Assembly: GCA_947494565.1 (NCBI GenBank)
Contig: CANLVG010000015.1
Location: forward strand, 1 to 64,000
Source: an uncultured Flavobacteriaceae bacterium
GTDB taxonomy: Bacteria > Bacteroidota > Bacteroidia > Flavobacteriales > Flavobacteriaceae
DNA: 64,000 nucleotides
Direction of reading: 5' to 3'
Both the position numbers and the translations under genes were made by a program. The notes below the pieces were generated by a model, which saw only the letters and a list, made by a program, of their open reading frames with translations, did no database searches and was not told where the DNA came from. Position 1 is the stretch's first letter; each line of letters begins with the position of its first letter. This document shows, piece by piece, positions 1 to 64,000 of this stretch.

Positions 1-77
1 CTCTAGCCTCTAGCCTCTAGCCTCTAGCCTCTAGCCTCTAGCCTCTAGCCTCTAGCCTCTAGCCTCTAGCCTCTAGC
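1..77. repeat. Perfect heptanucleotide tandem array (CTCTAGC x 11)
   Basis: Eleven perfect copies of the 7-bp unit CTCTAGC run from the window edge, so the array may extend further left. Shorter and more degenerate 7-bp arrays occur in most intergenic gaps up to about 8.35 kb, and a two-unit relative (TAGCCTC) lies at 6262-6275. No coding function is apparent; the length could vary by slippage. Confidence 0.97.
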
Positions 78-109
78 TAAAAAACCAAACCTGCGGCACA
101 CAATTCGAC

Positions 110-469
110 TTATTTATAGAACTTTTTATGTCGCACGGCGTAGGCGTCTTGAAGTACTTCGACCAGTACCATATCGTTGATTTCTTCTAACCTCTTATAG
201 CGCAAGGACCGCATAACCTTTCTACCGTCTTTCACCATAAGTTCTCTATGCACCGTTAGATGGGCCGCATTCCAAAAACAAAGGTCCACGTAATCCTTAC
301 TTTGGTTCATATAGCAAAATGGCCTTCCTTCGGTATAAAAAAAGGGAATCCGATACTTATACTTTAAATCCACGTCGGCCACTGTATGCTCGATTACCGC
401 CTGGAGGTGCAGCAGTATTCTTCGAAAGGGTTCCGATTGTTTTAAGATGTACGCTTCGGCTGGGTTCAA
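110..469 (-). CDS. DUF1801 domain-containing protein
   Basis: A 119-residue soluble protein resembling DUF1801 (YdhG-like) in length and pattern: an N-terminal helix with EPFRRILLHLQAVIEH, then KYRIPFFYTEGRPFCYM and a C-terminal LRYKRLEEINDM segment. The biochemical role of the family is not established; some members are linked to iron-sulfur or heavy-metal handling. The start is TTG at 469, because the only nearby ATG is out of frame and soon meets a stop, and TTG gives the usual family N-terminus. It is a single gene read toward the heptamer array, with no partner visible in the window. Confidence 0.85.
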   Translation of the reverse strand: MNPAEAYILKQSEPFRRILLHLQAVIEHTVADVDLKYKYRIPFFYTEGRPFCYMNQSKDYVDLCFWNAAHLTVHRELMVKDGRKVMRSLRYKRLEEINDMVLVEVLQDAYAVRHKKFYK

Positions 470-523
470 TTTATATTGTCATTTAAAATTTTGGAATTGT
501 GCACTGCACAAACCGATAACCTA

Positions 524-565
524 TTGTTCATTGCCAACTGCCAACTGTTAAATGCTAACCGTTAA
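524..565. repeat. Degenerate 7-bp tandem array
   Basis: Six consecutive heptamers (TTGTTCA, TTGCCAA, CTGCCAA, CTGTTAA, ATGCTAA, CCGTTAA) lie in the divergent gap between the DUF1801 gene and the phosphodiesterase gene. They keep strict 7-bp phase while drifting in sequence. Confidence 0.8.
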
Positions 566-664
566 CGGAACACTATCAACAATTTACCATTTCTTAATCA
601 AAATCAAATTCAATTTTCATACTTTATGCCTACTTTTCAATCACACTTCATAAACCGACCCGAA

Positions 665-1777
665 ATGAAAAATTTTGTACTAGCGTTTGCCCTTTTGATA
701 GGTTGCCAGAGCTTTGCCCAACATTCGCATATTAGTGAACATGCATTGACCTATCCGAATATTGACGGGTATGTATCCTTGAAAGCCGATTTGCATATCC
801 ATACCGTTTTTTCCGATGGTAACGTTTGGCCTACCATACGGGTGCAAGAAGCACTTCGAGAGAATCTCGATGCAATTTCGCTAACGGAGCATTTAGAGTA
901 TCAACCACATCTAGATGATATTCCCCATCCGGATCGCAATCGATCGTACAATTTGGCTATGGCCGAAGCCAAGGAACACGATCTGTTGATCGTACATGGA
1001 TCGGAAATCACCCGTTCGGCTCCCATGGGACATAATAATGCTGTTTTTATCAAAGATGCCAATCCATTATTGACCGAAAAGGCCGAAAAGTCTTTCTCCG
1101 AAGCCAAGAAACAGCATGCGTTCGTTTTCTGGAACCACCCCGCATGGTACGCTCAAAATCCGAAAGGAAATCCGATTTTAAGTGATTTTCAAAAAGAACG
1201 GATTAAAAAAGGGGAACTGCATGGCATAGAGGTCATCAACTCGGTCGATTACTCCGAAGAGTCGCTTGCATTGGCCTTAGATCAAAATTTGACCATTATG
1301 GGTACCAGTGATATTCACGGACTCATTGATTGGGATTATACCGAAAAAGGGCATGACCGGCCAATCACCTTGGTTTTTGCCAAGGAAAGGAATTTGGAAA
1401 GTATGCAGGAAGCCTTATTCGCTGGGCGAACCGTAGCCGTCTATAATTCGTTGTTGGTTGGAAAAGCCGAATTCCTCAATCCCTTGGTAAAGGCCAGTAT
1501 AGAGGTGATCTCGGCGAAATACATTGCTGATACACAAATATTGGAAGTACAATTGCAAAATATCTCGAGTAGTGCCCTACTCTTTGAAAACCAGATGGAA
1601 TATAGTTTCTACAGCAGTTCACCGGTTTTTGAAATTCCCGCTTTGGGCACCTATACCCTTCGTATCAAGACACTGGAGGAAAAGAAAACCATTGACTTGA
1701 AGCTCGAAGCTATTGGAGCATTTACGGCACCTAAAACTTCTCCCGTTATCTCGTGGCAAATCTCCGTTGAAGAGTAA
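665..1777 (+). CDS. Secreted PHP-type phosphodiesterase (Sb-PDE family)
   Basis: A 370-residue protein from ATG 665. An ATG 13 codons upstream (626) is open, but 665 starts a clean signal peptide (MKNFVLAFALLIGCQSFAQ). The PHP fold follows: DLHIHTVFSDG near residues 42-52 supplies metal-binding His44 and His46, then SLTEHLEY, GSEITR, FWNHPAWY and GTSDIH, the set of His/Asp/Glu ligands expected for a trinuclear metal site. It resembles the Sb-PDE phosphodiesterases annotated in Bacteroidota, which cleave phosphodiesters, possibly nucleotides or lipid headgroups in the periplasm; the substrate here is unknown. The C-terminal ~100 residues form a beta-rich domain. It stands alone between two repeat-bearing gaps. 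Confidence 0.85.
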   Translation: MKNFVLAFALLIGCQSFAQHSHISEHALTYPNIDGYVSLKADLHIHTVFSDGNVWPTIRVQEALRENLDAISLTEHLEYQPHLDDIPHPDRNRSYNLAMAEAKEHDLLIVHGSEITRSAPMGHNNAVFIKDANPLLTEKAEKSFSEAKKQHAFVFWNHPAWYAQNPKGNPILSDFQKERIKKGELHGIEVINSVDYSEESLALALDQNLTIMGTSDIHGLIDWDYTEKGHDRPITLVFAKERNLESMQEALFAGRTVAVYNSLLVGKAEFLNPLVKASIEVISAKYIADTQILEVQLQNISSSALLFENQMEYSFYSSSPVFEIPALGTYTLRIKTLEEKKTIDLKLEAIGAFTAPKTSPVISWQISVEE

Positions 1778-1827
1778 CTATTGAATTTTTTTTCCGTTTC
1801 AACAGGCTAGATTAAAATATTTATTTA

Positions 1828-1844
1828 ACTTTGTATTTCAAAGT
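1828..1844 (+). promoter_or_regulatory. Palindromic operator overlapping a -7 promoter element
   Basis: ACTTTG-TATTT-CAAAGT is an inverted repeat ending 9 bp before the start at 1854. It overlaps TAACTTTG at 1826-1833, an exact match to the Bacteroidota -7 consensus TAnnTTTG. A near-identical element at 2976-2992 lies beside a winged-helix regulator gene, and both copies continue into TACTTTTAA. Binding by that regulator is inferred. Confidence 0.6.
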
Positions 1845-1853
1845 ACTTTTAAA

Positions 1854-2498
1854 ATGGAACCGAATAAATATCTAGAGGACATCACGGAAATCAAGAATAT
1901 CATGAACCGTTCTTCCCGCTTCATTTCATTGAGTGGGCTTTCAGGCGTATTGGCAGGAATATATGCGCTCATTGGAGCGGCATTGGCCTATACGCGCTTA
2001 AAAATGATGTCAAGTGCCAACTACGAAGGGCTCTCGGGAAGAAGCTCTTCCCTCTGGGGCACCGATGTGATCCGTGACCTTAGTCTGATTGCAGGGGCCG
2101 TAGTTGTTCTGGCAGCGGTTACCGGGTTTCTAATGACCCTGCGAAAATCAAAGAGGAGCGGAGAGAAAATATGGGATGCTACTAGCAAGCGGTTGGTCGT
2201 CAACTTTTTTATCCCTTTGATTTCAGGCGGCATATTTTGTTTGGTGTTGATCCAATATGGTCTTCCCGGACTGGTAGCCCCTGCGACCTTAATATTTTAC
2301 GGACTCGCTTGTATCAATGCCAGTAAATATACTATGGGCGATGTACGCTATATGGGACTGGCTTTCTTGCTTATCGGTCTAATCAGTACCCAATTTATCG
2401 GATACGGTTTGTATTTTTGGGCCTTGGGCTTTGGTATCTTCCATATACTATATGGATCGATGATGTATTTTAAATACGATCGCAATCGCAACCTGTGA
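1854..2498 (+). CDS. Conserved four-helix membrane protein, function unknown
   Basis: A 214-residue integral membrane protein. A short cytoplasmic N-terminus (MEPNKYLEDITEIKNIMNR) precedes hydrophobic segments near residues 24-46, 74-96, 118-142 and 165-200. I do not recognise a named domain, but the layout matches flavobacterial membrane proteins found beside PF13601-type regulators. The palindrome directly upstream, shared with the next transcription unit, suggests co-regulation with the 3009-6690 membrane-protein run. No enzymatic motif is visible. Confidence 0.7.
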   Translation: MEPNKYLEDITEIKNIMNRSSRFISLSGLSGVLAGIYALIGAALAYTRLKMMSSANYEGLSGRSSSLWGTDVIRDLSLIAGAVVVLAAVTGFLMTLRKSKRSGEKIWDATSKRLVVNFFIPLISGGIFCLVLIQYGLPGLVAPATLIFYGLACINASKYTMGDVRYMGLAFLLIGLISTQFIGYGLYFWALGFGIFHILYGSMMYFKYDRNRNL

Positions 2499-2601
2499 AA
2501 CCCATTCGCAAAATGGTTGTACCGAAACGTTTGTTCAAGTGAAACCAAAAACTATCGGTTAGCGCAGAGTCAAGGGTATCAATTCGAAGAAAATGAACTA
2601 C

Positions 2602-2626
2602 TGTCAGTTCGAGCGCAGTCGAAAAC
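2602..2626. repeat. REP-like dispersed repeat
   Basis: CAGTTCGAGCGCAGTCGAAA resembles a dispersed extragenic repeat common in Bacteroidota. A related CCCTTCGGCTACGCTCAGGG family occurs three times at 8118-8648. Confidence 0.5.
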
Positions 2627-2661
2627 GAGTTAGCATTAGGAGTTAGGAGTTAGGAGTTAGG
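2627..2661. repeat. Degenerate 7-bp tandem array (AGTTAGG)
   Basis: Five in-phase heptamers (GAGTTAG, CATTAGG, then three perfect AGTTAGG) end 5 bp before the start codon of the winged-helix regulator. Copy-number change here could alter its 5' untranslated region. Confidence 0.85.
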
Positions 2662-2666
2662 AAAAA

Positions 2667-2957
2667 ATGAGTTTAATCGATAACATCAACAAAGCATTCG
2701 ACCACCGCATACGGCTGGGCATCATGTCCGTTCTAATGGTGAACGACCATGCCGATTTCAAGATGCTAAAGGAACTTTTAGGCGCTACGGATGGAAATTT
2801 GGCCAGTCATGCCAAGGCACTGGAAAAGGCAGCCTATATTCAAGTGGAAAAACAATTTATCGGTCGCAAACCCAATACCCGATATGCTGCCACTAAACTG
2901 GGCAAGGCCGAATTCAAGAAGCATATCGATGCTCTTGAAAAATTAATAGGCAAGTAA
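2667..2957 (+). CDS. Winged-helix transcriptional regulator (PF13601-like)
   Basis: A 96-residue MarR/ArsR-like winged-helix protein. MSLIDNINKAFDHRIRLGIM is the usual start of this small flavobacterial family; the recognition helix region is TDGNLASHAKALEKA and the wing is IGRKPNTRYAATKLG. There is no separate ligand domain. The family acts as a dimeric DNA-binding regulator. It sits between two copies of the same palindrome (1828 and 2976), so the simplest reading is that it controls the upstream membrane protein and the downstream Coq4/DUF4173 run. Its own start is preceded by AGTTAGG repeats. Confidence 0.85.
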   Translation: MSLIDNINKAFDHRIRLGIMSVLMVNDHADFKMLKELLGATDGNLASHAKALEKAAYIQVEKQFIGRKPNTRYAATKLGKAEFKKHIDALEKLIGK

Positions 2958-2975
2958 TATTTTTTTTATCATCTT

Positions 2976-2992
2976 ACTTTGAAATTCAAAGT
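2976..2992 (+). promoter_or_regulatory. Perfect palindromic operator
   Basis: ACTTTGAA-A-TTCAAAGT is a perfect 8+1+8 palindrome followed by ACTTTTAAA, matching the element at 1828. It ends 16 bp before ATG 3009. A TTG codon at 2979 that could extend the next gene lies inside the palindrome, which argues for the ATG start. Confidence 0.65.
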
Positions 2993-3008
2993 ACTTTTAA
3001 ATACTATA

Positions 3009-3461
3009 ATGAGAGCTATTTTTTTAGAAAAACTTTATGAATGGAGCCTAATGCCCTACCAGGCATTCAAAAAGAACAAGCCTTGGGCATTGGAGATCGA
3101 GGACTTGCTCCAATACCCAAATCCCACCTTGGGCTATCAAATGGGTCGTTTTTTACTCCATCATAATTTTACCCTTCAAGAAAAACTGGAGAATCACGAT
3201 GTCTTTCACGTGCTCACCGGCACGGGCATTACGGTGCCTGAAGAAATCAGCATGCAGTTCTACCTCCTGGGCAACGGAAAGCGAAGTACGTATCTCTTTT
3301 CGGTCATCTTTCTAGGGGCTTTGCTCTATCCTGATAAGTTGCCGATGTTCTTTGTAAAATACCGTCGTGGTAAAACTTCATTGCCCTTTCACCAAATTGA
3401 TTTTTTCAAACTCTTGAACCAGCCCATAGCCCGAATCAAAGACACTTTTTTAATTCAATAA
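3009..3461 (+). CDS. Coq4-family protein
   Basis: A 150-residue protein from ATG 3009. The core ENHDVFHVLTGTGITVPEEI matches the Coq4 signature HDxxHxxxGxxxxxxxE, in which the His/Asp/Glu residues bind zinc. Coq4 supports ubiquinone synthesis in eukaryotes and alpha-proteobacteria. Flavobacteria normally use menaquinone, so the job here is probably different, perhaps a lipid- or quinone-linked membrane role; that is inference. It is the first gene after the palindromic operator and is followed 11 bp later by small membrane-protein genes, suggesting one transcript to about 6690. Confidence 0.75.
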   Translation: MRAIFLEKLYEWSLMPYQAFKKNKPWALEIEDLLQYPNPTLGYQMGRFLLHHNFTLQEKLENHDVFHVLTGTGITVPEEISMQFYLLGNGKRSTYLFSVIFLGALLYPDKLPMFFVKYRRGKTSLPFHQIDFFKLLNQPIARIKDTFLIQ

Positions 3462-3472
3462 GCCCTTCGATC

Positions 3473-3763
3473 ATGAAAAATAGCTTTGCATACCGCATCA
3501 ACTACCTCGCTGTTCTCATAGCCATTGGAAGCTTTGTACTGGGTACTTTATGCCTCCTGTTATTTAAAGCCAGTGGAGATACCGGTTTTGTAGGCATCGG
3601 CTACTGCTATACACTTCTAGCGGCCTTTGTGAACACGATAACCTTATTTGTGGTGCTTGTCAACGGCCTGATCCACTATAAAGACTATGTCGAACACTTG
3701 AAGGCCCTTTTTGTCATACTTCTCAACATTCCCATTGTTTGTCTATACCTAGAACTCCTATAA
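3473..3763 (+). CDS. Small three-helix membrane protein
   Basis: A 96-residue membrane protein with hydrophobic stretches near residues 12-33, 42-66 and 78-96. It is a diverged paralogue of the protein at 5308: both have FxLGTL in helix 1, a short basic/acidic linker (YKDYVEHLKAL or FRDIHEHVMTL) and a final LLNIPIVCLYL / LMNFPIALVYL helix. The pair flanks the DUF4173 gene. Function unknown. Confidence 0.7.
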   Translation: MKNSFAYRINYLAVLIAIGSFVLGTLCLLLFKASGDTGFVGIGYCYTLLAAFVNTITLFVVLVNGLIHYKDYVEHLKALFVILLNIPIVCLYLELL

Positions 3764-3765
3764 AA

Positions 3766-3918
3766 ATGAGACTAAAACACTTAAAAAATCGAACCCTGTA
3801 TTCAGAATTATTCTTGAGCGTTGGCTTTGTTTTGGTATTGCTCGCCGTACGCATCAAGCAGTCCTTGGCCTATATCCATAAAGCCCTATTGTCCACTTTT
3901 AAAAACCATAACCTATGA
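3766..3918 (+). CDS. 50-residue single-pass membrane peptide
   Basis: This short frame begins at ATG 3766, two bases after the preceding stop, and ends in a TGA overlapping the ATG of the DUF4173 gene (ATGA). It reads MRLKHLKNRTLYSELFLSVG and continues through one hydrophobic helix (about residues 15-28) to a basic tail. The tight spacing on both sides supports translation within the operon. No homologue is recognised. Confidence 0.6.
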   Translation: MRLKHLKNRTLYSELFLSVGFVLVLLAVRIKQSLAYIHKALLSTFKNHNL

Positions 3919-5324
3919 ATATTCATATAAAATCCATTGTATCGGCCTTGGCCTTTAGCCTATTGTTCTACAGTAAAAGTTTTGGCCTGAACCTTTTTTT
4001 GATTTCCATCGCAGTGGTCGCACTGGTGTCCACCATCGGGAAAAACCGCTTCATTTCGTGGCGGTACTCATTTGTATATGTCACAACCGCCATTTTCGTA
4101 TTTCTCAATCCCACCGGCTTTACCATTTTTGTTCATTTTATGGCTTTTATGGTCTTTGTCGGCAAATCGATTTCCCAAAAAAGCTCCGTGTATCTCAGCT
4201 GGTTTGTAGGATGCATTAACATGACGGCCGCATCGGTAGCCAACTATGTTCAAAACCAAGATAAACCGGAAAAAAAGGAGTCTGGGAAAATTTCTCCCAA
4301 ACTAGGAAACCGCCTTAAGGGTGGAATCGTCGCAACGGCTTTGCTCTTCCTTTTTGGGATGCTGTACAAGAATGCCAACCCTGTTTTTGGAAACCTCATC
4401 GCTCAAATCGATCTTGATTTCATCAGTATTCCCTGGTTATTCTTCACGTTCTTGGGATACCTCATTTTTCTACACCTCCTACGCCCTTTCAATGCGCAGG
4501 AATTGGTGGATTTCGACTTGGCGCAAAAGAACGAATTGGAAAAACCTGCTGAGCTGACCCTCATCGGGGAAAAGAAACAATTGGAAAGTGAGCATACGTT
4601 AGGAAGCATGGTATTTCTGGCCCTGAACCTTCTGCTTCTCCTTTTCCTAGTAACGGATGTGATCTATCTTTTAGATCAAACGACCATCTCGAATGCGGAG
4701 TATTCCCAAGCCGTGCACCAAGGGGTCTATGCCCTGATGTTTTCCGTCGTATGCGCTATCGTGCTCATTCTGTACTTCTTTCGGGGCAACCTTAACTTCT
4801 TTCGAGGAAACCACCGCATCAAGATATTCACTTACGTATGGATCGCATTAAATGTCATTCTGGTCGTATTTACCGCCTACAAGAACTACACTTATGTAGA
4901 AGCACTAGGGCTTACCTACAAGCGTATTGGTGTATTTGTTTACCTGGCGCTGACCTTAACCGGATTGATTACGGCTTATATCAAGGTGACGGAGGTTAAA
5001 AATTTCATCTATTTACTGCGTACCAATATGGCTACCATCTTTGCCTTTTTGTTTTTAAGCGCCAGCATTCCCTGGGATAGGGCCATTACAGGGTACAATC
5101 TGAACACCATTGAAAAACCGGATATCAATTATCTTATTGGTCTTGGGGAAAGCAATAGCGAACAACTCTATTCCTATGCCAAGAAAAATAGGCTTGAGAC
5201 GAATACGGCGGATAGCATCAATGATAAATACAAGGCGTTCGTAGAAAAACAGTCCCAAAAAACCTGGCAGGAATATACGTTGTATCAAATCACAAAAACA
5301 AAATCAAATGATGGTTCTTTTTAA
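3915..5324 (+). CDS. DUF4173 (DUF4153-like) polytopic membrane protein
   Basis: A 469-residue membrane protein with about ten hydrophobic segments and one cytoplasmic charged loop (DKPEKKESGKISPKLGNR, near residue 120). The arrangement of helices, NANPVFGNL, and the late run ending in SIPWDRAITGYNLN with a soluble tail fit the DUF4173 family of Bacteroidota. The biochemical role is not known. It overlaps the 50-residue peptide upstream by 4 bp and the paralogous small membrane protein downstream by 17 bp, so these genes are translationally coupled. Confidence 0.8.
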   Translation: MNIHIKSIVSALAFSLLFYSKSFGLNLFLISIAVVALVSTIGKNRFISWRYSFVYVTTAIFVFLNPTGFTIFVHFMAFMVFVGKSISQKSSVYLSWFVGCINMTAASVANYVQNQDKPEKKESGKISPKLGNRLKGGIVATALLFLFGMLYKNANPVFGNLIAQIDLDFISIPWLFFTFLGYLIFLHLLRPFNAQELVDFDLAQKNELEKPAELTLIGEKKQLESEHTLGSMVFLALNLLLLLFLVTDVIYLLDQTTISNAEYSQAVHQGVYALMFSVVCAIVLILYFFRGNLNFFRGNHRIKIFTYVWIALNVILVVFTAYKNYTYVEALGLTYKRIGVFVYLALTLTGLITAYIKVTEVKNFIYLLRTNMATIFAFLFLSASIPWDRAITGYNLNTIEKPDINYLIGLGESNSEQLYSYAKKNRLETNTADSINDKYKAFVEKQSQKTWQEYTLYQITKTKSNDGSF

Positions 5325-5604
5325 ACACCGATGGAACCGCATTTCGGTTCGCATCGCCTGTTTCAGTTTCTTTTTGGGCACACTGCTCATGCTCATCGCT
5401 TTAATGGCCGAAAATGATCTTATACGAACCCTAGGAATCGTGTTTCTGGTGCTTTATGTTCCAGTGACAATCGTGTTGTTATTCGTCTTATTTGTCACGG
5501 CACTTACCAATTTCAGGGATATTCATGAGCATGTGATGACCTTGATCATCGTGTTGATGAACTTTCCGATCGCTTTAGTATATCTCTACTTTTTAAATCC
5601 TTAA
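5308..5604 (+). CDS. Small three-helix membrane protein (paralogue)
   Basis: A 98-residue membrane protein, three hydrophobic segments, diverged paralogue of the 3473 gene. The first ATG (5308) overlaps the end of the DUF4173 gene by 17 bp; a second Met follows immediately. Function unknown. Confidence 0.7.
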   Translation: MMVLFKHRWNRISVRIACFSFFLGTLLMLIALMAENDLIRTLGIVFLVLYVPVTIVLLFVLFVTALTNFRDIHEHVMTLIIVLMNFPIALVYLYFLNP

Positions 5605-5608
5605 TACC

Positions 5609-6271
5609 ATGAAAATCCATACTATAAAACTTTCCGAATACGGTATTCTATATTTCAATCTATGTCTTTCCATAGGTTTTGCCTTGTTGCTCTTGTTCTT
5701 CAGGGTACACTTAACGGATAGCCGATTTTATCTCTTTTTGGTCTGGAACCTATTTTTGGCGGGAATTCCATTTGCGATAACCCAGCTCTTTAAAATGAGC
5801 GACACCATGCGCTCCATTCGAAGTATTGGTTTCTTGGGATTCGCCGCTTGGCTTCTATTCTTGCCCAACAGTCCGTATATCATCACCGATTTGGTGCATT
5901 TACACAATGATCGCTCCAGTCTGGTTTGGGTCGACCTGTTTCTTGTGTTTGTCTTCGCTTTCAATGGATTGTTATTGGGATTATTATCCATGTTGGATAT
6001 GTTCACCTTAATTAGCCAACGTTACGGAAACCGAGTTGCGAAATACACCTTGTTCAAAGTCTGTTTACTAAGTGGTTATGGCATCTACCTAGGGCGGTTC
6101 TTGCGTTTCAATTCTTGGGATATCACAACGAAGCCCCTTACCCTTTTTTATCAAATCGTTCATAGTTTAAGAGAACCGAATGTATGGGCATTCAGCTTTG
6201 CCTTCGGGGGATTTCTGTGGGTTTTGTTTTCGGTATTACAATCCGTACTGGTGAAAAAAAATAGCCTCTAG
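5609..6271 (+). CDS. DUF1361 membrane protein
   Basis: A 220-residue protein with six to seven hydrophobic segments. The diagnostic DUF1361 stretch LFLPNSPYIITDLVHL occurs near residues 82-97, followed by WVDLFLVF and a later GRFLRFNSWD. The role of the family is unknown. It starts 4 bp after the previous stop in the same membrane-protein run. Its stop codon lies in a two-unit TAGCCTC repeat, so the repeat has been incorporated into the coding 3' end. Confidence 0.85.
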   Translation: MKIHTIKLSEYGILYFNLCLSIGFALLLLFFRVHLTDSRFYLFLVWNLFLAGIPFAITQLFKMSDTMRSIRSIGFLGFAAWLLFLPNSPYIITDLVHLHNDRSSLVWVDLFLVFVFAFNGLLLGLLSMLDMFTLISQRYGNRVAKYTLFKVCLLSGYGIYLGRFLRFNSWDITTKPLTLFYQIVHSLREPNVWAFSFAFGGFLWVLFSVLQSVLVKKNSL

Positions 6272-6288
6272 CCTCTAATTCAAAAAAA

Positions 6289-6690
6289 ATGAAATTTACC
6301 CTCAACACAAACTATCTTATTCTAGCCGTGCTACTCTTTCTGATCGAAGTTGCTATTGCCACCTTTTTCAAGTCAGGTTTTATCAGACACACCTTTGGTG
6401 ATTTTCTGGTAGTCATCCTTCTCTATTGTTTCTTTAAAGGTTTTGTAGCGGGAAAATCGATTTCGATAGCCATGGTCACCTTGTGTATCGCCTTCGCCAT
6501 TGAGTTTCTACAACTCACGGATTTTCTACAGCACCTCGGCATAAAACAGTACCGCTGGGCCAACTTGATTTTCGGCAATTCGTTTAGCGTACAGGATTTA
6601 GTCGCCTACATCTTGGGTATTGCTGTGGTCATTATTTTGGAAAAGTCTTTGTCTTTGGGGCGGCGTATGGACTCCAGATCAGAGACATGA
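6289..6690 (+). CDS. DUF2809 membrane protein
   Basis: A 133-residue protein with four hydrophobic segments. The stretch IEFLQLTDFLQHLGI followed by GNSFSVQDLVAYILG is typical of DUF2809, a small uncharacterised family often placed beside DUF1361. It is probably the last gene of the run begun at 3009. The last codons (SRSET) and TGA lie in a 7-bp repeat array (GAGACAT), again showing repeat spread into a gene end. Confidence 0.85.
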   Translation: MKFTLNTNYLILAVLLFLIEVAIATFFKSGFIRHTFGDFLVVILLYCFFKGFVAGKSISIAMVTLCIAFAIEFLQLTDFLQHLGIKQYRWANLIFGNSFSVQDLVAYILGIAVVIILEKSLSLGRRMDSRSET

Positions 6691-6716
6691 GACAGGAGAT
6701 ATGAGTTATGAGTTAT
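6675..6716. repeat. Degenerate 7-bp tandem array (GAGnnAT)
   Basis: Heptamers GAGACAT, GAGACAG, GAGATAT, GAGTTAT, GAGTTAT follow one another in phase from 6682, with CAGATCA just before. The first units encode the end of the DUF2809 gene. Confidence 0.8.
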
Positions 6717-6745
6717 GGGAAGTTAGTGATATCCCCTTATCTCAA

Positions 6746-6794
6746 TAACCACTATCAACCACTAACGTCCAGCGTCTAACGTCCACCGTCTAGC
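6746..6794. repeat. Degenerate 7-bp tandem array (GTCTAAC/GTCCAGC)
   Basis: Seven in-phase heptamers: TAACCAC, TATCAAC, CACTAAC, GTCCAGC, GTCTAAC, GTCCACC, GTCTAGC. The array ends 5 bp from the stop of the convergent dehydrogenase gene. Confidence 0.8.
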
Positions 6795-6798
6795 AACC

Positions 6799-8004
6799 CT
6801 ACTCCTTGCCATCCACATAATCTTGCAAATAGGCGTAGCGTTTGGTGAGTTTTCCATTTTTGGTCATCCGGGCCCGTTCGAGAACGTCGTCTTCATCCCC
6901 ATTGAAAAAAGCGGGAATCACCTGTTTCAGAAAGGCGGCCCCAAAGCCAACACTGGCATCGCGTGGCAGTTCACACGGAAGATTGTCGACCGCCATAACG
7001 GCAACTGCCGATTTGTTCTTGAAGTTCGTTTCTTTTTCCGTTTTTGGATCATATCCGTAAATGGGCTTGGCAATTGTTGAAGGTCGGATGGTCGTAGCGA
7101 TGGGGCCGTCAATGTCACAACTCACATCGGCCACCACTTTAATTTTGAAATCGGGATGCTTTACATCTTCACGAGTGTATAAATAAGGGGCACCATCTCC
7201 ATAAAAATGTCCGGCAATGTAAAAATCGGTCACTTTGGTGAACCTCGTAAAATTCGTTTTGTATTCATGGGGATTGGCAAAAAAATCCGCTTTGTTTCCC
7301 CGTACTCCGTCTTTGCGTTTGTTGTATTCCGAAGCATCGATTTGGCAGTATACCGGTTCCTCGAATTCCTCCTCCAGATAGTCCCCCACATTCACTTTCC
7401 TTAGGTTCATGGCATCGAGCATTTCACGAGCGCCGTTACCAACACGTCCACGGCCGGTAAGCATAATCTTGATATTCGGCAGTTTGATTTTGTTCAGTTC
7501 CGAAATCAATTCCTGCTGATCGGCCAAGGTTTCCGCTTTCGGTAATTTAAAAAGATCGTATTTAAGTCCGTAGGCCCGAAATCCGTTATAGGCACCGACA
7601 ATACCGGCGTATCTTCCGAAGGCAACGACACGCTGTTCTTTCTGATTGGTGATCACCTCATGATCATACAACTCGATGTTCTGGTCGAGAATCGCTTGAA
7701 GCAGCTTTCGATTATAAGGTTGTTTTTTGATTGTATGGGAAAAGAAAAAATACTTTTTGTTGGGAATCAGGGCATCTATAGGCACTTCTTTCACTCCCAA
7801 AAGCACATCACACTCCTCCATTTTGGAGGCCACCTCTAGCGCTACAGCTTTATACTCTGTATTCTTAAAAACCCGGATCGGGGAAGGTTCTACGATGATC
7901 TCAGCCTTTGGGTAGTTTTCAAGGACTTTTTGACAGGCTTCCGGGGACAATACTACCCGCCGGTCTGGTGGGTTTTTACGTTCTCTGATGATTCCGAATT
8001 TCAT
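6799..8004 (-). CDS. NAD(P)-dependent dehydrogenase, saccharopine/alanine dehydrogenase-like
   Basis: A 401-residue enzyme. The N-terminus MKFGIIRERKNPPDRRVVLSP matches the substrate-binding domain of the alanine dehydrogenase / lysine-forming saccharopine dehydrogenase family. The nucleotide-binding glycine loop is the MLTGRGRVGNGAREML stretch near the middle, and the region around KVVADVSCDIDGPIATT fits the interdomain active-site cleft. The reaction is probably reversible NAD(P)-linked oxidative cleavage or deamination of an amino-acid derivative; lysine metabolism is the likeliest pathway, but the exact substrate cannot be read. It is monocistronic and bounded on both sides by 7-bp repeat arrays. 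Confidence 0.8.
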   Translation of the reverse strand: MKFGIIRERKNPPDRRVVLSPEACQKVLENYPKAEIIVEPSPIRVFKNTEYKAVALEVASKMEECDVLLGVKEVPIDALIPNKKYFFFSHTIKKQPYNRKLLQAILDQNIELYDHEVITNQKEQRVVAFGRYAGIVGAYNGFRAYGLKYDLFKLPKAETLADQQELISELNKIKLPNIKIMLTGRGRVGNGAREMLDAMNLRKVNVGDYLEEEFEEPVYCQIDASEYNKRKDGVRGNKADFFANPHEYKTNFTRFTKVTDFYIAGHFYGDGAPYLYTREDVKHPDFKIKVVADVSCDIDGPIATTIRPSTIAKPIYGYDPKTEKETNFKNKSAVAVMAVDNLPCELPRDASVGFGAAFLKQVIPAFFNGDEDDVLERARMTKNGKLTKRYAYLQDYVDGKE

Positions 8005-8025
8005 TCTTTACACTTTAGTTGGCTG

Positions 8026-8067
8026 TTGGTTTTGGTTTCTGGTTTCAGGTTTAAAGTTTCAGGTCTG
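8026..8067. repeat. Degenerate 7-bp tandem array (TGGTTTC)
   Basis: Six in-phase heptamers (TTGGTTT, TGGTTTC, TGGTTTC, AGGTTTA, AAGTTTC, AGGTCTG) lie just upstream of the dehydrogenase start. Confidence 0.8.
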
Positions 8068-8117
8068 CCGAGCTTTCTGGTTTCATCCAACCTTGAGTTC
8101 GGATTCAAGTATTTTAA

Positions 8118-8139
8118 ACCCTTCGGCTACGATCAGGTT
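8118..8139. repeat. REP-like element, copy 1
   Basis: CCCTTCGGCTACGATCAGG, a variant of the imperfect palindrome CCCTTCGGCTACGCTCAGGG. Further copies lie at 8238-8256 and 8629-8648. Confidence 0.55.
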
Positions 8140-8170
8140 CCCCATCGAATTTACTAATGGAAGATTCGCC

Positions 8171-8233
8171 ACTTCATATCTATAAAGACCTTGGACATCA
8201 CGTAACATGCAACCTACTTCGAACATCAGGCAT
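8171..8233. repeat. Degenerate 7-bp tandem array (nnnnCAT)
   Basis: Nine heptamers in constant phase, several ending in CAT or CAA (ACTTCAT, TGGACAT, CATGCAA, CGAACAT, CAGGCAT). More diverged than the other arrays. Confidence 0.6.
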
Positions 8234-8237
8234 CATG

Positions 8238-8256
8238 GCCCTTCGGCCGCCCTCAG
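8238..8256. repeat. REP-like element, copy 2
   Basis: CCCTTCGGCCGCCCTCAG, same family as the copies at 8118 and 8629, placed between two heptamer arrays. Confidence 0.5.
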
Positions 8257-8281
8257 CTTCCAAATCGAATACTAACGAAGG

Positions 8282-8351
8282 ATTTCACTTCAAGCATCTG
8301 ACTTCAGACATCAAGTACTTCATATCTCACATTAAGAACCGAACATCAAAC
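8282..8351. repeat. Degenerate 7-bp tandem array (ATCnnAC)
   Basis: Ten in-phase heptamers: ATTTCAC, TTCAAGC, ATCTGAC, TTCAGAC, ATCAAGT, ACTTCAT, ATCTCAC, ATTAAGA, ACCGAAC, ATCAAAC. This is one of the two longest arrays after the perfect one at the window start. Confidence 0.75.
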
Positions 8352-8489
8352 TCCTTGAGTCTTGTCAAAAATCACACTACAACCGCTCTTTCCGTTTCAA
8401 ATGTAACAGATGACAAGGCGATGGCAAAACTTTTTTTGGAATACTTTTTGGGGTATCTTTGTCGGCTGACCCTATAGCATTTAGGGTTT

Positions 8490-8578
8490 GCGTTAGGGAT
8501 AGCAGCGGTTACCCCGCACCCATTGTAGCTTAGGCGGAAATGGGGAGGCGTATGAGCGAATAGCCCGCTCGAACGCCC
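8490..8578 (+). ncRNA. Candidate structured RNA (Flavo-1-like)
   Basis: The segment begins GCGTTAGGGATAGCAGCGG and ends AGCCCGCTCGAACGCCC. The outer GCGTT/AACGC pair closes the element, and internal G/C-rich segments (ACCCCGCACC and TGGGGAGGCG) can pair. In layout and wording it recalls the Flavo-1 RNA motif described from Flavobacteria by comparative genomics; I assign it from memory of that pattern. Its function is unknown. It lies 113 bp upstream of ssrA in a gap with no credible gene. Confidence 0.4.
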
Positions 8579-8628
8579 TAAAGTTCTTTGAAAAAAATCA
8601 TTGAGAGAAGAATAGCTCTGATAGTAGT

Positions 8629-8648
8629 CCCTTCGGCTACGCTCAGGG
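8629..8648. repeat. REP-like element, copy 3
   Basis: CCCTTCGGCTACGCTCAGGG, an imperfect palindrome with CCCT/AGGG ends, 43 bp upstream of the tmRNA 5' end. It is the cleanest of the three copies. Confidence 0.6.
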
Positions 8649-8691
8649 TTCAATTCGATAACGGTATGCTACGCCTACCTATCTCATTGAA

Positions 8692-9090
8692 GGGGCCGAC
8701 TGGTTTTGACAGCGAGACCAATGGCAATATAAGCATGTCGAGCGCTGGTGAACAGCTCGTTAATCTCATTTTCCACACTTTTAATTGGCGATAATAACTA
8801 CGCTCTTGCCGCTTAATCTGAATTACAGTAAGATTTAGCCTCGTCTCCGCAAGGCGGAGAAGCGAGATGTTCCTGAATAGCCCTTGTTGACGGCGATTCA
8901 TTTAGGAGCACCATAAAAGTCAACACAAGGTCGATATTCGCTTTGGTATCGGCACTAAAACTTAAAGAAGCTAAGTGTATGTTAGGCGGTTTCCGGTCAG
9001 GCATACATCGAAAACCAAACGGTAACTAAGCATGTAGAAAGTATTGTAATTGCTTGTTTGGACGAGGGTTCGAATCCCTCCGGCTCCACA
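8692..9090 (+). ncRNA. ssrA: tmRNA
   Basis: The 5' end GGGGCCGACTGGTTTTGACA and the 3' end GGGTTCGAATCCCTCCGGCT then CCACA form the tRNA-like domain: GGGGCCG pairs with CGGCTCC apart from one G-U, and GAGGG-TTCGAAT-CCCTC is a T-arm. The messenger part encodes GDNNYALAA before TAA at 8787-8816, a typical Bacteroidota proteolysis tag. CCA is not fully encoded. tmRNA rescues stalled ribosomes with SmpB and tags the product for degradation. The 3' end is also a common integration site, and decayed copies of it lie at 9229 and 25276. Confidence 0.95.
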
Positions 9091-9129
9091 ACACTCAAAA
9101 ATACGCAGCAGATTGGGTTTTGGCAAAAT

Positions 9130-9159
9130 GCCAAACTCGCTTGAGTATTTTACCAAAAT
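9130..9159. repeat. Direct repeat with 9308-9337
   Basis: GCCAAACTCGCTTGAGTATT and the following ten bases match 9308-9337 with about six mismatches in 30 bp. Each copy follows a copy of the tmRNA 3' end, so a ~180-bp unit appears to have been duplicated. Confidence 0.7.
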
Positions 9160-9165
9160 CAAGAT

Positions 9166-9196
9166 GCCCATTGCCTAAGCAATGGGTGTTTTTATT
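9166..9196 (+). terminator. Rho-independent terminator after ssrA
   Basis: An 8-bp perfect stem CCCATTGC/GCAATGGG with loop CTAA is followed by TGTTTTTATTT, 77 bp after the tmRNA end. Confidence 0.85.
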
Positions 9197-9228
9197 TGCA
9201 GAACATGTTAGGAGGGGAAAACGAAGTT

Positions 9229-9246
9229 AATCCCTCCGACTCCACT
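9229..9246 (+). repeat. Decayed second copy of the tmRNA 3' end
   Basis: AATCCCTCCGACTCCACT differs from the genuine tmRNA end at two positions. GAGGGG upstream retains half of a T-arm. A strong terminator follows within 6 bp, as expected for a displaced former ssrA end. Confidence 0.7.
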
Positions 9247-9251
9247 TCCAA

Positions 9252-9276
9252 AAGCTACCTTGAGGTAGCTTTTTTT
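9252..9276 (+). terminator. Rho-independent terminator
   Basis: AAGCTACC-TTGA-GGTAGCTT followed by TTTTT. It directly follows the second tmRNA-end copy and may be the original ssrA terminator. Confidence 0.85.
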
Positions 9277-9307
9277 GGTTGCGCCTCAGGGGTTTGAAAG
9301 CCAATGA

Positions 9308-9337
9308 GCCAAGTTCGCTTGAGCATTTTAGGAAAAT
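9308..9337. repeat. Direct repeat with 9130-9159
   Basis: GCCAAGTTCGCTTGAGCATT and the following ten bases. See the entry at 9130. The rest of 9338-9780 has no credible gene apart from the inverted repeats listed next. Confidence 0.7.
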
Positions 9338-9540
9338 TCACTAACTAAAAATGGTAACATTGCTTTAGCGTGTTACCCTCTTGATTTACATTTCTCACTC
9401 GCAAAAGCTCGTTTTAAAATGTAAACACGATGTGCTTTCTGTACCTATCAAAGCCCAATAGAACATAGCAGATTTTATGTATCCTAAAAATTCACAGCAA
9501 AAGAGATTTTGAGACATATGGATTGAATCCAATTGATATG

Positions 9541-9593
9541 AACTCCTATTAAAATAGTTAATTAATGGTCTTTTTTATTCAATAATAGGAGTT
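9541..9593. repeat. Inverted repeat, 11-bp arms
   Basis: AACTCCTATTA (9541-9551) and TAATAGGAGTT (9583-9593) are perfect inverted arms around a 31-bp A+T-rich loop. This is the first of three inverted repeats within 190 bp. Confidence 0.75.
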
Positions 9594-9645
9594 AACCCAA
9601 TTTCAAGGAAACTTGGGTCGTGCCCGGCTTCTTTCGTTTAACGGA

Positions 9646-9680
9646 CTTTACACTAAATGAATGTTTCAATTAGTGTAAAG
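9646..9680. repeat. Inverted repeat, 11-bp arms
   Basis: CTTTACACTAA (9646-9656) and TTAGTGTAAAG (9670-9680) are perfect arms with a 13-bp loop. It could be a terminator-like hairpin or a protein-binding site. Confidence 0.75.
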
Positions 9681-9697
9681 CTTATTAGTTAGATTTG

Positions 9698-9727
9698 AAA
9701 TATCGCATATCGCGATATGCGATATTT
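9698..9727. repeat. 30-bp perfect palindrome with zero spacer
   Basis: The left half AAATATCGCATATCG is followed directly by its exact reverse complement, and then by more T residues. It contains alternating TATCGC/GCGATA half-sites. It could form a cruciform, act as a terminator, or bind a dimeric protein at the left end of the island. Confidence 0.85.
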
Positions 9728-9780
9728 TTTTTATATTATATTGTTTTTCCATTATTTATGACTTGGAAGATATTGCCTAA

Positions 9781-9987
9781 TTGCTCAATTACACAACAGA
9801 TATTGAAGAGCAAATTCTAGCTTCTGAAAAAGAAGTAAAGCTCTTCTTAATTGAAAAACTAAATACGTTCAAAAAGGACAGTTCTATCATGACAGCTATT
9901 CGTGGAAGTTTGTATTACAGTCAAGCGGATGAACGAATGGAAATCATACAACAGCGTATTCAAAATATAATTGAAGGTTCCGGGTAA
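9781..9987 (+). CDS. Small hypothetical protein, possibly a gene remnant
   Basis: A 68-residue frame starting at TTG with no ATG and a stop codon immediately upstream. It is predicted helical and charged (DIEEQILASEKEVKLFLIEK). An ATG at 9758 lies in another frame, so a frameshifted longer gene is possible. No family is recognised. It sits among mobile-element debris. Confidence 0.3.
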   Translation: MLNYTTDIEEQILASEKEVKLFLIEKLNTFKKDSSIMTAIRGSLYYSQADERMEIIQQRIQNIIEGSG

Positions 9988-10019
9988 TACTTTTCAGAAT
10001 TGGAAATACAACCTGCAAA

Positions 10020-10070
10020 CAAAAAGTGACCTATTCGGTGAGTACTGAAAATAAAAAGTCTTGAAAACCC
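10020..10070. repeat. ~50-bp direct repeat, copy 1
   Basis: Contains AAAGTGACCTATTCGGTGAG and ends TTGAAAACCC. It matches 25201-25250 over about 50 bp, and a shorter variant lies at 52131. The repeats therefore bracket the island cargo and, less exactly, the eCIS locus. Confidence 0.75.
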
Positions 10071-10139
10071 TATAATATCTACATTTGTTGGGTTAGGTTC
10101 TGGTCTTTAAACACATTATCAAATACTGAGTTAGTAGCT

Positions 10140-10723
10140 GTGAATGAATTACATGGTAAGATATTTATGAATGAAGATTATACGGTAATCTCAACAATGA
10201 ACCTTACAAAGTCATCTAAGCATAGCTATATAATTGGTGCCGAAATTGAAAACACAGAGGACTATTTAATGTTTGAAAGCACATTGAATTATGTTGTTCA
10301 TGAGATACTATTGTGGGATGATAGTGACATAGACGAAGAAAGATTGGAAAATAAAATTCCGCAACAATCTTTTTTCTAAAAATCAAAAACACCGATGTCT
10401 ATATTAACGGAAGAAAAATTACCGGGACATCATTCAAAGAAATTCTAAACAGATGTAATGTGCGGTATGGCTATTGCATAAGATGTGGAAATTCAATAAA
10501 GATATTTTCGCCTACAAGATAGCTATGCCCCACTTGTTTTAAAAAATGGAATCAATACAAGAACTCTAATTTTGAAGAAAAATACTGCCATAGATGTGCA
10601 ACAAATGTTATAACAACAATAAACAATCCATTATGTGCGCCGTGCGAGGATTCATTTACAAAGGAATGTGAGGTGATTTGGCAAAAAATAAATCCTGATA
10701 TGGCAAGAATTACAAAACATTGA
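10140..10723 (+). pseudogene. Decayed PLD-family protein with C-terminal zinc ribbons
   Basis: The first frame (10140-10379) encodes a phospholipase D-like C-terminal half: LHGKIFMNEDYTVISTMNLT carries the HxK and downstream S/N elements of the PLD motif. After a frameshift near 10360-10380 (a T-rich run), a second frame continues with GYCIRCGNS, CPTCFKKWNQY, YCHRC and CAPCE, paired-Cys zinc ribbons that often follow PLD-like domains in Bacteroidota. That frame has a TAG at 10520. The N-terminal half is missing. Together these show a 5'-truncated, frameshifted gene that is unlikely to work. Confidence 0.7.
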
Positions 10724-10797
10724 CATTTTTATCCACCTAAACATGTATCTTACAGTATTTCAAATAAGTACAATAAACTAATTTAATTTCAACCTAT

Positions 10798-11511
10798 ATG
10801 GATTTTCCTTATGGGCAACTTATAATGAAATCAAATAAACAATTATGTAAGATTGAACCAGGTTGCGCACAGCTTATTATAGGTTCACCACCATATAGTC
10901 ACCATGTTAGCCCTTCATCCGGAAATCATAAAAAAGATTTATTGGGACTAATGGAGGATGTTATTCAAAACAGTCACCGCATTTTAAATAACTCGGGAGT
11001 CTTTGTAAACATTTCAACTGATGAACGTATGAATGGATCATTATGGCAAAAATCAAATGACGTTGCTATTATTGCCGAAAAATTGGGGTTTACCCTCTTT
11101 GATCATATTATTTGGAGTAGAACTAAAATTTCTCTTTTTCGGGTGCCCTTTTCGCATATTATGATGTTCAAAAAGGGTAAAACCATTCCGTCAAGTCCTT
11201 CCAAAGAATTAAGTCGAGTCTTCCGTGAAAAGATTTGGCACATTCCAGATTCCCAGATCAGGAAAGACAGCCAAGGCTATAAATTCACAGGTGCTTTGAG
11301 TCCAAAGATTGCAGCACTTTTGATTTCTAGGTACTCAAAGCCAGGAGACCTAATAGTGAATCCATTTGTGGGATCAGGTACCATTATTGCCCAAGCTGAA
11401 TCTTTAAAGAGAAAATGGATTGGCTATGAAATTAATGAAGGCCTTCTTCCATTGATAAAGGAAACCCTAGTCCAAGTGGCAATAAAAACCTCAAGTACCT
11501 CAGATCAATGA
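10798..11511 (+). CDS. Site-specific DNA methyltransferase (SPPY type)
   Basis: A 237-residue beta-class amino-methyltransferase: catalytic motif GSPPY at residues 29-33 comes first, and the AdoMet motif NPFVGSGT (about 188-195) followed by KRKWIGYEIN comes last. SPPY is usual for N4-cytosine and some N6-adenine enzymes. The target sequence and base are not readable. There is no obvious restriction endonuclease next to it. Its stop overlaps the next start by 4 bp (ATGA), so it is co-translated with the TPR/membrane protein. A second, unrelated SPPY methyltransferase lies on the other strand at 13682, suggesting a paired modification module. Confidence 0.9.
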   Translation: MDFPYGQLIMKSNKQLCKIEPGCAQLIIGSPPYSHHVSPSSGNHKKDLLGLMEDVIQNSHRILNNSGVFVNISTDERMNGSLWQKSNDVAIIAEKLGFTLFDHIIWSRTKISLFRVPFSHIMMFKKGKTIPSSPSKELSRVFREKIWHIPDSQIRKDSQGYKFTGALSPKIAALLISRYSKPGDLIVNPFVGSGTIIAQAESLKRKWIGYEINEGLLPLIKETLVQVAIKTSSTSDQ

Positions 11512-12629
11512 AAATACTGATGATACTTCTAGGACTACTGTTCCTTATACCGATTCAGGGACAAAAAACACCTCAAAAATGTGAAACAAAAACGTTGATA
11601 GAGGTAAAGGAATTGCTGGCCTTCGAGAAGTTTGAAGAAGCTCTCCTAAAAATAAAACAAGCGAAGTTTGACAATTGCCCAGAAAATTGGTTGAAAGAAG
11701 AAAAGTTGAATGCCATCAAAGGCATTAAACAAAAAAGTACGGACTCCATTAGGTTGCAGTTAATCCAACTCTATATCAATTACCACCAATTTGAAGCTGC
11801 AAAAAGCAAGACTTTGGAACTGCTCAAAGAGCAAACATCGCTTGACACCAAGAAGCGTTGCCTTGACATTATGGCCAAAATTGAGAAAAGACGAAAAGAA
11901 AACGACTTATTTTACGATTCGATTAAGTTTGATCAGGCAGACAAACTTATTGGTGTCTTTCGCTATGAGGAAGGAATCGAACAATACAGCCAGATAAAGA
12001 ATCAATCGAATAAGAAAGCTGCCGCAATTAAAATTAACGAGACTGAATTATCCAGTTTGACATTTATTGGTCAAGTTGGACAATGGCTTAGCAAAAATAT
12101 GACTCCTATTATCTTGTTGGCTCTGCTTATTTCTTTTTTGACCATAAGATGGTTTATCAAAAAAGGCTCAAGGTCAAGAAAGGTACTTCTAGTGGAAGAA
12201 AGCAAGAGCTATCCGGGATACAAGGGAAGATTCGAGCTCTTATTCAATACAATGAACAACAAATACGAGGACGGTCAAAAATCTCTTTACGTAAGTGTTC
12301 CCGATAATAGCAATTCGATTAAACTAGGTATATGGAAGGAACAAGACTTGATTGAATTGGCAACGGCAGCAACAGAACTAAAATACCTCCAATGGGCTAT
12401 TTGGTTGTACAAACGCTTCACAAGACCCGATTATACGTTAAAATATTCAATAGAAAAGGATGAAAAAAACCAACTTATGAATTTCCGTGCTATCTTTGTA
12501 AAAAAAACGCAACTGCTCTTTCCTTATCAAAGAGCCACACATGTAATGTGGTGGTATAGAGATGAGGACGAATTGATTTACGATTTGGTATATCGTATAC
12601 ATACCAAAATTAATTCAGGAAAAAGTTAA
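11508..12629 (+). CDS. Membrane-anchored TPR-like protein
   Basis: A 373-residue protein. An N-terminal signal sequence (MKILMILLGLLFLIPIQGQ) leads to a helical, TPR-like region (about 25-180) and a single transmembrane helix near residues 198-216 followed by KKGSRSRK. The C-terminal ~160 residues are probably cytoplasmic and contain LYVSVPDNSNSIKLGIWKEQ and WAIWLYKRF. No named domain is recognised. The topology (external helical repeats, one helix, internal domain) suggests a sensor or anchor. It is coupled to the methyltransferase (4-bp overlap) and followed 4 bp later by a soluble TPR protein. Confidence 0.75.
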   Translation: MKILMILLGLLFLIPIQGQKTPQKCETKTLIEVKELLAFEKFEEALLKIKQAKFDNCPENWLKEEKLNAIKGIKQKSTDSIRLQLIQLYINYHQFEAAKSKTLELLKEQTSLDTKKRCLDIMAKIEKRRKENDLFYDSIKFDQADKLIGVFRYEEGIEQYSQIKNQSNKKAAAIKINETELSSLTFIGQVGQWLSKNMTPIILLALLISFLTIRWFIKKGSRSRKVLLVEESKSYPGYKGRFELLFNTMNNKYEDGQKSLYVSVPDNSNSIKLGIWKEQDLIELATAATELKYLQWAIWLYKRFTRPDYTLKYSIEKDEKNQLMNFRAIFVKKTQLLFPYQRATHVMWWYRDEDELIYDLVYRIHTKINSGKS

Positions 12630-12633
12630 TATC

Positions 12634-13695
12634 ATGAATGTCGAAACTGAAAACTTCCAAGCTTTTGAATTGTATTCTTTGGGATTGGACACCTTCAGAA
12701 CCTACTTGGGCAACAAAAAGCAGGAAATTTTAAAGGATGCATTGAACAAATTTGGCCAAAGCTTTGAATTGGACCCTCAATTTTTCTTGCCTCGATATTA
12801 CCAAGCGGTTGTCAAAGATTTACTGGGCGAATATATAGAGGCTTCTACTGTTTTGGAATCTTTGGAAGATGTCGCTCCAGCCGATTTTAAGGATTTAGTT
12901 CGATATTCCTGGGCTATTTCACTCTACCATTATTATGATGTGGAAAAGATTGACAAATCAATCGAAACTTTTGAATCCGTTAATAGCAAAAATTCCTATG
13001 TCAATCTTCTTGCCCGCGCTGGAAAAATACAATCCATTGCTGTTCGAATGATGCTTTCCTATAGGGATAAAACAAAATCTGCTAAAGCGAAAGAGGACAA
13101 AACAAAGATTATTGAAGAAGGACAAGCAATATTGAAAAAGCTTCCCAAACTGAGACGGTTTTCATTCAAACGTGGAAAGAATGATTTGAAGGCTCATGAA
13201 ATAGAAATCAAATGGATCACATACAATGCCATGGGCTTGGCCTTTATGTACGTTTCAGATACCGTTCGTTATCCTGATAAAACTATAAAAGGCAAAAATA
13301 TTCCAGAAGAATATTCGGAAGAGCTTCAAAAGGCCATGGATTATTTCGAAGAGGCAGATAATATCAATCCCGATCATTGGGCTATTCTATCCAATAAAGG
13401 TTCTTTAAACCTTAGAAAAGCTGTATTAGAATTTTACTATGAAAATGAACTATGGGAGGAGACTCTCAATAATACAATTGATGACTTTAAAAAAGTATTA
13501 ATGGTTAGACCGGATTATGACTTTGCATATTATGAAATGGGCAAATTACACAGGATGACCAAAAGATATACTAAAGCAATTGATTATTTCAACAAAGCAA
13601 TTGAAGCACAGAAAAACGGCAATTTGAATGTACCTAAAAGTTCCATTGAAAAACAAATTACGTACTGCCTTCGGGAGTACCCTAACTTTTTTTAA
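12634..13695 (+). CDS. Soluble TPR-repeat protein
   Basis: A 353-residue protein without signal peptide, built of helical pairs with TPR character: YYQAVVKDLLGEYIEASTVL near residue 55 and YYEMGKLHRMTKRYTKAIDY followed by FNKAIEAQ near residue 310. Probably a cytoplasmic scaffold for the membrane protein encoded just upstream. Its 3' end overlaps the 3' end of the opposite-strand methyltransferase by 14 bp. No catalytic motif is seen. Confidence 0.75.
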   Translation: MNVETENFQAFELYSLGLDTFRTYLGNKKQEILKDALNKFGQSFELDPQFFLPRYYQAVVKDLLGEYIEASTVLESLEDVAPADFKDLVRYSWAISLYHYYDVEKIDKSIETFESVNSKNSYVNLLARAGKIQSIAVRMMLSYRDKTKSAKAKEDKTKIIEEGQAILKKLPKLRRFSFKRGKNDLKAHEIEIKWITYNAMGLAFMYVSDTVRYPDKTIKGKNIPEEYSEELQKAMDYFEEADNINPDHWAILSNKGSLNLRKAVLEFYYENELWEETLNNTIDDFKKVLMVRPDYDFAYYEMGKLHRMTKRYTKAIDYFNKAIEAQKNGNLNVPKSSIEKQITYCLREYPNFF

Positions 13696-14767
13696 ATACT
13701 AAAATAGGTTCAAATTTTTTCGTCCCATTCGTCCTATAGGGCCTGGAAACAGTTTGTAGCTGTAGTACCCTTTTAAGTTCAAACTTTCTTTTTGCTATTG
13801 CAAGAAGATCCTCCTCCAATGGGTAGTTCCTAACATTTTTAATATGGAGTACCAAATGACCTTTGGATTGCAAGATCCTATGTGATTCATTGACAATTTT
13901 TTCCAAGAAACCATTTTTCCAATCTTCATAATTTGGGAATCTGATATGGCTCTGTGTTTCTTCAAATCCATATTGTTCATAGTCAAAATATGGTGGACTG
14001 CTAAATGCTAAAGCAAATGAGCCACTTACCAATCGCTCCAAATGGGTTTCGGCCATATCTTGCTTAAGCGTTACGGAGCATTCAAGATGCATTTCATCGA
14101 GGCAATATTGGAGGAGTTCCTTGTTCCCCAAATATTGCTCCAGCGAAGGGTCAATGCCATAATAATCACGTTTCAAACTGGCACATCCCAACATCCTTCC
14201 TCCGAACCCAGCGCAAAAATCCAATACCGGGTCATGATCACTCGAATAGGACTCGATAATCGCCTTTGCCACTGCAGGCCTGAAATTGGTGACTGCCCTT
14301 GTCTTACTAAACACCCGAATAGCATTTCTTAAATAGGTATTATTATAAATCTTTCGTTCGGGCCAAATCGATACGGATTTATCTATTATTTTTTTAAGAA
14401 TCCGGGCATCTTCAAATCGGTCCATCGGAGAATATGCATCCTTAACCCGTATTCCCCAAATCTGAGGATGAAAGTAATTTGCGATTTGCAATCCAATGGG
14501 ATTGAGCTTAACCATGTTTTTCTTCTTAATAACATCATTTGATCGAAGATGGGTCAATCTATCAAATTCCTTTTTGAAGCGCTCATCGCTAAACTCTGGA
14601 TAAGGGAAACCACGATTCATCCAATAGGCAAATACATCCTCCTTTATTCTTTCCTGTACTTGAGTTGACATTTTCAGGATATCCTTGCCCTTTAATTCCA
14701 GAATGTAATCAAGATTAGAGACGTTTCTAGGGTTATTTTGCACGGTTTCACTTCTTCCTATTATCAT
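13682..14767 (-). CDS. DNA methyltransferase (SSPPY type)
   Basis: A 361-residue protein. A ~150-residue N-terminal helical region precedes the AdoMet site VLDFCAGFGGRMLG, DYYGIDPS and the catalytic SSPPYFDYEQYG; the late region VLHIKNVRNYPLEED is typical of the fold. Motif order (I before IV) differs from the smaller methyltransferase at 10798, so the two are not simple duplicates. The long N-terminal extension may be a target-recognition domain. It forms a minus-strand operon with the 128-aa and 41-aa genes upstream and meets the plus-strand TPR gene tail to tail with a 14-bp overlap. Confidence 0.85.
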   Translation of the reverse strand: MIIGRSETVQNNPRNVSNLDYILELKGKDILKMSTQVQERIKEDVFAYWMNRGFPYPEFSDERFKKEFDRLTHLRSNDVIKKKNMVKLNPIGLQIANYFHPQIWGIRVKDAYSPMDRFEDARILKKIIDKSVSIWPERKIYNNTYLRNAIRVFSKTRAVTNFRPAVAKAIIESYSSDHDPVLDFCAGFGGRMLGCASLKRDYYGIDPSLEQYLGNKELLQYCLDEMHLECSVTLKQDMAETHLERLVSGSFALAFSSPPYFDYEQYGFEETQSHIRFPNYEDWKNGFLEKIVNESHRILQSKGHLVLHIKNVRNYPLEEDLLAIAKRKFELKRVLQLQTVSRPYRTNGTKKFEPILVFKKS

Positions 14768-14813
14768 TCATACTATTTAATGATTTTATGCATATCGAAT
14801 ACAAATAAAATCA

Positions 14814-15200
14814 TCATAAATTCCTTTTCTTTTTTCCTGTTCTTTTTCTTCTGGGCCAATATTCGTAAGCTTTTTTAAGTTGACGTTCGTAAGCCGCGCC
14901 CTTATTCTCGGATGGTGACATAATTTGTTGAGAAACCAAAAATTCAAAATAATCATTACTTGGCATATCCTTACCATTATCCTTGACCAAAACCCATAAT
15001 TCAGGCTTATCATTCTCCAAATCAGAAATACAATGGAATCTTAGAATACCATCGATTTGTTCTCTTGTGAACTGGCTGCGGGTAAGCAATTTCAGATGCT
15101 CATAGTCGACAGTAGTTTTATTCTTTGCTGTGGTAACCAACTCGTTATAAACGATTAAAGGATAATCAAATTCAATTGACTTTTTGCCCATTGCGCTCAA
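14814..15200 (-). CDS. Hypothetical 128-residue protein
   Basis: A soluble protein with an alpha/beta look (SIEFDYPLIVYNELVTTAKN, QIDGILRFHCISDL, ELWVLVKDNGKDMPSNDYFE) and a basic tail (RRKRTGKKKRN) that could contact DNA. No family is recognised. It is 46 bp upstream of the methyltransferase gene and 3 bp downstream of the small lipoprotein gene. A helper of the methyltransferase is plausible from position only. Confidence 0.65.
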   Translation of the reverse strand: MSAMGKKSIEFDYPLIVYNELVTTAKNKTTVDYEHLKLLTRSQFTREQIDGILRFHCISDLENDKPELWVLVKDNGKDMPSNDYFEFLVSQQIMSPSENKGAAYERQLKKAYEYWPRRKRTGKKKRNL

Positions 15201-15203
15201 TAT

Positions 15204-15329
15204 TTATGAATTGTCTAAATCAACTCTCTTCAAATTCTTTATATATTCACTAACAAATTTTGAATTGTCACTATAGCAAGAAGATAAAACTAAAAGAATG
15301 ATTATTAGGAATGGTTTATAGTTTGACAT
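15204..15329 (-). CDS. 41-residue lipoprotein
   Basis: An ATG at 15329 opens a 41-codon frame: MSNYKPFLIIILLVLSSCYS is a short lipoprotein signal with the lipobox LSSC, and the mature part has about 24 residues ending VDLDNS. It ends 3 bp before the next gene, consistent with an operon. Small entry-exclusion or immunity-like lipoproteins look like this, but the function is not known. Confidence 0.55.
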   Translation of the reverse strand: MSNYKPFLIIILLVLSSCYSDNSKFVSEYIKNLKRVDLDNS

Positions 15330-15767
15330 CTTGACTAGTTTTTGTTTAACCAAATGTGAAGGAATCGCAAATTTTTTCTAGACTATATACATTAGTATAC
15401 AATGCATAATAATTAGTTATCCGTTATTGTTTACTAAAGTTTAAACTCACTGAATCTATACTTTCTCTCATATTTCTGAAAATACAACTTAAGTACCATG
15501 TTTTAGTAATAATCATTAATATAATCGCTTCAAAGATATTGTACAGCTTATTATCAATGAGCTTTCGCCTTCTAAAAAGTCTATCAATTTTTCCATAATG
15601 GAAAGACTATGAAAAAATTCATAGTCATCAAGCTCAACATATATTACCCTTAGAAAGGAATAATAGACCTTAAATCGGTCTTTCGGCATTTTGGTTGGTA
15701 TTTCAAACGATAAATAAAGCCTTGGGGAAAGAGACTGTGAAAATAATAAAATCTTTTCAATCCATTG

Positions 15768-15806
15768 GCATAGGAAAACCTTATAAAAACAGAGGTTTTC
15801 TTATGC
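15768..15806. repeat. Imperfect inverted repeat
   Basis: GCATAGGAAAACC and GGTTTTCTTATGC pair at 12 of 13 positions around a 13-bp loop, just left of a terminator hairpin. Confidence 0.65.
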
Positions 15807-15817
15807 TTATTACAAAC

Positions 15818-15848
15818 AAAAACCTCATGAAAAATGAGGTTTTATTTT
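15818..15848. terminator. Bidirectional-type terminator hairpin
   Basis: AAAACCTCAT-GAAAA-ATGAGGTTTT with a T-rich tract on the right and an A-rich tract on the left. It lies in a region without a gene ending nearby, so it may mark an element boundary or end an unrecognised small RNA. Confidence 0.7.
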
Positions 15849-16020
15849 ATACTTAACATTTAATCTAAACAATTGTTCTTTAGTCGATTATAATTGATTT
15901 AGAAATTATAAGATGTAATTTTTAGCTCCCTCACAAAAGTTCATAAGACCAGTTTCATATTTCGCTTCTAAAACACGTATCATTGATTTGGTAAGCGCGA
16001 TAAGTTAACACCAACCGTAA

Positions 16021-17775
16021 ATGAAAAGAATTTCTCTGATTGCATTAGTTCTCTGCCTTTGTCAAACAAGTTTTGGACAAGAAAAACCAACGAAGGAACA
16101 GCAAAACCCGAAAATTGAAATCGCTAGCGAAAAACCTTTAGTAATAAAGGCCCAACATGAAGTAAATGTCAAAGTCTCGGAAGAGAAGGAACAAAAGAAA
16201 AGCAAATCCGAAATTGTCTTTGGCAAATCAACAACGTACCAGATAAAACTTGATGAGTATTTTGATTCTGTTGCCATTTATGAATTAAAACGGGAATTCA
16301 CCAAGGCATTTTATCATTTTGAACTAAAGCTGGATTTTGGAAGTTACTACGAGCTGCACCAAAAAGCCAAGAAAATAGCAGATATTGATTTTAACAAAAA
16401 AAAAGGTAATAACTATGAGCTCAAGATACCCGCTTTAAAGGTAAATAGGTACTACTTTTTAGTCACTACTTCCTCTGGGAAAGAAGAAATTATCGAGGTT
16501 TTTGACCTTATGAAAGATGAAGGAAATGAAACCTGTTGCGGAGAGATAAAACAGTGGATGACAGAAATGCAAAGGTTAAGTAAAATCACAAAACCATATC
16601 CACTATACTATTACCCCACCCTCAATGAGTTAAATGCCTTTCAAAAGAAAGTGAAAGCTCTAAAAATAAACTTCGATAAAATTACAGACGCCTCTAAAAC
16701 CGAACTTCTAAAATTAGCGGAAAACGAATTCAAGAATATCAAATACCCTAGTGCCAACCAAAATGACCCCTCATCAAAAGAAGAAGTGTCTAAAAAAGAT
16801 AGAGTGGTCAAGTTTTGTAAATGGTTAAACGGGAGAGACCACCTCAATGGCGAAGATACTTGGATGTTTACTAATCCGGATTTGGGTATTGGTAAATATT
16901 ATGACTATTACGGTCTTTATTCGTTCTATGAAACGTACAAGGAGAGTGATTTCAAAGAGTTTCAAAAGAAATCAGAAGAACTAAGAAGTAAAGAAGATTC
17001 TATCAAGAATAAATTAGTAGAATTAAACGAAGAGTTTGCCAAACAAGAAGATTCAGGTAAAGCGAAAACAGAGAAAGAAATAATCAAATTAAGTGACTCG
17101 TTAGTAGCCAATAGCAATACCATTCACGAAAACAATGAAAAATTCATAAGCACAATAAATTCAAAATTAAAAGATTACGAAAAGAGAATTCATAAGGATA
17201 CTTTATTTAAAACCATTCCTTTTAAGAGGTTTCAGAACGAAACTGGCTATTTGCCAAATTACCTAAAACAAATAAGGCCTATTACTCAAAATGTATCTAC
17301 AATTTCCACACATCCCTTAAATTTCGAAAATTCCTTTAAACGTTCTTTAGTTCCCGATTTTGGTCTTTTAGTAAACCGGTTTCCCGGGAACGAATACCGT
17401 GGGCTTCCTTTTGTGGGTGTACATATACCTTTTCAACCTGTTAACAAGGATGTAAGCATGGCAGAATCCAGGTTATCATTTGGCCAAAGAACATCTTTTC
17501 ATGTAGGTATTACCCTAAGTTCCATTGCAGAGGAAAATGTAAGAGATGATTTGTTTAGCAATTACTCATTAATGTTGGGGTTCGGTCATAAAATAATTCA
17601 TCACGCTCTTCGGTTAAATACTGGTGTGATTGCCTATAATAAAATCGATGCCGTAAATGGGGATAAATCATTCGCGCTTACTCCATATTTAGGTTTATCC
17701 ATAGACATAGAAATACGAAAATGGTTGGAAGAAATCATCCCATCTTTTACCGAAAACTTTAAAAAAGCTGAATAA
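16021..17775 (+). CDS. Exported protein, coiled coil plus outer-membrane-like C-terminus
   Basis: A 584-residue protein with signal peptide MKRISLIALVLCLCQTSFGQ. A lysine/glutamate-rich segment (about 20-65) and an alpha/beta middle region precede a coiled coil near residues 310-395 (EELRSKEDSIKNKLVELNEE). The last ~130 residues alternate in a beta-barrel-like way (GLPFVGVHIPFQ, RTSFHVGITLSS, YSLMLGFGHKI, LTPYLGLSIDIEI). It probably sits in the periplasm or outer membrane. It overlaps the next lipoprotein gene by 1 bp, heading a four-gene unit that ends with the protease-nuclease. No family is recognised. Confidence 0.75.
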   Translation: MKRISLIALVLCLCQTSFGQEKPTKEQQNPKIEIASEKPLVIKAQHEVNVKVSEEKEQKKSKSEIVFGKSTTYQIKLDEYFDSVAIYELKREFTKAFYHFELKLDFGSYYELHQKAKKIADIDFNKKKGNNYELKIPALKVNRYYFLVTTSSGKEEIIEVFDLMKDEGNETCCGEIKQWMTEMQRLSKITKPYPLYYYPTLNELNAFQKKVKALKINFDKITDASKTELLKLAENEFKNIKYPSANQNDPSSKEEVSKKDRVVKFCKWLNGRDHLNGEDTWMFTNPDLGIGKYYDYYGLYSFYETYKESDFKEFQKKSEELRSKEDSIKNKLVELNEEFAKQEDSGKAKTEKEIIKLSDSLVANSNTIHENNEKFISTINSKLKDYEKRIHKDTLFKTIPFKRFQNETGYLPNYLKQIRPITQNVSTISTHPLNFENSFKRSLVPDFGLLVNRFPGNEYRGLPFVGVHIPFQPVNKDVSMAESRLSFGQRTSFHVGITLSSIAEENVRDDLFSNYSLMLGFGHKIIHHALRLNTGVIAYNKIDAVNGDKSFALTPYLGLSIDIEIRKWLEEIIPSFTENFKKAE

Positions 17776-18500
17776 TGAAAAAGTTTATGTTCTCATTTGT
17801 CTTGATTTTGACCTTTGGTTGCGAAAGTCCAGATGATTTCAAACCCTCCAGTTTAATTGATTTAATCAACATAGAAGTAAGAAGCAACAACGTACCAGCA
17901 GACGGTATATCCCGAATTCAAGTAATTGCTGCCTTTAGTGAAGATTTTTCCACAGAGGATGACCAAAAAATTGAATTTACTGTTTTTAAAGACAGCTTAG
18001 AAAGAAGTAGCCAAGACTTAGTGTTCACATTGAATAACGGAGTTGAGGAAAGAATTTCTGAATTATTTGTGGTACATAATAGGCCTGAAACATTAAGAGT
18101 AAAGGCAACCGCATCGGTCAATGGAGTTGAATTTTCCAAAACAACAGACATTGTATACGAGATGGCGTACCCTGAGGAGATTAATGTATTGGCCGATTCT
18201 TTGGTAATCAACCCGAATTCTTTCAAAGAATTAAAAATTACTACTGAACTATTACGATCTATTGGAAAAGTAAATTCTGGGATTATTGCCGAAACTATTG
18301 TGGTGGACACTCTAGGAAATGAACGTGGTTTGTTCAATAATTATCAAAACAAGATTCGAGAAATAGATTCAGGAAAAATCGAAAATAGATTTACCCTGGG
18401 TAATGATGACTACACTGGTAGGCTATTTGTGATAGTTTCTACACAAACGGCAACAGAAACGGTAGGAGACTCAATAGTAATATTTTCAAAAAACAATTAA
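17775..18500 (+). CDS. Lipoprotein with Ig-like beta domain
   Basis: A 241-residue lipoprotein: MKKFMFSFVLILTFGCESPD carries the lipobox LTFGC. The mature part has an invasin/Big-type Ig-like pattern (IEVRSNNVPADGISRIQVIA near residue 35 and VLRVKATASVNG-like strands near 105-125). It probably lies on the outer membrane surface. The start overlaps the previous stop (TAATG), so the two exported proteins are co-translated. Partner identity and ligand are unknown. Confidence 0.8.
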   Translation: MKKFMFSFVLILTFGCESPDDFKPSSLIDLINIEVRSNNVPADGISRIQVIAAFSEDFSTEDDQKIEFTVFKDSLERSSQDLVFTLNNGVEERISELFVVHNRPETLRVKATASVNGVEFSKTTDIVYEMAYPEEINVLADSLVINPNSFKELKITTELLRSIGKVNSGIIAETIVVDTLGNERGLFNNYQNKIREIDSGKIENRFTLGNDDYTGRLFVIVSTQTATETVGDSIVIFSKNN

Positions 18501-18503
18501 ATC

Positions 18504-18728
18504 ATGACTTCTAGAGAATTTAGAAAAAAAGTAGTTGAAATTTCAAGTGAGGAATTATTAATCAAAATGGAGAAACTCCTTTCTGAACATGGGTTAGAAG
18601 ATGTAAAAGTAAATGGATTTGAAGTTTCACCAAGATTTTTACTGTCTGACAAATCGGAATGTGAGGCAGCAGGAAGAGAGTGGATATGTCGAACTAAGAA
18701 CGGTGTAACTCGTTGCAGATGTCAATAA
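18504..18728 (+). CDS. 74-residue protein with a Cys-rich tail
   Basis: A small protein whose first ~40 residues are helical and charged (MTSREFRKKVVEISSEELLI) and whose C-terminus is CEAAGREWICRTKNGVTRCR-CQ, with four Cys. The leader-plus-Cys-tail layout resembles ribosomal peptide precursors or disulfide-bonded secreted peptides, but there is no signal peptide or Gly-Gly cleavage site. It lies 3 bp after the lipoprotein gene and 5 bp before the protease-nuclease ATG, so it could be a substrate, activator or inhibitor of that protease. Function unknown. Confidence 0.6.
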   Translation: MTSREFRKKVVEISSEELLIKMEKLLSEHGLEDVKVNGFEVSPRFLLSDKSECEAAGREWICRTKNGVTRCRCQ

Positions 18729-18733
18729 TTTAT

Positions 18734-20845
18734 ATGGAAAGAAAAAAAAGAATATTTGAAAGCAAATATATCCTTTCAAGTGAACTAGCCAATAGGTATA
18801 AAAAACGTGAAGAGGACTTTCTATCATTAGATTTACAAAACCTATCAAGAAATGAGCTTTTTAAGGCACGAGAAATTAATCGCCCAAAAAAGGAACTCCA
18901 TGAAATGGCATTGGAGAGAGCAATAGGTCCTGTAGATAACAGTAAGGAATATCCCCCAAGTATTACAGCCCGAAAAAATGGCATCCCAGTTTGTCGTCTA
19001 TTTGAAATGGGTGCAGTAGATGAGCCAAAAGGATTTGGGTCTGGTTTCTTAATTGCACCTAACATTTTAATCACCAACAATCATGTTTTTCCGAATGAGG
19101 AGATGACATATGGCTGTGTTGCCAATTTTGGTTTTGAAAGAAAACAAAACTCAAAAACAATTGATAATGGAATCAGCTTTAAGTTGAGAGGGGAAATTTT
19201 TTTTCATAAAAATAAGAACCTAGACTATTCACTAGTCTATGTCGAAGAAAACGCGATTGGTAATAACAGTGCTCTAACAGAACTAGACTTTTTACCATTA
19301 ATAAAATCAAAAGGTAAAGTCCGTAAGAAGAGTGAATTAAACATTATTCAATATCCTAATGGGTTCGTAAAAAAATATACCACGGAAGACAACTTCGTGA
19401 CGGAAATTGACGACTCAATTGGTGTAGTATATTACTCAACAGATACTGAAAAAGGATCATCAGGTTCTCCTTGTTTTAACAAATTCTGGGAAGTTGCCGC
19501 TTTGCATTTTACAGGAGTTCCTAAAACTGACCAGCATGGTAATTGGCTGACAAAAAACGGGGGGATTTGGAACAAAGACATAATGACTGATGATGAAGTG
19601 GATTGGATTGCAAATGCAGGAATAAGTATCAGCAAGATTGTTGAAGATTTAAGGTTGGCAAGTAACAACAATCCCAATAATCAATATTTAAAGCGTGTTC
19701 TTGAATTTTCCCAAGATCCCCTAAAAGTAGAATCCAGTCGTCCTCAAAAAACAACAACAAGTATGAAAAAAGAAACTTCTAATGACATAGCTTCAGGAAT
19801 AACCATGAATTTCTATTCTCCAGTAGAGATTAATATCAATCCATCAGTTGGATTGCCTGAGAATACTTTAACGGGACTTATTTCCGAAAACACGGTAGAA
19901 AGGAAAAAAAGATATGATGAGAATTATTTAAATCGGAGGGGCTATGATGAATATTTTCTTCCAGATTTTAAAGTTCCTTTCCCAAAGGTTAAAAAAGAAA
20001 TCGAGAACCAAATGTTCAAAAAAAATGGCTCAAAAAACCCCTATATAATTCCCTATCATAATTTTTCCCTTACAATGAACAAAGAAAGGAGGATGTTAAT
20101 GTGGTCAGCAGCAAATGTAGATTACAACCCCAAACATCGTGATAACCGAGATAGAAGCGATTTTGGAGATGGTGAATGGCGCGAGGATAAAAGGGTCCCC
20201 ACAGAATATCAAATTTTAGACTTAGAGTTCTACAAACCTGCAACCCTTATCGATAGAGGACATATGGTAAGGCGTGATGACAATGTCTGGGCTTATCAGA
20301 TAAATGGTAAAACCAATAGTCTTGGCATTGAATATGCCAATTCCGATACTTTTCATTGGACAAACTGCACTCCGCAACATGAAGCATTTAATAGGGATGT
20401 AGCCCAATATAAAGGTGTTGGAAAATGGGGGATTATGGAAAATGCAATAAAAAGAGTACTGGAAAAAGGTAAAACCAATAACGATTATGGACAAAGAGCC
20501 TGTGTTCTTTCAGGGCCAATTTATGACAAAAACGACCCAGAATATTTAGGTATTCAGTATCCCTTAGAGTTTTGGAAAGTTTTTGCTATTGTGAATAAGT
20601 CAAAAGAAAAAATCGTTTATGGTTTTATTCTTAGTCAAAAAGACAAAGTGCTGAAATCAGGACTTGAAAGGGAGGCAAAACCTAGGTTTTCGAGAAAAGT
20701 CAGAATGATGCAAAAAAGTCTCAAGGAAATAGAACTTAAATCAGGAGTTGTTTTCGACAGGATTCTGCACAAATTTGATGTTAAAGCAGAAGACGATAAA
20801 TCAATAGATTTAGAAGATAGTTTAGAAAACTTTAAGTGGCGTTAA
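18734..20845 (+). CDS. Trypsin-like protease fused to DNA/RNA non-specific endonuclease
   Basis: A 703-residue protein from ATG 18734; TTG 18713 and ATG 18719 are open alternatives. Residues ~80-300 form a trypsin-like domain with an intact triad: His117 in NNHVF, Asp164 in LDYSLV and Ser243 in GSSGSP. A linker (300-420) leads to a beta-beta-alpha-metal nuclease with DRGH at 507-510 and the Asn site TNCTPQHEAFNR. There is no signal peptide. Bacterial conflict systems use trypsin domains as proteolytic switches, and DRGH nucleases degrade DNA or RNA, so protease-controlled suicide nuclease activity is a reasonable inference. It is the last gene of the 16021 unit. Confidence 0.85.
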   Translation: MERKKRIFESKYILSSELANRYKKREEDFLSLDLQNLSRNELFKAREINRPKKELHEMALERAIGPVDNSKEYPPSITARKNGIPVCRLFEMGAVDEPKGFGSGFLIAPNILITNNHVFPNEEMTYGCVANFGFERKQNSKTIDNGISFKLRGEIFFHKNKNLDYSLVYVEENAIGNNSALTELDFLPLIKSKGKVRKKSELNIIQYPNGFVKKYTTEDNFVTEIDDSIGVVYYSTDTEKGSSGSPCFNKFWEVAALHFTGVPKTDQHGNWLTKNGGIWNKDIMTDDEVDWIANAGISISKIVEDLRLASNNNPNNQYLKRVLEFSQDPLKVESSRPQKTTTSMKKETSNDIASGITMNFYSPVEININPSVGLPENTLTGLISENTVERKKRYDENYLNRRGYDEYFLPDFKVPFPKVKKEIENQMFKKNGSKNPYIIPYHNFSLTMNKERRMLMWSAANVDYNPKHRDNRDRSDFGDGEWREDKRVPTEYQILDLEFYKPATLIDRGHMVRRDDNVWAYQINGKTNSLGIEYANSDTFHWTNCTPQHEAFNRDVAQYKGVGKWGIMENAIKRVLEKGKTNNDYGQRACVLSGPIYDKNDPEYLGIQYPLEFWKVFAIVNKSKEKIVYGFILSQKDKVLKSGLEREAKPRFSRKVRMMQKSLKEIELKSGVVFDRILHKFDVKAEDDKSIDLEDSLENFKWR

Positions 20846-20949
20846 ACTTGCTATTCCGAAAACTGTCACAACTTTCAAATAAAATAGTTAGAGTCGAAAA
20901 ATTAAAAACTGTCAAGCACCATTTACTTTAGATAAATTATAGAACTGAA

Positions 20950-21804
20950 ATGATAAGAAGCTGTTTTAAAAATCTGTCATCTGAAAATCGGGTAGCACTT
21001 TATGAAAAAGTACTGTTGAAAATCACCAAAGAACACGAACATAGAGACAGTTTGAGAAACTTATTCTCCGATTGGGCCACAAATGACGAGACCCTAATAG
21101 ACATACTGAACTACCTAATAAATTACGGTTATCCAGGCAATGATAGTGAAAGACATGCAATGTCTGAAAAAAAGGAGTGGCTTCGACAAGGAGGGAAAAT
21201 CAGAATTGCAATTCCTAGCTATCTTTTAACAATCCAAAGATTAAAAACACTAAAGTTAACTTTACAAAACTCAGTTAGTAATTTAGACATATCTTTAATT
21301 GGTGTTAATATCCATGATGATCTTACAAGTGAAGAGTACTTAGAAGCGATTTCTGAAATTCAAGATCTTCACAGATTGAATGATAAAGCTTTTGATGAAG
21401 CAACAAAAGAAATTATATCGATAAGATTTGAGGAGATTGATAATATGTGGGTAACATGGAATGAAAAGAATCCGAATTCCTTACCAGAATTAATCCAATT
21501 AAAAGACCAGGGGGTAAAAATTTTAGATTTATTGGGACTAGGCTTTAATATGGAAATGAACATGGATGAATTCGTTGGACTATGTTTTAAAATGAAATCT
21601 AGCAAATCTACCGAGTTATTTAGACCTGGTTGGGGAGATGCAACAACATACTTTTATTGGGATTCAATAAAAAACCCTGATATGCCTTATGGATATACCA
21701 AAACTGTCTCAACAAAAGAAAGTTTTTCCAAACCAGAGGCAGTTGGCGAAAATCGCATTTTCCATATTGATTTAATTTCTGATCATTCATTTGCACTAAA
21801 ATAG
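20950..21804 (+). CDS. Hypothetical protein, possible conflict-system component
   Basis: A 284-residue soluble protein. The first ~85 residues are helical (NRVALYEKVLLKITKEHEHR) and could be a small effector-associated or death-like adaptor domain; the rest is alpha/beta with KIRIAIPSYLLTIQRL, FEEIDNMWVTW and LFRPGWGDATTYFYWD. I do not recognise a family. It begins 104 bp after the protease-nuclease and is followed 8 bp later by the 308-residue gene, so these three downstream genes probably form one unit. The A+T-rich codon use matches the rest of the island. Confidence 0.6.
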   Translation: MIRSCFKNLSSENRVALYEKVLLKITKEHEHRDSLRNLFSDWATNDETLIDILNYLINYGYPGNDSERHAMSEKKEWLRQGGKIRIAIPSYLLTIQRLKTLKLTLQNSVSNLDISLIGVNIHDDLTSEEYLEAISEIQDLHRLNDKAFDEATKEIISIRFEEIDNMWVTWNEKNPNSLPELIQLKDQGVKILDLLGLGFNMEMNMDEFVGLCFKMKSSKSTELFRPGWGDATTYFYWDSIKNPDMPYGYTKTVSTKESFSKPEAVGENRIFHIDLISDHSFALK

Positions 21805-21812
21805 CATTAGAA

Positions 21813-22739
21813 ATGTCATATAAAACTTATTTACAACATAATGAAACACTAGATGACCTTTGCGAGAGGCTAAAGAACAAATCACAACTTATTGCTTTGA
21901 TTAATGACTTGTTGGTATTTGAATTGACAGAATTATCGAATTATGATTATTTTAAACAGAGTAAGTTTGAATCTCCAAAAGAACAGGCCATTGAATGGTT
22001 ATACTCTTCCCCTTTTTACATTAGAAAAACGGGAGTCTCAGTATTTAACAAGCTTTTCAAACAATCCATTGAAAATGATGATTGGAATTTACTCAAAACG
22101 TTGTTGGGCGTTACTAATGCAAATAAACAAGGGGTTTCTCAAAGACTTCTTACAGGACCTTTCAAAAAGAACATTCCTGAAATTAATGAACTAGAAATCT
22201 ATCTAACTTTGCTAAACCTTCAAAAGGAGTATAAAACTATTGCAAATATTGAGAACTACTGGAAACTGAAATTCTCCTTAAAAGAAAACCCTCATTTAAC
22301 AATAATATTAGTAAATGTCTTTATAAAATCTTCTCCAAGGAAATCACTTCAATACTTCAAGGATTTAGAAAAATTTCAAAAAAATCCACCCATGAGAAAA
22401 ATAAGACTCATCTATTTGGCAAATTTAAAAGTTTGTCTATTGAATCTAATTGACTTGTACAATAATAAAGAGAAAGAAATTGAGAAAGAGACTCAATTCT
22501 TCATAGAATGGTCGTATTCTATAAATAGCCTTTGGTTGATTGATTTGATAAAGGATGTTTTAAGTCTTAGAAGATTAAAAGACATTAGAGAGAGAATTTT
22601 AAGTCATGACAGACGCTTCTTAGAAGATATAATGGTCCCTAATGATTTACCACTTAAATTGGTTGAGGACTATGAAATTAAAATGGATCTTTTACCTCAT
22701 CATCTTGAACAATTCACAAAAGGCACTAACTCTAATTAA
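21813..22739 (+). CDS. Hypothetical helical protein
   Basis: A 308-residue soluble, largely helical protein (LQHNETLDDLCERLKNKSQL, AIEWLYSSPFYIRKTGVSVF, KIRLIYLANLKVCLLNLIDL). No catalytic motif, signal peptide or named domain is visible. HEAT- or TPR-like scaffolding is possible from the helix pattern. It lies tightly between the 284- and 798-residue genes. Confidence 0.6.
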   Translation: MSYKTYLQHNETLDDLCERLKNKSQLIALINDLLVFELTELSNYDYFKQSKFESPKEQAIEWLYSSPFYIRKTGVSVFNKLFKQSIENDDWNLLKTLLGVTNANKQGVSQRLLTGPFKKNIPEINELEIYLTLLNLQKEYKTIANIENYWKLKFSLKENPHLTIILVNVFIKSSPRKSLQYFKDLEKFQKNPPMRKIRLIYLANLKVCLLNLIDLYNNKEKEIEKETQFFIEWSYSINSLWLIDLIKDVLSLRRLKDIRERILSHDRRFLEDIMVPNDLPLKLVEDYEIKMDLLPHHLEQFTKGTNSN

Positions 22740-22751
22740 CTTTTATTCTAA

Positions 22752-25148
22752 ATGAGTAGCAACTTACAATCAGATACGTTTTCTGTAATCAAGAATCCCA
22801 AAGCTTTTGGCAGTCTTTACAATTTTCAATTGGATCTCGATAAGAATTACAAGAAAAAAATCTTTGTGGATTCCTCAGATTATGTTTCATTGATAGTTGG
22901 TTCCCATAATTATTACGACATAACAAATAATGATTATTATTTTCGGTTTTCTCATTTCAGCCAGAAAATGACAATACTACATGCTCTTATTTACAATCAG
23001 TATTTAGGGGCTGTTCGATTGTTAAATCCGCATATGTTTGAGTTCATGGAAAAAACAAATCCTAGTGAACCCAAAATGCTAAACTCTCTAAAACTTGAAC
23101 AAAGTGATGAAATAGTAGATCGGTTATCTCTAATTAATCCGCCCCCAGAGGAGATAGCAAATAGACCGCTCGAAGAAATACTTCCTTTTGAAAAAGTAGA
23201 ACAAGAAGCTGAATCCAGATTTAAGCTGATGTATCTTATTGATAGGGAACATCCTAAAAAAAGAGCCACATATTTAATTGAAAATAAAATTATTTCGTTT
23301 GAAGTAGACAAGGCTTTTTCGATTCCAGATATTGTGACGACTGCACTATTCAAAAAACTCTATGCAGCTTTAAACAGAATAGAAAAAAAGAAAAATCAAA
23401 ATAATTTTTACGATGCCCTAGCACTTTATCAGTTACAACAAAAGCTTGTCAAAGCTCAAAAACAAATTTCTAAAGAACAAAAAAATGTAGAAATCCCACT
23501 ATTTTATGGCCGAGGTAAGATATTAACAGCAGTCGAAGAAATAGCGAACGAGCCCAGCCTTAAGGTTAATGGGATTCCACCTTTTACCTTCAGTGGCGAA
23601 TCAGGATTCCACTCAATCGTTCAAAATGAAGATTTTTTTATAATTGATGCACTTTACAAATTTAAATCTGATGAGAAACCCTTAACATTCGAAGACTTTT
23701 TCCAAGAGATAAACAATTTCTATTCTAGTACAATAAAATTGGCCGACAGCACAAATTCACAAGCCATGAAACAGCTTTCCCCAAATAGCAGTCTCATAAA
23801 AAAAGCTGTCCACCTTGATTTTTTCAAGAAATGGTGGGAAAAAGGAAAAGGAGAAATGGATCTTAAAAAATCTTTGAAAATATTACACGGTTTTGAACAA
23901 GAAGAACTAGATGTTCAGGAGTTAGAATATATATCCGATGAATTTGAAAAGACCTACCAGAATGCTGAATTACAGATAAGAGAACAAAACCTAGGTTTGA
24001 AATATGCAAAAATTGCTTTTCAAAAAAAGTTTGCAGAATCTCTTAGCGAAAAGTTTAGTAGAGGAAAGCTTTTGTATGACTTAGATCAAGAATTTCTAAC
24101 ACGGTTTTCGTATCCAACTGATAGTGTAAAAGCAATCAAGAGTTTCATTTATCGACTATATGACTCTTATCAGGGAGATACTAATAGCACCAATGATGCC
24201 AAGATGGATATGATTGCCTATTTACAATTTGTTCTTAATTATGATATACTCAGGATTGATAGGAATGAAGACAAAAAGGATAAGCTTGAATATTTATGCG
24301 CAATGTTATCTATTTTATGGATTGAAGAGGAATATGAACTCATACACCAGTTTTGTATGGAGATAACAAATACTTTCATAGCTAATTCGATAACAAAAGA
24401 AATTGATAATTACTACCCAAACTACCAAATAGCTTTTTTACACGCATCTTCTATACTAAGGATAAATAACTTAAATAATTCCGAATATTCAAAAATTGAT
24501 AGAATTCTTAACTGTGTACATGTCAAATATGGAGAAAAAACATATAAGGTTTGGTTAGGTGAAGCATTTGTCTATTCTAAACTTTGGGAAAGCGTAAGTA
24601 GGAAAGTAAGTATACCCGAAATAAATAACATAACAAAACCACTTAGCGATAACCAAGTAGTCAAAAGAAAAGAATATTATAAAAAGTGTAGCGAGCTTTC
24701 TCTCAAATCTTATGATAAAATAAAGGAGTTGCAAAAAGATTTACCAGAAAAGAGAGAAAGAAATCGAAGGGAGTTCTATGCACTAAATGTTTATATATAT
24801 ATTGAAATATTAAATAGAAAAATAGAAAAATTTCCAGGAGATTTAGATCAGAAAGTTAAAGAGTTAGAAGCCGTTTCTGAAGATTATCTAAATCACGAAA
24901 GATATCTAGATACTCTTGCCAGATATGATCAAAGAATGGCAGCAAAAATTGCCATTTCTGACAAACCTGACAAAGCTAAATTCGAGCTAAGAGTAGCCAA
25001 CGCCTTGAGAAGAATCAATAGTGCAATAGAACTAGCTTCTTCAAATAAGAATTCAACGGATATGAATCTTTTTAATTCTTTAAAGGATGAATTAGAGCGA
25101 ATGAATATTGATGGTCTAGATTATTTCAACGATAAGGGTGAAAAATAG
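22752..25148 (+). CDS. Large hypothetical protein, last gene of the island
   Basis: A 798-residue soluble protein. An alpha/beta N-terminal part (about 1-200; IFVDSSDYVSLIVGSHNYYD) is followed by long charged helices (residues ~380-450 with NAELQIREQNLGLKYAKIAF) and a TPR-like C-terminal half (500-790; LEYLCAMLSILWIEEEYELI). No P-loop, protease or nuclease motif is seen. Position next to the right boundary repeats and gene spacing of 12 bp suggest it belongs with the two preceding genes. Function unknown. Confidence 0.6.
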   Translation: MSSNLQSDTFSVIKNPKAFGSLYNFQLDLDKNYKKKIFVDSSDYVSLIVGSHNYYDITNNDYYFRFSHFSQKMTILHALIYNQYLGAVRLLNPHMFEFMEKTNPSEPKMLNSLKLEQSDEIVDRLSLINPPPEEIANRPLEEILPFEKVEQEAESRFKLMYLIDREHPKKRATYLIENKIISFEVDKAFSIPDIVTTALFKKLYAALNRIEKKKNQNNFYDALALYQLQQKLVKAQKQISKEQKNVEIPLFYGRGKILTAVEEIANEPSLKVNGIPPFTFSGESGFHSIVQNEDFFIIDALYKFKSDEKPLTFEDFFQEINNFYSSTIKLADSTNSQAMKQLSPNSSLIKKAVHLDFFKKWWEKGKGEMDLKKSLKILHGFEQEELDVQELEYISDEFEKTYQNAELQIREQNLGLKYAKIAFQKKFAESLSEKFSRGKLLYDLDQEFLTRFSYPTDSVKAIKSFIYRLYDSYQGDTNSTNDAKMDMIAYLQFVLNYDILRIDRNEDKKDKLEYLCAMLSILWIEEEYELIHQFCMEITNTFIANSITKEIDNYYPNYQIAFLHASSILRINNLNNSEYSKIDRILNCVHVKYGEKTYKVWLGEAFVYSKLWESVSRKVSIPEINNITKPLSDNQVVKRKEYYKKCSELSLKSYDKIKELQKDLPEKRERNRREFYALNVYIYIEILNRKIEKFPGDLDQKVKELEAVSEDYLNHERYLDTLARYDQRMAAKIAISDKPDKAKFELRVANALRRINSAIELASSNKNSTDMNLFNSLKDELERMNIDGLDYFNDKGEK

Positions 25149-25200
25149 AATTGCCTTGGTCAAATCATGAAATTAGGGTCTTTAAAACTATTAATGCGCT

Positions 25201-25250
25201 CCAAAAGTCACCTATTCGGTGAGCATGAAATCACAATGACTTCAAAACCC
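25201..25250. repeat. ~50-bp direct repeat, copy 2
   Basis: Contains AAAGTCACCTATTCGGTGAG and ends TTCAAAACCC. It is the right-hand partner of 10020-10070, 25 bp left of the tmRNA-like end at 25276. Confidence 0.75.
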
Positions 25251-25275
25251 CTACATATAGGTAATTCAAGCCAAA

Positions 25276-25295
25276 GGTTCAAGTCCCTCCGGCTC
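25276..25295 (+). repeat. tmRNA 3'-end-like attachment remnant (right boundary)
   Basis: GGTTCAAGTCCCTCCGGCTC matches the ssrA T-arm and acceptor 3' strand at 18 of 20 positions. No tmRNA body or tRNA precedes it, so it is an isolated tail, as left by integration at ssrA. Confidence 0.7.
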
Positions 25296-25648
25296 TTTAC
25301 TACAACAACCCTATACAAATGAATTGTGTCATCGATTTAAGCAAATGATTTCTTCAAAATGGAGCAGGTATAAGCCTAATGATCCCATGTGCATTAGAAC
25401 AAACTGGCTTACTTGACTATCGGGAAAGGGCACGGGTAAGGCCCTAAGTTGAAAATCTTGAAAAGCGGACTCAGTTTACTTTTTTTTGAAAAAAAATAAG
25501 GTCTCATCACCAAAAACCATCTACACAAGATCCTATACCATCTGTACATAATAGGATGGAAACTGCTGATTTGTTTTCTAATTTGAAGGAAATATCGCAT
25601 AGCATGCATCGGTCTAATCTCTAGCTCCCCACCAAAACTAGATATTAT
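25296..25648. other. Intergenic region before the eCIS regulator
   Basis: About 350 bp between the island boundary and the LytTR gene. A minus-strand frame here continues into the LytTR gene and looks spurious. I see no RNA gene; the LytTR promoter must lie here. Confidence 0.5.
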
Positions 25649-26107
25649 ATGGAACTTAACCCTACAACCCGCCAAAGCACTTCGAAACCTATCGACTTCG
25701 GAGCGCCCGAAACGCTTTATCATAAAAAAAGCCACAAACTTCGAAGCGCTCAAAAATCGCAACCTACGTATCCCTTACCACATACCAAGCTGGTAGGTAT
25801 TCCAACCATAGAGGGCATGGAATTCATCGATACAGAAAAAATAATACGGTGTGAAGGACTTCAAAAATGTACTTTGATCATTACTACTGAAAAGTCGGAT
25901 ATTATCAGTTCGTACAACATCGGCAAATTCGTAACCCTTCTTGAAGAAAGTGGATTTTTCTACTGCCACCGTTCCCATTTGATCAACCTCCGGTTCGTGA
26001 AAAAATATACGCGCGAAGGGTATATTTTTTTTAGTGCCAATTCAAAACCAGTTCCTTTGGCACGGAGAAAAAAATGTGCTTTCCTCAATCAGATCAGGCA
26101 TTTGTAA
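25649..26107 (+). CDS. Stand-alone LytTR DNA-binding regulator
   Basis: A 152-residue protein with an unstructured basic N-terminus (1-45) and a LytTR domain (about 48-150): EFIDTEKIIRCEG, LEESGFFYCHRSHLINLRFV, then SKPVPLARRKK. The CHRSHLIN segment is the family signature. There is no receiver domain, so it is not a classical response regulator; activity could follow its amount or a partner. It is transcribed toward the eCIS operon 264 bp away. A pair of LytTR-type 9-mers sits before the first eCIS gene, so it is the likely eCIS regulator. Confidence 0.85.
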   Translation: MELNPTTRQSTSKPIDFGAPETLYHKKSHKLRSAQKSQPTYPLPHTKLVGIPTIEGMEFIDTEKIIRCEGLQKCTLIITTEKSDIISSYNIGKFVTLLEESGFFYCHRSHLINLRFVKKYTREGYIFFSANSKPVPLARRKKCAFLNQIRHL

Positions 26108-26273
26108 GTGTAATAACCCTATCTCGAAATCCTACATTTCTTGACATTCTTTTCAAATTCAGCGATTATCCCTGTTGATGGTAATGGGTAGGAAATATTG
26201 CTTTTTCCCACGTACCTAGTACCCCTCATCATAACGCATTTCGGTGTAACTATCCGGCTATACCAAATTGTAT

Positions 26274-26303
26274 ACCGTTGGTGCCTAAAACCAGTGTGTT
26301 GGT
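26274..26303 (+). promoter_or_regulatory. Candidate LytTR/AgrA-type tandem site
   Basis: ACCGTTGGT (26274-26282) fits the LytTR half-site consensus [TA][AC][CA]GTTN[AG][TG] at all positions; TGTGTTGGT (26295-26303) fits at seven of nine. The spacer is exactly 12 bp, as in AgrA-class sites. It ends 67 bp upstream of ATG 26371 and lies beside a LytTR gene. Confidence 0.45.
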
Positions 26304-26370
26304 CAGACGGTGTTTGCTTAAAGGTGTAACAAATACATACCTTGATTCCACGTTGTTGCCAGACCCACGT

Positions 26371-26676
26371 ATGACCATCAAAAAGATCTATTTACCGGAA
26401 GCCATGGAGAATGAGAAGTTCGATTATGGTTTTATGAATACGGATGTGATTGTACAGCTCGATAATGAAGATAAGTTCGTCGCAAATTTTATAGCCATCA
26501 AGAAGTTGGTTGAAGATATCGAGAGCGATTGGAAAACAAAAAAAAATCCTTCAAAAAAATACTACTGGTCTAGAAATATGGTAATCGTAAAAAGCTTGAA
26601 AAAAAAAGAACTGTTGCCTATGATCGAGTACATGATCGATGAGGGTGATTTTCAACTGGTTTTTGAAAAATTATAG
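26371..26676 (+). CDS. Unknown 101-residue protein, first gene of the eCIS operon
   Basis: A small soluble alpha/beta protein from ATG 26371 (MTIKKIYLPEAMENEKFDYG). A TTG at 26278 would extend it, but that extension runs through the putative LytTR site and has poor coding character. It ends EYMIDEGDFQLVFEKL and lies 3 bp before the DUF4255 cap gene, so it belongs to the eCIS unit. I recognise no family; a regulator, chaperone or minor structural part are all possible. Confidence 0.6.
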   Translation: MTIKKIYLPEAMENEKFDYGFMNTDVIVQLDNEDKFVANFIAIKKLVEDIESDWKTKKNPSKKYYWSRNMVIVKSLKKKELLPMIEYMIDEGDFQLVFEKL

Positions 26677-26679
26677 TCT

Positions 26680-27237
26680 ATGATACTGGATGGCTTGAAC
26701 TACTTAAGGGATGAATTGAGTTTTGGACTTGGGCTGCCCGCAAACGAGGTGATCATAGAAAATTTACGGGTGTTGCATCAAAACGACAATGCAAATGGCC
26801 TTTATATTTCGCTATTTAATATTGAACAAGAGAACGTGCTTAAAAATACACCCCACCACACGCAGATAAACAACCAACTTCGCTACAAAGAGCCCCCTGT
26901 ATACCTGAATCTTTTTGTTTTTTTCGCATTTGAATTTTCCAATTATGGCACTAGTCTTCAGCGCATGTCCGATACCATAGAGTATTTCCAGAGCAAATCA
27001 TGGTTTTCAAGTGAGAACGAAAGGGCCGCCAATCCTTTTCCCACAATAATGAACAAGATGGTATTGGAGCTCTTCAGTCTCAATTTTGAGCAGATGAACC
27101 ACATTTGGGGCGTCTTGGGCGGAGATCATTTTCCGTCTGTGATGTACAAATTGAGAATGATAAAACTACAGCGGGATATTGATATCGCCGGCCCGGAAAT
27201 TACTACCATATCCATTAATTCATCAGTATCCAACTAA
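26680..27237 (+). CDS. eCIS cap/terminator protein (DUF4255, Pvc16-like)
   Basis: A 185-residue protein with the DUF4255 pattern: MILDGLNYLRDELSFGLGLP at the start, PPVYLNLFVFFAFEFSNYGT in the middle and LQRMSDTIEYFQ after it. In PVC/AFP particles this family (Pvc16/Afp16) forms the hexameric cap that ends tube and sheath assembly. In the Photorhabdus PVC operon this gene is last; here it is near the front. Confidence 0.85.
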   Translation: MILDGLNYLRDELSFGLGLPANEVIIENLRVLHQNDNANGLYISLFNIEQENVLKNTPHHTQINNQLRYKEPPVYLNLFVFFAFEFSNYGTSLQRMSDTIEYFQSKSWFSSENERAANPFPTIMNKMVLELFSLNFEQMNHIWGVLGGDHFPSVMYKLRMIKLQRDIDIAGPEITTISINSSVSN

Positions 27238-27238
27238 T

Positions 27239-28006
27239 ATGAGCTTTACGCTATCCTATATCGATTTTTTTAACATTCGAGTGCTAGACGTAGACAGTGG
27301 AAACCCTATTGATGGAATACACTTCATTCCCAGTGCAGAATGCAAAATGAACTTGGAAAAACACCGACTACTACTTAAAAAACGAACAGGGGGGCTCGAC
27401 ATTTACTACCAAGAAAATCCGGAGGCCTCCAGTCCATTGCTGGCACCCATTAAAAAACGTACTAGGTTCGGTTTTGGTCTTGTAATCAGTGATCCGAACT
27501 TTTTTTCTAGCTACGAACCGGATCTCGACGATCCACCACAATTGTATTTTGACAACTTGGACGGTGCCGGCGCAATATTGGCTGGAGCCGTCGAAGTACT
27601 AAGCGAGAACGCCCAAGTACAGGTGGTAGATACCGCGAAGGTATATGCAAAGACCTTTTCCGTGGTCACTGACCTTACAGTTGCACCGGCCCCCTCTTCT
27701 TATTCGATAAAAGAAAAACATGGGCCAGCAACCCTTCAAACGGTACTGATCGATAATTCTTCAGGTACGAACAAGGTAACCACAAAACTCAATGACCCTA
27801 TACAGCAAGCTGCATCTTTTGTAGACGCCTCGGGTCCCTACCTGCTCGAATCGGATAGCGGCCTACCAGCGACCAGCACCATTTATTTAGATGACCAACT
27901 GGTAAGGCAAAGCCTAACCGGTATTATCGATATCTATTGGGAGACCGATCAGGATACCGCACCGCCAGGAGGCACTAGTTATGAAATCAGATTTAAATTA
28001 AAATAA
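27239..28006 (+). CDS. eCIS-associated protein, possible cap adaptor
   Basis: A 255-residue beta-rich protein from ATG 27239, overlapping nothing and starting 1 bp after the cap gene stop; an upstream in-frame GTG/ATA-type extension into the cap gene is unlikely. It includes FNIRVLDVDSGNPIDGIHFI and a C-terminal IDIYWETDQD strand. I do not recognise a domain. Its place between cap and sheath, and the known existence of an extra cap-adaptor ring in the Algoriphagus eCIS, make a tail-end adaptor a fair guess. Confidence 0.6.
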   Translation: MSFTLSYIDFFNIRVLDVDSGNPIDGIHFIPSAECKMNLEKHRLLLKKRTGGLDIYYQENPEASSPLLAPIKKRTRFGFGLVISDPNFFSSYEPDLDDPPQLYFDNLDGAGAILAGAVEVLSENAQVQVVDTAKVYAKTFSVVTDLTVAPAPSSYSIKEKHGPATLQTVLIDNSSGTNKVTTKLNDPIQQAASFVDASGPYLLESDSGLPATSTIYLDDQLVRQSLTGIIDIYWETDQDTAPPGGTSYEIRFKLK

Positions 28007-28023
28007 CATTAAAATGAACTATT

Positions 28024-29481
28024 ATGAATACACCTGGAGTTTATATTAAGGAAATACCAACGTTCCCGCCTTCGGTGGCAGCGGTGGAAACTGCCATACC
28101 GGCTTTTGTTGGTATCACGCAACTGACTACCGATGCCGATGGTGCTTCGTTAATCGATGTCCCCAAGAGAATTACCTCTCTTCTGGAGTATGAACAGCTC
28201 TTTGGACCTGCTACCCCACAGTCCTTTTCAGTAGCTGTGGAACAGGATTTTTCGGAAGTACCGCTCCAGATTAGGGAAACCCGGATAACCATTAACGGAA
28301 CGGTTCCAACACAGCCTACAGATGCCGATCTGCTGTACTATGCCGTTCAGTTGTTCTATGATAATGGTGGTGGTCCTTGTTATATCGTATCGGCCACTGC
28401 TGGGAATTTTATCAACGCCGTTGACGCCTTGGAGGAATTTGACGAGCCTACCATTATTGTTTCCCCAGGAGCAGTGAACGAAGGAAATTATACGGGTATT
28501 GTCGATGCGGCCCTATTACAATGCAACAAATTGCAAGATCGTGTAGCAATTATCGATGTACCTGATGGGGTGCCCGGAGGTAATACTACGGTGGCAGATA
28601 TTGATACCAATTTCCGCACCCCGATTATCAGCGATTTGAACATGGTGAAATACGGCGGCGCCTATTACCCCTATTTGGTAACCGCCATTCCCTTTTTGAC
28701 CGACGATTCGGTAATTACCGTTGCGTCGCATTCCATTACACTATATGATACTTCTGACACCGATGTAACGGCCACCACTACAGTTCCGATACCAGCGGCC
28801 ATCCCGGCAGGAACCGCACTTAACGATGGTCCAACCAATATTCCCGATAATTTCAATCAGGTCTATACCTCCATCAAGGTTTACCTACAACAATACACGG
28901 TTACTTTAACACCGAGTGCGGCGATTGCAGGAGTCTATGCCCGGGTAGATAACGATCGGGGCGTTTGGAAAGCACCTGCCAATGTAAGTGTACTCAGTGT
29001 TCAACGTCCGGCCATCAACGTGACCAATGATTTGCAAGATGGACTCAATGTGGATCCTACAAGCGGTAAATCGGTAAATGTCATTCGCACCTTTACCGGT
29101 CGCGGCACCTTGGTCTGGGGCGCACGCACCCTCGCGGGCAATGATAGCGAATGGAAGTACATGCCGGTGCGTAGGTTTTTCAACTTTGCAGAAGAATCGA
29201 TAAAGAAGGCCACCGGGCGCTTTGTCTTTGAACCCAATGATAAGAATACTTGGACCATGGTAAAGACCATGATCGAGAATTTTTTATTGGTACAATGGAG
29301 AGATGGGGCCTTGGCAGGAGAAAAGCCCGAGCATGCATTCTACGTAAAAGTTGGTCTGAATCTCACCATGACCGCTGCCGATATCTTAAACGGGTTAATG
29401 AATGTTGAAATTGGAATGGCTGTTGTGCGACCTGCGGAATTTATCATTTTGAAGTTCTCACACAAAATGCAAGAATCTTAA
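28024..29481 (+). CDS. Contractile tail sheath protein
   Basis: A 485-residue sheath protein. MNTPGVYIKEIPTFPPSVAA-VETAIPAFVGIT is the classic sheath N-terminus; the conserved C-terminal domain includes RTFTGRGTLVWGARTLAG, WKYMPVRRFFNFAEESIKKA and a final NVEIGMAVVRPAEFIILKFS. Extended sheath subunits wrap the tube and contract to drive it out. PVC has three sheath paralogues (Pvc2-4); here there is a single gene, so the sheath is probably homopolymeric. Confidence 0.95.
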   Translation: MNTPGVYIKEIPTFPPSVAAVETAIPAFVGITQLTTDADGASLIDVPKRITSLLEYEQLFGPATPQSFSVAVEQDFSEVPLQIRETRITINGTVPTQPTDADLLYYAVQLFYDNGGGPCYIVSATAGNFINAVDALEEFDEPTIIVSPGAVNEGNYTGIVDAALLQCNKLQDRVAIIDVPDGVPGGNTTVADIDTNFRTPIISDLNMVKYGGAYYPYLVTAIPFLTDDSVITVASHSITLYDTSDTDVTATTTVPIPAAIPAGTALNDGPTNIPDNFNQVYTSIKVYLQQYTVTLTPSAAIAGVYARVDNDRGVWKAPANVSVLSVQRPAINVTNDLQDGLNVDPTSGKSVNVIRTFTGRGTLVWGARTLAGNDSEWKYMPVRRFFNFAEESIKKATGRFVFEPNDKNTWTMVKTMIENFLLVQWRDGALAGEKPEHAFYVKVGLNLTMTAADILNGLMNVEIGMAVVRPAEFIILKFSHKMQES

Positions 29482-29513
29482 TATCCTTTTAATAAACAGT
29501 AAAAACTAAAGTT

Positions 29514-29945
29514 ATGAACGAATATCCGCTACCCAAATTTCACTTTCAAGTAGAGTGGCAAGGTTCCAGAATGGGATTTACGGAGATTACCGGTCTTGAT
29601 GTTGAAACCGAGGTAATCGAATATAATGAGGGTTCCAGTAAGGAATATCACTCCCTTAAAATGCCAGGTAGGCAAAAATTTGGGAACATCACCTTGAAAC
29701 GAGGGGTCATGCCCTTGGATAACGAATTCTTTGTCTGGTGGAATACGGTAAGCCTCAATAAAATAGAACGAAGGGATTTGACGATAAGCCTGTTGAATGA
29801 AAAACATGAGCCGACGATGGTTTGGCGTGTAAAAAATGCCTGGCCTGTTAAAGTAATTGGGACGGACCTAAAAGCTGATGGTAATGAGACGGCCATAGAA
29901 TCTTGCGAATTGGCCCATGAAGGGTGCGTCGTCAGCAATGAATAA
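29514..29945 (+). CDS. eCIS inner tube protein 1 (gp19/Hcp-like)
   Basis: A 143-residue tube subunit: FHFQVEWQGSRMGFTEITGL is the standard T4 gp19-like start, followed by KFGNITLKRGVMPLDNEFFVW and KNAWPVKVIGTDLKADGNE. Stacked hexamers form the conduit. The strict similarity in layout to the next gene reflects an old duplication; this copy is likelier to be the major tube. Confidence 0.92.
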   Translation: MNEYPLPKFHFQVEWQGSRMGFTEITGLDVETEVIEYNEGSSKEYHSLKMPGRQKFGNITLKRGVMPLDNEFFVWWNTVSLNKIERRDLTISLLNEKHEPTMVWRVKNAWPVKVIGTDLKADGNETAIESCELAHEGCVVSNE

Positions 29946-29950
29946 ATGCT

Positions 29951-30409
29951 ATGCCAAGTGCCAGTCAAACATATTATCCGCCCGTAGGTTTTCATTTTAG
30001 CGTGGTCTTTGACCTTCCTGGTATCAGTGACCTTGACTTTAAATTCAAGGAGGTTTCAGGGATGAATATGGAACTTGAAGAAGAATCGGTGACCGAAGGA
30101 GGCGAAAACCGATTTATCCAGAAGCTTCCTGTACGGGCGCGCTATCCCGATCTAATCCTCAAAAGAGGGTTATTGACCAATTCCGTACTGTATAAATGGT
30201 GCGAAGACGCCATAGTCAACCTAGACATACAACCCATTACCGTTTGGGTAAATCTGTTGAACGAGCTACACGAGCCCTTACAACAATATGTTTTTCAGAA
30301 TGCATGGCCCAAAAAGTGGAGTATCAGCGATTTCAATGCAGAGAGCAGCGATGTGGTATTGGAAACCTTAGAGCTGGCATATCAATTTTATAGAATAGAA
30401 ACCCCATAG
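29951..30409 (+). CDS. eCIS inner tube protein 2 (Pvc5-like initiator)
   Basis: A 152-residue tube paralogue: YYPPVGFHFSVVFDL, DFKFKEVSGMNMELEEES, YPDLILKRGLLTNSVLYKW and FQNAWPKKWSISDFNAESSD. In PVC the second tube protein (Pvc5) forms the first layer on the baseplate; that role is inferred from order (after tube 1, before the LysM protein). Spacing from tube 1 is 5 bp. Confidence 0.88.
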   Translation: MPSASQTYYPPVGFHFSVVFDLPGISDLDFKFKEVSGMNMELEEESVTEGGENRFIQKLPVRARYPDLILKRGLLTNSVLYKWCEDAIVNLDIQPITVWVNLLNELHEPLQQYVFQNAWPKKWSISDFNAESSDVVLETLELAYQFYRIETP

Positions 30410-30412
30410 ATC

Positions 30413-30589
30413 ATGGCAGTAATCATTAAAAATTTGATAATAACCGGCGAAGTTGGAAAAGCTGAAATCAACAAAGGCAGTACCAATACCCCGAGTAGAA
30501 ATACCAACGAAAAGCAGCAACGCATCTTGAAATTGGAAGAATTCTCCGATCAAGTGATTCAGATTTTTAACGATCAAAAGGAACGATAA
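30413..30589 (+). CDS. Small eCIS protein, DUF5908/Pvc6-like
   Basis: A 58-residue protein at ATG 30413: MAVIIKNLIITGEVGKAEIN starts with the short hydrophobic strand typical of DUF5908 proteins and ends with a helix (KLEEFSDQVIQIFNDQK). Its place between the second tube and the LysM protein is that of Pvc6. The stop overlaps the next start by 1 bp (TAATG). Short length makes it easy to miss. Confidence 0.75.
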   Translation: MAVIIKNLIITGEVGKAEINKGSTNTPSRNTNEKQQRILKLEEFSDQVIQIFNDQKER

Positions 30590-31263
30590 TGTTAGACGGT
30601 TTTTTAGGGAAATTAAAAATCCTGCCCTTTAGTCAATCTGATAATGTACAGGCCGCCTTGCCTTCCGGACCGCCGTTCATTGCCCAGTTCAATCCGGAGT
30701 CCTTTAGCGTGGCTACAGAACTGGAGTATGCCCAAGAAGATCCTGCACATGGAGACGATGGAGAAGAAGCCAAGTTTAAATGTATAAAGCCCCAACAGTA
30801 TTCCTTTGATTTTTTAATAGACGGTACTGGTGCGTCAGGGGAGAAGAAAGAGGTGCTTTTGGAGATAGAACTGTTCAAGGCAACAGTAGGTTTTTTCGGC
30901 CCCATTCATCGCCCACGATTTCTAATGCTCAGTTGGGGTACGTTCGTCGCCAATTGCGTACTTGAAACCTACACTATAAACTATAAACTCTTTAAATCGG
31001 ATGGTACTCCCTTGCGAGCGGTAATCTCGGCAACTTTTAAGGAACACAAACCCAAATTGCTGAAAGAGCTTCTCAAAAACCTTGGATCTCCCGACCTCAC
31101 CCATTCCCATGAAGTGTTGGACAAAGAACACCTATGGTGGGTATGCCATAAAGAATACGACGCTACCAAATATTACATTCATGTGGCCGAAAAAAATAAA
31201 CTCAACAATTTAAGACGGTTAAAGAACGGTAAACGACTGTACCTACCGCCAATAGAAAAATAG
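30589..31263 (+). CDS. eCIS baseplate/tube protein with LysM-like tail (Pvc7-like)
   Basis: A 224-residue protein of the CIS tube (gp53-like) family: PPFIAQFNPESFSVATELEY and PQQYSFDFLIDGTGA mark the N-terminal domain, RPRFLMLSWGTFVANCVLE the core, and VCHKEYDATKYYIHVAEKNK with LRRLKNGKRLYLPP forms a LysM-like C-terminus. It is expected to clamp the baseplate hub to the tube. Confidence 0.9.
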   Translation: MLDGFLGKLKILPFSQSDNVQAALPSGPPFIAQFNPESFSVATELEYAQEDPAHGDDGEEAKFKCIKPQQYSFDFLIDGTGASGEKKEVLLEIELFKATVGFFGPIHRPRFLMLSWGTFVANCVLETYTINYKLFKSDGTPLRAVISATFKEHKPKLLKELLKNLGSPDLTHSHEVLDKEHLWWVCHKEYDATKYYIHVAEKNKLNNLRRLKNGKRLYLPPIEK

Positions 31264-31266
31264 ACT

Positions 31267-33021
31267 ATGCCAGCGATACCTGTAAGCTTTGTGACAGATC
31301 AAAAGGACACTTCCCTTACCACTTTTACCATTAAAGTGGATGGAGAGGAGCTTTCCGCCGCCTTCAATATTCTTTCTATGGATGTTTTTCAAGCAATCAA
31401 CCATATCTCTTTTTCCCGCATCCTTTTGTACGATGGCGATGCTGCCAAGCAAGATTTTGAAATCAGCGGAGGGGAACAATTTGAGCTTGGGAAAGAAATC
31501 GAGTTGTTTGCAGGCTATCAGATGCAGGAAACCGCACTCTTCAAGGGTATTCTGACCAAACAAAAAATCAAAATAAAAAGCTCTGGTGGTAGTTTACTTT
31601 TTCTTGAAATAAGGGACCTCGCCTTTAAGATGACCTTAGATCGGAAATCCAGGTATTTTAAGGAAGTTGCCGATACCGATCTTTTCAGCCAGATTGCCCA
31701 AGAACACGGTATTGATATCGATACGGATCTCTTAGGTCAGCACCACTTGGAAATAACACAATACCATGTTTCCGATTGGGATTTTATCGTTTCAAGAGCC
31801 GAGCGCCTTGGGGGATATTGTCTTTTCCACGAGGGACTCCTCAAGATCAAAAAAATGACACCCGACCCCTTGGGGGTGATAAACCTTACCTACGGTGTAG
31901 ACATTTTTGATGCCGATTTGGAGATGGAGGCCCGCACCCAATATGAGTCTGTAATGACTTCCTCTTGGGATTATACAAAGCAAGAGCTATTGACTGCAGA
32001 GGTCTCCGATGTAAGCGCTCCGAGTCAAGGTTTTCCAAATGGTTCCGAGCTTGCTGAGGTTGGGTCAGTTGGTAATTTCAACCTAAGGCACAGTGGCCAT
32101 CTAAGCCAACAAGAATTAGATGCATGGGCAGAAGCACAAATGATCAAATCCAGATTCGCGAGAATCAGAGGTACCGTAAAGATTCAGGGGAACGCGGCCT
32201 GTGCACCTGGTAACTCGGCAGAATTAAAGGGCTTTGGAAATCGATTCAATGGTTTGGCTTTTATCTCCGGTATACGGCACACTATCGGGGATGGAAATTG
32301 GACCACTACTTTACAAATTGGGGATTCACCGGAATGGCATATCGAAAAGTATCCTGTGAATACCACGCCAGGAGCCCTATTCAACCCCGCAACAAACGGT
32401 TTGCTTATTGGCGTGGTAACGCAATTGCAGGATGACCCGAATGGGGAGGACCGTATCCTTATAAAGATACCTTCCATAGATGATAAAGATCAAGGAACCT
32501 GGTGCCGGATAGCCCGGCCCGATGCTGGTGAAAATCGCGGAATCATTTGGTTTCCAGAGATTGGTGATGAGGTAGTGCTGGGTTTTATAAACGACGATCC
32601 CAATCAGCCAGTTGTTCTTGGTATGCTTCACAGCAGCGCAAAACCATCCCCACTGCCCGGTTCGGACGATAATCACCTCAAAGGAATCGTCTCGCGAAGC
32701 GATATGCGATTGACCTTTGATGATGAAGGTAAAATACTCACCCTACAAACCCCTGAGGGTAATAAAATAACCTTGAACGATGATGAAGGCAGTGTGGTCA
32801 TGGAGGATAAAAACGGAAGTCTCATTAGGATGAACGCTGATGGAATCACCCTGGAAAGTAGCAAGGATATTGTTTTGAAGGCCACAGGCGACATAAAAGT
32901 CGACGGGATGAATATAGCGCATAAGGCACAGCTGAATTTCAAAGGTGAAGGCAGTGCGGGAGCTAGCCTCACCAGCAGTGGCACCACCGAAGTAAAAGGA
33001 TCATTGGTAAACATTAATTAA
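31267..33021 (+). CDS. VgrG-like spike protein (Pvc8)
   Basis: A 584-residue spike. The N-terminal half is gp27-like (ADTDLFSQIAQEHGIDID, YHVSDWDFIVSRAERLGGYC). A gp5-like OB domain follows near residues 375-460 (GVVTQLQDDPNGEDRILIKI, IIWFPEIGDEVVLGFINDDP). The C-terminus is a short beta-helix of repeated strands (MRLTFDDEGKILTLQTPEGN and following). It trimerises to form the central spike that is pushed into the target. The PAAR tip gene starts 1 bp after the stop. Confidence 0.95.
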   Translation: MPAIPVSFVTDQKDTSLTTFTIKVDGEELSAAFNILSMDVFQAINHISFSRILLYDGDAAKQDFEISGGEQFELGKEIELFAGYQMQETALFKGILTKQKIKIKSSGGSLLFLEIRDLAFKMTLDRKSRYFKEVADTDLFSQIAQEHGIDIDTDLLGQHHLEITQYHVSDWDFIVSRAERLGGYCLFHEGLLKIKKMTPDPLGVINLTYGVDIFDADLEMEARTQYESVMTSSWDYTKQELLTAEVSDVSAPSQGFPNGSELAEVGSVGNFNLRHSGHLSQQELDAWAEAQMIKSRFARIRGTVKIQGNAACAPGNSAELKGFGNRFNGLAFISGIRHTIGDGNWTTTLQIGDSPEWHIEKYPVNTTPGALFNPATNGLLIGVVTQLQDDPNGEDRILIKIPSIDDKDQGTWCRIARPDAGENRGIIWFPEIGDEVVLGFINDDPNQPVVLGMLHSSAKPSPLPGSDDNHLKGIVSRSDMRLTFDDEGKILTLQTPEGNKITLNDDEGSVVMEDKNGSLIRMNADGITLESSKDIVLKATGDIKVDGMNIAHKAQLNFKGEGSAGASLTSSGTTEVKGSLVNIN

Positions 33022-33022
33022 G

Positions 33023-33316
33023 ATGCCTGCAGCAGCAAGAATATTGGATATGCACACCTGCCCTCTCATAAATCCAGGTGGGGTGCCCCATGTAGGCGGG
33101 CCAATATTACCCCCGGGCTGTGCCACAGTGCTCATTGGCGGATTGCCAGCAGCGACCTTAGGCGATATGTGCATTTGTGCAGGTCCCCCGGACACTATTG
33201 TAAAAGGGTCGGGAACAGTAAAGATTTGTGGAAAACCAGCAGCCCGCATGGGTGATACTACGGCTCATGGCGGCAGTATTTTAGGTGGTTTGGCAACAGT
33301 AAACATAGGAGGATGA
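33023..33316 (+). CDS. PAAR-repeat spike tip protein (Pvc10)
   Basis: A 97-residue PAAR protein: MPAAARILDMHTCPLINPGG opens with the PAAR-type start, and a second AARMGDTTAHGG segment is near residue 73. Residues Cys14, His25, Cys48/50 and His84 are likely zinc ligands. It caps the spike and sharpens it. No toxin domain is fused to it, so cargo must attach elsewhere. Confidence 0.93.
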   Translation: MPAAARILDMHTCPLINPGGVPHVGGPILPPGCATVLIGGLPAATLGDMCICAGPPDTIVKGSGTVKICGKPAARMGDTTAHGGSILGGLATVNIGG

Positions 33317-33317
33317 T

Positions 33318-33719
33318 ATGGAATTTGATCAAGAATTTCTAGGACAAGGATGGAGTTTTCCACCAGCTTTTACCAGAACCCATCATCAAGTGGCAATGGT
33401 CAAGGGCATTCAAGACATCTATGAAAGTCTTGATATACTGTTCACCACTAGTTTAGGGGAGCGGATCATGAACCCCACCTTTGGTTGTGGTTTGGCGGAG
33501 TCGGTTTTTGATGCGATGAACACAGGAATGTTGGCCTACATTCAAAACTTGATAGAAGTGGCCATTTTATACCATGAAGCCCGGATTGATGCTCAAAAAG
33601 TAGAGCTAAGACCAGATGCCACGGAGGGCATACTTTGGATTTATATCGATTTTACGGTACGGACGGATAACTCAAGATTTAATTACGTTTTCCCATTTTA
33701 TTTAAATGAAACGAACTAA
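33318..33719 (+). CDS. gp25-like baseplate wedge protein (Pvc9)
   Basis: A 133-residue GPW/gp25 family protein: IYESLDILFTTSLGERIMNP is the family core, followed by FGCGLAESVFDAMN and a C-terminal strand. It starts the sheath ring on the baseplate. Order here is spike, PAAR, gp25, versus spike, gp25, PAAR in PVC. Confidence 0.93.
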   Translation: MEFDQEFLGQGWSFPPAFTRTHHQVAMVKGIQDIYESLDILFTTSLGERIMNPTFGCGLAESVFDAMNTGMLAYIQNLIEVAILYHEARIDAQKVELRPDATEGILWIYIDFTVRTDNSRFNYVFPFYLNETN

Positions 33720-33725
33720 TTGATC

Positions 33726-36700
33726 ATGGCTGGAAATTGTAATCAGAAAAACCCATTAAAACACAGTGGTACCAATAGAATGGACCGACTGCGGAAATCT
33801 TTGTTTCCTGAAGAGGCTAAGGTCGATGATCGGCAGTTGGAAGATTTAGTGTTATATGCTCGAAAATATGCACAATACATTCAATACTACGGCCCTCAAA
33901 ACTCCTTAGATGGAGATTGGACGGGGTTTTTCTCCAATGACCCAACGGCCATTTTCGCCTCCGTGGTAAAACACCCCTCTAAGATTTATTTTGAGTTTTA
34001 CACTGGTCTCAGTGTATATTTACAAGTTGATCGTTCAAAGAACCCAAGCCTCCTTTCCTCCCATTTTAAGCTATTTTTTCATGTCCCACTATTACTCCTA
34101 AAGGAAATAGGCGGGCATTTTGAGCGCTTGGAAAAATTTCACCCGCTTCGTTTCTTTATGCAACGTCAGTTTAATACCGAATTGCGAAACGCCTTGGAGA
34201 AGCTCATTGCTTATTACAAAGGAGCTATAAATCAGGGGATTTTTACCGCTGGGGCGATTGTACCCTCAGACTATGACGCACCGGGAAGCATTACACTTCC
34301 TGATCTTCTTCTGGAACATATCGAGGACATGGAAGCGGTAAGCGCGCTTGATCTGGCTGCCTCATACCTTGACACCGTGGTCGGTACAGATTGGAATACT
34401 TTTTACACGAGCATTGCCGCCAACGATAATCCCTATCTGGAAGGAGTCGATATCTTCGAGCGAATTTACGATGCACTTAATTACAGTCTGCTAACCCAAC
34501 AAATGTTAAAGTTTTTTGTGGCGACCGAGAACTTGGGAAAGGAGGCCGAACAGTATTTAAAGCAAAGTCTTGAAGAGTACCAAGAACACCGCCCCGACTA
34601 CGCACTATTTCTGGCATTTGCACAATTGTTCCGGAACAATCAGGACCAACTGAACAAGATTACTGAGAGGCATCTCAACTACTACTATAAAGATATTCTA
34701 CAGCTCACACCAAAGGCCGCCGAACCACAGAAGGCCTTCCTCACCTTTGAACTAAGCAAAAATATAGCAGATCATCTACTATCATCAGGTACGCTTTTCA
34801 AAGATGGAAAAGACGATCTGGGCAAGGAAGTGGTCTTTCAGCTAGATCAGGATATCGTCGTGAATAAGGCAAGTATCGGTGCCCTAAAGTCCCTTTTTAT
34901 TCCAGAGAGACAAGCCCAACCAAAGAATTACCTAGAGCCCATGGCCGCATTTAATGTAGCTACTGCTGATGGTTTGGAAGAACCCTTAAAAAAAGAACAA
35001 CATAGCTGGCCCGTATTCGGTCTTATACCCCCGGTTTCTGAAAAAACGATGCCACACGCCCGCTTAGGCTTTGCACTCGCCGATCAAAAACTCTTCTTAA
35101 AAGAAGGGTTTCGTACGGTTTGGATCGTTGCCGATTTAAATACAACACCGGGGTACCAAAACTATCCAAATCTATTAAAAGCCAATTGCACCGGAGAAAA
35201 AGAATGGGTGACCGTGGGCGCGGAAAACAAGTCTACCCTCATATCGTTTACATTCGACAATTATTTTATAGTGATTTTGGCCTTTGAGGCCGAGGCCTTA
35301 CCTATAGTTCCCTATAATGCCGAAGTACATGGTCCTGGGTATGAAACTGAAAATCCGGTTATAGCGTTAAGCTTAAATTTTGATGATGAAGCTTCCCAAC
35401 CGACCAATTTTGAACGCTACACAGACTTAAAAAATCTCAAGTTTACCAAAATGTCCATAGTGGCGACCGCTAACAATGTTCGAGATGTCATCGTTCAAAA
35501 TGATAATGGCATCGTAGATACTACCAAACCGTTCAACCTTTTTGGGGCAAGCCCCACCGTTGGTTCTTCTTTCATTATCGGAAGCAAAGAGATAACCGCC
35601 AAACCTTTACAATACCTGGGTGTACAATGGGAATATCAAGAAACCTATAGCACCGCTGGATTTTTAGAAAATAATGCCCCCAACTCCTTTCAATTAAAAT
35701 TCAACCACCTGAAAAATGGAACCTGGGCAGGCGATGCCGGGTATACCCGGAATCTGTTCGTAGATGGTAATGCTGGCTTTGCCCTAAAATCCAGGATTCT
35801 TTCCATAACCGATTTATCCGATTTGAGCGTTCATGATGATCTCGCGAAGGAAAATGAGCCATTTAGTACTGGTGCGACCAACGGTTATTTCCGTTTTTCC
35901 CTGGGTCGTGACTTTGGCCATGACGAATATACCAACGCCTACACACTGGCCATGATAGCTAAGGCTGGAGGGACCGCCTATGTAAAACCCGCTAATTTCA
36001 ATGATTCCAACGCAATACCCAATGCCCCTTACAATCCGGTTGTCACCGACTTTAAACTAAGTTATATCTCGGCCTACGAGGAAGTACAACAACTATTTCA
36101 CTTACATCCCTTTGGAATTACGGCCGTAGAAGATCAAGCATTGGAGTATGTGTTTCCTTCCTATGAAAATGAAGGAGAGCTCTATATCGGTATCGCGGAT
36201 CTGGCCCCGCCCCAAAAAGCGTCGTTTTTGTTTCAGTTGGCAGAAGGTACTTCCAACCCCTTAAAAAATCCGACCCCTGTAAAATGGTATTTTTTACAAG
36301 AAGATACGTGGATTCAATTTGCCGATCAAGATGTTGATGACAAGACCAATAATCTAAGTGGATCGGGCTTGGTAGGCCTCTCGATTCCGGATACCGCTAC
36401 AAATAAAAACCACCTATTGGATTCGGGCCTGCATTGGATTCGTTTGTCCGTAGCAAAAGATAGCGATGCCCTAAATCAAATCATAGCCATAAAACTACAA
36501 GCAGCCCAGGTCACCTTTTTAGATCAGGACAACGACCCTCAGTTTCCGGCAAAGACCCTCCCACCAGGGGAGATTACCAAACTTAAGAGCAGCGATCCAG
36601 CCGTCAAGAAAATTGATCAGCCCTATAACTCTTTCGGAGGCCGTGCACCGGAGACGAACAACGATTTTTACGTGCGGGCCAGTGAACGGTTACGGCATAA

Positions 36701-37349
36701 AGATAGGGCCGTACAGATATGGGACTATGAACAACTGGTTTTGGAGGCATTCCCTGAAATATACAAGGTGAAATGCATAAACCATACCCAGATATGCAGA
36801 GATACCAACAGTACCATTATCGCTGATAATGAACTAAAACCAGGACATGTACTGGTCGTTACGGTACCCGATCTAAAAAATCTGAAATTAATAGACCCCT
36901 TAAGACCATATACTAAAAAAAGCACCTTGACCAAAATCGATGAATTTTTGCGAAGCCGAATATCGCCTTTTGTAAACTTAGAAGTCCAAAACCCCAAATT
37001 TGAGGAAGTACAGGTCGATTTTCAGATTGCCTTCTTACCCGAAATCGGAGACATACAATTCTACTCGGACCTATTGAAACAAGCTATTATTGAGTTTTTA
37101 TCTCCTTGGGCCTTCGATTCCAGTTCCGAGATTTCCTTTGGAGGGAAAATCCACAAATCATCGATTATCAATTTTGTGGAGGAACAGCTGCATGTCGATT
37201 TTGTCAAGGAATTTAAAATGTACCACAAAAAGGACATCGGCATGAAAGACTCGGATTGGGGAAAGGTAGATTTAGAAGTGATCGAGACCCAAGTTTCACG
37301 CACCATATTCGTTTCGCATGCCACCCATATAATTAGGGAAGTGATTTAA
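33726..37349 (+). CDS. Large eCIS baseplate wedge protein (Pvc11/gp6-like)
   Basis: A 1207-residue protein from ATG 33726; TTG 33720 is open, but the ATG is nearer to the usual start. The N-terminal half is eCIS-specific (HPLRFFMQRQFNTELRNALE). The C-terminal ~250 residues have baseplate J/gp6 features: YNSFGGRAPETNNDFYVRAS, DYEQLVLEAFPEIYKVKCIN and a final beta region. Together with the next protein it forms the baseplate wedges that trigger sheath contraction. Confidence 0.85.
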   Translation: MAGNCNQKNPLKHSGTNRMDRLRKSLFPEEAKVDDRQLEDLVLYARKYAQYIQYYGPQNSLDGDWTGFFSNDPTAIFASVVKHPSKIYFEFYTGLSVYLQVDRSKNPSLLSSHFKLFFHVPLLLLKEIGGHFERLEKFHPLRFFMQRQFNTELRNALEKLIAYYKGAINQGIFTAGAIVPSDYDAPGSITLPDLLLEHIEDMEAVSALDLAASYLDTVVGTDWNTFYTSIAANDNPYLEGVDIFERIYDALNYSLLTQQMLKFFVATENLGKEAEQYLKQSLEEYQEHRPDYALFLAFAQLFRNNQDQLNKITERHLNYYYKDILQLTPKAAEPQKAFLTFELSKNIADHLLSSGTLFKDGKDDLGKEVVFQLDQDIVVNKASIGALKSLFIPERQAQPKNYLEPMAAFNVATADGLEEPLKKEQHSWPVFGLIPPVSEKTMPHARLGFALADQKLFLKEGFRTVWIVADLNTTPGYQNYPNLLKANCTGEKEWVTVGAENKSTLISFTFDNYFIVILAFEAEALPIVPYNAEVHGPGYETENPVIALSLNFDDEASQPTNFERYTDLKNLKFTKMSIVATANNVRDVIVQNDNGIVDTTKPFNLFGASPTVGSSFIIGSKEITAKPLQYLGVQWEYQETYSTAGFLENNAPNSFQLKFNHLKNGTWAGDAGYTRNLFVDGNAGFALKSRILSITDLSDLSVHDDLAKENEPFSTGATNGYFRFSLGRDFGHDEYTNAYTLAMIAKAGGTAYVKPANFNDSNAIPNAPYNPVVTDFKLSYISAYEEVQQLFHLHPFGITAVEDQALEYVFPSYENEGELYIGIADLAPPQKASFLFQLAEGTSNPLKNPTPVKWYFLQEDTWIQFADQDVDDKTNNLSGSGLVGLSIPDTATNKNHLLDSGLHWIRLSVAKDSDALNQIIAIKLQAAQVTFLDQDNDPQFPAKTLPPGEITKLKSSDPAVKKIDQPYNSFGGRAPETNNDFYVRASERLRHKDRAVQIWDYEQLVLEAFPEIYKVKCINHTQICRDTNSTIIADNELKPGHVLVVTVPDLKNLKLIDPLRPYTKKSTLTKIDEFLRSRISPFVNLEVQNPKFEEVQVDFQIAFLPEIGDIQFYSDLLKQAIIEFLSPWAFDSSSEISFGGKIHKSSIINFVEEQLHVDFVKEFKMYHKKDIGMKDSDWGKVDLEVIETQVSRTIFVSHATHIIREVI

Positions 37350-37358
37350 ATAGATAGT

Positions 37359-40300
37359 ATGATAACACCTGTAACCATAGATAAGAACAAAACCTTACTC
37401 CCAGATCAGGATTATGAATTTCTGAGAGGACAGGGTATTGAATTCATTCAAAATTTATCGGGTAAGATATGGACAGATCATAACACCCATGACCCTGGCA
37501 TCACTATTTTAGAATTGTTGTGCTATGCCCTTACCGACCTGGGCTACAGAACCTCCTTTGAGATGAAGGATCTACTAACAAAACCAGGAGGAGGGTTTGA
37601 TCTCCCCGAAATTAGCGGTTTTTTCCCCGCTCATGAGATATTGACCACGAACCCCCTGACCATTACCGATTATAGAAAACTGTTGGTAAAGCTAGAAGGG
37701 GTAAAGAACGCGTGGTTAAACCCGATGACCGACTCCAATGCCCCAGACTACCGGCAATCCGAAGTCCCTATCTATGCCAATTGCCATGAAGACCGATTGG
37801 ATTACGATGTGCTGAACACCCTTGGAAACCCCAACCACCCCATTCAACTTACTGGCCTTTACAAAGTACTATTGGAGCTGGAGATAGATGAACAGTTTGG
37901 TTCTTTGAACGATTACGACCTTATGTATATCGTAAAAAGAGGTCCATTAAAAGGATTGCGGTTAAGTCTTGGAATCAGGGATGAAAGCTTTGTAAAAAAA
38001 GAAATGGATCTTAGTGAGACCTTTGTTTCATTAACGGTTACCAATTCACCAGTAGAAACATTACAAGGCATCTGGACATCAGAAATTTCGGTGTCCTTGA
38101 GCAATGGAGGCACCGAAACCTTTCAAGAGGTGGTAATCCGTATTATATCGGATAAACCCGATTCCGATCTTCCTCCGTTGGTTGTTACCGCCTTGGACTT
38201 GCAGAATCTATTGGAAGAAAATGTAACGGATAGTTTGTTCCCGCTTTTCTGGAGTAAGCAACGGACTATAGACCAAATCATTGGAAAGGTGTGTTGTGTT
38301 CTCGACGCCCACCGCAATTTATGCGAGGATTTCCTAAGTATCGATGTTGCAAAGGCCTGCAGAATTGCATTATGTGCCGATATTGAATTAAAACCCGACG
38401 CCGATATTGAACTTACCCAGGCAAAGACGTACCACGCAATAGAGCAGTACTTTAATCCGCAATTAAAATACTATACCCTCACCGAACTTCTCGACGAGGG
38501 ACTACGAACCGATGAGATCTTTAATGGTCCCTACATTGATTATAAGATAGAATGTAACGGAGAAAGCGTATTCGCCAAACCAGGGTTCAATAAAACAAAT
38601 GAGATTGAAGCCACCCAATTGCGCAGATTTATCTATACCTCCGATATTATTAATATTCTGATGGATTTTGAAGAAGTAATCGCCGTAAAAAACGTGATGC
38701 TTCGAAAATATGACGCCAATGGACAAGCAGTGGGGGAAAGCGAAAAATGGTGCTTGGAGATTCCCCCAGATCACCAACCTGTTTTTTATATCGAAAAAAC
38801 CAAGGTGCTCTATTACAAAAACAATATTCCTTATACGGCAAAGGCTATCGAATTTGAAAATACACTCATGCAACTTCGTGAACTGGCCAAAAAGGCTGCC
38901 TATGTGGCTCCTGGCCAGACATTACCCATTACACAGGGCGTCTATCGTGAAACGGATACCTATTTTACGGTTCAGAACGATTTTCCCATGAATTATGGGA
39001 TAGGGGAAGAAAAATTACCTTCCAATACAAATGCCGAACGAAGGGCAAAGGCAAAACAGCTCAAAGGATATCTAACCTTCTATGATCAACTGCTGGCCGA
39101 TTACCTCTCGCAACTGACCAACGTACGAAATCTGTTTTCACTTGATCCCACAATAAAACAGACTTATTTTTCGCAGTACTTGGACAACAGCATTATGACC
39201 GGAGTAGATACCGAATTTGAAACGGAAATGTATTTGGAATCAGGAGGGGCCATACTGTTGGCCGATGATGAAAGGCGTACGAAGCTTATTGAAAGTAAGG
39301 AGCACTATTACGAACGAAAAAACAAGATTCTAGATCATCTATTAGCACGTTTTGCAGAGCAGTTCACGGATTACGTGCTCATGAGTTACTCCTTGGAAGG
39401 GGATAAGCTCAAAATAGGGGATGATCTGATCGCTGACAAGATCAACTTTTTACAAGTCTATCCTGAATTGAGCAGGCAAAGGGGAAAGGCCTTCAATTAT
39501 AGGCCGGAAGATCCCACTCAAATCTGGGATACTTCGAATGTGTCCGGACTTGAAAAGCGATTGAGCAGGCTATTGGGCATTGAAAATTTTGACCGCCGTA
39601 ATCTACATTGCGCCCAAATTACCGAATCTATGGCAAGAACCCGCAGTGTTACTGGCAATTTTCAGGCAGTCTTTAGGAGTCTTGGAAATACCCTAGTGTT
39701 CCGATCGCAAGAAACCTTTGCCAATAGAGACGATGCCCAAGAAGCAAGTTTAAGTGCCTTTACGACCGTACGTCAGGCATCCGCCTATGCGGTGATCGAT
39801 CTAGGTTCAGGAAATTTTGGGTTTACCATTACCGGCGGCGGTGTTACCCTTACCCATGACGGTGTTTTCTCAAGCACTTCCGACACTTATAGTGCAATTC
39901 ACCTGATTATTGCCACCTATGACCAATGGCTTAACTCTGATACTATTTGTACGGACGAAGGCTTTCACCTAATCGAGCACATACTTCTGCGACCCTTTAG
40001 CGACACCGATGCCTTAATGGGGGTTTGCCTTCCCAAAGACTGTGCCTTCTGCGGAGAAGAAGATCCTTATTCCTTTAAGGCATCCTTGATACTACCCTAC
40101 TGGCCAGGAAGGTTCAACGATATAAATTTTAGGCAGTTCTTTGAGCAAACGGCCAGAAAAGAAGCACCAGCACACATACATCTTAAGATTTGTTGGGTAA
40201 GTAACGATCAGATGATGCAACTGGATGAAAGATACAGAGCATGGCTGGAAGCTAAATCTACCAAAGATTATGACCCAACGGAACTGAGCAGTACGCTCGG

Positions 40301-40424
40301 AGAATTAATCGACATTTTACAACAATTAAAAACAATAAATCCGAAGGCCACGCTACACGACTGTGAGGAAGATGGGGATGAGAACCCCGTACGGCTCGGA
40401 TTTACCAATTTAGGAATATTTTAA
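37359..40424 (+). CDS. Large eCIS baseplate protein (Pvc12-like)
   Basis: A 1021-residue protein. GKIWTDHNTHDPGITILELL near residues 35-54 with LCYALTDLGYRTSF following is the signature of the Bacteroidota Pvc12-type baseplate protein. The C-terminal part contains a Cys-rich stretch (LPKDCAFCGEED) and APAHIHLKICWVSNDQMMQL. It pairs with Pvc11 in the wedge. Ten bp separate it from the preceding gene. Confidence 0.85.
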   Translation: MITPVTIDKNKTLLPDQDYEFLRGQGIEFIQNLSGKIWTDHNTHDPGITILELLCYALTDLGYRTSFEMKDLLTKPGGGFDLPEISGFFPAHEILTTNPLTITDYRKLLVKLEGVKNAWLNPMTDSNAPDYRQSEVPIYANCHEDRLDYDVLNTLGNPNHPIQLTGLYKVLLELEIDEQFGSLNDYDLMYIVKRGPLKGLRLSLGIRDESFVKKEMDLSETFVSLTVTNSPVETLQGIWTSEISVSLSNGGTETFQEVVIRIISDKPDSDLPPLVVTALDLQNLLEENVTDSLFPLFWSKQRTIDQIIGKVCCVLDAHRNLCEDFLSIDVAKACRIALCADIELKPDADIELTQAKTYHAIEQYFNPQLKYYTLTELLDEGLRTDEIFNGPYIDYKIECNGESVFAKPGFNKTNEIEATQLRRFIYTSDIINILMDFEEVIAVKNVMLRKYDANGQAVGESEKWCLEIPPDHQPVFYIEKTKVLYYKNNIPYTAKAIEFENTLMQLRELAKKAAYVAPGQTLPITQGVYRETDTYFTVQNDFPMNYGIGEEKLPSNTNAERRAKAKQLKGYLTFYDQLLADYLSQLTNVRNLFSLDPTIKQTYFSQYLDNSIMTGVDTEFETEMYLESGGAILLADDERRTKLIESKEHYYERKNKILDHLLARFAEQFTDYVLMSYSLEGDKLKIGDDLIADKINFLQVYPELSRQRGKAFNYRPEDPTQIWDTSNVSGLEKRLSRLLGIENFDRRNLHCAQITESMARTRSVTGNFQAVFRSLGNTLVFRSQETFANRDDAQEASLSAFTTVRQASAYAVIDLGSGNFGFTITGGGVTLTHDGVFSSTSDTYSAIHLIIATYDQWLNSDTICTDEGFHLIEHILLRPFSDTDALMGVCLPKDCAFCGEEDPYSFKASLILPYWPGRFNDINFRQFFEQTARKEAPAHIHLKICWVSNDQMMQLDERYRAWLEAKSTKDYDPTELSSTLGELIDILQQLKTINPKATLHDCEEDGDENPVRLGFTNLGIF

Positions 40425-40434
40425 TACCAACGCT

Positions 40435-43400
40435 ATGAGCATATTTACAGAATATCCCGTGTTTGAACCGAATCAGGTTCTCAGTTATACCCATTTGAAC
40501 GGCTTGGTCGACTATCTTGAAGAGCAAGATCGTCTTACCCGCAGAAAGCTTATTGGCATCGGTATTGCCTGTGGCATGCAAGTGCATTGGAAAATGGGCC
40601 CTGATATGCTGCACATTAGTAAAGGTGTTGCAGTTACCTCCCATGGCTATATTATCTGTCTAGAACAAAGGTTCTATGATCGTTACCAAACCTATACCCT
40701 TCCCGAACAAGCTATGGAGCGAAATGGCGCGAACGACGTTGCCCAACCTCCGTACCAATTTTTTCAAGATGTCAGCGGAAACGAAATTGAAATGTGGGAA
40801 CTTTTGCCCACTGATTTCGTACCGGAAGAAGGGGAAGAAACTCCGGAGACCCTTGAACAACCCTTCTTGGACGATAAGGTAGTGTTAGTATACCTTGAAT
40901 GTGAGCGCGAATCGCTGAGAAATTGCGATATCAATGATTGCTCGGATAAAGGGGCCAAAATGACTTTTGATGTGCGGGTATTGGCAATCAACGAAAATGA
41001 TGCCCTAGCCATGCTTCAGACCGAGGAACAAATAGCGGAACTCCCAGTGCATCAGCATGATCATCCGAAATACAATCTAAAATATCTTACCATTGAAAAA
41101 ATAAACCCTTCCAGATTCAATCTAAAGAATTTTCAAGAAATATACCTAAGAATCAATGACATACGCAGCAAGCTGAATGCTACACTGCCGGCCGCTTTAA
41201 CCGATTCTTTTGGCGCCTATGAACACTTGCTTAGGGAAGTTTATCCCAAAGCCGATTTTCCCGCTGGCCCTTTTCAGGATATAAACGCACATTTCTTGAA
41301 TGTAAGTGTCGATTTTTTGCAAAACTTATTCTCATTACAATATGTATATGATCTGTTATATGATATGGTACAGGGATATAATGAGTTTATTAGATTGGCA
41401 AATCAATATACCGCAGAATGCTGTCCCCATCCCGGACGCTTTCCCAAACACGTATTATTGGGCAAGGCATTGTCCGATAGTACCGCTTTTTTACCGAATC
41501 CGACCACATCTCCTGGAGCTTTTAACCCCTTGTCCGCGCAAACCGGCTTGGCTCCCGGAACCACGCCACTGGCCTATCGGCATTACTTTATCCCCGCAAT
41601 GCAATCTTGTAAACAAGATGTACTGCTTCAACGGGTACGATCGGTACACTATCGCTTATATCTTAGTGCCTATCGCTATGATACTGAGATAATGCGTGAA
41701 GGTGATATTCGGATTACTCCGAGCAAAGATGGGGAGTACACCCTGTCGGATAAAGCCGTTCCATTTTACTACAATTACAATAGTGGGGATGATTTTCACG
41801 CCAATTGGTCCTATGATAAAACAGTATCGAACCGTTTAGATCGGGTTTTTTCCTATCGGTTCATGGATAGCAACAACCATCCATTAATGAGTAAAATGGA
41901 GGCTCATAATTTTTACCGGATCGAAGGGCATATAGGAAAAGGACTGGCCACCGTACTAAAAAATCTCAGCGCACAGAAAAGAAGTTTGGGACTTTCTTTT
42001 GCCCTTGAACCTATTTTCATAGGAGTAACAGGAAATGACAAGCTTGATGACAAGGCCATGAGAGATTTAACCGCCGCTGGGCAGAAGCTATTTATGTGTA
42101 AGATGCGCGATTTAGACGTTATCTTCTTAATCCTGATCGCCATCCTGTTTTATTTGCTTTTTATACTGTTGGCCCTATTGGCGAGAGTTGGACGTCAATC
42201 ATTTGGACTTATGACGACTACTTTAAGTAGCACAGCTACTTCCGACGTTCCGCCCAACTTTGCAGGCAGAATTTCCGGCGATTTCATCAGTAAAAAAATC
42301 GCCAGACAAGAAAGTGATGAAGTACTGAACAAAATTCGTAAGGAAAAGGGGTATGTGAAGGGAACGGTAGTCCGGGAACTGAACAAAACCAGTGAGGAAG
42401 AGAATCTTAGTTCACTCTATCTTGAAATCAACGATGAGCAGGCCAATTTAAGCTTGCGCGACCGTACCCAGACCGTTCTACAAAGAAAGTTAAAAGATAC
42501 GGCAAAAGCGAAGGAGATTACAAACGAACTCTACACTACCATGGCTTTGGTAGACAGTAGCGAAGAGGTAATGAAGAGCCTAAGTGCCGAATCCATTTCC
42601 AAATTCGACTTTGACCTCTTTTCCAGTCGGTACGAAACTTTTGTGGCGTCTTATGAAAATTTCACTGTCGAGGAGCCATCCGAACGGCTCAAAAAAAACG
42701 CCCAATATATCGAGGCCCGTAACTATGCCAGTAAGAATATGGCGACTTTGGCCACGACCGAAACCCAGAGCCTTTTCAGTAATATAAGCAGTGAATTTTC
42801 ACAGCGATTTCTTAATATTCTTGCAGAACTCACATTGCCAGGTTACTCCAAAAAGTACCCCGGAATGGAGCATAAGGCGGGTGTCCCAAAAGGTGGCACC
42901 TTGATTTTACTTTATGCTCATAAAGACTTTATTCAAAAAGAGTTTATCAACATATTCGATGATCTTAAAGGAAGGTTTACTCAACCCAATACAAATGGAT
43001 TTACCACGGGCTTTAATGGGTCGTTTGCGACAGGTGTCGGATTCAACAACAATGCCACTTTTGAAGGCAGTGATATTCTCGTAAACCGAGAAGCAAGTGA
43101 CGATCCGTTGGATAATTTCGTTGTTTTAGGAGACTTTTGCCTACCTGACCGATGCTGTGACAGCAACTGTGACGATCTCTATGACGAGGAGATAGAAGTG
43201 CAGCAGGGAACGGTAACCGGGCGTGTTATCAATGCACGAACCGGAGGCATCATCCCACAGGCGCAAGTAACCGCCTCACACACAAGCACCTCAGAAACAA
43301 CAAAGGCCCCGGTGAAAAGTAAGGGCCAATATGAATTAAAGCTTTTGCCTGGTGGATACAACATCAGCGCATCCGCAAAAGGATTTACCACGATTTCCAA

Positions 43401-44013
43401 GACCAAGGCGGTCAATGCCGGTCAAAATGTTGACCTTTCTTTTGAGTTGATACCTGAAGGCGGGCGTGTAGTATTGATAGAGGAAATTAGGAATGGGTCA
43501 GCTGGGTACGACACCGAAACGCCTTTGGGGAAAGAAGCCCTTCGATATTATGGTAGTAGGTATACGTATTACGATGCATATGCCCTAAAAATGGAAGCGG
43601 ATGCCGCCTCCGATTCGGAAAAAGAAGCTGCTGCGAATGTAAAATTGGCGATCAACACCATTACGAGCCCTGCAACAAACCTCACAAAACTTAACAACGA
43701 AATCAAGCGCGCCAATACCATTATGGTACAACTACTTGGAAAGGCCGAAAATGAAAAGTCAAAGGCCGTGATCATCGAATCTATTCGAACTGTCAATAGC
43801 GCTTATCTCGATAAACTGTCATTAGTTTCCAAAGACAAACTTACCGTCGGGACCAAAAAAACACTAGCGGAGGTGGCAAAAACCACCAAAAAGGCGGGGG
43901 TTGACGTGACCAAAACAGTAAAAGAATGGACAACAGGATACAACCTATCGGAACGGCCTGGGATCGTAAAAGAATTGGCGGGTTCAAAAACAAATAGACG
44001 ATCAACTAAATGA
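40435..44013 (+). CDS. Large eCIS protein with transmembrane segment and CarboxypepD_reg-like domain
   Basis: A 1192-residue protein. Residues 1-130 (VLSYTHLNGLVDYLEEQDRL, IGIACGMQVHWK) form a domain found in Bacteroidota eCIS/phage-tail loci. A strongly hydrophobic stretch lies near 560-582 (VIFLILIAILFYLLFILLAL). A Cys cluster (CLPDRCCDSNCDD, about 902-915) precedes a carboxypeptidase-regulatory-like beta domain (GTVTGRVINARTGGIIPQAQ, about 924-1010), and the tail is helical. It occupies the place of the Pvc13 fibre, but a membrane helix is unusual for a free particle. It may anchor the particle or bind targets. It overlaps the tape-measure gene by 4 bp. Confidence 0.65.
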   Translation: MSIFTEYPVFEPNQVLSYTHLNGLVDYLEEQDRLTRRKLIGIGIACGMQVHWKMGPDMLHISKGVAVTSHGYIICLEQRFYDRYQTYTLPEQAMERNGANDVAQPPYQFFQDVSGNEIEMWELLPTDFVPEEGEETPETLEQPFLDDKVVLVYLECERESLRNCDINDCSDKGAKMTFDVRVLAINENDALAMLQTEEQIAELPVHQHDHPKYNLKYLTIEKINPSRFNLKNFQEIYLRINDIRSKLNATLPAALTDSFGAYEHLLREVYPKADFPAGPFQDINAHFLNVSVDFLQNLFSLQYVYDLLYDMVQGYNEFIRLANQYTAECCPHPGRFPKHVLLGKALSDSTAFLPNPTTSPGAFNPLSAQTGLAPGTTPLAYRHYFIPAMQSCKQDVLLQRVRSVHYRLYLSAYRYDTEIMREGDIRITPSKDGEYTLSDKAVPFYYNYNSGDDFHANWSYDKTVSNRLDRVFSYRFMDSNNHPLMSKMEAHNFYRIEGHIGKGLATVLKNLSAQKRSLGLSFALEPIFIGVTGNDKLDDKAMRDLTAAGQKLFMCKMRDLDVIFLILIAILFYLLFILLALLARVGRQSFGLMTTTLSSTATSDVPPNFAGRISGDFISKKIARQESDEVLNKIRKEKGYVKGTVVRELNKTSEEENLSSLYLEINDEQANLSLRDRTQTVLQRKLKDTAKAKEITNELYTTMALVDSSEEVMKSLSAESISKFDFDLFSSRYETFVASYENFTVEEPSERLKKNAQYIEARNYASKNMATLATTETQSLFSNISSEFSQRFLNILAELTLPGYSKKYPGMEHKAGVPKGGTLILLYAHKDFIQKEFINIFDDLKGRFTQPNTNGFTTGFNGSFATGVGFNNNATFEGSDILVNREASDDPLDNFVVLGDFCLPDRCCDSNCDDLYDEEIEVQQGTVTGRVINARTGGIIPQAQVTASHTSTSETTKAPVKSKGQYELKLLPGGYNISASAKGFTTISKTKAVNAGQNVDLSFELIPEGGRVVLIEEIRNGSAGYDTETPLGKEALRYYGSRYTYYDAYALKMEADAASDSEKEAAANVKLAINTITSPATNLTKLNNEIKRANTIMVQLLGKAENEKSKAVIIESIRTVNSAYLDKLSLVSKDKLTVGTKKTLAEVAKTTKKAGVDVTKTVKEWTTGYNLSERPGIVKELAGSKTNRRSTK

Positions 44014-45287
44014 AAGGGAATGATCATATCATCAATGAGACCATCCTGAATTTTAAATTCTTTGGGGCCGAAAATCACTTGTCCATTCCCGATCAGTTAG
44101 AAAACTGGTTCATGCATACGATCGTAGACCATATTTCCGATGTCTTCGACGCCTTTACCAATAAGGGGGAACATATAGAAATCGATCAACTGCATATTGA
44201 TCTCGGTCAAATGAACTACAAGCTTTTTCAGGAGGGCTTAGAGGCTGTTTTTAAAGAAAAACTAAGACGGAAAATCGGGGCTTTGCTAACTGCGCCCATC
44301 AAAGAAGGTGGTGAGTCAAGGGTAAAGATCCATACCAAAGAAGAGTTACTTGAACAGTATTTCATTCATTTTATTAAACTTGGTTATCTACCTTGGGAGG
44401 CTGCGCATTTGCGTATTGGCGATTTGGAGAACGAAATTTTGGAAGCGAATCGCAATGTTCAATTTTCCTTATTAAAGGCATTAGTGCCTTTATTGCATCA
44501 AGAAAAGATACAACGGCGCTTGTCATTCAATTTTTCCGCTTCGTTCATTTTAAAAATGAAGCAGCTGATATCCGAACGCTATGGGGTCATACCAGAGATT
44601 TCTCCTTTTCACCTCGCCGATTTCAACACCACAACGAAAAGGAAGCAACTCTGGAAAAAGTTGGCACACTCACTGCATTTCGGAAGAAGTCCACGAATAA
44701 AAAAAGATCAGGCCCTAACAATAGCGGAAAGGGAACCTTTAAAACCTAACGGTAGTGCAGAAAAGGCTGAGTTAACTCTAAATAATGCCAAGATATCGGT
44801 TTCCGATGCAGGAAGTGTGCTAATGCACCCCTTCCTTTCCCCTCTTTTTGAAAATTTGGGGTTAACTATAAATCACACCTTCAAAGATGCAAAACAACAA
44901 GAAAAAGCAATAGGCTTGCTTTTCTTTATGGCCCGCGGGCATATGGATTTTACCGAGCCTCAGGTAACGTTACTCAAACTTTTGTGTGGCAAACCCATTG
45001 CAGAGCCACTTCAATTTGAACCCAAAATTTCGGAAAAGGAGAAAGAGGAAGTACAAGCCGTACTACAGGCTGCTATTGGACATTGGAGCGCATTGAAGAA
45101 CACGGGCATTGAAACTTTCAGAAACACTTTTTTAAAACGAGAGGGACAATTACTGATTGAAGACGGCTGCATGGAAATTACCGTAGCACAGGAAACGGTG
45201 GATATCTTGTTAGATCAGTTACCATGGTCTCTTTCACGTGTGAATTTACCTTGGGTAGACCGACAAATTCGAGTGAACTGGGCCTAA
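44010..45287 (+). CDS. eCIS tape measure protein (Pvc14/CIS_TMP-like)
   Basis: A 425-residue protein whose start matches the contractile-injection tape-measure family: HIINETILNFKFFGAENHLS, then GEHIEIDQLHIDLGQMNYKL, where an acidic IDxLxIDLG motif is diagnostic. Tape-measure proteins set tube length and are followed by the ATPase in PVC order. It overlaps the preceding gene by 4 bp and ends 10 bp before the cargo candidate. Confidence 0.85.
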   Translation: MKGNDHIINETILNFKFFGAENHLSIPDQLENWFMHTIVDHISDVFDAFTNKGEHIEIDQLHIDLGQMNYKLFQEGLEAVFKEKLRRKIGALLTAPIKEGGESRVKIHTKEELLEQYFIHFIKLGYLPWEAAHLRIGDLENEILEANRNVQFSLLKALVPLLHQEKIQRRLSFNFSASFILKMKQLISERYGVIPEISPFHLADFNTTTKRKQLWKKLAHSLHFGRSPRIKKDQALTIAEREPLKPNGSAEKAELTLNNAKISVSDAGSVLMHPFLSPLFENLGLTINHTFKDAKQQEKAIGLLFFMARGHMDFTEPQVTLLKLLCGKPIAEPLQFEPKISEKEKEEVQAVLQAAIGHWSALKNTGIETFRNTFLKREGQLLIEDGCMEITVAQETVDILLDQLPWSLSRVNLPWVDRQIRVNWA

Positions 45288-45297
45288 GAAAAGGGGT

Positions 45298-48200
45298 ATG
45301 AAAACAAAAACAGCACCGACTCTTGCTTCTACACGGTCTACCCCGACCACTAAAAAAATCACATCCCGACCTTACTTTAAAAAGTCGGTTCAACCGAAAT
45401 TAAAAACAGGCCAAAAAGGAGATAAATATGAAATGGAGGCCGACCGAATGGCGGATGCCGTCGTAAACGGGCAACCAAAGGACCAAGAACTTACGATCAC
45501 TACCAACGGAATTCAAAAGTCAGGATTATTTGGTCAGATAACCAAAGGAGTACAACTTCAGGAAGAAGATGTACAGCCCAAGGAAGAAGAAGAAATTCAA
45601 AGGGAACCAGAAGAAGTCCAAACCAAAAAAGAGGAAGAAAAAATTCAAAAAGAGGGAGAAGAGGAACTTCAGTTAAAGATGGAAGAGGAAGCACTCCAGA
45701 AAGAGGAATCGGAGGAATTGCAAACCCAGTCCGAAGAAGAAGTCCAGACAAAAAAAGAGAAGGAGGAACTTCAAAAGAAGGAAGACGAACTGGAAGTTCA
45801 AAAAGAAGGGAAAGAGGAAGCACTTCAAAAGGAAGAAAACGAACAGGGTGCGAATGAAACGGAGCTCGAAGTTCAAAAAGAAGGGGAAGATGAAGCGCTT
45901 CAAACGGAGAATCAAGATGAAATACAGGAGCAAGAAGATGAAAAAGTGCAACAAGCGGGAGATTCTGACGGTAGTTTTGTCGATGATACCGTTAGTACCC
46001 AAATAAAACAACAGCAGGGAATCGGAAGCCCTTTGCCCGAAACGGTGAAGGCAAAAATGGAAAATCAATTTCGTGCCGATTTTAGCGGTGTTACCATACA
46101 TACCGACGATACTGCAGTCGTGCTTGCCCAGATGCTCAATGCCAAAGCGTTTACCCATGGTAGCGATGTATACTTCAATAAAGATCAATTCAAACCCAAT
46201 ACACGCGATGGAGATCATCTGCTGGCCCATGAACTAACCCATACCATTCATCAGGGAGCTGTAAGCGAAAAAGAGGAACAAGTAATTCAATTGGAAGAGA
46301 CCGAAGGGGAAGGTTACTTGATACGCCCTGAAATCCTCAAGGCAATCAGTATTGCCAGGGGTGAAATCGGAAAAATCAATTCAAAGTTGATCAATGCAGA
46401 TAAGACCCGCATTGGTTGGGAGAAGTTGTGTCAGATTTTTTTCACTGCTTTTGGTAACAAAGAAGTAATTCCTGAGCAGGTCATCAAGTACATTACAATG
46501 ACCTCAGTGGGGGGCAAGACCAAAGATGCCCTGCCTAGCTGGTGTGGGATTTTTGTCTGGTGGGCCCTTAAAAAGGCAGGGGTACCCTTGCCTGACTGGA
46601 AGTTGGGGGAAAACATATTGCAACATACCATTCCCAGAAAGCCAGGAGAGCTTCCTAGAAAAGGTGACATTGCCTTTGACTTTAAGCCCAATCAACACTT
46701 TGCCATGGTTACTGGTGTAGAAGATCCTGCTTCCGCCGCTGGAAAAAGTTATAACGATATAATGGTAGCCACCATTAATGGGAATACCGCGGGTAACGAT
46801 AATTTGGGAGGTCAGGTAGAGGAAAAATGGGAACCCATTGGTAAATGGCGCCAAGATCACGCTTCCGGCTTTATGGATCCCATAGGAAAGCTGAATATGC
46901 CCGATGTACCCCTAGTGCAAACGGCAGTAACCCCTGATGAAGAATCGGAAGTGCCATCCCCAGTATCCGAAGAACAGGTTCCGACCGAGGAGGAAATGGC
47001 TTCCGAAGCAGAAAAACAACAGCAGTTAGATGACCTTGAAAATCAGGATATCACTACCATACCCGATGCGCCCGCCGAAGGTGAGACGGTCATAGCTGTA
47101 GAACTCCCACCACTACCACAAGTAACCGATACCGAGGAGGTAGCTGAAATTGAGGCCTTAGACCTAGAGGGAAGCTCAGATGAGGCCATGGTAAAATTCA
47201 CAATGGCAGGGCCATCCCAGATCGCCGAAAACTATAGTGGTCTAGGTGGTGAGCTAGAGGGAAAGGTAAATAATGAAAAAAAGGAAATTGCCGATAATCC
47301 ACCGAAAATCGAGGTGCGCACTAGTGGTACATTGGATGAAGGCATTGTACCTCCGGATCAGCTCGGTTTGCCGTCGGGTCAGGAAATTTCGGATGGATCC
47401 TCAGGGAACGACCCAGGAGATTTGCAAGCCACTCCCCATGAGGACAAAGGTCCTGTACCCACCAACAAGGAGAACGAAAAACTGTTGGACAAAAATGACA
47501 ACGAAGGCTTCTTAGGTTGGCTAAAAAACAATATGGCCAGTTTTATGGCCAAAATACGCACTACGGATCAAGGGGTCAATACTAGCGCGGGAAGCAGGCC
47601 TAATGTGGAACTGGAAGGGGATGCCGATCCCGAACGGATGAAAAATCAGCGCTCAGAGGCCGATAGCCAAATAACAGGACAACGGGATGTTGTGACCGAC
47701 AAACTCAAAAACCATCCGGGCCAGTCGAATGTGCAACCGAAGGAAGTCAATGCCGAAAAGACGGCTACTGTAAATGGGGAACCTACAGCTGAAGTCCTGA
47801 CTGAAGAGCAATCAAGTCTCAATGACTTTGCCGAGGCTCCCTTACCCAAAAATGTGAGATCCAAGGCTGATGAAATGATGCAACCCGGATTGCACGCCAA
47901 TTTAGACGAAGCAAAAAAGAATGCACAAGATGCGGGGAATAAAAGGGATACAGACAAACAAGCCGAAATAACGCATGCCGAATCGGAGGCGAAAAAGACA
48001 AGTGAGAGTGCTGATAAAGAACAGCGAAAAATAGTTCTGGACAATCGAAAAACAATTGCCGATAAACAAAAAAAGGGCATCGAAGATGCCTACGGACACG
48101 TCAATGATTTCAAGAAAGATGCCGATACCGAACAGACCAATAACAACAAAGAAATCGGGGAAAAAGTAAAAACCTCCGAGGCCGATGCCAAGAAAGAACT

Positions 48201-50607
48201 CGAGGCTGGCGAAAAAAAGGCAGAAGACAAAAAGAAAGAAAAAGAAAAGGAAGCTGCTGATAAAAAGAAAGAACTGGAGAAAGACCAAAAGAAAGATAGC
48301 TGGTGGGACCGTGTTAAAAGCGCCGTAAAAAAAGCGGTAAAGGTCATTACCGATGCCATCGATACCATCTTCACGGCCCTTCGGAAAGCAGTTGCCGACA
48401 TTATCAAAGCCGCCAAAGACCTTGCCATTGGTTTGATCAACAAAGCTCGAAATTGGATAGTTGATAAACTCAACAAATTCCGAGATTGGGCCAAGAGCCA
48501 AGTAGATAAGTATTTAAAAGAACATTTTCCAGGTTTGGCAAAGGCCATCAATGATGGCATAGATAGCGTGGTGGATACAGCTATCGACGGGGTCAATTTT
48601 GTGGCCGACGAGGCTATCAAGGCAGTAGAGAAACTGGCCGCAGCTCTAGCTGCGGCTCTTGACAAGATATTGTCCGTATATCAAGAAGCTTTGAAAGCAG
48701 CCGTAAGAATTGCTGGTGCCGTGGCCACCGGAGACTTTGCCGAAGCATTAAAAATCGCGATCCAAGCAGCCTGCGATATTGCAGGTATCGATTCACAACC
48801 CATTTTTGATTTTATAGATAAGGCAAAAAATCTGATCATGGATATTTTGAAGGACCCGAAGTCGTTCCTTAACAATGTCATGGCCGCAGTAGGCGGAGGA
48901 GTACGCGGATTTTTCAAGAACATAAAACAACATTTGATTTCAGGCTTGATAGAATGGCTTACCGGAACCCTCTCGGAAACGAGTATCAAGCTTCCCGAAA
49001 CCTTTGATATCATGGGCATTTTCGATATGGTAATGCAGATCTTAGGCCTTACCTATGCAAACATCAAAGCGCGTATCATCAAGAAGTTCCCCCCAGCAGA
49101 GAAAGTATTCTATGTGGTAGAAGAGGGCCTTGCGATTATTAAGCGTGTCTTTGATGAAGGGCCACAGGTGCTATGGGAAATCGTAAAGGAAAAGCTGGCA
49201 AACTTGAAGGAAATGGTGATGGGGGCCATTAAGGACTATATCATTAAAACGGTGGTTTTTGAAGGCATTACCTGGCTACTAGGGCTACTAAATCCTGCCG
49301 GGGCGCTAGTGAAAATCTTAAAATTGGCATTCGACCTCATCATGTGGCTGGTCGAGAAGTTTCAACAAATCATAGACTTTGTAAAATCGGTATACGATTC
49401 TGTGGCAGCCATTGCCAGTGGTCAGATCGGGGCGGCTTCAAAGGCCGTCGAAGATGCTATGGCAAGAAGTCTTCCCGTATTGATCAGCATGCTCGCCGCC
49501 ATGGCGGGACTTGGTGGAATAGGACAAACCATTCAAAAACTGATTCAAAAGGTTACGGATCCGATCAATAAAATTATCGATGGATTGATCGACAAGGGCA
49601 TTGCCCTAGTCAAGAAATTTCTCAAATCAGGAAAAGATGTAGCCAAGAAAGTAAAAGATAAGCTCATCAATTGGTGGAAGGCCAAGAAGAGCTTCAAAGG
49701 CAATGATGGTAAACAACATAAACTCTACTTTAGTGGGGAAGGAAAGTCTGCAAAATTAATGGTAGCGAGTAATCCCGGGCCTTATGCGACATTTCTCGGT
49801 AAGGTCGAAACAGGTACTGATAATGACAAAATAAACGCTAAGAAGGAGGCAGTGCGGATAGCCGATGAGATTTTCAAACTTCAGCAAAAGCATATCGGTG
49901 TTAAGGACGAAGCGGAAAAGAAAAAACAGGAAGAAGACCGAGCCAAAGCCATTCAGAATCTTTTAGTCGAATTAAGTAAACATACGGAGAAGTTGTTCGG
50001 TTCCGAAATGCCGGAGTCCGATGTAAAACACGATAAAAAAAGCGAAGGAGGCGCAGATCAGGGAAAACTTGTGGATGCTAAAATACTGACCAAAAAGCTT
50101 CCTAAACAAGGTACGACAGGTTCCGTACCCGACTCCTCAAAAAATAAGGTTTTCGATAAGTTAAACTATAGGCGTTCGGGCAAAGGAAGTTATTATGTGA
50201 AAGGCCACTTGCTCAATCATAATCTACACGGTCCGGGAAAATGGTTCAATATGGTGCCATTATCACGTAAAGGCAACTCCAATCATGAGAAACAAGTAGA
50301 AAGTAAGGTAAAAAAAGCGGTTTTAAAGAAAGGAGAAGTGGTTAGATACAAGGTAATACCGACTGGCGGCTACCCAAAATTCGCTCCGAAATCAGAAGAA
50401 CTGAAAAAGAAGAATGTACCACTGTCGACCATTGAAAAAATGGAAGCGGTCGGGGAGGCAGAGCAGTACGTCCCTAGAGGATTGCAATGTGAAGCGGTGG
50501 TGTTGGAGGAAAAAGACGGAAAATGGGTCGGAAAGGAGACCTTGTACAATGGTACTGTCTTGAATCCAGTAGAACAGACCGAATCCAAGTATAAAATAAA
50601 AACATAG
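45298..50607 (+). CDS. Giant eCIS cargo candidate: DUF4157 + CHAP-like + nuclease
   Basis: A 1769-residue multidomain protein. Residues 25-60 carry VQPKLKTGQKGDKYEMEADR, the usual lead-in to DUF4157. Residues ~80-225 are acidic repeats with EVQ/ELQ/ALQ every few residues. DUF4157 (about 241-325) has the zinc metalloprotease motif HELTH at 311-315. A CHAP/NlpC-like amidase module follows, with Cys416 in SWCGIFVWW and His467. Then come Pro/Glu-rich linkers, a Lys/Glu coiled coil (about 890-1010) and amphipathic helices (1010-1480). The C-terminus (about 1600-1755) is a nuclease with GHLLNHN (His1637), GPGKWFNMVPLS and NHEKQVE. It sits between tape measure and ATPase, the usual eCIS payload position; no adjacent immunity gene is seen. 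Confidence 0.8.
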   Translation: MKTKTAPTLASTRSTPTTKKITSRPYFKKSVQPKLKTGQKGDKYEMEADRMADAVVNGQPKDQELTITTNGIQKSGLFGQITKGVQLQEEDVQPKEEEEIQREPEEVQTKKEEEKIQKEGEEELQLKMEEEALQKEESEELQTQSEEEVQTKKEKEELQKKEDELEVQKEGKEEALQKEENEQGANETELEVQKEGEDEALQTENQDEIQEQEDEKVQQAGDSDGSFVDDTVSTQIKQQQGIGSPLPETVKAKMENQFRADFSGVTIHTDDTAVVLAQMLNAKAFTHGSDVYFNKDQFKPNTRDGDHLLAHELTHTIHQGAVSEKEEQVIQLEETEGEGYLIRPEILKAISIARGEIGKINSKLINADKTRIGWEKLCQIFFTAFGNKEVIPEQVIKYITMTSVGGKTKDALPSWCGIFVWWALKKAGVPLPDWKLGENILQHTIPRKPGELPRKGDIAFDFKPNQHFAMVTGVEDPASAAGKSYNDIMVATINGNTAGNDNLGGQVEEKWEPIGKWRQDHASGFMDPIGKLNMPDVPLVQTAVTPDEESEVPSPVSEEQVPTEEEMASEAEKQQQLDDLENQDITTIPDAPAEGETVIAVELPPLPQVTDTEEVAEIEALDLEGSSDEAMVKFTMAGPSQIAENYSGLGGELEGKVNNEKKEIADNPPKIEVRTSGTLDEGIVPPDQLGLPSGQEISDGSSGNDPGDLQATPHEDKGPVPTNKENEKLLDKNDNEGFLGWLKNNMASFMAKIRTTDQGVNTSAGSRPNVELEGDADPERMKNQRSEADSQITGQRDVVTDKLKNHPGQSNVQPKEVNAEKTATVNGEPTAEVLTEEQSSLNDFAEAPLPKNVRSKADEMMQPGLHANLDEAKKNAQDAGNKRDTDKQAEITHAESEAKKTSESADKEQRKIVLDNRKTIADKQKKGIEDAYGHVNDFKKDADTEQTNNNKEIGEKVKTSEADAKKELEAGEKKAEDKKKEKEKEAADKKKELEKDQKKDSWWDRVKSAVKKAVKVITDAIDTIFTALRKAVADIIKAAKDLAIGLINKARNWIVDKLNKFRDWAKSQVDKYLKEHFPGLAKAINDGIDSVVDTAIDGVNFVADEAIKAVEKLAAALAAALDKILSVYQEALKAAVRIAGAVATGDFAEALKIAIQAACDIAGIDSQPIFDFIDKAKNLIMDILKDPKSFLNNVMAAVGGGVRGFFKNIKQHLISGLIEWLTGTLSETSIKLPETFDIMGIFDMVMQILGLTYANIKARIIKKFPPAEKVFYVVEEGLAIIKRVFDEGPQVLWEIVKEKLANLKEMVMGAIKDYIIKTVVFEGITWLLGLLNPAGALVKILKLAFDLIMWLVEKFQQIIDFVKSVYDSVAAIASGQIGAASKAVEDAMARSLPVLISMLAAMAGLGGIGQTIQKLIQKVTDPINKIIDGLIDKGIALVKKFLKSGKDVAKKVKDKLINWWKAKKSFKGNDGKQHKLYFSGEGKSAKLMVASNPGPYATFLGKVETGTDNDKINAKKEAVRIADEIFKLQQKHIGVKDEAEKKKQEEDRAKAIQNLLVELSKHTEKLFGSEMPESDVKHDKKSEGGADQGKLVDAKILTKKLPKQGTTGSVPDSSKNKVFDKLNYRRSGKGSYYVKGHLLNHNLHGPGKWFNMVPLSRKGNSNHEKQVESKVKKAVLKKGEVVRYKVIPTGGYPKFAPKSEELKKKNVPLSTIEKMEAVGEAEQYVPRGLQCEAVVLEEKDGKWVGKETLYNGTVLNPVEQTESKYKIKT

Positions 50608-50633
50608 ATGATTCAATTATAAATTCAAATATC

Positions 50634-52001
50634 ATGCAAAACAAGCTATTACCTTCCAATGCCCAAAATTTAGAACATGCCTTAGGTTTTCTTCAAAAAG
50701 CCATAGACTTTCAGCTACGGCATTATTATGATAATGGCAAGGCCTTGCTAGAGAGTTACGATACTGATGATTTGGAATACTATGATGATGATTCGGCTTT
50801 TGCTCAGTTTATCAAGACACATACCCCGAATTTTGCGGAGTTTATAACATTGCTCTTAGCACTGGCGCCACATCTACAACCCGATTTCCTTGAAAAATGT
50901 ATTAAAAAAGCGATTCCAGATTCCGGGGATTACACCGAAATTGGGGGGCAACGTGATTCTGAAGGTCGAGGGTTTCTCCCTACCGGCGAAACCGCGCTGT
51001 TCTTGCTCGCCGGTGATCATCTTAACTTTAGGTTTGCCGTACAGCAATTGTTCTCGGCCGATCATTGGTTCGCTAGGGAGGAAATATTGACCTTGGAAAA
51101 GCCCAAAGAGGGCGACCCGTTTTTTAATGGAAAAATCATTATGAATCCCGATTATATCGAATTGTTTACAACTGGTAAAATATCCAATCCCGAGTTTGGC
51201 CCTTCTTTTCCTGCCCAACATATTACCACTAAAATGGATTGGAGTGATCTTGTACTTTCCCCACTGGTAAATGAACAGATTCATGAGCTAAAGAATTGGG
51301 TGGAGCATGGTCAAACCCTTATGGAAGGCTGGAAGATGGATAAAAAAATAAAACCAGGCTACCGTGTACTTTTCTGCGGTCCACCAGGTACTGGAAAAAC
51401 CTTAACCGCAACACTCTTGGGCAAACATACCGGAAAGATGGTGTATCGCGTAGATCTGTCTACCGTGGTTTCAAAATATATCGGGGAAACGGAAAAAAAT
51501 CTAGAAAAGTTATTCAGCAAGGCCGCTAGTAAAGATTGGATACTTTTTTTTGATGAGGCAGATGCTCTATTTGGGAAGCGAACCAGTGTGAACGATGCCC
51601 ATGATCGCTATGCCAATCAGGAAGTCAGTTACCTCTTACAGCGGGTTGAAAATTTTGATGGTCTGGTAATACTGTCGTCCAATTACAAGGCCAATATGGA
51701 CGAAGCCTTTTTAAGACGATTCAATGCCATCATTAGATTCCCATTTCCAACTTTCGAGGAACGTCTTGAAATCTGGAAACGCTCTTTTCCCCAAGTGACT
51801 ACGTTTAAAGGAAATATAGATATTCCTGAAATTGCGGCATATTATGAGCTATCGGGGGGAAGTATCATCAACGTTGTACAATACGCCTGTTTGAAAACAC
51901 TTTCTTCTCATGAAACCGAAATTAGCTTGGAATCGATTCTAAAAGGCATTGAACGTGAAGTTGAAAAAGATGGAAAGATTTTCAAAAAATTAATTGCTTG
52001 A
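50634..52001 (+). CDS. AAA+ ATPase of the eCIS (Pvc15-like)
   Basis: A 455-residue AAA+ ATPase: N-terminal helical domain (1-210), Walker A GPPGTGKT at 249-256, Walker B FFDEAD near 305-310, sensor 1 VILSSN and the arginine finger region EAFLRRFNAIIRFPFP. Pvc15 family members are thought to help load cargo or assemble particles in the producing cell. It lies 26 bp after the cargo gene and is the last recognisable gene of the operon. Confidence 0.93.
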   Translation: MQNKLLPSNAQNLEHALGFLQKAIDFQLRHYYDNGKALLESYDTDDLEYYDDDSAFAQFIKTHTPNFAEFITLLLALAPHLQPDFLEKCIKKAIPDSGDYTEIGGQRDSEGRGFLPTGETALFLLAGDHLNFRFAVQQLFSADHWFAREEILTLEKPKEGDPFFNGKIIMNPDYIELFTTGKISNPEFGPSFPAQHITTKMDWSDLVLSPLVNEQIHELKNWVEHGQTLMEGWKMDKKIKPGYRVLFCGPPGTGKTLTATLLGKHTGKMVYRVDLSTVVSKYIGETEKNLEKLFSKAASKDWILFFDEADALFGKRTSVNDAHDRYANQEVSYLLQRVENFDGLVILSSNYKANMDEAFLRRFNAIIRFPFPTFEERLEIWKRSFPQVTTFKGNIDIPEIAAYYELSGGSIINVVQYACLKTLSSHETEISLESILKGIEREVEKDGKIFKKLIA

Positions 52002-52130
52002 ATCGAATTTTAATCGACTTCTTATACAAGAGAGAAGATCCTTAATTTTGCAGCGCTATCAATAGCATACCTTTAAACATCTGGTTACCCATTGAATTAG
52101 TAATAAAAGTATTTGGATGACCCCATAGCA

Positions 52131-52155
52131 CCAAAAGTCGCCTATTTGGTACGCA
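52131..52155. repeat. Diverged copy of the island direct repeat
   Basis: CCAAAAGTCGCCTATTTGGT matches the start of the repeat at 25201 with two mismatches in 20 bp. It lies 130 bp after the eCIS ATPase gene, so copies stand on both sides of the eCIS locus. Confidence 0.55.
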
Positions 52156-52189
52156 AAGAAAAAGCACCAAAAAATACAGCTCTTTCAAA

Positions 52190-52756
52190 GTGACGAAACA
52201 TAAAAAAAACAAGGTGCCCAAGTGGCTGTTACAGGCGCGTGGAAAATGGCAGTACTTTGGACAAACACGTCCACCTTTTGCTGAAGAACCAAACCCCAAG
52301 CAGCGCTCGGTTTGGGATTTTCCAAGACCTCCAGTCCTTGTTCCATCACAAAAAAAAGTGGAAGTTCAAAGCAATTCGGTGCGCCTAGCATTTTCCTCAA
52401 AGGCCTTAGAACTGCAAGAAACGGCTAGTCCACCTACCTATTATATCCCTGCTGAAGATGTAGTTTTTGAACTTTTGATAGCCCAACCGCAACGTACCTC
52501 TCTCTGCGAATGGAAAGGAGAAGCACACTATTGGGCGTTAAAAACTTCCCCGAACAAGGTCATCGCATGGTCGTACGCCAATCCTTTCGAGCCCTATACC
52601 CCTCTAACCGACCATGTCGCATTTTATCCGCAGCATTTGGATTGCTATGTAAATGGAGAAAAGGCCATTCCTCAACCCGGAGGGTTCTATGCCGGATGGA
52701 TAACCGACGACCTTTCCGGGCCTTTCAAAGGGGAACCAGGTACAGGGCACTGGTAG
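52190..52756 (+). CDS. DUF427 domain-containing protein
   Basis: A 188-residue protein. A basic N-terminal stretch (KNKVPKWLLQARGKWQYFGQ) precedes the DUF427 domain (about 85-180; ARTSLCEWKGEAHYW-like segment, then NPFEPYTPLTDHVAFYP and GGFYAGWITDDLSGPFKG). DUF427 proteins are small and of unknown biochemical role. The start is GTG 52190; no nearer in-frame ATG exists. It is a separate unit after the eCIS operon and is probably chromosomal. Confidence 0.85.
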   Translation: MTKHKKNKVPKWLLQARGKWQYFGQTRPPFAEEPNPKQRSVWDFPRPPVLVPSQKKVEVQSNSVRLAFSSKALELQETASPPTYYIPAEDVVFELLIAQPQRTSLCEWKGEAHYWALKTSPNKVIAWSYANPFEPYTPLTDHVAFYPQHLDCYVNGEKAIPQPGGFYAGWITDDLSGPFKGEPGTGHW

Positions 52757-52879
52757 TAGCCTATTACGCCTTTCCTGACTTAAGAGCACTAAGGACAATG
52801 AACATCTTCCCCACAGTTCTTATACTTCGCTGGAAATACTAAGGAATACTTGTATCTTCGAAACCAGTAAAAATAGTAT

Positions 52880-53164
52880 ATGTCAAAGGTCAACTCTTGG
52901 TTACGAACGCTTGTAGATCTTCTAGAAGTCTTTTTCAACAGTTCACAACGTAACAAACGTGGTCGTACGTGGCACCAACATGTGGTGCCATATGAAGAAG
53001 GTTGGGCGGTACGTCGGGAAGGGAATAAGCGTATTACGAGCAAACATCGAAAACAGAGTACGGCCATTCGCAAAGCTAAAACCTTGGCTCGAAAATACAA
53101 GGCCGATGTTATTATTCACCGGGCCAGCGGTGGTATTCGAGATAGGATATCATATGATGATTAA
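52880..53164 (+). CDS. DUF2188 domain-containing protein
   Basis: A 94-residue basic protein. Residues 32-94 match DUF2188: HVVPYEEGWAVRREGNKRIT, then AIRKAKTLARKYKADVIIHR and GGIRDR. Small DUF2188 proteins are widespread and uncharacterised; some relatives appear in stress responses. The N-terminal 30 residues are extra. No operon partner is seen. Confidence 0.85.
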   Translation: MSKVNSWLRTLVDLLEVFFNSSQRNKRGRTWHQHVVPYEEGWAVRREGNKRITSKHRKQSTAIRKAKTLARKYKADVIIHRASGGIRDRISYDD

Positions 53165-53625
53165 AAATAGCAGGTTTTGGAATGCGCCCATCCTATCCAA
53201 AATCTTGGGATTATGTTCTGCTCTTTACAAACCAAATACTTCCCACAGATCCTGAATACCCTATAATCGGAGATTCATATAGCGTTTGCCCAAATTAAAT
53301 AGTTTCTCAAGCATACAGTGGCACCGCCCTATTTCTAGGCTAAATTTAAGGGCAATCCTTATGAACCACTAAAACCAAAGTCATCTTATTGCTCTTCATG
53401 ATGACACACTTATAAAAGCTCAAGATTTTGATGCCGAATGGGCTTTTAATTCAAACACTTTTCATTTGGACTTGGAAATGAATAGATGATTTCACCACTT
53501 ACAAAATTTTACATTTTATTGTGTAAGTTGTAATAATTATAGTGCTTTAACAATATCTTGGTTCTGCAAGGTATCCGACCTCCCCCATTACAAAAAATCA
53601 CATTCGTATCATCTAAAACCTCAAC
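53165..53625. other. Non-coding gap
   Basis: About 460 bp, A+T-rich, between the DUF2188 gene and the M15 peptidase pseudogene. I see no gene, RNA or strong hairpin; it is probably decayed sequence. Confidence 0.5.
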
Positions 53626-54057
53626 ATGATGAATATATCAGCTCATATCAGTTATCGAGAGGCTACCCGAAGTGCTACTGCAAAACGTCATGGTATTCGA
53701 AATACTCCAAATCCGGCAGTAGTTGAGAATAGGACTATCGTGGCGAAACATGTTTTTGAACCTCTTCGCATCGCGAATAGAAATCGGCCTATTCGTGTCA
53801 ATTCATTTTTCAGAAGCCGGAAGCTCAAGGCAATTGTAAAGGGCAGCAAGAATTCGCAGCATATCTAAGGTCAAGCTATGGACCTAGACAATGCTTACGG
53901 AGGAATGATCAATGTCGAAATGTTCCGTTGGATTGTCGACCATACGGACTTTGACCAAATCATTTGGGAATACGGCACTACTAAAAACCCAGATTGGGTT
54001 CATGTGTCTTATGTGAGTGGAGAAGAAAATAAACGAACCCAATTACGGGCCAGATGA
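53626..54057 (+). pseudogene. M15 peptidase interrupted by one in-frame stop
   Basis: The frame reads HISYREATRSATAKRHGIRN and FEPLRIANRNRPIRVNSFFR, then SRKLKAIVKGSKNSQHI, a stop (TAA 53866-53868), and continues in the same frame as GQAMDLDNAYGG, FDQIIWEYG and DWVHVSYV to TGA 54055. This is a complete D-Ala-D-Ala carboxypeptidase-like M15 domain, with zinc ligands H (SQH), D (AMDLD) and H (WVHVSY). The stop replaces a residue that is usually Lys or similar, so a single AAA-to-TAA change would explain it. A peptidoglycan-cutting enzyme near an eCIS could aid particle release, but this copy is broken unless the stop is read through. Confidence 0.8.
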
Positions 54058-54139
54058 AAGAATGGAAAGACCGTATTTGAACTGATTTCTTAACTCGAAC
54101 TTTCTTGAGATAACCATCGGTGTGGCTCACCACCGGGCG

Positions 54140-54508
54140 TTACTTCTTTTCCGTTCTTTTTACTTCTTTTAAGGCATCTTTGGTCATGGGGTAGTCTAAC
54201 ATTGCCCTCATGAATTCATATGCAGGTTCTGCCATGACGAGGTTCATCGGAGGTTCGATTACCGGTTTTTTAAGCAAGTCGCACTTTTGTTTTACCAAGA
54301 TCTCAATTTCCGAGTTGTTCTTTTGTACGGTTTTATATAACTCTTTATGCGTTTCATTCAGATTTTTATTTTTGTTCAAATCAAGTTCTTCCTAATGCTT
54401 CCGTAGTGCTTCCCTTGCATATTTTTCGATCACCATAGTTTGAATTCTTAACGAATTAACACCATTAGCAGAATAGAAAAAGTCCCCATTTATCGGTATT
54501 TTTTTCAT
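54140..54508 (-). pseudogene. Hypothetical gene interrupted by one in-frame stop
   Basis: From ATG 54508 the frame reads MKKIPINGDFFYSANGVNSL through EKYAREALRKH, meets TAG at 54392-54394, and continues in frame as EELDLNKNKNLNETHKELYK to 54140. Both halves look like one helical protein of about 121 residues. No family is recognised. It lies next to the M15 gene, which has the same kind of lesion. Confidence 0.55.
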
Positions 54509-54722
54509 CGTAAAAAAATCAAAATCAGTTAAATAAGAATAAGGGAAAAGCAACAATTTAACAAAAAATATCCAGTGATTTTCCTTCCATGTCCCACGCA
54601 TTAATTGAATGTAAATTCACAGGTCATTGACGACACGTACCTGATTTTAAAAACTAGAAAAGTCACAAGCCAAGGATATTAAAATCAAGAACATACTTTG
54701 CGGTCAAATACCCTAAAAACAG

Positions 54723-54747
54723 TTTGTTTAAAACACCTTTAAACAAA
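54723..54747. repeat. Perfect hairpin, 10-bp arms
   Basis: TTTGTTTAAA-ACACC-TTTAAACAAA. It lies in the 475-bp gap before the Bor-like lipoprotein gene; it could be an operator, as no T tract follows. Confidence 0.7.
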
Positions 54748-54909
54748 GAACCTACTTTTGAATCAGCGGGTATTTAGTACCCCCTTTTGCCCATATATAC
54801 TATTTTTTCCACCATCCATACAATTTTTCCTACACTATGTTAAGATATTCAATACCTTAAGTTCAAGAAGGGTTCTTAGACCATCAAAGCGGCTAGGAAT
54901 CGATTTTAT

Positions 54910-54920
54910 CCCCCCCCCCC
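54910..54920. repeat. C11 homopolymer tract
   Basis: Eleven consecutive C in an otherwise A+T-rich gap, 63 bp upstream of ATG 54984. Tracts of this length are prone to slippage and, in a promoter or leader, can cause phase variation. Confidence 0.9.
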
Positions 54921-54983
54921 GCCACTCCCGGCTAATGAACATAAAACATCAAAACCAAGTTGGTTTCAACTAAATGCACTCCT

Positions 54984-55337
54984 ATGGAAACTCAAAAAAA
55001 ATGGATCGTATTCTTAGTATTGATCGTAACCTTTTCCACAACTTCCTGTGTAAGTACAAGAGTAGAGGCAAGCCCTTATCAAGACAGTGTCGAAAATTTG
55101 GAATGCCAAAAAGAATCAAGTTGGAGTTATTTATGGGGCCTTAATCAAAAGCGAATCGATGTCAACCCGGAAGTTGCCGGTAATGATTGCCCTTGTCACG
55201 AGGGGGCCATGAGTTGGGTAGTGGTAAAATCTTCATTTACCGATTCGCTGCTTGGTCTGATCACGCTTGGAATTGTAAACCACCGCACGGTCACCTACGG
55301 CTGTGCCCGCCCACAAGGTGGTGATGGATCTATGTAA
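54984..55337 (+). CDS. Bor-like small lipoprotein
   Basis: A 117-residue lipoprotein from ATG 54984 (METQKKWIVFLVLIVTFSTT then SC, the lipobox); an upstream TTG start is less likely. The mature part has SWSYLWGLNQKRIDVNPEVA, SFTDSLLGLITLGIVNHRTV and a late YGCARP, the pattern of Bor/Iss-like surface lipoproteins. In E. coli Bor is linked to serum resistance; the role here is unknown. It is followed 18 bp later by the FAD oxidase gene. The C11 tract upstream may tune expression. Confidence 0.7.
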   Translation: METQKKWIVFLVLIVTFSTTSCVSTRVEASPYQDSVENLECQKESSWSYLWGLNQKRIDVNPEVAGNDCPCHEGAMSWVVVKSSFTDSLLGLITLGIVNHRTVTYGCARPQGGDGSM

Positions 55338-55355
55338 AACTAAAACCTAAAAATT

Positions 55356-56930
55356 ATGCTTCCAAAAGGCATCACTAAGCTTCCTATTCAACAATGGAGC
55401 AATAAACACGAGAATTTCACACATCAGCTAGTACCTGATACTTCCTTTAAAGTACGAAATCCGAAAATGGGTTCGCGAAGGGAGCGGTATTTGGCGACCA
55501 CCAAAAACTTTCAGTGGCTGATCAAGGAAGCTACAACCAAAAATTTTAAACTCAGGGCCATCGGCAGTGGCTGGTCGTTCACCAAAGTAGGAGTTACCGA
55601 AGGTGGATTGGTCGATACGGCTTCGCTTAATTTTTCCTTTCCGATCATTCAGAAATATGTAAGTTCGAACTATGCCAAAAATCCTGAGGATTTATATTTT
55701 TTACAATGTGGTACTATTATTCATGAAATAAATACGCGCCTCGCATCCAAGAACCCGCCCCGTTCTATTAAAGCATCTGGTGCTAGCAACGGACAAACAA
55801 TCGCAGGTGCCTTGTCAACAGGAACCCATGGTGCGGCTTTTAAAGTAGGTGCCATACCCGAGTTTGTTGTGGGGCTACACCTGATTACCGGGGCCGACAC
55901 CCATATTTGGCTTGAACGGGCCTCTTATCCTATAGCATCTCAAGAGTTGGTCGATTGGCTTGATGCGGATTTGATTCAAGACGATGCCCTTTTTAATGCA
56001 GCACTGGTAAGCTTTGGTAGTTTTGGCTTTATACATGGGGTCATGATCGAGACCGAACCTCAGTTTTTATTGACCGAACATCGCCTGGGGAATGTACCTT
56101 ATGCCGACCCTTTAAAAAAAGCGATGCAAACCTTGGATTTTTCCGATCTGAGTTTACCCGGTACTACTGGAAATTCGGATATGTATCATTTTGAGGTACT
56201 TTTTAATATGCATGACTTTGAACCCAACAATCCTTCAAAAGGAGGTTTTTTAAAATATATGTTCAAAAAACCCTTTACGCCCTCACATACCCCATTACAA
56301 CGTACCAACGACTTCACCTATGGAGATGATCTTTTAGGAATCATCTCAACGGTATTGGATAAACTACCGGGCTCCGGAAAAATTATTCCGCAAATGGTCA
56401 ATCTCATGTTCGGACTAGCTTTTAAGCCTGAACCACCGAGAACCGGTACGGTACGTGAAATGTTCAACTATACTAAATTTAGGGGCAAAGTCGCCAGTGC
56501 GGCTATTGCCATTGATATCAAAGATTCTCCCAAGGCCGTAGCACTGGCCATTGAGGTAAACGAACATACTCCCTTTCCTGGCGGACTATCATTGCGCTAT
56601 GTAAAGGGTACGCAGGCCACGTTGGGCTTTACAAAATTTCCCAACACCTGTGTGCTTGAAATGGATGGGGCAGATGGCCAGGTGGCCCGAGACTACTATG
56701 AAGCGGTCTGGAAACGGTTGGAACAGGAGAACATTCCCTATGCACTACATTGGGGTAAAATCAACTTTAACCTCAATAAAACCCGAATCAAACAAATGTA
56801 TGGATCGGCCTCCGTGCAATCATGGATCGATGCACGAAATCAATTATTGAGCAGGCCGGCACTTTCAGTATTTAGTAATAAGTTTATCGAAAAATGCGGA
56901 TTAGATACCATCCATGCGGCAATTGTGTAA
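55356..56930 (+). CDS. FAD-linked oxidase (gulonolactone/arabinonolactone oxidase-like)
   Basis: A 524-residue flavoprotein of the vanillyl-alcohol oxidase superfamily. The FAD-binding (PCMH) domain shows LRAIGSGWSFTKVGVTEGGL, IKASGASNGQTIAGALSTGT and HGAAF; the GTHG stretch is typical. The C-terminal substrate domain ends YALHWGKINFNLNKTRIKQM, as in D-arabinono-1,4-lactone or L-gulono-lactone oxidases. The substrate is not readable; a sugar lactone, sterol or other alcohol is possible. There is no signal peptide. It likely shares a transcript with the lipoprotein. Confidence 0.8.
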   Translation: MLPKGITKLPIQQWSNKHENFTHQLVPDTSFKVRNPKMGSRRERYLATTKNFQWLIKEATTKNFKLRAIGSGWSFTKVGVTEGGLVDTASLNFSFPIIQKYVSSNYAKNPEDLYFLQCGTIIHEINTRLASKNPPRSIKASGASNGQTIAGALSTGTHGAAFKVGAIPEFVVGLHLITGADTHIWLERASYPIASQELVDWLDADLIQDDALFNAALVSFGSFGFIHGVMIETEPQFLLTEHRLGNVPYADPLKKAMQTLDFSDLSLPGTTGNSDMYHFEVLFNMHDFEPNNPSKGGFLKYMFKKPFTPSHTPLQRTNDFTYGDDLLGIISTVLDKLPGSGKIIPQMVNLMFGLAFKPEPPRTGTVREMFNYTKFRGKVASAAIAIDIKDSPKAVALAIEVNEHTPFPGGLSLRYVKGTQATLGFTKFPNTCVLEMDGADGQVARDYYEAVWKRLEQENIPYALHWGKINFNLNKTRIKQMYGSASVQSWIDARNQLLSRPALSVFSNKFIEKCGLDTIHAAIV

Positions 56931-57276
56931 TCATCCTACCAAGTGTTATAGTTCTTGTTACCAAAATGAAAACGTATCGGTAAAAACTTAAGCCAAGTTT
57001 ACTTAGAATTTTCACCATGCCTCTATGCACACTTAATTCAACTTCTTTCCCTATACAAAAAAGACTGTAGTCCATTGAAAATAAGGCAACTGCCGGGCAG
57101 AAATAACAAGACTTTCCGATGTTCCGTATTCTGGAAATGGGTGATTTGTATTCCCTTATTCATCAACAGCCAATGAACACCTCTTGGGTATCCCCTTTAC
57201 CCTTCAAATAACTCAAATTGAGAATGCTGCACATATCCGCACTAAGCCAAGGGTTTTGGTAATTTAGAAAAGAGCA
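56931..57276. other. Convergent intergenic region
   Basis: About 345 bp between convergent transcription units. I see only a weak six-base-pair hairpin (56984-57000) without a T tract, and no gene. Confidence 0.5.
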
Positions 57277-60200
57277 TTATTGACCTTGTACCATCTCCTT
57301 TAAAGCCTCTTTTATATCTTGAAGACTGTTTTTCTGATCTTTGTTCAAATCTATATGCAATAGAAAATCGATTTGATGAATTTCCATCAACAAATACTTA
57401 GGGCTGTAGAACATGCGATGCATAGTTTTGAAACGCCCGATAATGCTTTTCTTTAATTTATCAAAATCGGTAGTGGTCAGCAACAATAGGCAGATATCTA
57501 CTTCCGCCATGCCCTTTAATACCGAAATATCTTGATCGCTTTCATCAAAATCCTCAAGTTCTTTACAGCGTGCCTTTAAATATGCCTCTACATCCTCAAT
57601 GGCCTCTATGTCCGGCATTTTTTGCAAACGCTCCAATAGGGTTCCCGAATGTAGCTTTTCGAGTAAATAGCCTATGAGTACACAATTTGAAAAGGCATCG
57701 AGAAAATCTCCACAGTGACGATCCGCACATCCGGTTAAAGCGTCTAAATAAAACCCCCATGCTTTTTCCAGGTACGCTATCCTTTCCGTTGTAGCTTTAT
57801 ATCGGGAGGCCAATTTGAATACATTGCCCACGATATTGGACCGACTCGGATTTTTTCCTATGAGTATCAGGTTATATACCTTATTCACATCTGCATCCAA
57901 ATTGTTTTCTTCAAGATGATGACTCTTTATAATGCAGAAACGTTCCAATGCTTTAATGGAAAAATCGCCATCGGACGAGCTGAACAATTCTTCGAACTTG
58001 TAAAGGGCAATATCGAACATGCCCAATTCATCGTAAATCAGGGCTTCACTTTCCAATATATTGGCATCCAGTAATTTCGCTTGCTCTGCCCTATCGATAA
58101 TATTGTTCAGTTTCTTTAAAATCCGTTCTTTCGTCCTTCTTTTGTATTGCATGGATACGAGAAGATTGTCAAGATCTGTATAGACCTGCGATGCCACCAC
58201 GTACTCGTGATTTTTTTGCTTCATTTGGCTGTTCTCCTTAAACTGATAAAACTGGCTGCCATAACATTGGTAAGCTCCCCAAGTATTGGTATTTCTGTAT
58301 TTTTGAAAACAGGCCATTCTAGCCAATTGTACCGCACGGCCAAATCTATAGCCTTCCAACATTTTGTCATAAAAGATATCGGAGAAGGTCTTGGCGGCCG
58401 CATCATCCACGGCCCAGCCCGAAATTACAATGGCCTTTACTCCCATCTCGATTAGCTGCGTCCCGACATTTGCAGCCAAACGATAACGTTCTCTCGAATA
58501 GATATCGTCATCGCGATTGATAACACCTGAGAAGCAGCAATTGATAAAAACAAATTCGGGAACATACCCCAACTGCTTGATCTTTGCCGCATCGATACAA
58601 ATACCATTGCCAATGGCAATTCCCGCCTTCCCCTCCTCTGGGGAATAGATGCCATGGCCGGCAAAATGCAATATTTTATACTTGCTCGTAAAGAGTTCCT
58701 GCATAATCGCCGCAGTGTTACCTTTAATCAAGGCATCGACGGCGTAGCCGTTTACACTTAATTTATTCGATAAACGTATACCTTCCTCTTCCGCCGCAGG
58801 CAGTTGGGGCAAGTTATCGTTTTCATATAGTGGATCCCCTATGACCAAGGCGTTATAGTTGCTAGTAGCCGTTTTTGTAAGGTTATCGTTGCTATCGGTC
58901 ATCAATTGGCGTACAAAGCCCGAGTTCACCGAAACCGGAGTCTCATCGGAAATGTAGTCATAGAACATTTCCCAAGGAATCTGGGCCGCTTGCTTATCAA
59001 GTTTGATAAGTACATTGTTCTGGTTTCTAAGGATATCCTTGAATTCATTGGGAATCATTAACTCGAATAAGGCCTTTGAAAGGCGCTTGTCCCATTTTGA
59101 ATTGGCCGCCATTTGTTCCAACAAGATATTGATATCGTCCATTGCGATAAAAACCTCTTCTCGTTGAACACTAGCATAACCTCCTGACGAATTATATGCA
59201 AAACCTATGGTTTTGGGACGATAATTGACGTTTTCGTCATCATAAGGTTCTTTGATAGCACTGATGTTGAGCTCATGCCACCAATTTTCTTGACTATCCT
59301 TTAAAAGCTGTTTCTTTTTAGCTCCCTGTTTCTTGGCCACACCAGATTGAAGCTCAATGGACAGGCGGTCATCAAGATTTACCATCTTACTCAAACTCCA
59401 ATAGGCCATACTAGCAATGGATTCATAATAATTGACGAATTCTATCTCTTTAATGGGATGAAGGCCTTCTCCGGTACTTTTAATATAGGTATTCGCGTTG
59501 GTAACTCCCATTAATATACCTCTTAACGAGGCTTCCACCGATAGTTTCCCATAACCGATGCCGATTAAAATAAACGAGATTCCCCTGGCAAATCTTTTGG
59601 CTTTTGGCAGCGTATAATTATCACGCATGAACATGGCATACTTAAGGGTCGCCATTTCCACGGTCTTTGATAAAAGATAAGGTGTCAGGGTATTGGTACT
59701 TCCGAGGCCACAAACAATTGCTCCATTGGGGTGTGTATTCAGATTGAAAAAAACTTCGCTTTCGCCTATTTTACCGGGATAGTATCCGATATCAAGTCTT
59801 TGTGAAAGTCGTTTGGCCAAATAATTGTCCAGGGCCTTCTCGGCACTGAAAATCATATCTCTATGGAAATGGCCGACCATTACCGGATAACTGGAAATTT
59901 TCAGATCTCCATTCACCACGGCAACCTTGACCTTGTCCGGAATCGGAGCCGAAGATTTTTCATTTCCGAACAATGCATTGATGACCCGGTTGACATCTGT
60001 TGCGGGTTCGGCAAATTCATGTACCAAGCTTATAACCTCACCACCCCTATGCACCGGAGGGTTCATACTGAACTTAGCCGTTTTCCCATATTTGAGAATA
60101 TCTTCCACCCCTTCGAAAATATAGAGCTCATTGGCCAAATCACCATGTGTGGTATTACAATAGAAAACACTGGTCGGTTCCAAGGCCCCAGGGATACCGG

Positions 60201-62589
60201 ATTGCCAAGTGACACTACCATCACCATGTGATGTGGCCAGGTACTCCAACTTTTTTCGCCTTGAAAAAAATCGGTCCTTCAATCGATAATTGAAGACGGT
60301 CCGATCTGCCTTTCCACAGACGTAGTACACATTTTTAAGATCGTCCTTTGCTAGTGTATTCAAAAAACCGTTTACCTGCTGCCTATAGGTATGAAATGCC
60401 TGTAGTTGTTCTTTATTCGTTTTTGGCTGTGGCATAGGGCCAATGTCCGCCTCTTTTTTCAGGTCTTCCCAGAACTTGATTTTCGAGAAATCAAGGCTTT
60501 CATCAATAGGCAAAAGTTCCAGCACACCCGGGTACTTCCAAAAAACATTCAGCAGGTCTTCTTTATCGTTCTTAAAGTCGATCATGGCCAATTGTTTCAC
60601 CCTCCTACTATGGCCGGTAAGTACTTCCATAATCAAATAGGAACCCATCCAGGGCGTTCCCAACATCACGAACTTATTTTGCGTATTTGATTTAAACGTA
60701 TTCCACGTATTCGGATGGTCCATCATTAACTGACGTGTGACTAGACCGCCCATTGAGTGGCCTACAATATGAACGGATCTTCCGGGAAATTTAAAGGTGG
60801 TTTCCAGCACCTTTTTAAACTTCGTCGCAGCGTCTTTCAAGGGCTTCCTCCAGTCGTAGGGAAAGGTTATAACATCATAGTTTTTTGACAAGTGCTTTGC
60901 GAAATCGTCATAGTACTTTTTAATTACGCCGTCCGCGACAACCTTTGTCGACTTTATTCCGAGGTTTTTTGACAACCCCCCTTTATTTATCTCCCGCATA
61001 TCCACCCATTGCTTATCACTGTTTTTACTAAGGGTAGAGCCCATGATTCCCGGAATTACGACAACAATATCACGAATTCCCGAAAGGTGTTCTTCACTGT
61101 AGTGTACCCCGTCTAATGACATTAGATCTAACAAAACACCTCTTTGCCCCTCTTCTTTCAAAACCCTTTCGTAGCTCGGTGCAAGGGATGCTTCCGTAGC
61201 TTTCAATGCTTCCAATACGGCTCGACTGGTATTACTATTTCCAAAATAGTTAAAGTGATTTGTTTGCCCATCCCGCGATATAAAATCATATACCCCGCCC
61301 AGGCGTGGTGTTCCATGAATCATTCTATCGGTATCGACCACTAGGTCGTTGGCAGTCCTATAAAAGAGGTTCGATAATAGTACTTTTAGCGAATCGAGGT
61401 TAAACCCTTCGGCCTCTGCATCACCTGAAATGGTATAAAGATCACTGACCACGGCAGTTCCTGGATTGTTCAACGCCTTTTGAAAATAGGAATCGGGCAC
61501 CATACTGTTCAATCCGGGCATTACCTCGGGATCGGCTTTTAATTTTATAAGTTCGAGAAGAAATGATTTGGCCAATGTATAAAGAGGAGTTGCCGCTCCT
61601 AGGGCAAGTCCTACGGCATTGAGCATCAAATTGAAAAAGTGATCCACTCTTCTAGACAAAATAGTGGTTCCGCTTGAAGGAGCGGCCACTCGTACAACCT
61701 TGCGAACGACAATGCGCCTTTGGTGGGCCAATTTATTGATTTCCAACATAAGCTCATACGACACGGTATCCTTTTCCTTAACAATTCCCAATTGGACATC
61801 ATCAAAACCAATAACCGAATTTCTATGATCACACTTTGCCAAGATATCGGCCACCAAACCGCCTCTAGAGTGACTGACAATATCGATATGAATGCCGTTA
61901 GTGCAATGCTCCAGAAAATCAATGGCGTTCTGTATAGGGCTTACCGAAAGTGTTTGGTGTTCCAATGCCAAAATCTGACCGCCGTAAGTATCGGACAGTT
62001 CTCCCCAAATGGCAGTACCCCCTTTTTGTAATTGACCGAAGGCCTCCTTTGTGGTTGACAAGGTTCCGTGAATAAGCACCAAATGAGGCTCTAAGGTCTC
62101 TAAATTCTCAGGGGCTCGCTTAAGTTCAAAGTTGGCATCTACCTTAAAAAGGCCTGGTCTAGGTTGTACTTTTGTATCGTAGCCCTCGGCCAATTGGCGT
62201 CCGGTGACCTTTGAAACATCCTGAATCGATTTAAGGCCAAAAATGCCGATGGTCTTTATCAATATACGTTTGATGACTCCTCGAGAGGTATCGGTACTGC
62301 CGACATTTGCATCAAATACGAACGATTCTTCACCAGTAGAACGCAAGTTGTTGAGATCCCCATAGATTTCGGTCACATCCTCAGGATGCCCAATCCACTC
62401 CGACCCATCTTGAAAGGTTAACAAAACCACTGAATCATCATTGACGGCAAAGGTCTTTTTTATGCTTTTAGATCTCGTAGTCGAAAGCTCGACAGTGGCC
62501 AAATTTTCGAATTTGGTATAAATGCCGTCCGGAAGTATATTTTCCGAACCATCTTTTTTTTCCACTCCATATACCTGTAACTCTTTCAT
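57277..62589 (-). CDS. Giant protein: two alpha/beta hydrolases, macro-like segment, CHAT protease
   Basis: A 1770-residue soluble protein. A beta-rich N-terminus (1-150) precedes hydrolase 1 (about 165-400; LVLIHGTLSTTKEAFG, nucleophile elbow SHSRGG with Ser241) and LCAT-like hydrolase 2 (about 515-850; VVVIPGIMGSTLSKN, ITFPYDWRKPLKD, GHSMGG with Ser612). Residues ~900-1040 include LIGIGYGKLSVEAS, resembling the upstream neighbour. A CHAT caspase-like domain (about 1240-1470) has His1312 in HFAGHG and Cys1352 in NCCFSG, so the dyad is intact. The C-terminal 300 residues are TPR-like. CHAT proteases work in bacterial cell-death pathways; lipases can destroy membranes. A protease-triggered lipase effector is inferred. 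Confidence 0.85.
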   Translation of the reverse strand: MKELQVYGVEKKDGSENILPDGIYTKFENLATVELSTTRSKSIKKTFAVNDDSVVLLTFQDGSEWIGHPEDVTEIYGDLNNLRSTGEESFVFDANVGSTDTSRGVIKRILIKTIGIFGLKSIQDVSKVTGRQLAEGYDTKVQPRPGLFKVDANFELKRAPENLETLEPHLVLIHGTLSTTKEAFGQLQKGGTAIWGELSDTYGGQILALEHQTLSVSPIQNAIDFLEHCTNGIHIDIVSHSRGGLVADILAKCDHRNSVIGFDDVQLGIVKEKDTVSYELMLEINKLAHQRRIVVRKVVRVAAPSSGTTILSRRVDHFFNLMLNAVGLALGAATPLYTLAKSFLLELIKLKADPEVMPGLNSMVPDSYFQKALNNPGTAVVSDLYTISGDAEAEGFNLDSLKVLLSNLFYRTANDLVVDTDRMIHGTPRLGGVYDFISRDGQTNHFNYFGNSNTSRAVLEALKATEASLAPSYERVLKEEGQRGVLLDLMSLDGVHYSEEHLSGIRDIVVVIPGIMGSTLSKNSDKQWVDMREINKGGLSKNLGIKSTKVVADGVIKKYYDDFAKHLSKNYDVITFPYDWRKPLKDAATKFKKVLETTFKFPGRSVHIVGHSMGGLVTRQLMMDHPNTWNTFKSNTQNKFVMLGTPWMGSYLIMEVLTGHSRRVKQLAMIDFKNDKEDLLNVFWKYPGVLELLPIDESLDFSKIKFWEDLKKEADIGPMPQPKTNKEQLQAFHTYRQQVNGFLNTLAKDDLKNVYYVCGKADRTVFNYRLKDRFFSRRKKLEYLATSHGDGSVTWQSGIPGALEPTSVFYCNTTHGDLANELYIFEGVEDILKYGKTAKFSMNPPVHRGGEVISLVHEFAEPATDVNRVINALFGNEKSSAPIPDKVKVAVVNGDLKISSYPVMVGHFHRDMIFSAEKALDNYLAKRLSQRLDIGYYPGKIGESEVFFNLNTHPNGAIVCGLGSTNTLTPYLLSKTVEMATLKYAMFMRDNYTLPKAKRFARGISFILIGIGYGKLSVEASLRGILMGVTNANTYIKSTGEGLHPIKEIEFVNYYESIASMAYWSLSKMVNLDDRLSIELQSGVAKKQGAKKKQLLKDSQENWWHELNISAIKEPYDDENVNYRPKTIGFAYNSSGGYASVQREEVFIAMDDINILLEQMAANSKWDKRLSKALFELMIPNEFKDILRNQNNVLIKLDKQAAQIPWEMFYDYISDETPVSVNSGFVRQLMTDSNDNLTKTATSNYNALVIGDPLYENDNLPQLPAAEEEGIRLSNKLSVNGYAVDALIKGNTAAIMQELFTSKYKILHFAGHGIYSPEEGKAGIAIGNGICIDAAKIKQLGYVPEFVFINCCFSGVINRDDDIYSRERYRLAANVGTQLIEMGVKAIVISGWAVDDAAAKTFSDIFYDKMLEGYRFGRAVQLARMACFQKYRNTNTWGAYQCYGSQFYQFKENSQMKQKNHEYVVASQVYTDLDNLLVSMQYKRRTKERILKKLNNIIDRAEQAKLLDANILESEALIYDELGMFDIALYKFEELFSSSDGDFSIKALERFCIIKSHHLEENNLDADVNKVYNLILIGKNPSRSNIVGNVFKLASRYKATTERIAYLEKAWGFYLDALTGCADRHCGDFLDAFSNCVLIGYLLEKLHSGTLLERLQKMPDIEAIEDVEAYLKARCKELEDFDESDQDISVLKGMAEVDICLLLLTTTDFDKLKKSIIGRFKTMHRMFYSPKYLLMEIHQIDFLLHIDLNKDQKNSLQDIKEALKEMVQGQ

Positions 62590-62635
62590 ATGATTACCGT
62601 TTTTTTATACCTTAAGTACTACTGCCCCAAATATT

Positions 62636-63298
62636 TCAGCGCCCCATTCCAAACTTTGGATATGAGCTTGTGCTATCATTAAAATCCACAATATCATTGA
62701 ATTCTTCTTTTTTTAGTGAACCTCCATAGTTGTTCTCTAGGCTTTCAAAATTTGAAGAAACATCTATAGGGTTGCTTGAACCTTGACCGATCTTAGATTG
62801 TAACGACCCGTTATTTCTGTCGAACGGCAGTTTGCCATGTTCCTCGTAAGGAATTGAAATGTTAAAAAAAATCCCATTGGTTACAATCATGCCTCTTAAG
62901 TTTTCAAGTACCCCGGTGGTAATATTATAGCTTTCTTGAAGAGACAACCTACCAGATCCAGTGCCCATTAAAGGAAGCCAAACACTATGACCTGCCAACA
63001 GCCTTAAATTATCCTTAATCGCCCGAAAAAGATTGGTCCGTACGTTCTTAGCCGTTTTTTCCTTACCTACCGTAACCACTAAAATGATGGGTTTTTTACC
63101 TTTTATTAGTGCATGGCCCAGCTCAAGGTTTATCTTTTTTAGAATACCGGTACTATGGCCATACCGCTCCAAGACCAATTTGTTAAGATCAACTTCGTTT
63201 CCATATTGGTCTATCGAAGCAAATGCTATATCGGCGTCCTTGGGGTCTATCTTAGACCGTTCCTCATATATAGGTCCCAAAGCTTCTTTCTCTGACAT
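62636..63298 (-). CDS. Macro-domain-like protein next to the CHAT protein
   Basis: A 220-residue soluble protein: DIAFASIDQYGNEVDLNKLV, KPIILVVTVGKEKTAKNVRT, and VWLPLMGTGSGRLSLQES near residues 106-122, which looks like a phosphate-binding loop of the macro/leucine-aminopeptidase-N type. The segment also matches a motif inside the CHAT protein (near 1008-1022). The last 60 residues are low-complexity and probably disordered. It starts the pair 46 bp upstream of the CHAT gene. A nucleotide-sensing partner, for example of ADP-ribose, is an attractive guess but not shown. Confidence 0.6.
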   Translation of the reverse strand: MSEKEALGPIYEERSKIDPKDADIAFASIDQYGNEVDLNKLVLERYGHSTGILKKINLELGHALIKGKKPIILVVTVGKEKTAKNVRTNLFRAIKDNLRLLAGHSVWLPLMGTGSGRLSLQESYNITTGVLENLRGMIVTNGIFFNISIPYEEHGKLPFDRNNGSLQSKIGQGSSNPIDVSSNFESLENNYGGSLKKEEFNDIVDFNDSTSSYPKFGMGR

Positions 63299-63328
63299 TG
63301 CCGCTTAATTTTTTGATTTTACGTGAGA

Positions 63329-63658
63329 CTAAAGTGGTGTTACTGCCCCGACCAGCTTAGCAAACACAATACCTATAATCTTGCTTTTGAAATGCCCCGC
63401 TTTTATTTTGTTGACACCAATCTTTACAAGACCTTTCATCGTCAATAGGTCCTTTTGACTTTTAAGCAACCACTCCAACTCCTCCTTATCAATGTCACCC
63501 TGGGCAAAGAGAAGACTCCACTTTTTTAATTTTGCCTTTGAGCTTTCCAAATATGATTTCAGGTCAGAGACTATGACCTTGCCCTCACTACCAAATTTTT
63601 CCTTGGCTTCAGAAACAATTTCCTTTTTTAATTCCGTCAACAGTTTTTCGAAATCCAT
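63329..63658 (-). CDS. Small helical protein of the CHAT operon
   Basis: A 109-residue helical protein: MDFEKLLTELKKEIVSEAKE at the start, a charged middle and a hydrophobic C-terminal helix (FKSKIIGIVFAKLVGAVTPL) that may touch membrane. No family is recognised. It lies 30 bp before the macro-like gene and 10 bp after the 106-residue gene, so the four genes look like one operon. Confidence 0.65.
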   Translation of the reverse strand: MDFEKLLTELKKEIVSEAKEKFGSEGKVIVSDLKSYLESSKAKLKKWSLLFAQGDIDKEELEWLLKSQKDLLTMKGLVKIGVNKIKAGHFKSKIIGIVFAKLVGAVTPL

Positions 63659-63668
63659 TTTTTATTTT

Positions 63669-63989
63669 TTAAAGGTTCTTTATAAACTCCGTAAGCGCGT
63701 TCTGGCTTTTCTTGTCTTTCTTAGTCTCAAAAAGTAGCATAAGATCATAGGCTTTTTCAATTTGTGGTATGGCCTCCTCGGTAAATGCAGGACTTAAATT
63801 TCCTTGTTCCTCCCACAACTTAAGGTAACTGCCTACGAGATGTTCTTCACTGCCCAACAATTCCCACATTCTGCTTGTAATCTCGTTCTTGTTTTTTCCT
63901 TTCTCGTATATCTCCATTTTTTTAAGTTGATTTCTCAAATCTGTAATCTCGTCAGCATAATCGGAAAAGGGTTCGTCACTTTTGTCCAT
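63669..63989 (-). CDS. Small helical protein, first visible gene of the CHAT operon
   Basis: A 106-residue acidic helical protein from ATG 63989: FSDYADEITDLRNQLKKMEI suggests a short coiled coil and IPQIEKAYDLMLLFETKKDK a second helix. Small helical adaptor domains often couple CHAT or caspase-like proteins to sensors in bacterial conflict systems; that link is inferred from position. The operon may start further right, outside the window. Confidence 0.6.
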   Translation of the reverse strand: MDKSDEPFSDYADEITDLRNQLKKMEIYEKGKNKNEITSRMWELLGSEEHLVGSYLKLWEEQGNLSPAFTEEAIPQIEKAYDLMLLFETKKDKKSQNALTEFIKNL

Positions 63990-64000
63990 TAAACTTAGAG

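Follow-up and report, generated by a model that had tools for sequence, protein, structure and literature searches.

A two-lipase CHAT protein of Flavobacteriaceae that co-occurs with contractile sheath genes

According to passages of PMC7159879 on the VMAP and MoxR-vWA ternary conflict systems, an alpha/beta-hydrolase gene always accompanies the caspase-superfamily domain, and the EAD1-linked effectors include lysozyme- and papain-like wall enzymes. In parts of PMC8894135 and PMC8213781, eCIS particles are described as leaving the cell by lysis, and a passage of PMC12961389 gives the Afp eCIS a lysis cassette of endopeptidase, holin and lysozyme.

Here we analyze a 64,000-nucleotide stretch of DNA from an uncultured Flavobacteriaceae bacterium (the window), in which a single protein, CL, joins two lipase-like domains to a CHAT protease domain a few kilobases from an eCIS cluster. 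From sequence comparisons we propose, with a probability of about 0.4, that CL is a cytosolic self-lysis executioner, functionally coupled to a contractile-sheath protein.

Domain architecture and catalytic residues of CL

CL is a protein of 1770 residues encoded on the minus strand (57277..62589), as delimited by its open reading frame and domain matches. Its N-terminal half consists of a DUF7379 alpha/beta-hydrolase (residues ~170-449, 61243..62082, Ser241-Asp415-His445; Pfam E 3.6e-36) and an LCAT/PLA2G15-like lipase (residues ~509-825, 60115..61065, Ser612-Asp790-His815; Pfam LCAT E 3.8e-14, 53.2 bits against a cut-off of 21). A macro/Peptidase_M17_N-like domain (residues ~883-1077, 59359..59943) sits between the lipases and a CHAT caspase-like protease (residues 1169-1445, 58255..59085, His1312/Cys1352; Pfam E 4.9e-25, 89 bits against a cut-off of 24), and a helical TPR-S/ASK1-like regulatory array forms the C-terminus (residues ~1465-1770, 57280..58197), all on the minus strand. 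The DUF7379, LCAT and CHAT matches all exceed their curated Pfam cut-offs, and the second lipase also has a profile match to a Group XV phospholipase A2 in the PDB (E 2.3e-9). By homology and its Ser-Asp-His triad, the second lipase is thus LCAT/PLA2G15-like and a predicted lipase, and by domain score and intact dyad CL is a CHAT protease of the caspase-like clan with predicted activity.

These features are strongly conserved. A CHAT match occurs in 22/22 family members and the TPR-S array in 19/22, and the eight catalytic residues (two triads and the His/Cys dyad) are identical in 32/32 aligned full-length CL proteins, the window's included. His1312 and Cys1352 are also kept in 3/3 shorter relatives (L113, L014 and L114), from which one or both lipases are absent. 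The dN/dS of CL is 0.06 (pairwise NG86), indicating purifying selection. The earlier note on this DNA had described a 1770-residue protein with two lipase-like hydrolases and an intact CHAT dyad, which the Pfam matches and the alignment bear out; it had also counted homologues lacking the catalytic residues as evidence against its reading, and the full-length proteins include none. CL had no match among 50,697 phage records, and its reading as a phage gene was rejected.

Residues 871-1770 gave no sequence-profile match in the PDB at E<=1. In the structural model of CL (pTM 0.41, in which single domains alone are trustworthy), the nearest structural match of the CHAT domain is a SAVED-CHAT filament. 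This likeness speaks for another possibility, anti-phage abortive infection, in which CL would be a CHAT conflict effector: an orphan sheath, acting as sensor or decoy, would co-assemble with contractile-phage tail parts, and CL would then kill the cell. The pairing of a caspase with an alpha/beta-hydrolase known from the VMAP conflict systems, as far as the passages of PMC7159879 go, fits the same idea. However, CL matches no family of PADLOC-DB 2.0.0 at E<=1, and we consider abortive infection somewhat unlikely.

Gene neighborhoods of CL

CL is the last of four minus-strand open reading frames in the window (57277-62589, 62636-63298, 63329-63658 and 63669-63989) separated by gaps of 46, 30 and 10 bp. 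The compact operon seen in the earlier note stands as to strand and spacing but extends past 63989, to a gene for a 407-aa protein, PG407 (C15:64319-65542, minus strand), that lies beyond the window, 203 bp upstream of the fourth frame. This fourth frame (63669..64000, minus strand) runs past the window end. Its complete form in the genome (L037) is the 148-aa lipoprotein gene LP148 (C15:63669-64115, with its true start at C15:64115), of which the 106-aa small helical protein described before is a truncated call. LP148 begins with a hydrophobic signal and LGCAS, a putative lipobox. PG407 has a PG_binding_1 domain and matches PHROG endolysins (E 4.8e-7); its second half offers an H...SxGC motif only, on which its catalytic class rests and which is presumably L,D-transpeptidase-like. 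A crude hydropathy scan shows N-terminal signals on the lipoproteins and on none of the enzymes tested.

H109, a small soluble helical protein of 109 aa (63329..63658, minus strand), has homologues that adjoin sheath genes elsewhere. Its hydropathy reaches a maximum of 1.24 over 19 residues in the crude scan, without a membrane-spanning segment; it is therefore not a classical holin, a point against self-lysis; a holin-endolysin-spanin cassette would include a membrane-spanning one. The 220-aa protein (62636..63298, minus strand) is an open reading frame whose fold is unassigned and which has no family match: Pfam (E<=1), PHROG (E<=0.5) and PDB sequences (E<=10) gave nothing, and NCBIfam gave a single chance-like row (E 0.036). 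It had been called macro-like, but it resembles the macro-like part of CL only by a weak motif, with a profile probability of just 2.2%, and its single-sequence fold (mean pLDDT 32.6) is uninformative and neither supports nor excludes a macro fold. The macro-like fold of this locus lies inside CL.

The three small genes do not travel with CL. No homologue of LP148, H109 or the 220-aa protein was found by blastp in other CL loci (searches at E 1e-3 and 1e-4), and their role as conserved CL partners was rejected. Two of them gave weak PADLOC rows on their own (Csm3, E 0.025; Csx23, E 0.017), which we take as chance. LP148 and H109 had no match as phage genes, a reading that was rejected, and pattern matches to H109 and the 220-aa protein are present in viral contigs, none of them confirmed. 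The dN/dS of LP148 and H109 is saturated (pairwise NG86).

Other neighbors do recur. On the plus strand of the window lies a FAD_binding_4 oxidase gene (55356..56930; Pfam E 1.2e-7), which has homologues (33-37% identity) in 9/28 other CL loci and belongs to a conserved CL cassette. It is preceded by a Bor-like lipoprotein gene (54960..55337, plus strand; Lambda_Bor E 9.4e-5, under the curated cut-off), which is homologous to a gene of L019 (E 4.9e-5) and stands 5' of the FAD oxidase in relatives too. A wall-acting gene is likewise recurrent near CL: PG411 lies 3-23 bp behind CL in 11/28 loci, a Rhizobium relative adjoins GH108 + PG_binding_3, and the window locus has PG407.

Several CL relatives adjoin conflict-type genes (TIR-nSTAND1-WD40, SIR2, KAP NTPase, type I R-M, Endonuclease_NS and a TIR gene whose CHASE2 match is below cut-off), which is consistent with abortive infection. 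The conflict system proposed in the earlier note is supported by these neighbors in several relatives and by the union of protease and lipases in one chain, and is not supported by the small partners or by PADLOC, in which CL itself has no row. The FAD oxidase, Endonuclease_NS and M19 neighbors suit killing better than plain lysis, which counts against self-lysis.

Co-occurrence with contractile sheaths

Among 199 family genomes, about one per genus, the sheath model PF17482 matches 10/10 genomes with CL and 27/189 without it (p = 1.6e-8, by a Fisher test that ignores tree structure, as do all those given here); 36/37 of these matches are above cut-off, and the model also catches prophage and T6SS sheaths. 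The association holds among near-complete genomes (p 3e-8), and an orphan-sheath protein used as query matches 10/10 CL genomes and 25/189 others. Across all CL genomes examined, a sheath was found in 26/29, including 3/3 from other families, and not found in three (G454, G455 and G463). CIS_TMP, with 29/30 of its sample matches above cut-off, occurs in 6/10 CL genomes and 24/189 others (p 1e-3). CL follows the sheath more closely than tape-measure or baseplate genes. Sheath genes, the strongest association found for CL, had been missed by the earlier note. Of the 30 CIS_TMP-positive sample genomes, 24 lack CL, which is therefore no general release factor.

In the window, a complete-looking eCIS cluster (28024..52001, plus strand, Pfam matches) comprises sheath (28024-29481), tubes (29514-30409), CIS_tube (30589), hub (31267), gp25 (33318), CIS_TMP (44010), a 1769-aa effector with an eCIS_core domain (45298-50607) and an AAA protein (50634-52001). 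The distance from its end is 3 kb to the FAD-oxidase cassette and 5.3 kb to CL. Physical linkage of this kind is rare: in 3/26 genomes, CL and a sheath share a contig at a distance of no more than 30 kb, by positions read by hand and a cut-off set post hoc. These are the window genome, G465 (sheath 17 kb off; G026 is taken to be the same genome, as inferred from identical positions) and Subsaximicrobium (L033), in which the sheath gene adjoins CL, 124 bp after it. In the other 23/26 sheath-bearing CL genomes, the sheath is far from CL or on another contig, in most drafts the latter. Two contig-end fragments of one set of 20 loci (L034 and L036) are excluded from all counts.

The adjoining eCIS also fits a reading in which CL and its partner enzymes are injection-system cargo, toxins against other cells, and the lipoproteins are immunity proteins. 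The co-occurrence of CL with sheaths and with CIS_TMP would be expected of cargo, enzymes for wall, lipid and nucleic acid that lack N-terminal signals do adjoin lipoproteins, and a PG-binding domain is present on 68 predicted eCIS toxins in a passage of PMC11297309. However, CL has no eCIS_core/DUF4157 domain (Pfam, E<=1), its TPR-S/CHAT regulatory half is unusual for cargo, and six CL genomes (G281, G453, G457, G461, G608 and G622, with G608 taken to be G456 from identical positions) carry a sheath while both gp25 and CIS_TMP went undetected, two of them as single-contig assemblies. Delivery by T6SS-iii, for which TssD was searched, was rejected as a general reading: TssD was found in just 3/23 CL genomes and not in the window genome. 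Overall, we judge the cargo reading unlikely.

The same six genomes favor abortive infection, in which the orphan sheath would be the sensor; against it, complete eCIS clusters also co-occur with CL, and there the sheath has its ordinary role. Orphan status was assigned with the Pfam models for CIS_TMP and gp25 and from about 10 kb of flanking sequence (in G453 the contig stops 1.9 kb past the sheath). gp25 is present in 18/29 CL genomes, the window's included, and was not found in 11; because this search spanned CL genomes only, orphan sheaths are not to be called special to CL genomes. The orphan-sheath genomes hold nothing obvious for release, an observation against self-lysis.

In two of the six genomes (loci L104 and L167), orphan sheaths are followed by homologues of LP148 (61% and 47% identity, respectively) and H109 (72% and 47%), a link that is partly subject to ascertainment bias, as reading was limited to the surroundings of CL and of sheaths. 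In L167, the same run holds a Muramidase protein (E 3.3e-63), a wall-cutting enzyme without a signal peptide, as a holin-endolysin-spanin cassette would have; PG407 is a candidate for the same role at the window locus. One orphan sheath pair is under purifying selection (dN/dS 0.22, pairwise NG86), and lone sheaths without a detected injection machine occupy a minimum of two to three branches in a sheath tree whose branches are long. The orphan sheath of L103 was rejected as a plain prophage remnant: the best among its listed phage matches extend over 40% at ~34% identity, and it aligns nearly full length with many eCIS sheaths at ~39-45% identity. In L102, the 784-aa protein that follows the lone sheath looked patatin-like by eye only; it had no Pfam match, and this reading was rejected.

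One further explanation is ecological coincidence, in which CL would act as a general conflict gene in certain marine Flavobacteriaceae that are themselves often eCIS owners. Most CL genes are indeed distant from a sheath or on another contig, and full-length CL is patchy, not being found in 13 same-genus genomes. Proteobacterial plasmids also carry CL relatives (28 records), and no sheath was found near them in 5/28 records with open reading frames compared with sheaths or in two more by annotation (7/28 were examined, one without annotation, and host genomes lay outside the sheath search). Against coincidence stand the 10/10 association in a sample of about one genome per genus, the sheath adjoining CL in L033, the same small genes adjoining both sheath and CL, and the occurrence of a sheath without CIS_TMP in 4/10 CL genomes and 5/189 others. 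We regard coincidence as quite improbable.

A proposed model for sheath-coupled self-lysis and its relation to known systems

We then propose a mechanistic model for self-lysis by CL. The TPR array and macro-like domain would read a sheath-linked signal (assembly, polymer state or a partner), which would switch on the CHAT protease. The protease may cut CL, a neighboring enzyme or both, freeing the lipases onto the inner membrane, and an endolysin-like partner (PG407/411 or the muramidase) would then gain access to the wall. The lipoproteins (LP148 and the Bor-like protein) and H582 may serve in outer-membrane action or as guards. Lysis could free the particles in genomes with a full eCIS; in those left with just an orphan sheath, the CL-sheath pair may persist as a death switch.

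It is tempting to extend this model to a lone sheath that has no detected injection machine with it and would sense the signal for, or trigger, a caspase-like, two-lipase death enzyme, with intracellular sheath assembly, perhaps on phage tail parts, being read as the lysis signal. We hold this extension to be doubtful; if true, it would describe an immune or lysis pathway switched by phage-tail polymerization. CL is a concrete candidate for contractile-particle release in Bacteroidota and for a lone-sheath role, and the model, if correct, would mean a caspase-like switch for eCIS release or sheath polymers as immune triggers. It may join two fields, as no paper with both 'CHAT domain' and 'contractile injection' was found in the literature searched.

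CL resembles the eCIS-associated toxins with eCIS_core/DUF4157 in the parts of PMC8213781 and PMC11297309 that treat them, in its eCIS co-occurrence and in the wall and nucleic-acid enzymes involved. Unlike these toxins, it lacks eCIS_core, has a CHAT/TPR-S regulatory half and is retained where gp25 and TMP are undetected; the main texts of both papers have no words beginning lipase, CHAT or caspase. The likeness to Afp lies in lytic genes beside a contractile injection system, as where the L167 sheath adjoins a muramidase gene. The Afp passage of PMC12961389 names no caspase-like protease or lipase, H109 lacks the hydrophobic segment, and CL occurs also without a detected full particle.

In the VMAP systems, as the available text of PMC7159879 presents them, the hydrolase is a neighboring gene, whereas in CL two lipases and CHAT are fused; that text contains no words beginning CHAT, sheath or contractile. 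Neither MoxR nor vWA was found among the six window proteins scanned with Pfam, other CL loci having been scanned in part. In the SAVED-CHAT/CBASS effector (PDB 8tl0), a SAVED cyclic-oligonucleotide sensor is fused to CHAT. CL has no SAVED row in Pfam scans, and its one chain holds parts that SAVED-CHAT lacks: two lipases, together with a macro-like domain and a TPR-S array.

Domain architecture of CL and its operon

ORF calling recovered the ORFs listed in the earlier note as described. In CL, the 1770-aa protein encoded at 57277-62589 on the minus strand, Pfam matches above the curated cut-offs were obtained for DUF7379 (three stretches, best 170-254), LCAT (544-682) and CHAT (1169-1445), and a profile of the first half hit the PDB structures of Group XV phospholipase A2 and LCAT, with a best E of 2.3e-9. 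Ser241, Asp415, His445, Ser612, Asp790, His815, His1312 and Cys1352 are invariant in a 23-sequence alignment and in a repeat on 22 sequences. In a wider alignment, all eight are retained in 32/32 full-length sequences (29 from Bacteroidota, the window included, plus single sequences of Ensifer, Azotobacter and Paracoccus; the contig-end fragments L034 and L036 of our 20-locus collection were excluded). Three shorter relatives keep the CHAT dyad and lack one or both lipases. One variant of 2191 aa (L162:8197-14772) has about 400 extra residues at its C-terminal end.

Two proposals of the earlier note had to be revised. The supposed 106-aa ORF is the tail of a 148-aa lipoprotein gene (LP148) that starts outside the window, and the likeness of the "macro-like" 220-aa protein to the macro-like part of CL comes down to a single motif at 2.2% probability. 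The 220-aa protein matched nothing in family and PDB sequence searches, and its single-sequence model was uninformative (pLDDT 32.6). Upstream on the same strand lies a gene for a 407-aa PG_binding_1 protein (contig 64319-65542), and the intergenic gaps from this gene down to CL are 203, 10, 30 and 46 bp.

A homologous PG protein (405-411 aa) begins 3-23 bp past CL in 11 of the 28 other CL loci, followed in 9 of these 11 by a Bor-like lipoprotein and an FAD oxidase; in the window, these two gene types occupy 54960-56930, convergent to CL. A PG gene of genome G568, 72% identical to that of the window, stands convergent to a CL relative. The PG family matches PHROG endolysins via its binding region and retains an IHW...SAGCQ motif, which we take to resemble that of L,D-transpeptidases. 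Other downstream partners of CL are Endonuclease_NS (L025, L031), an M19 peptidase with a small gene between (L030) and a KAP NTPase (L163). Behind CL in Dokdonia pacifica (L025:15407-18365) come Endonuclease_NS, another CHAT protein and what is probably a membrane protein.

Co-occurrence of CL with contractile sheaths

The distribution of CL is patchy. The full-length protein was found in 2/59 relatives, one being the window genome itself, in 10/199 genomes of a family sample and, in a larger collection, among 20 loci; 13 genomes of the same genus yielded none. The window carries a contractile injection system (eCIS) at 28-52 kb, and the PF17482 sheath was detected in 20/23 CL genomes, the tape-measure gene CIS_TMP in 13/23 and T6SS-iii TssD in 3/23. 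Within the family sample (sheath in 37 genomes, CIS_TMP in 30), the sheath is present in 10/10 CL genomes versus 27/189 without CL (p 1.6e-8; 3e-8 for near-complete genomes alone), and CIS_TMP in 6/10 versus 24/189 (p 1e-3). An orphan-sheath protein used as query matched 35 genomes of this sample, including all 10 with CL. Overall, 26/29 CL genomes, each counted once, have a sheath; none was found in G454, G455 and G463. That CL and sheath meet through a coincidence of ecology is, in our judgement, quite improbable.

A 1769-aa eCIS_core protein (window 45298-50607), with a weak, below-cut-off C-terminal match to Endonuclea_NS_2, is a possible nuclease toxin of the eCIS.

Sheaths without a detected machine

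A search confined to CL genomes failed to detect gp25, a baseplate gene, in 11 of the 29. Six of these (G281, G453, G457, G461, G608 and G622), of which G281 and G622 are single-contig assemblies, have a sheath with neither gp25 nor CIS_TMP found. No full cluster was seen around these sheaths within about 10 kb of flank (within 1.9 kb on one side of the G453 sheath), and two tube genes remain near that of G281. Such genomes weaken the idea that CL is injected cargo, which we regard as unlikely. In a tree of 56 sheaths, the six orphans and the CL-adjacent sheath of L033 require three label changes: a supported clade of four (98/95), the long-branch pair of L033 and L167, and L104 next to the eCIS sheath of the window itself (96/97). 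For the orphan sheath pair of two Tamlana genomes, dN/dS is 0.22.

Small genes link both kinds of locus, a pattern partly ascertained because our reading covered the surroundings of CL and sheaths alone. Behind the orphan sheath of L104 come homologues of LP148 (61%) and of the 109-aa helical protein of the window operon (72%). In L167, the sheath, both homologues (47% each) and a PG_binding_1 plus Muramidase protein (E 3.3e-63) run on a single strand with almost no gaps. In L033, CL precedes a split sheath gene and the H140/H582 gene pair, which sits ahead of CL in L019, L020, L026 and L045. The L033 sheath occupies two overlapping frames (15387-16974), reflecting either decay or a sequencing slip.

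At L102:8642-13380, a lone sheath precedes a probable membrane protein and a protein of 784 aa that has no Pfam match and whose motifs, judged by eye, resemble those of patatins. L168 and L106 hold reduced contractile clusters of sheath, tubes, hub, PAAR and short TMP; as for gp25 in their genomes, it was not found in G603, and in G450 it sits within a few kb of T6SS-iii TssD genes.

Conflict-type neighbours and the proposed role of CL

CL relatives on proteobacterial plasmids comprise 28 records, with neighbours read in 7. An Azotobacter plasmid relative adjoins type I R-M genes, and a Rhizobium one adjoins TIR-nSTAND1-WD40 proteins and a GH108 muramidase; another Rhizobium relative lies next to SIR2 and a non-specific endonuclease, and a Ruegeria relative next to a SIR2/AAA protein. 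Paracoccus relatives are surrounded by metabolic, transport and fimbrial genes, which is no argument for defence. Upstream of CL in G568 is a TIR gene whose CHASE2 match falls below the cut-off; beside the CL relative there (L166:13753-17657), this gene, a TPR protein and a second TIR gene are found. Elsewhere, the low-GC stretch at 10-26 kb of the window (32-35%), which holds two N6_N4 DNA methylase genes and the gene of a 710-aa Trypsin_2 and Endonuclease_NS protein (18713-20845), looks like a separate conflict locus.

Since enzymes acting on lipid, wall or nucleic acid carry no N-terminal signals and are fused to, or lie near, a caspase-like protease and a TPR array, our results point to CL and its partners acting within the producing cell. 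Sheath-coupled self-lysis is the best single reading, with a probability of roughly 0.4, in view of the dependence on the sheath and of the lytic enzymes and lipoproteins. Most of the evidence applies also to an anti-phage death switch, which we hold to be a rather less probable role.

Among the papers searched, none joins CHAT with contractile injection and none mentions DUF7379. For conflict systems, the pairing of caspase with alpha/beta-hydrolase and effectors that cut the wall have been reported (PMC7159879), and another paper lists caspase and alpha/beta-hydrolase among effectors (PMC8195603). It has further been reported that eCIS exit cells through lysis (PMC8894135, PMC8213781, PMC12961389), that lysis may be aided by toxins (PMC8213781), that 68 predicted toxins carry a PG-binding domain (PMC11297309), and that Afp has a lysis cassette (PMC12961389).
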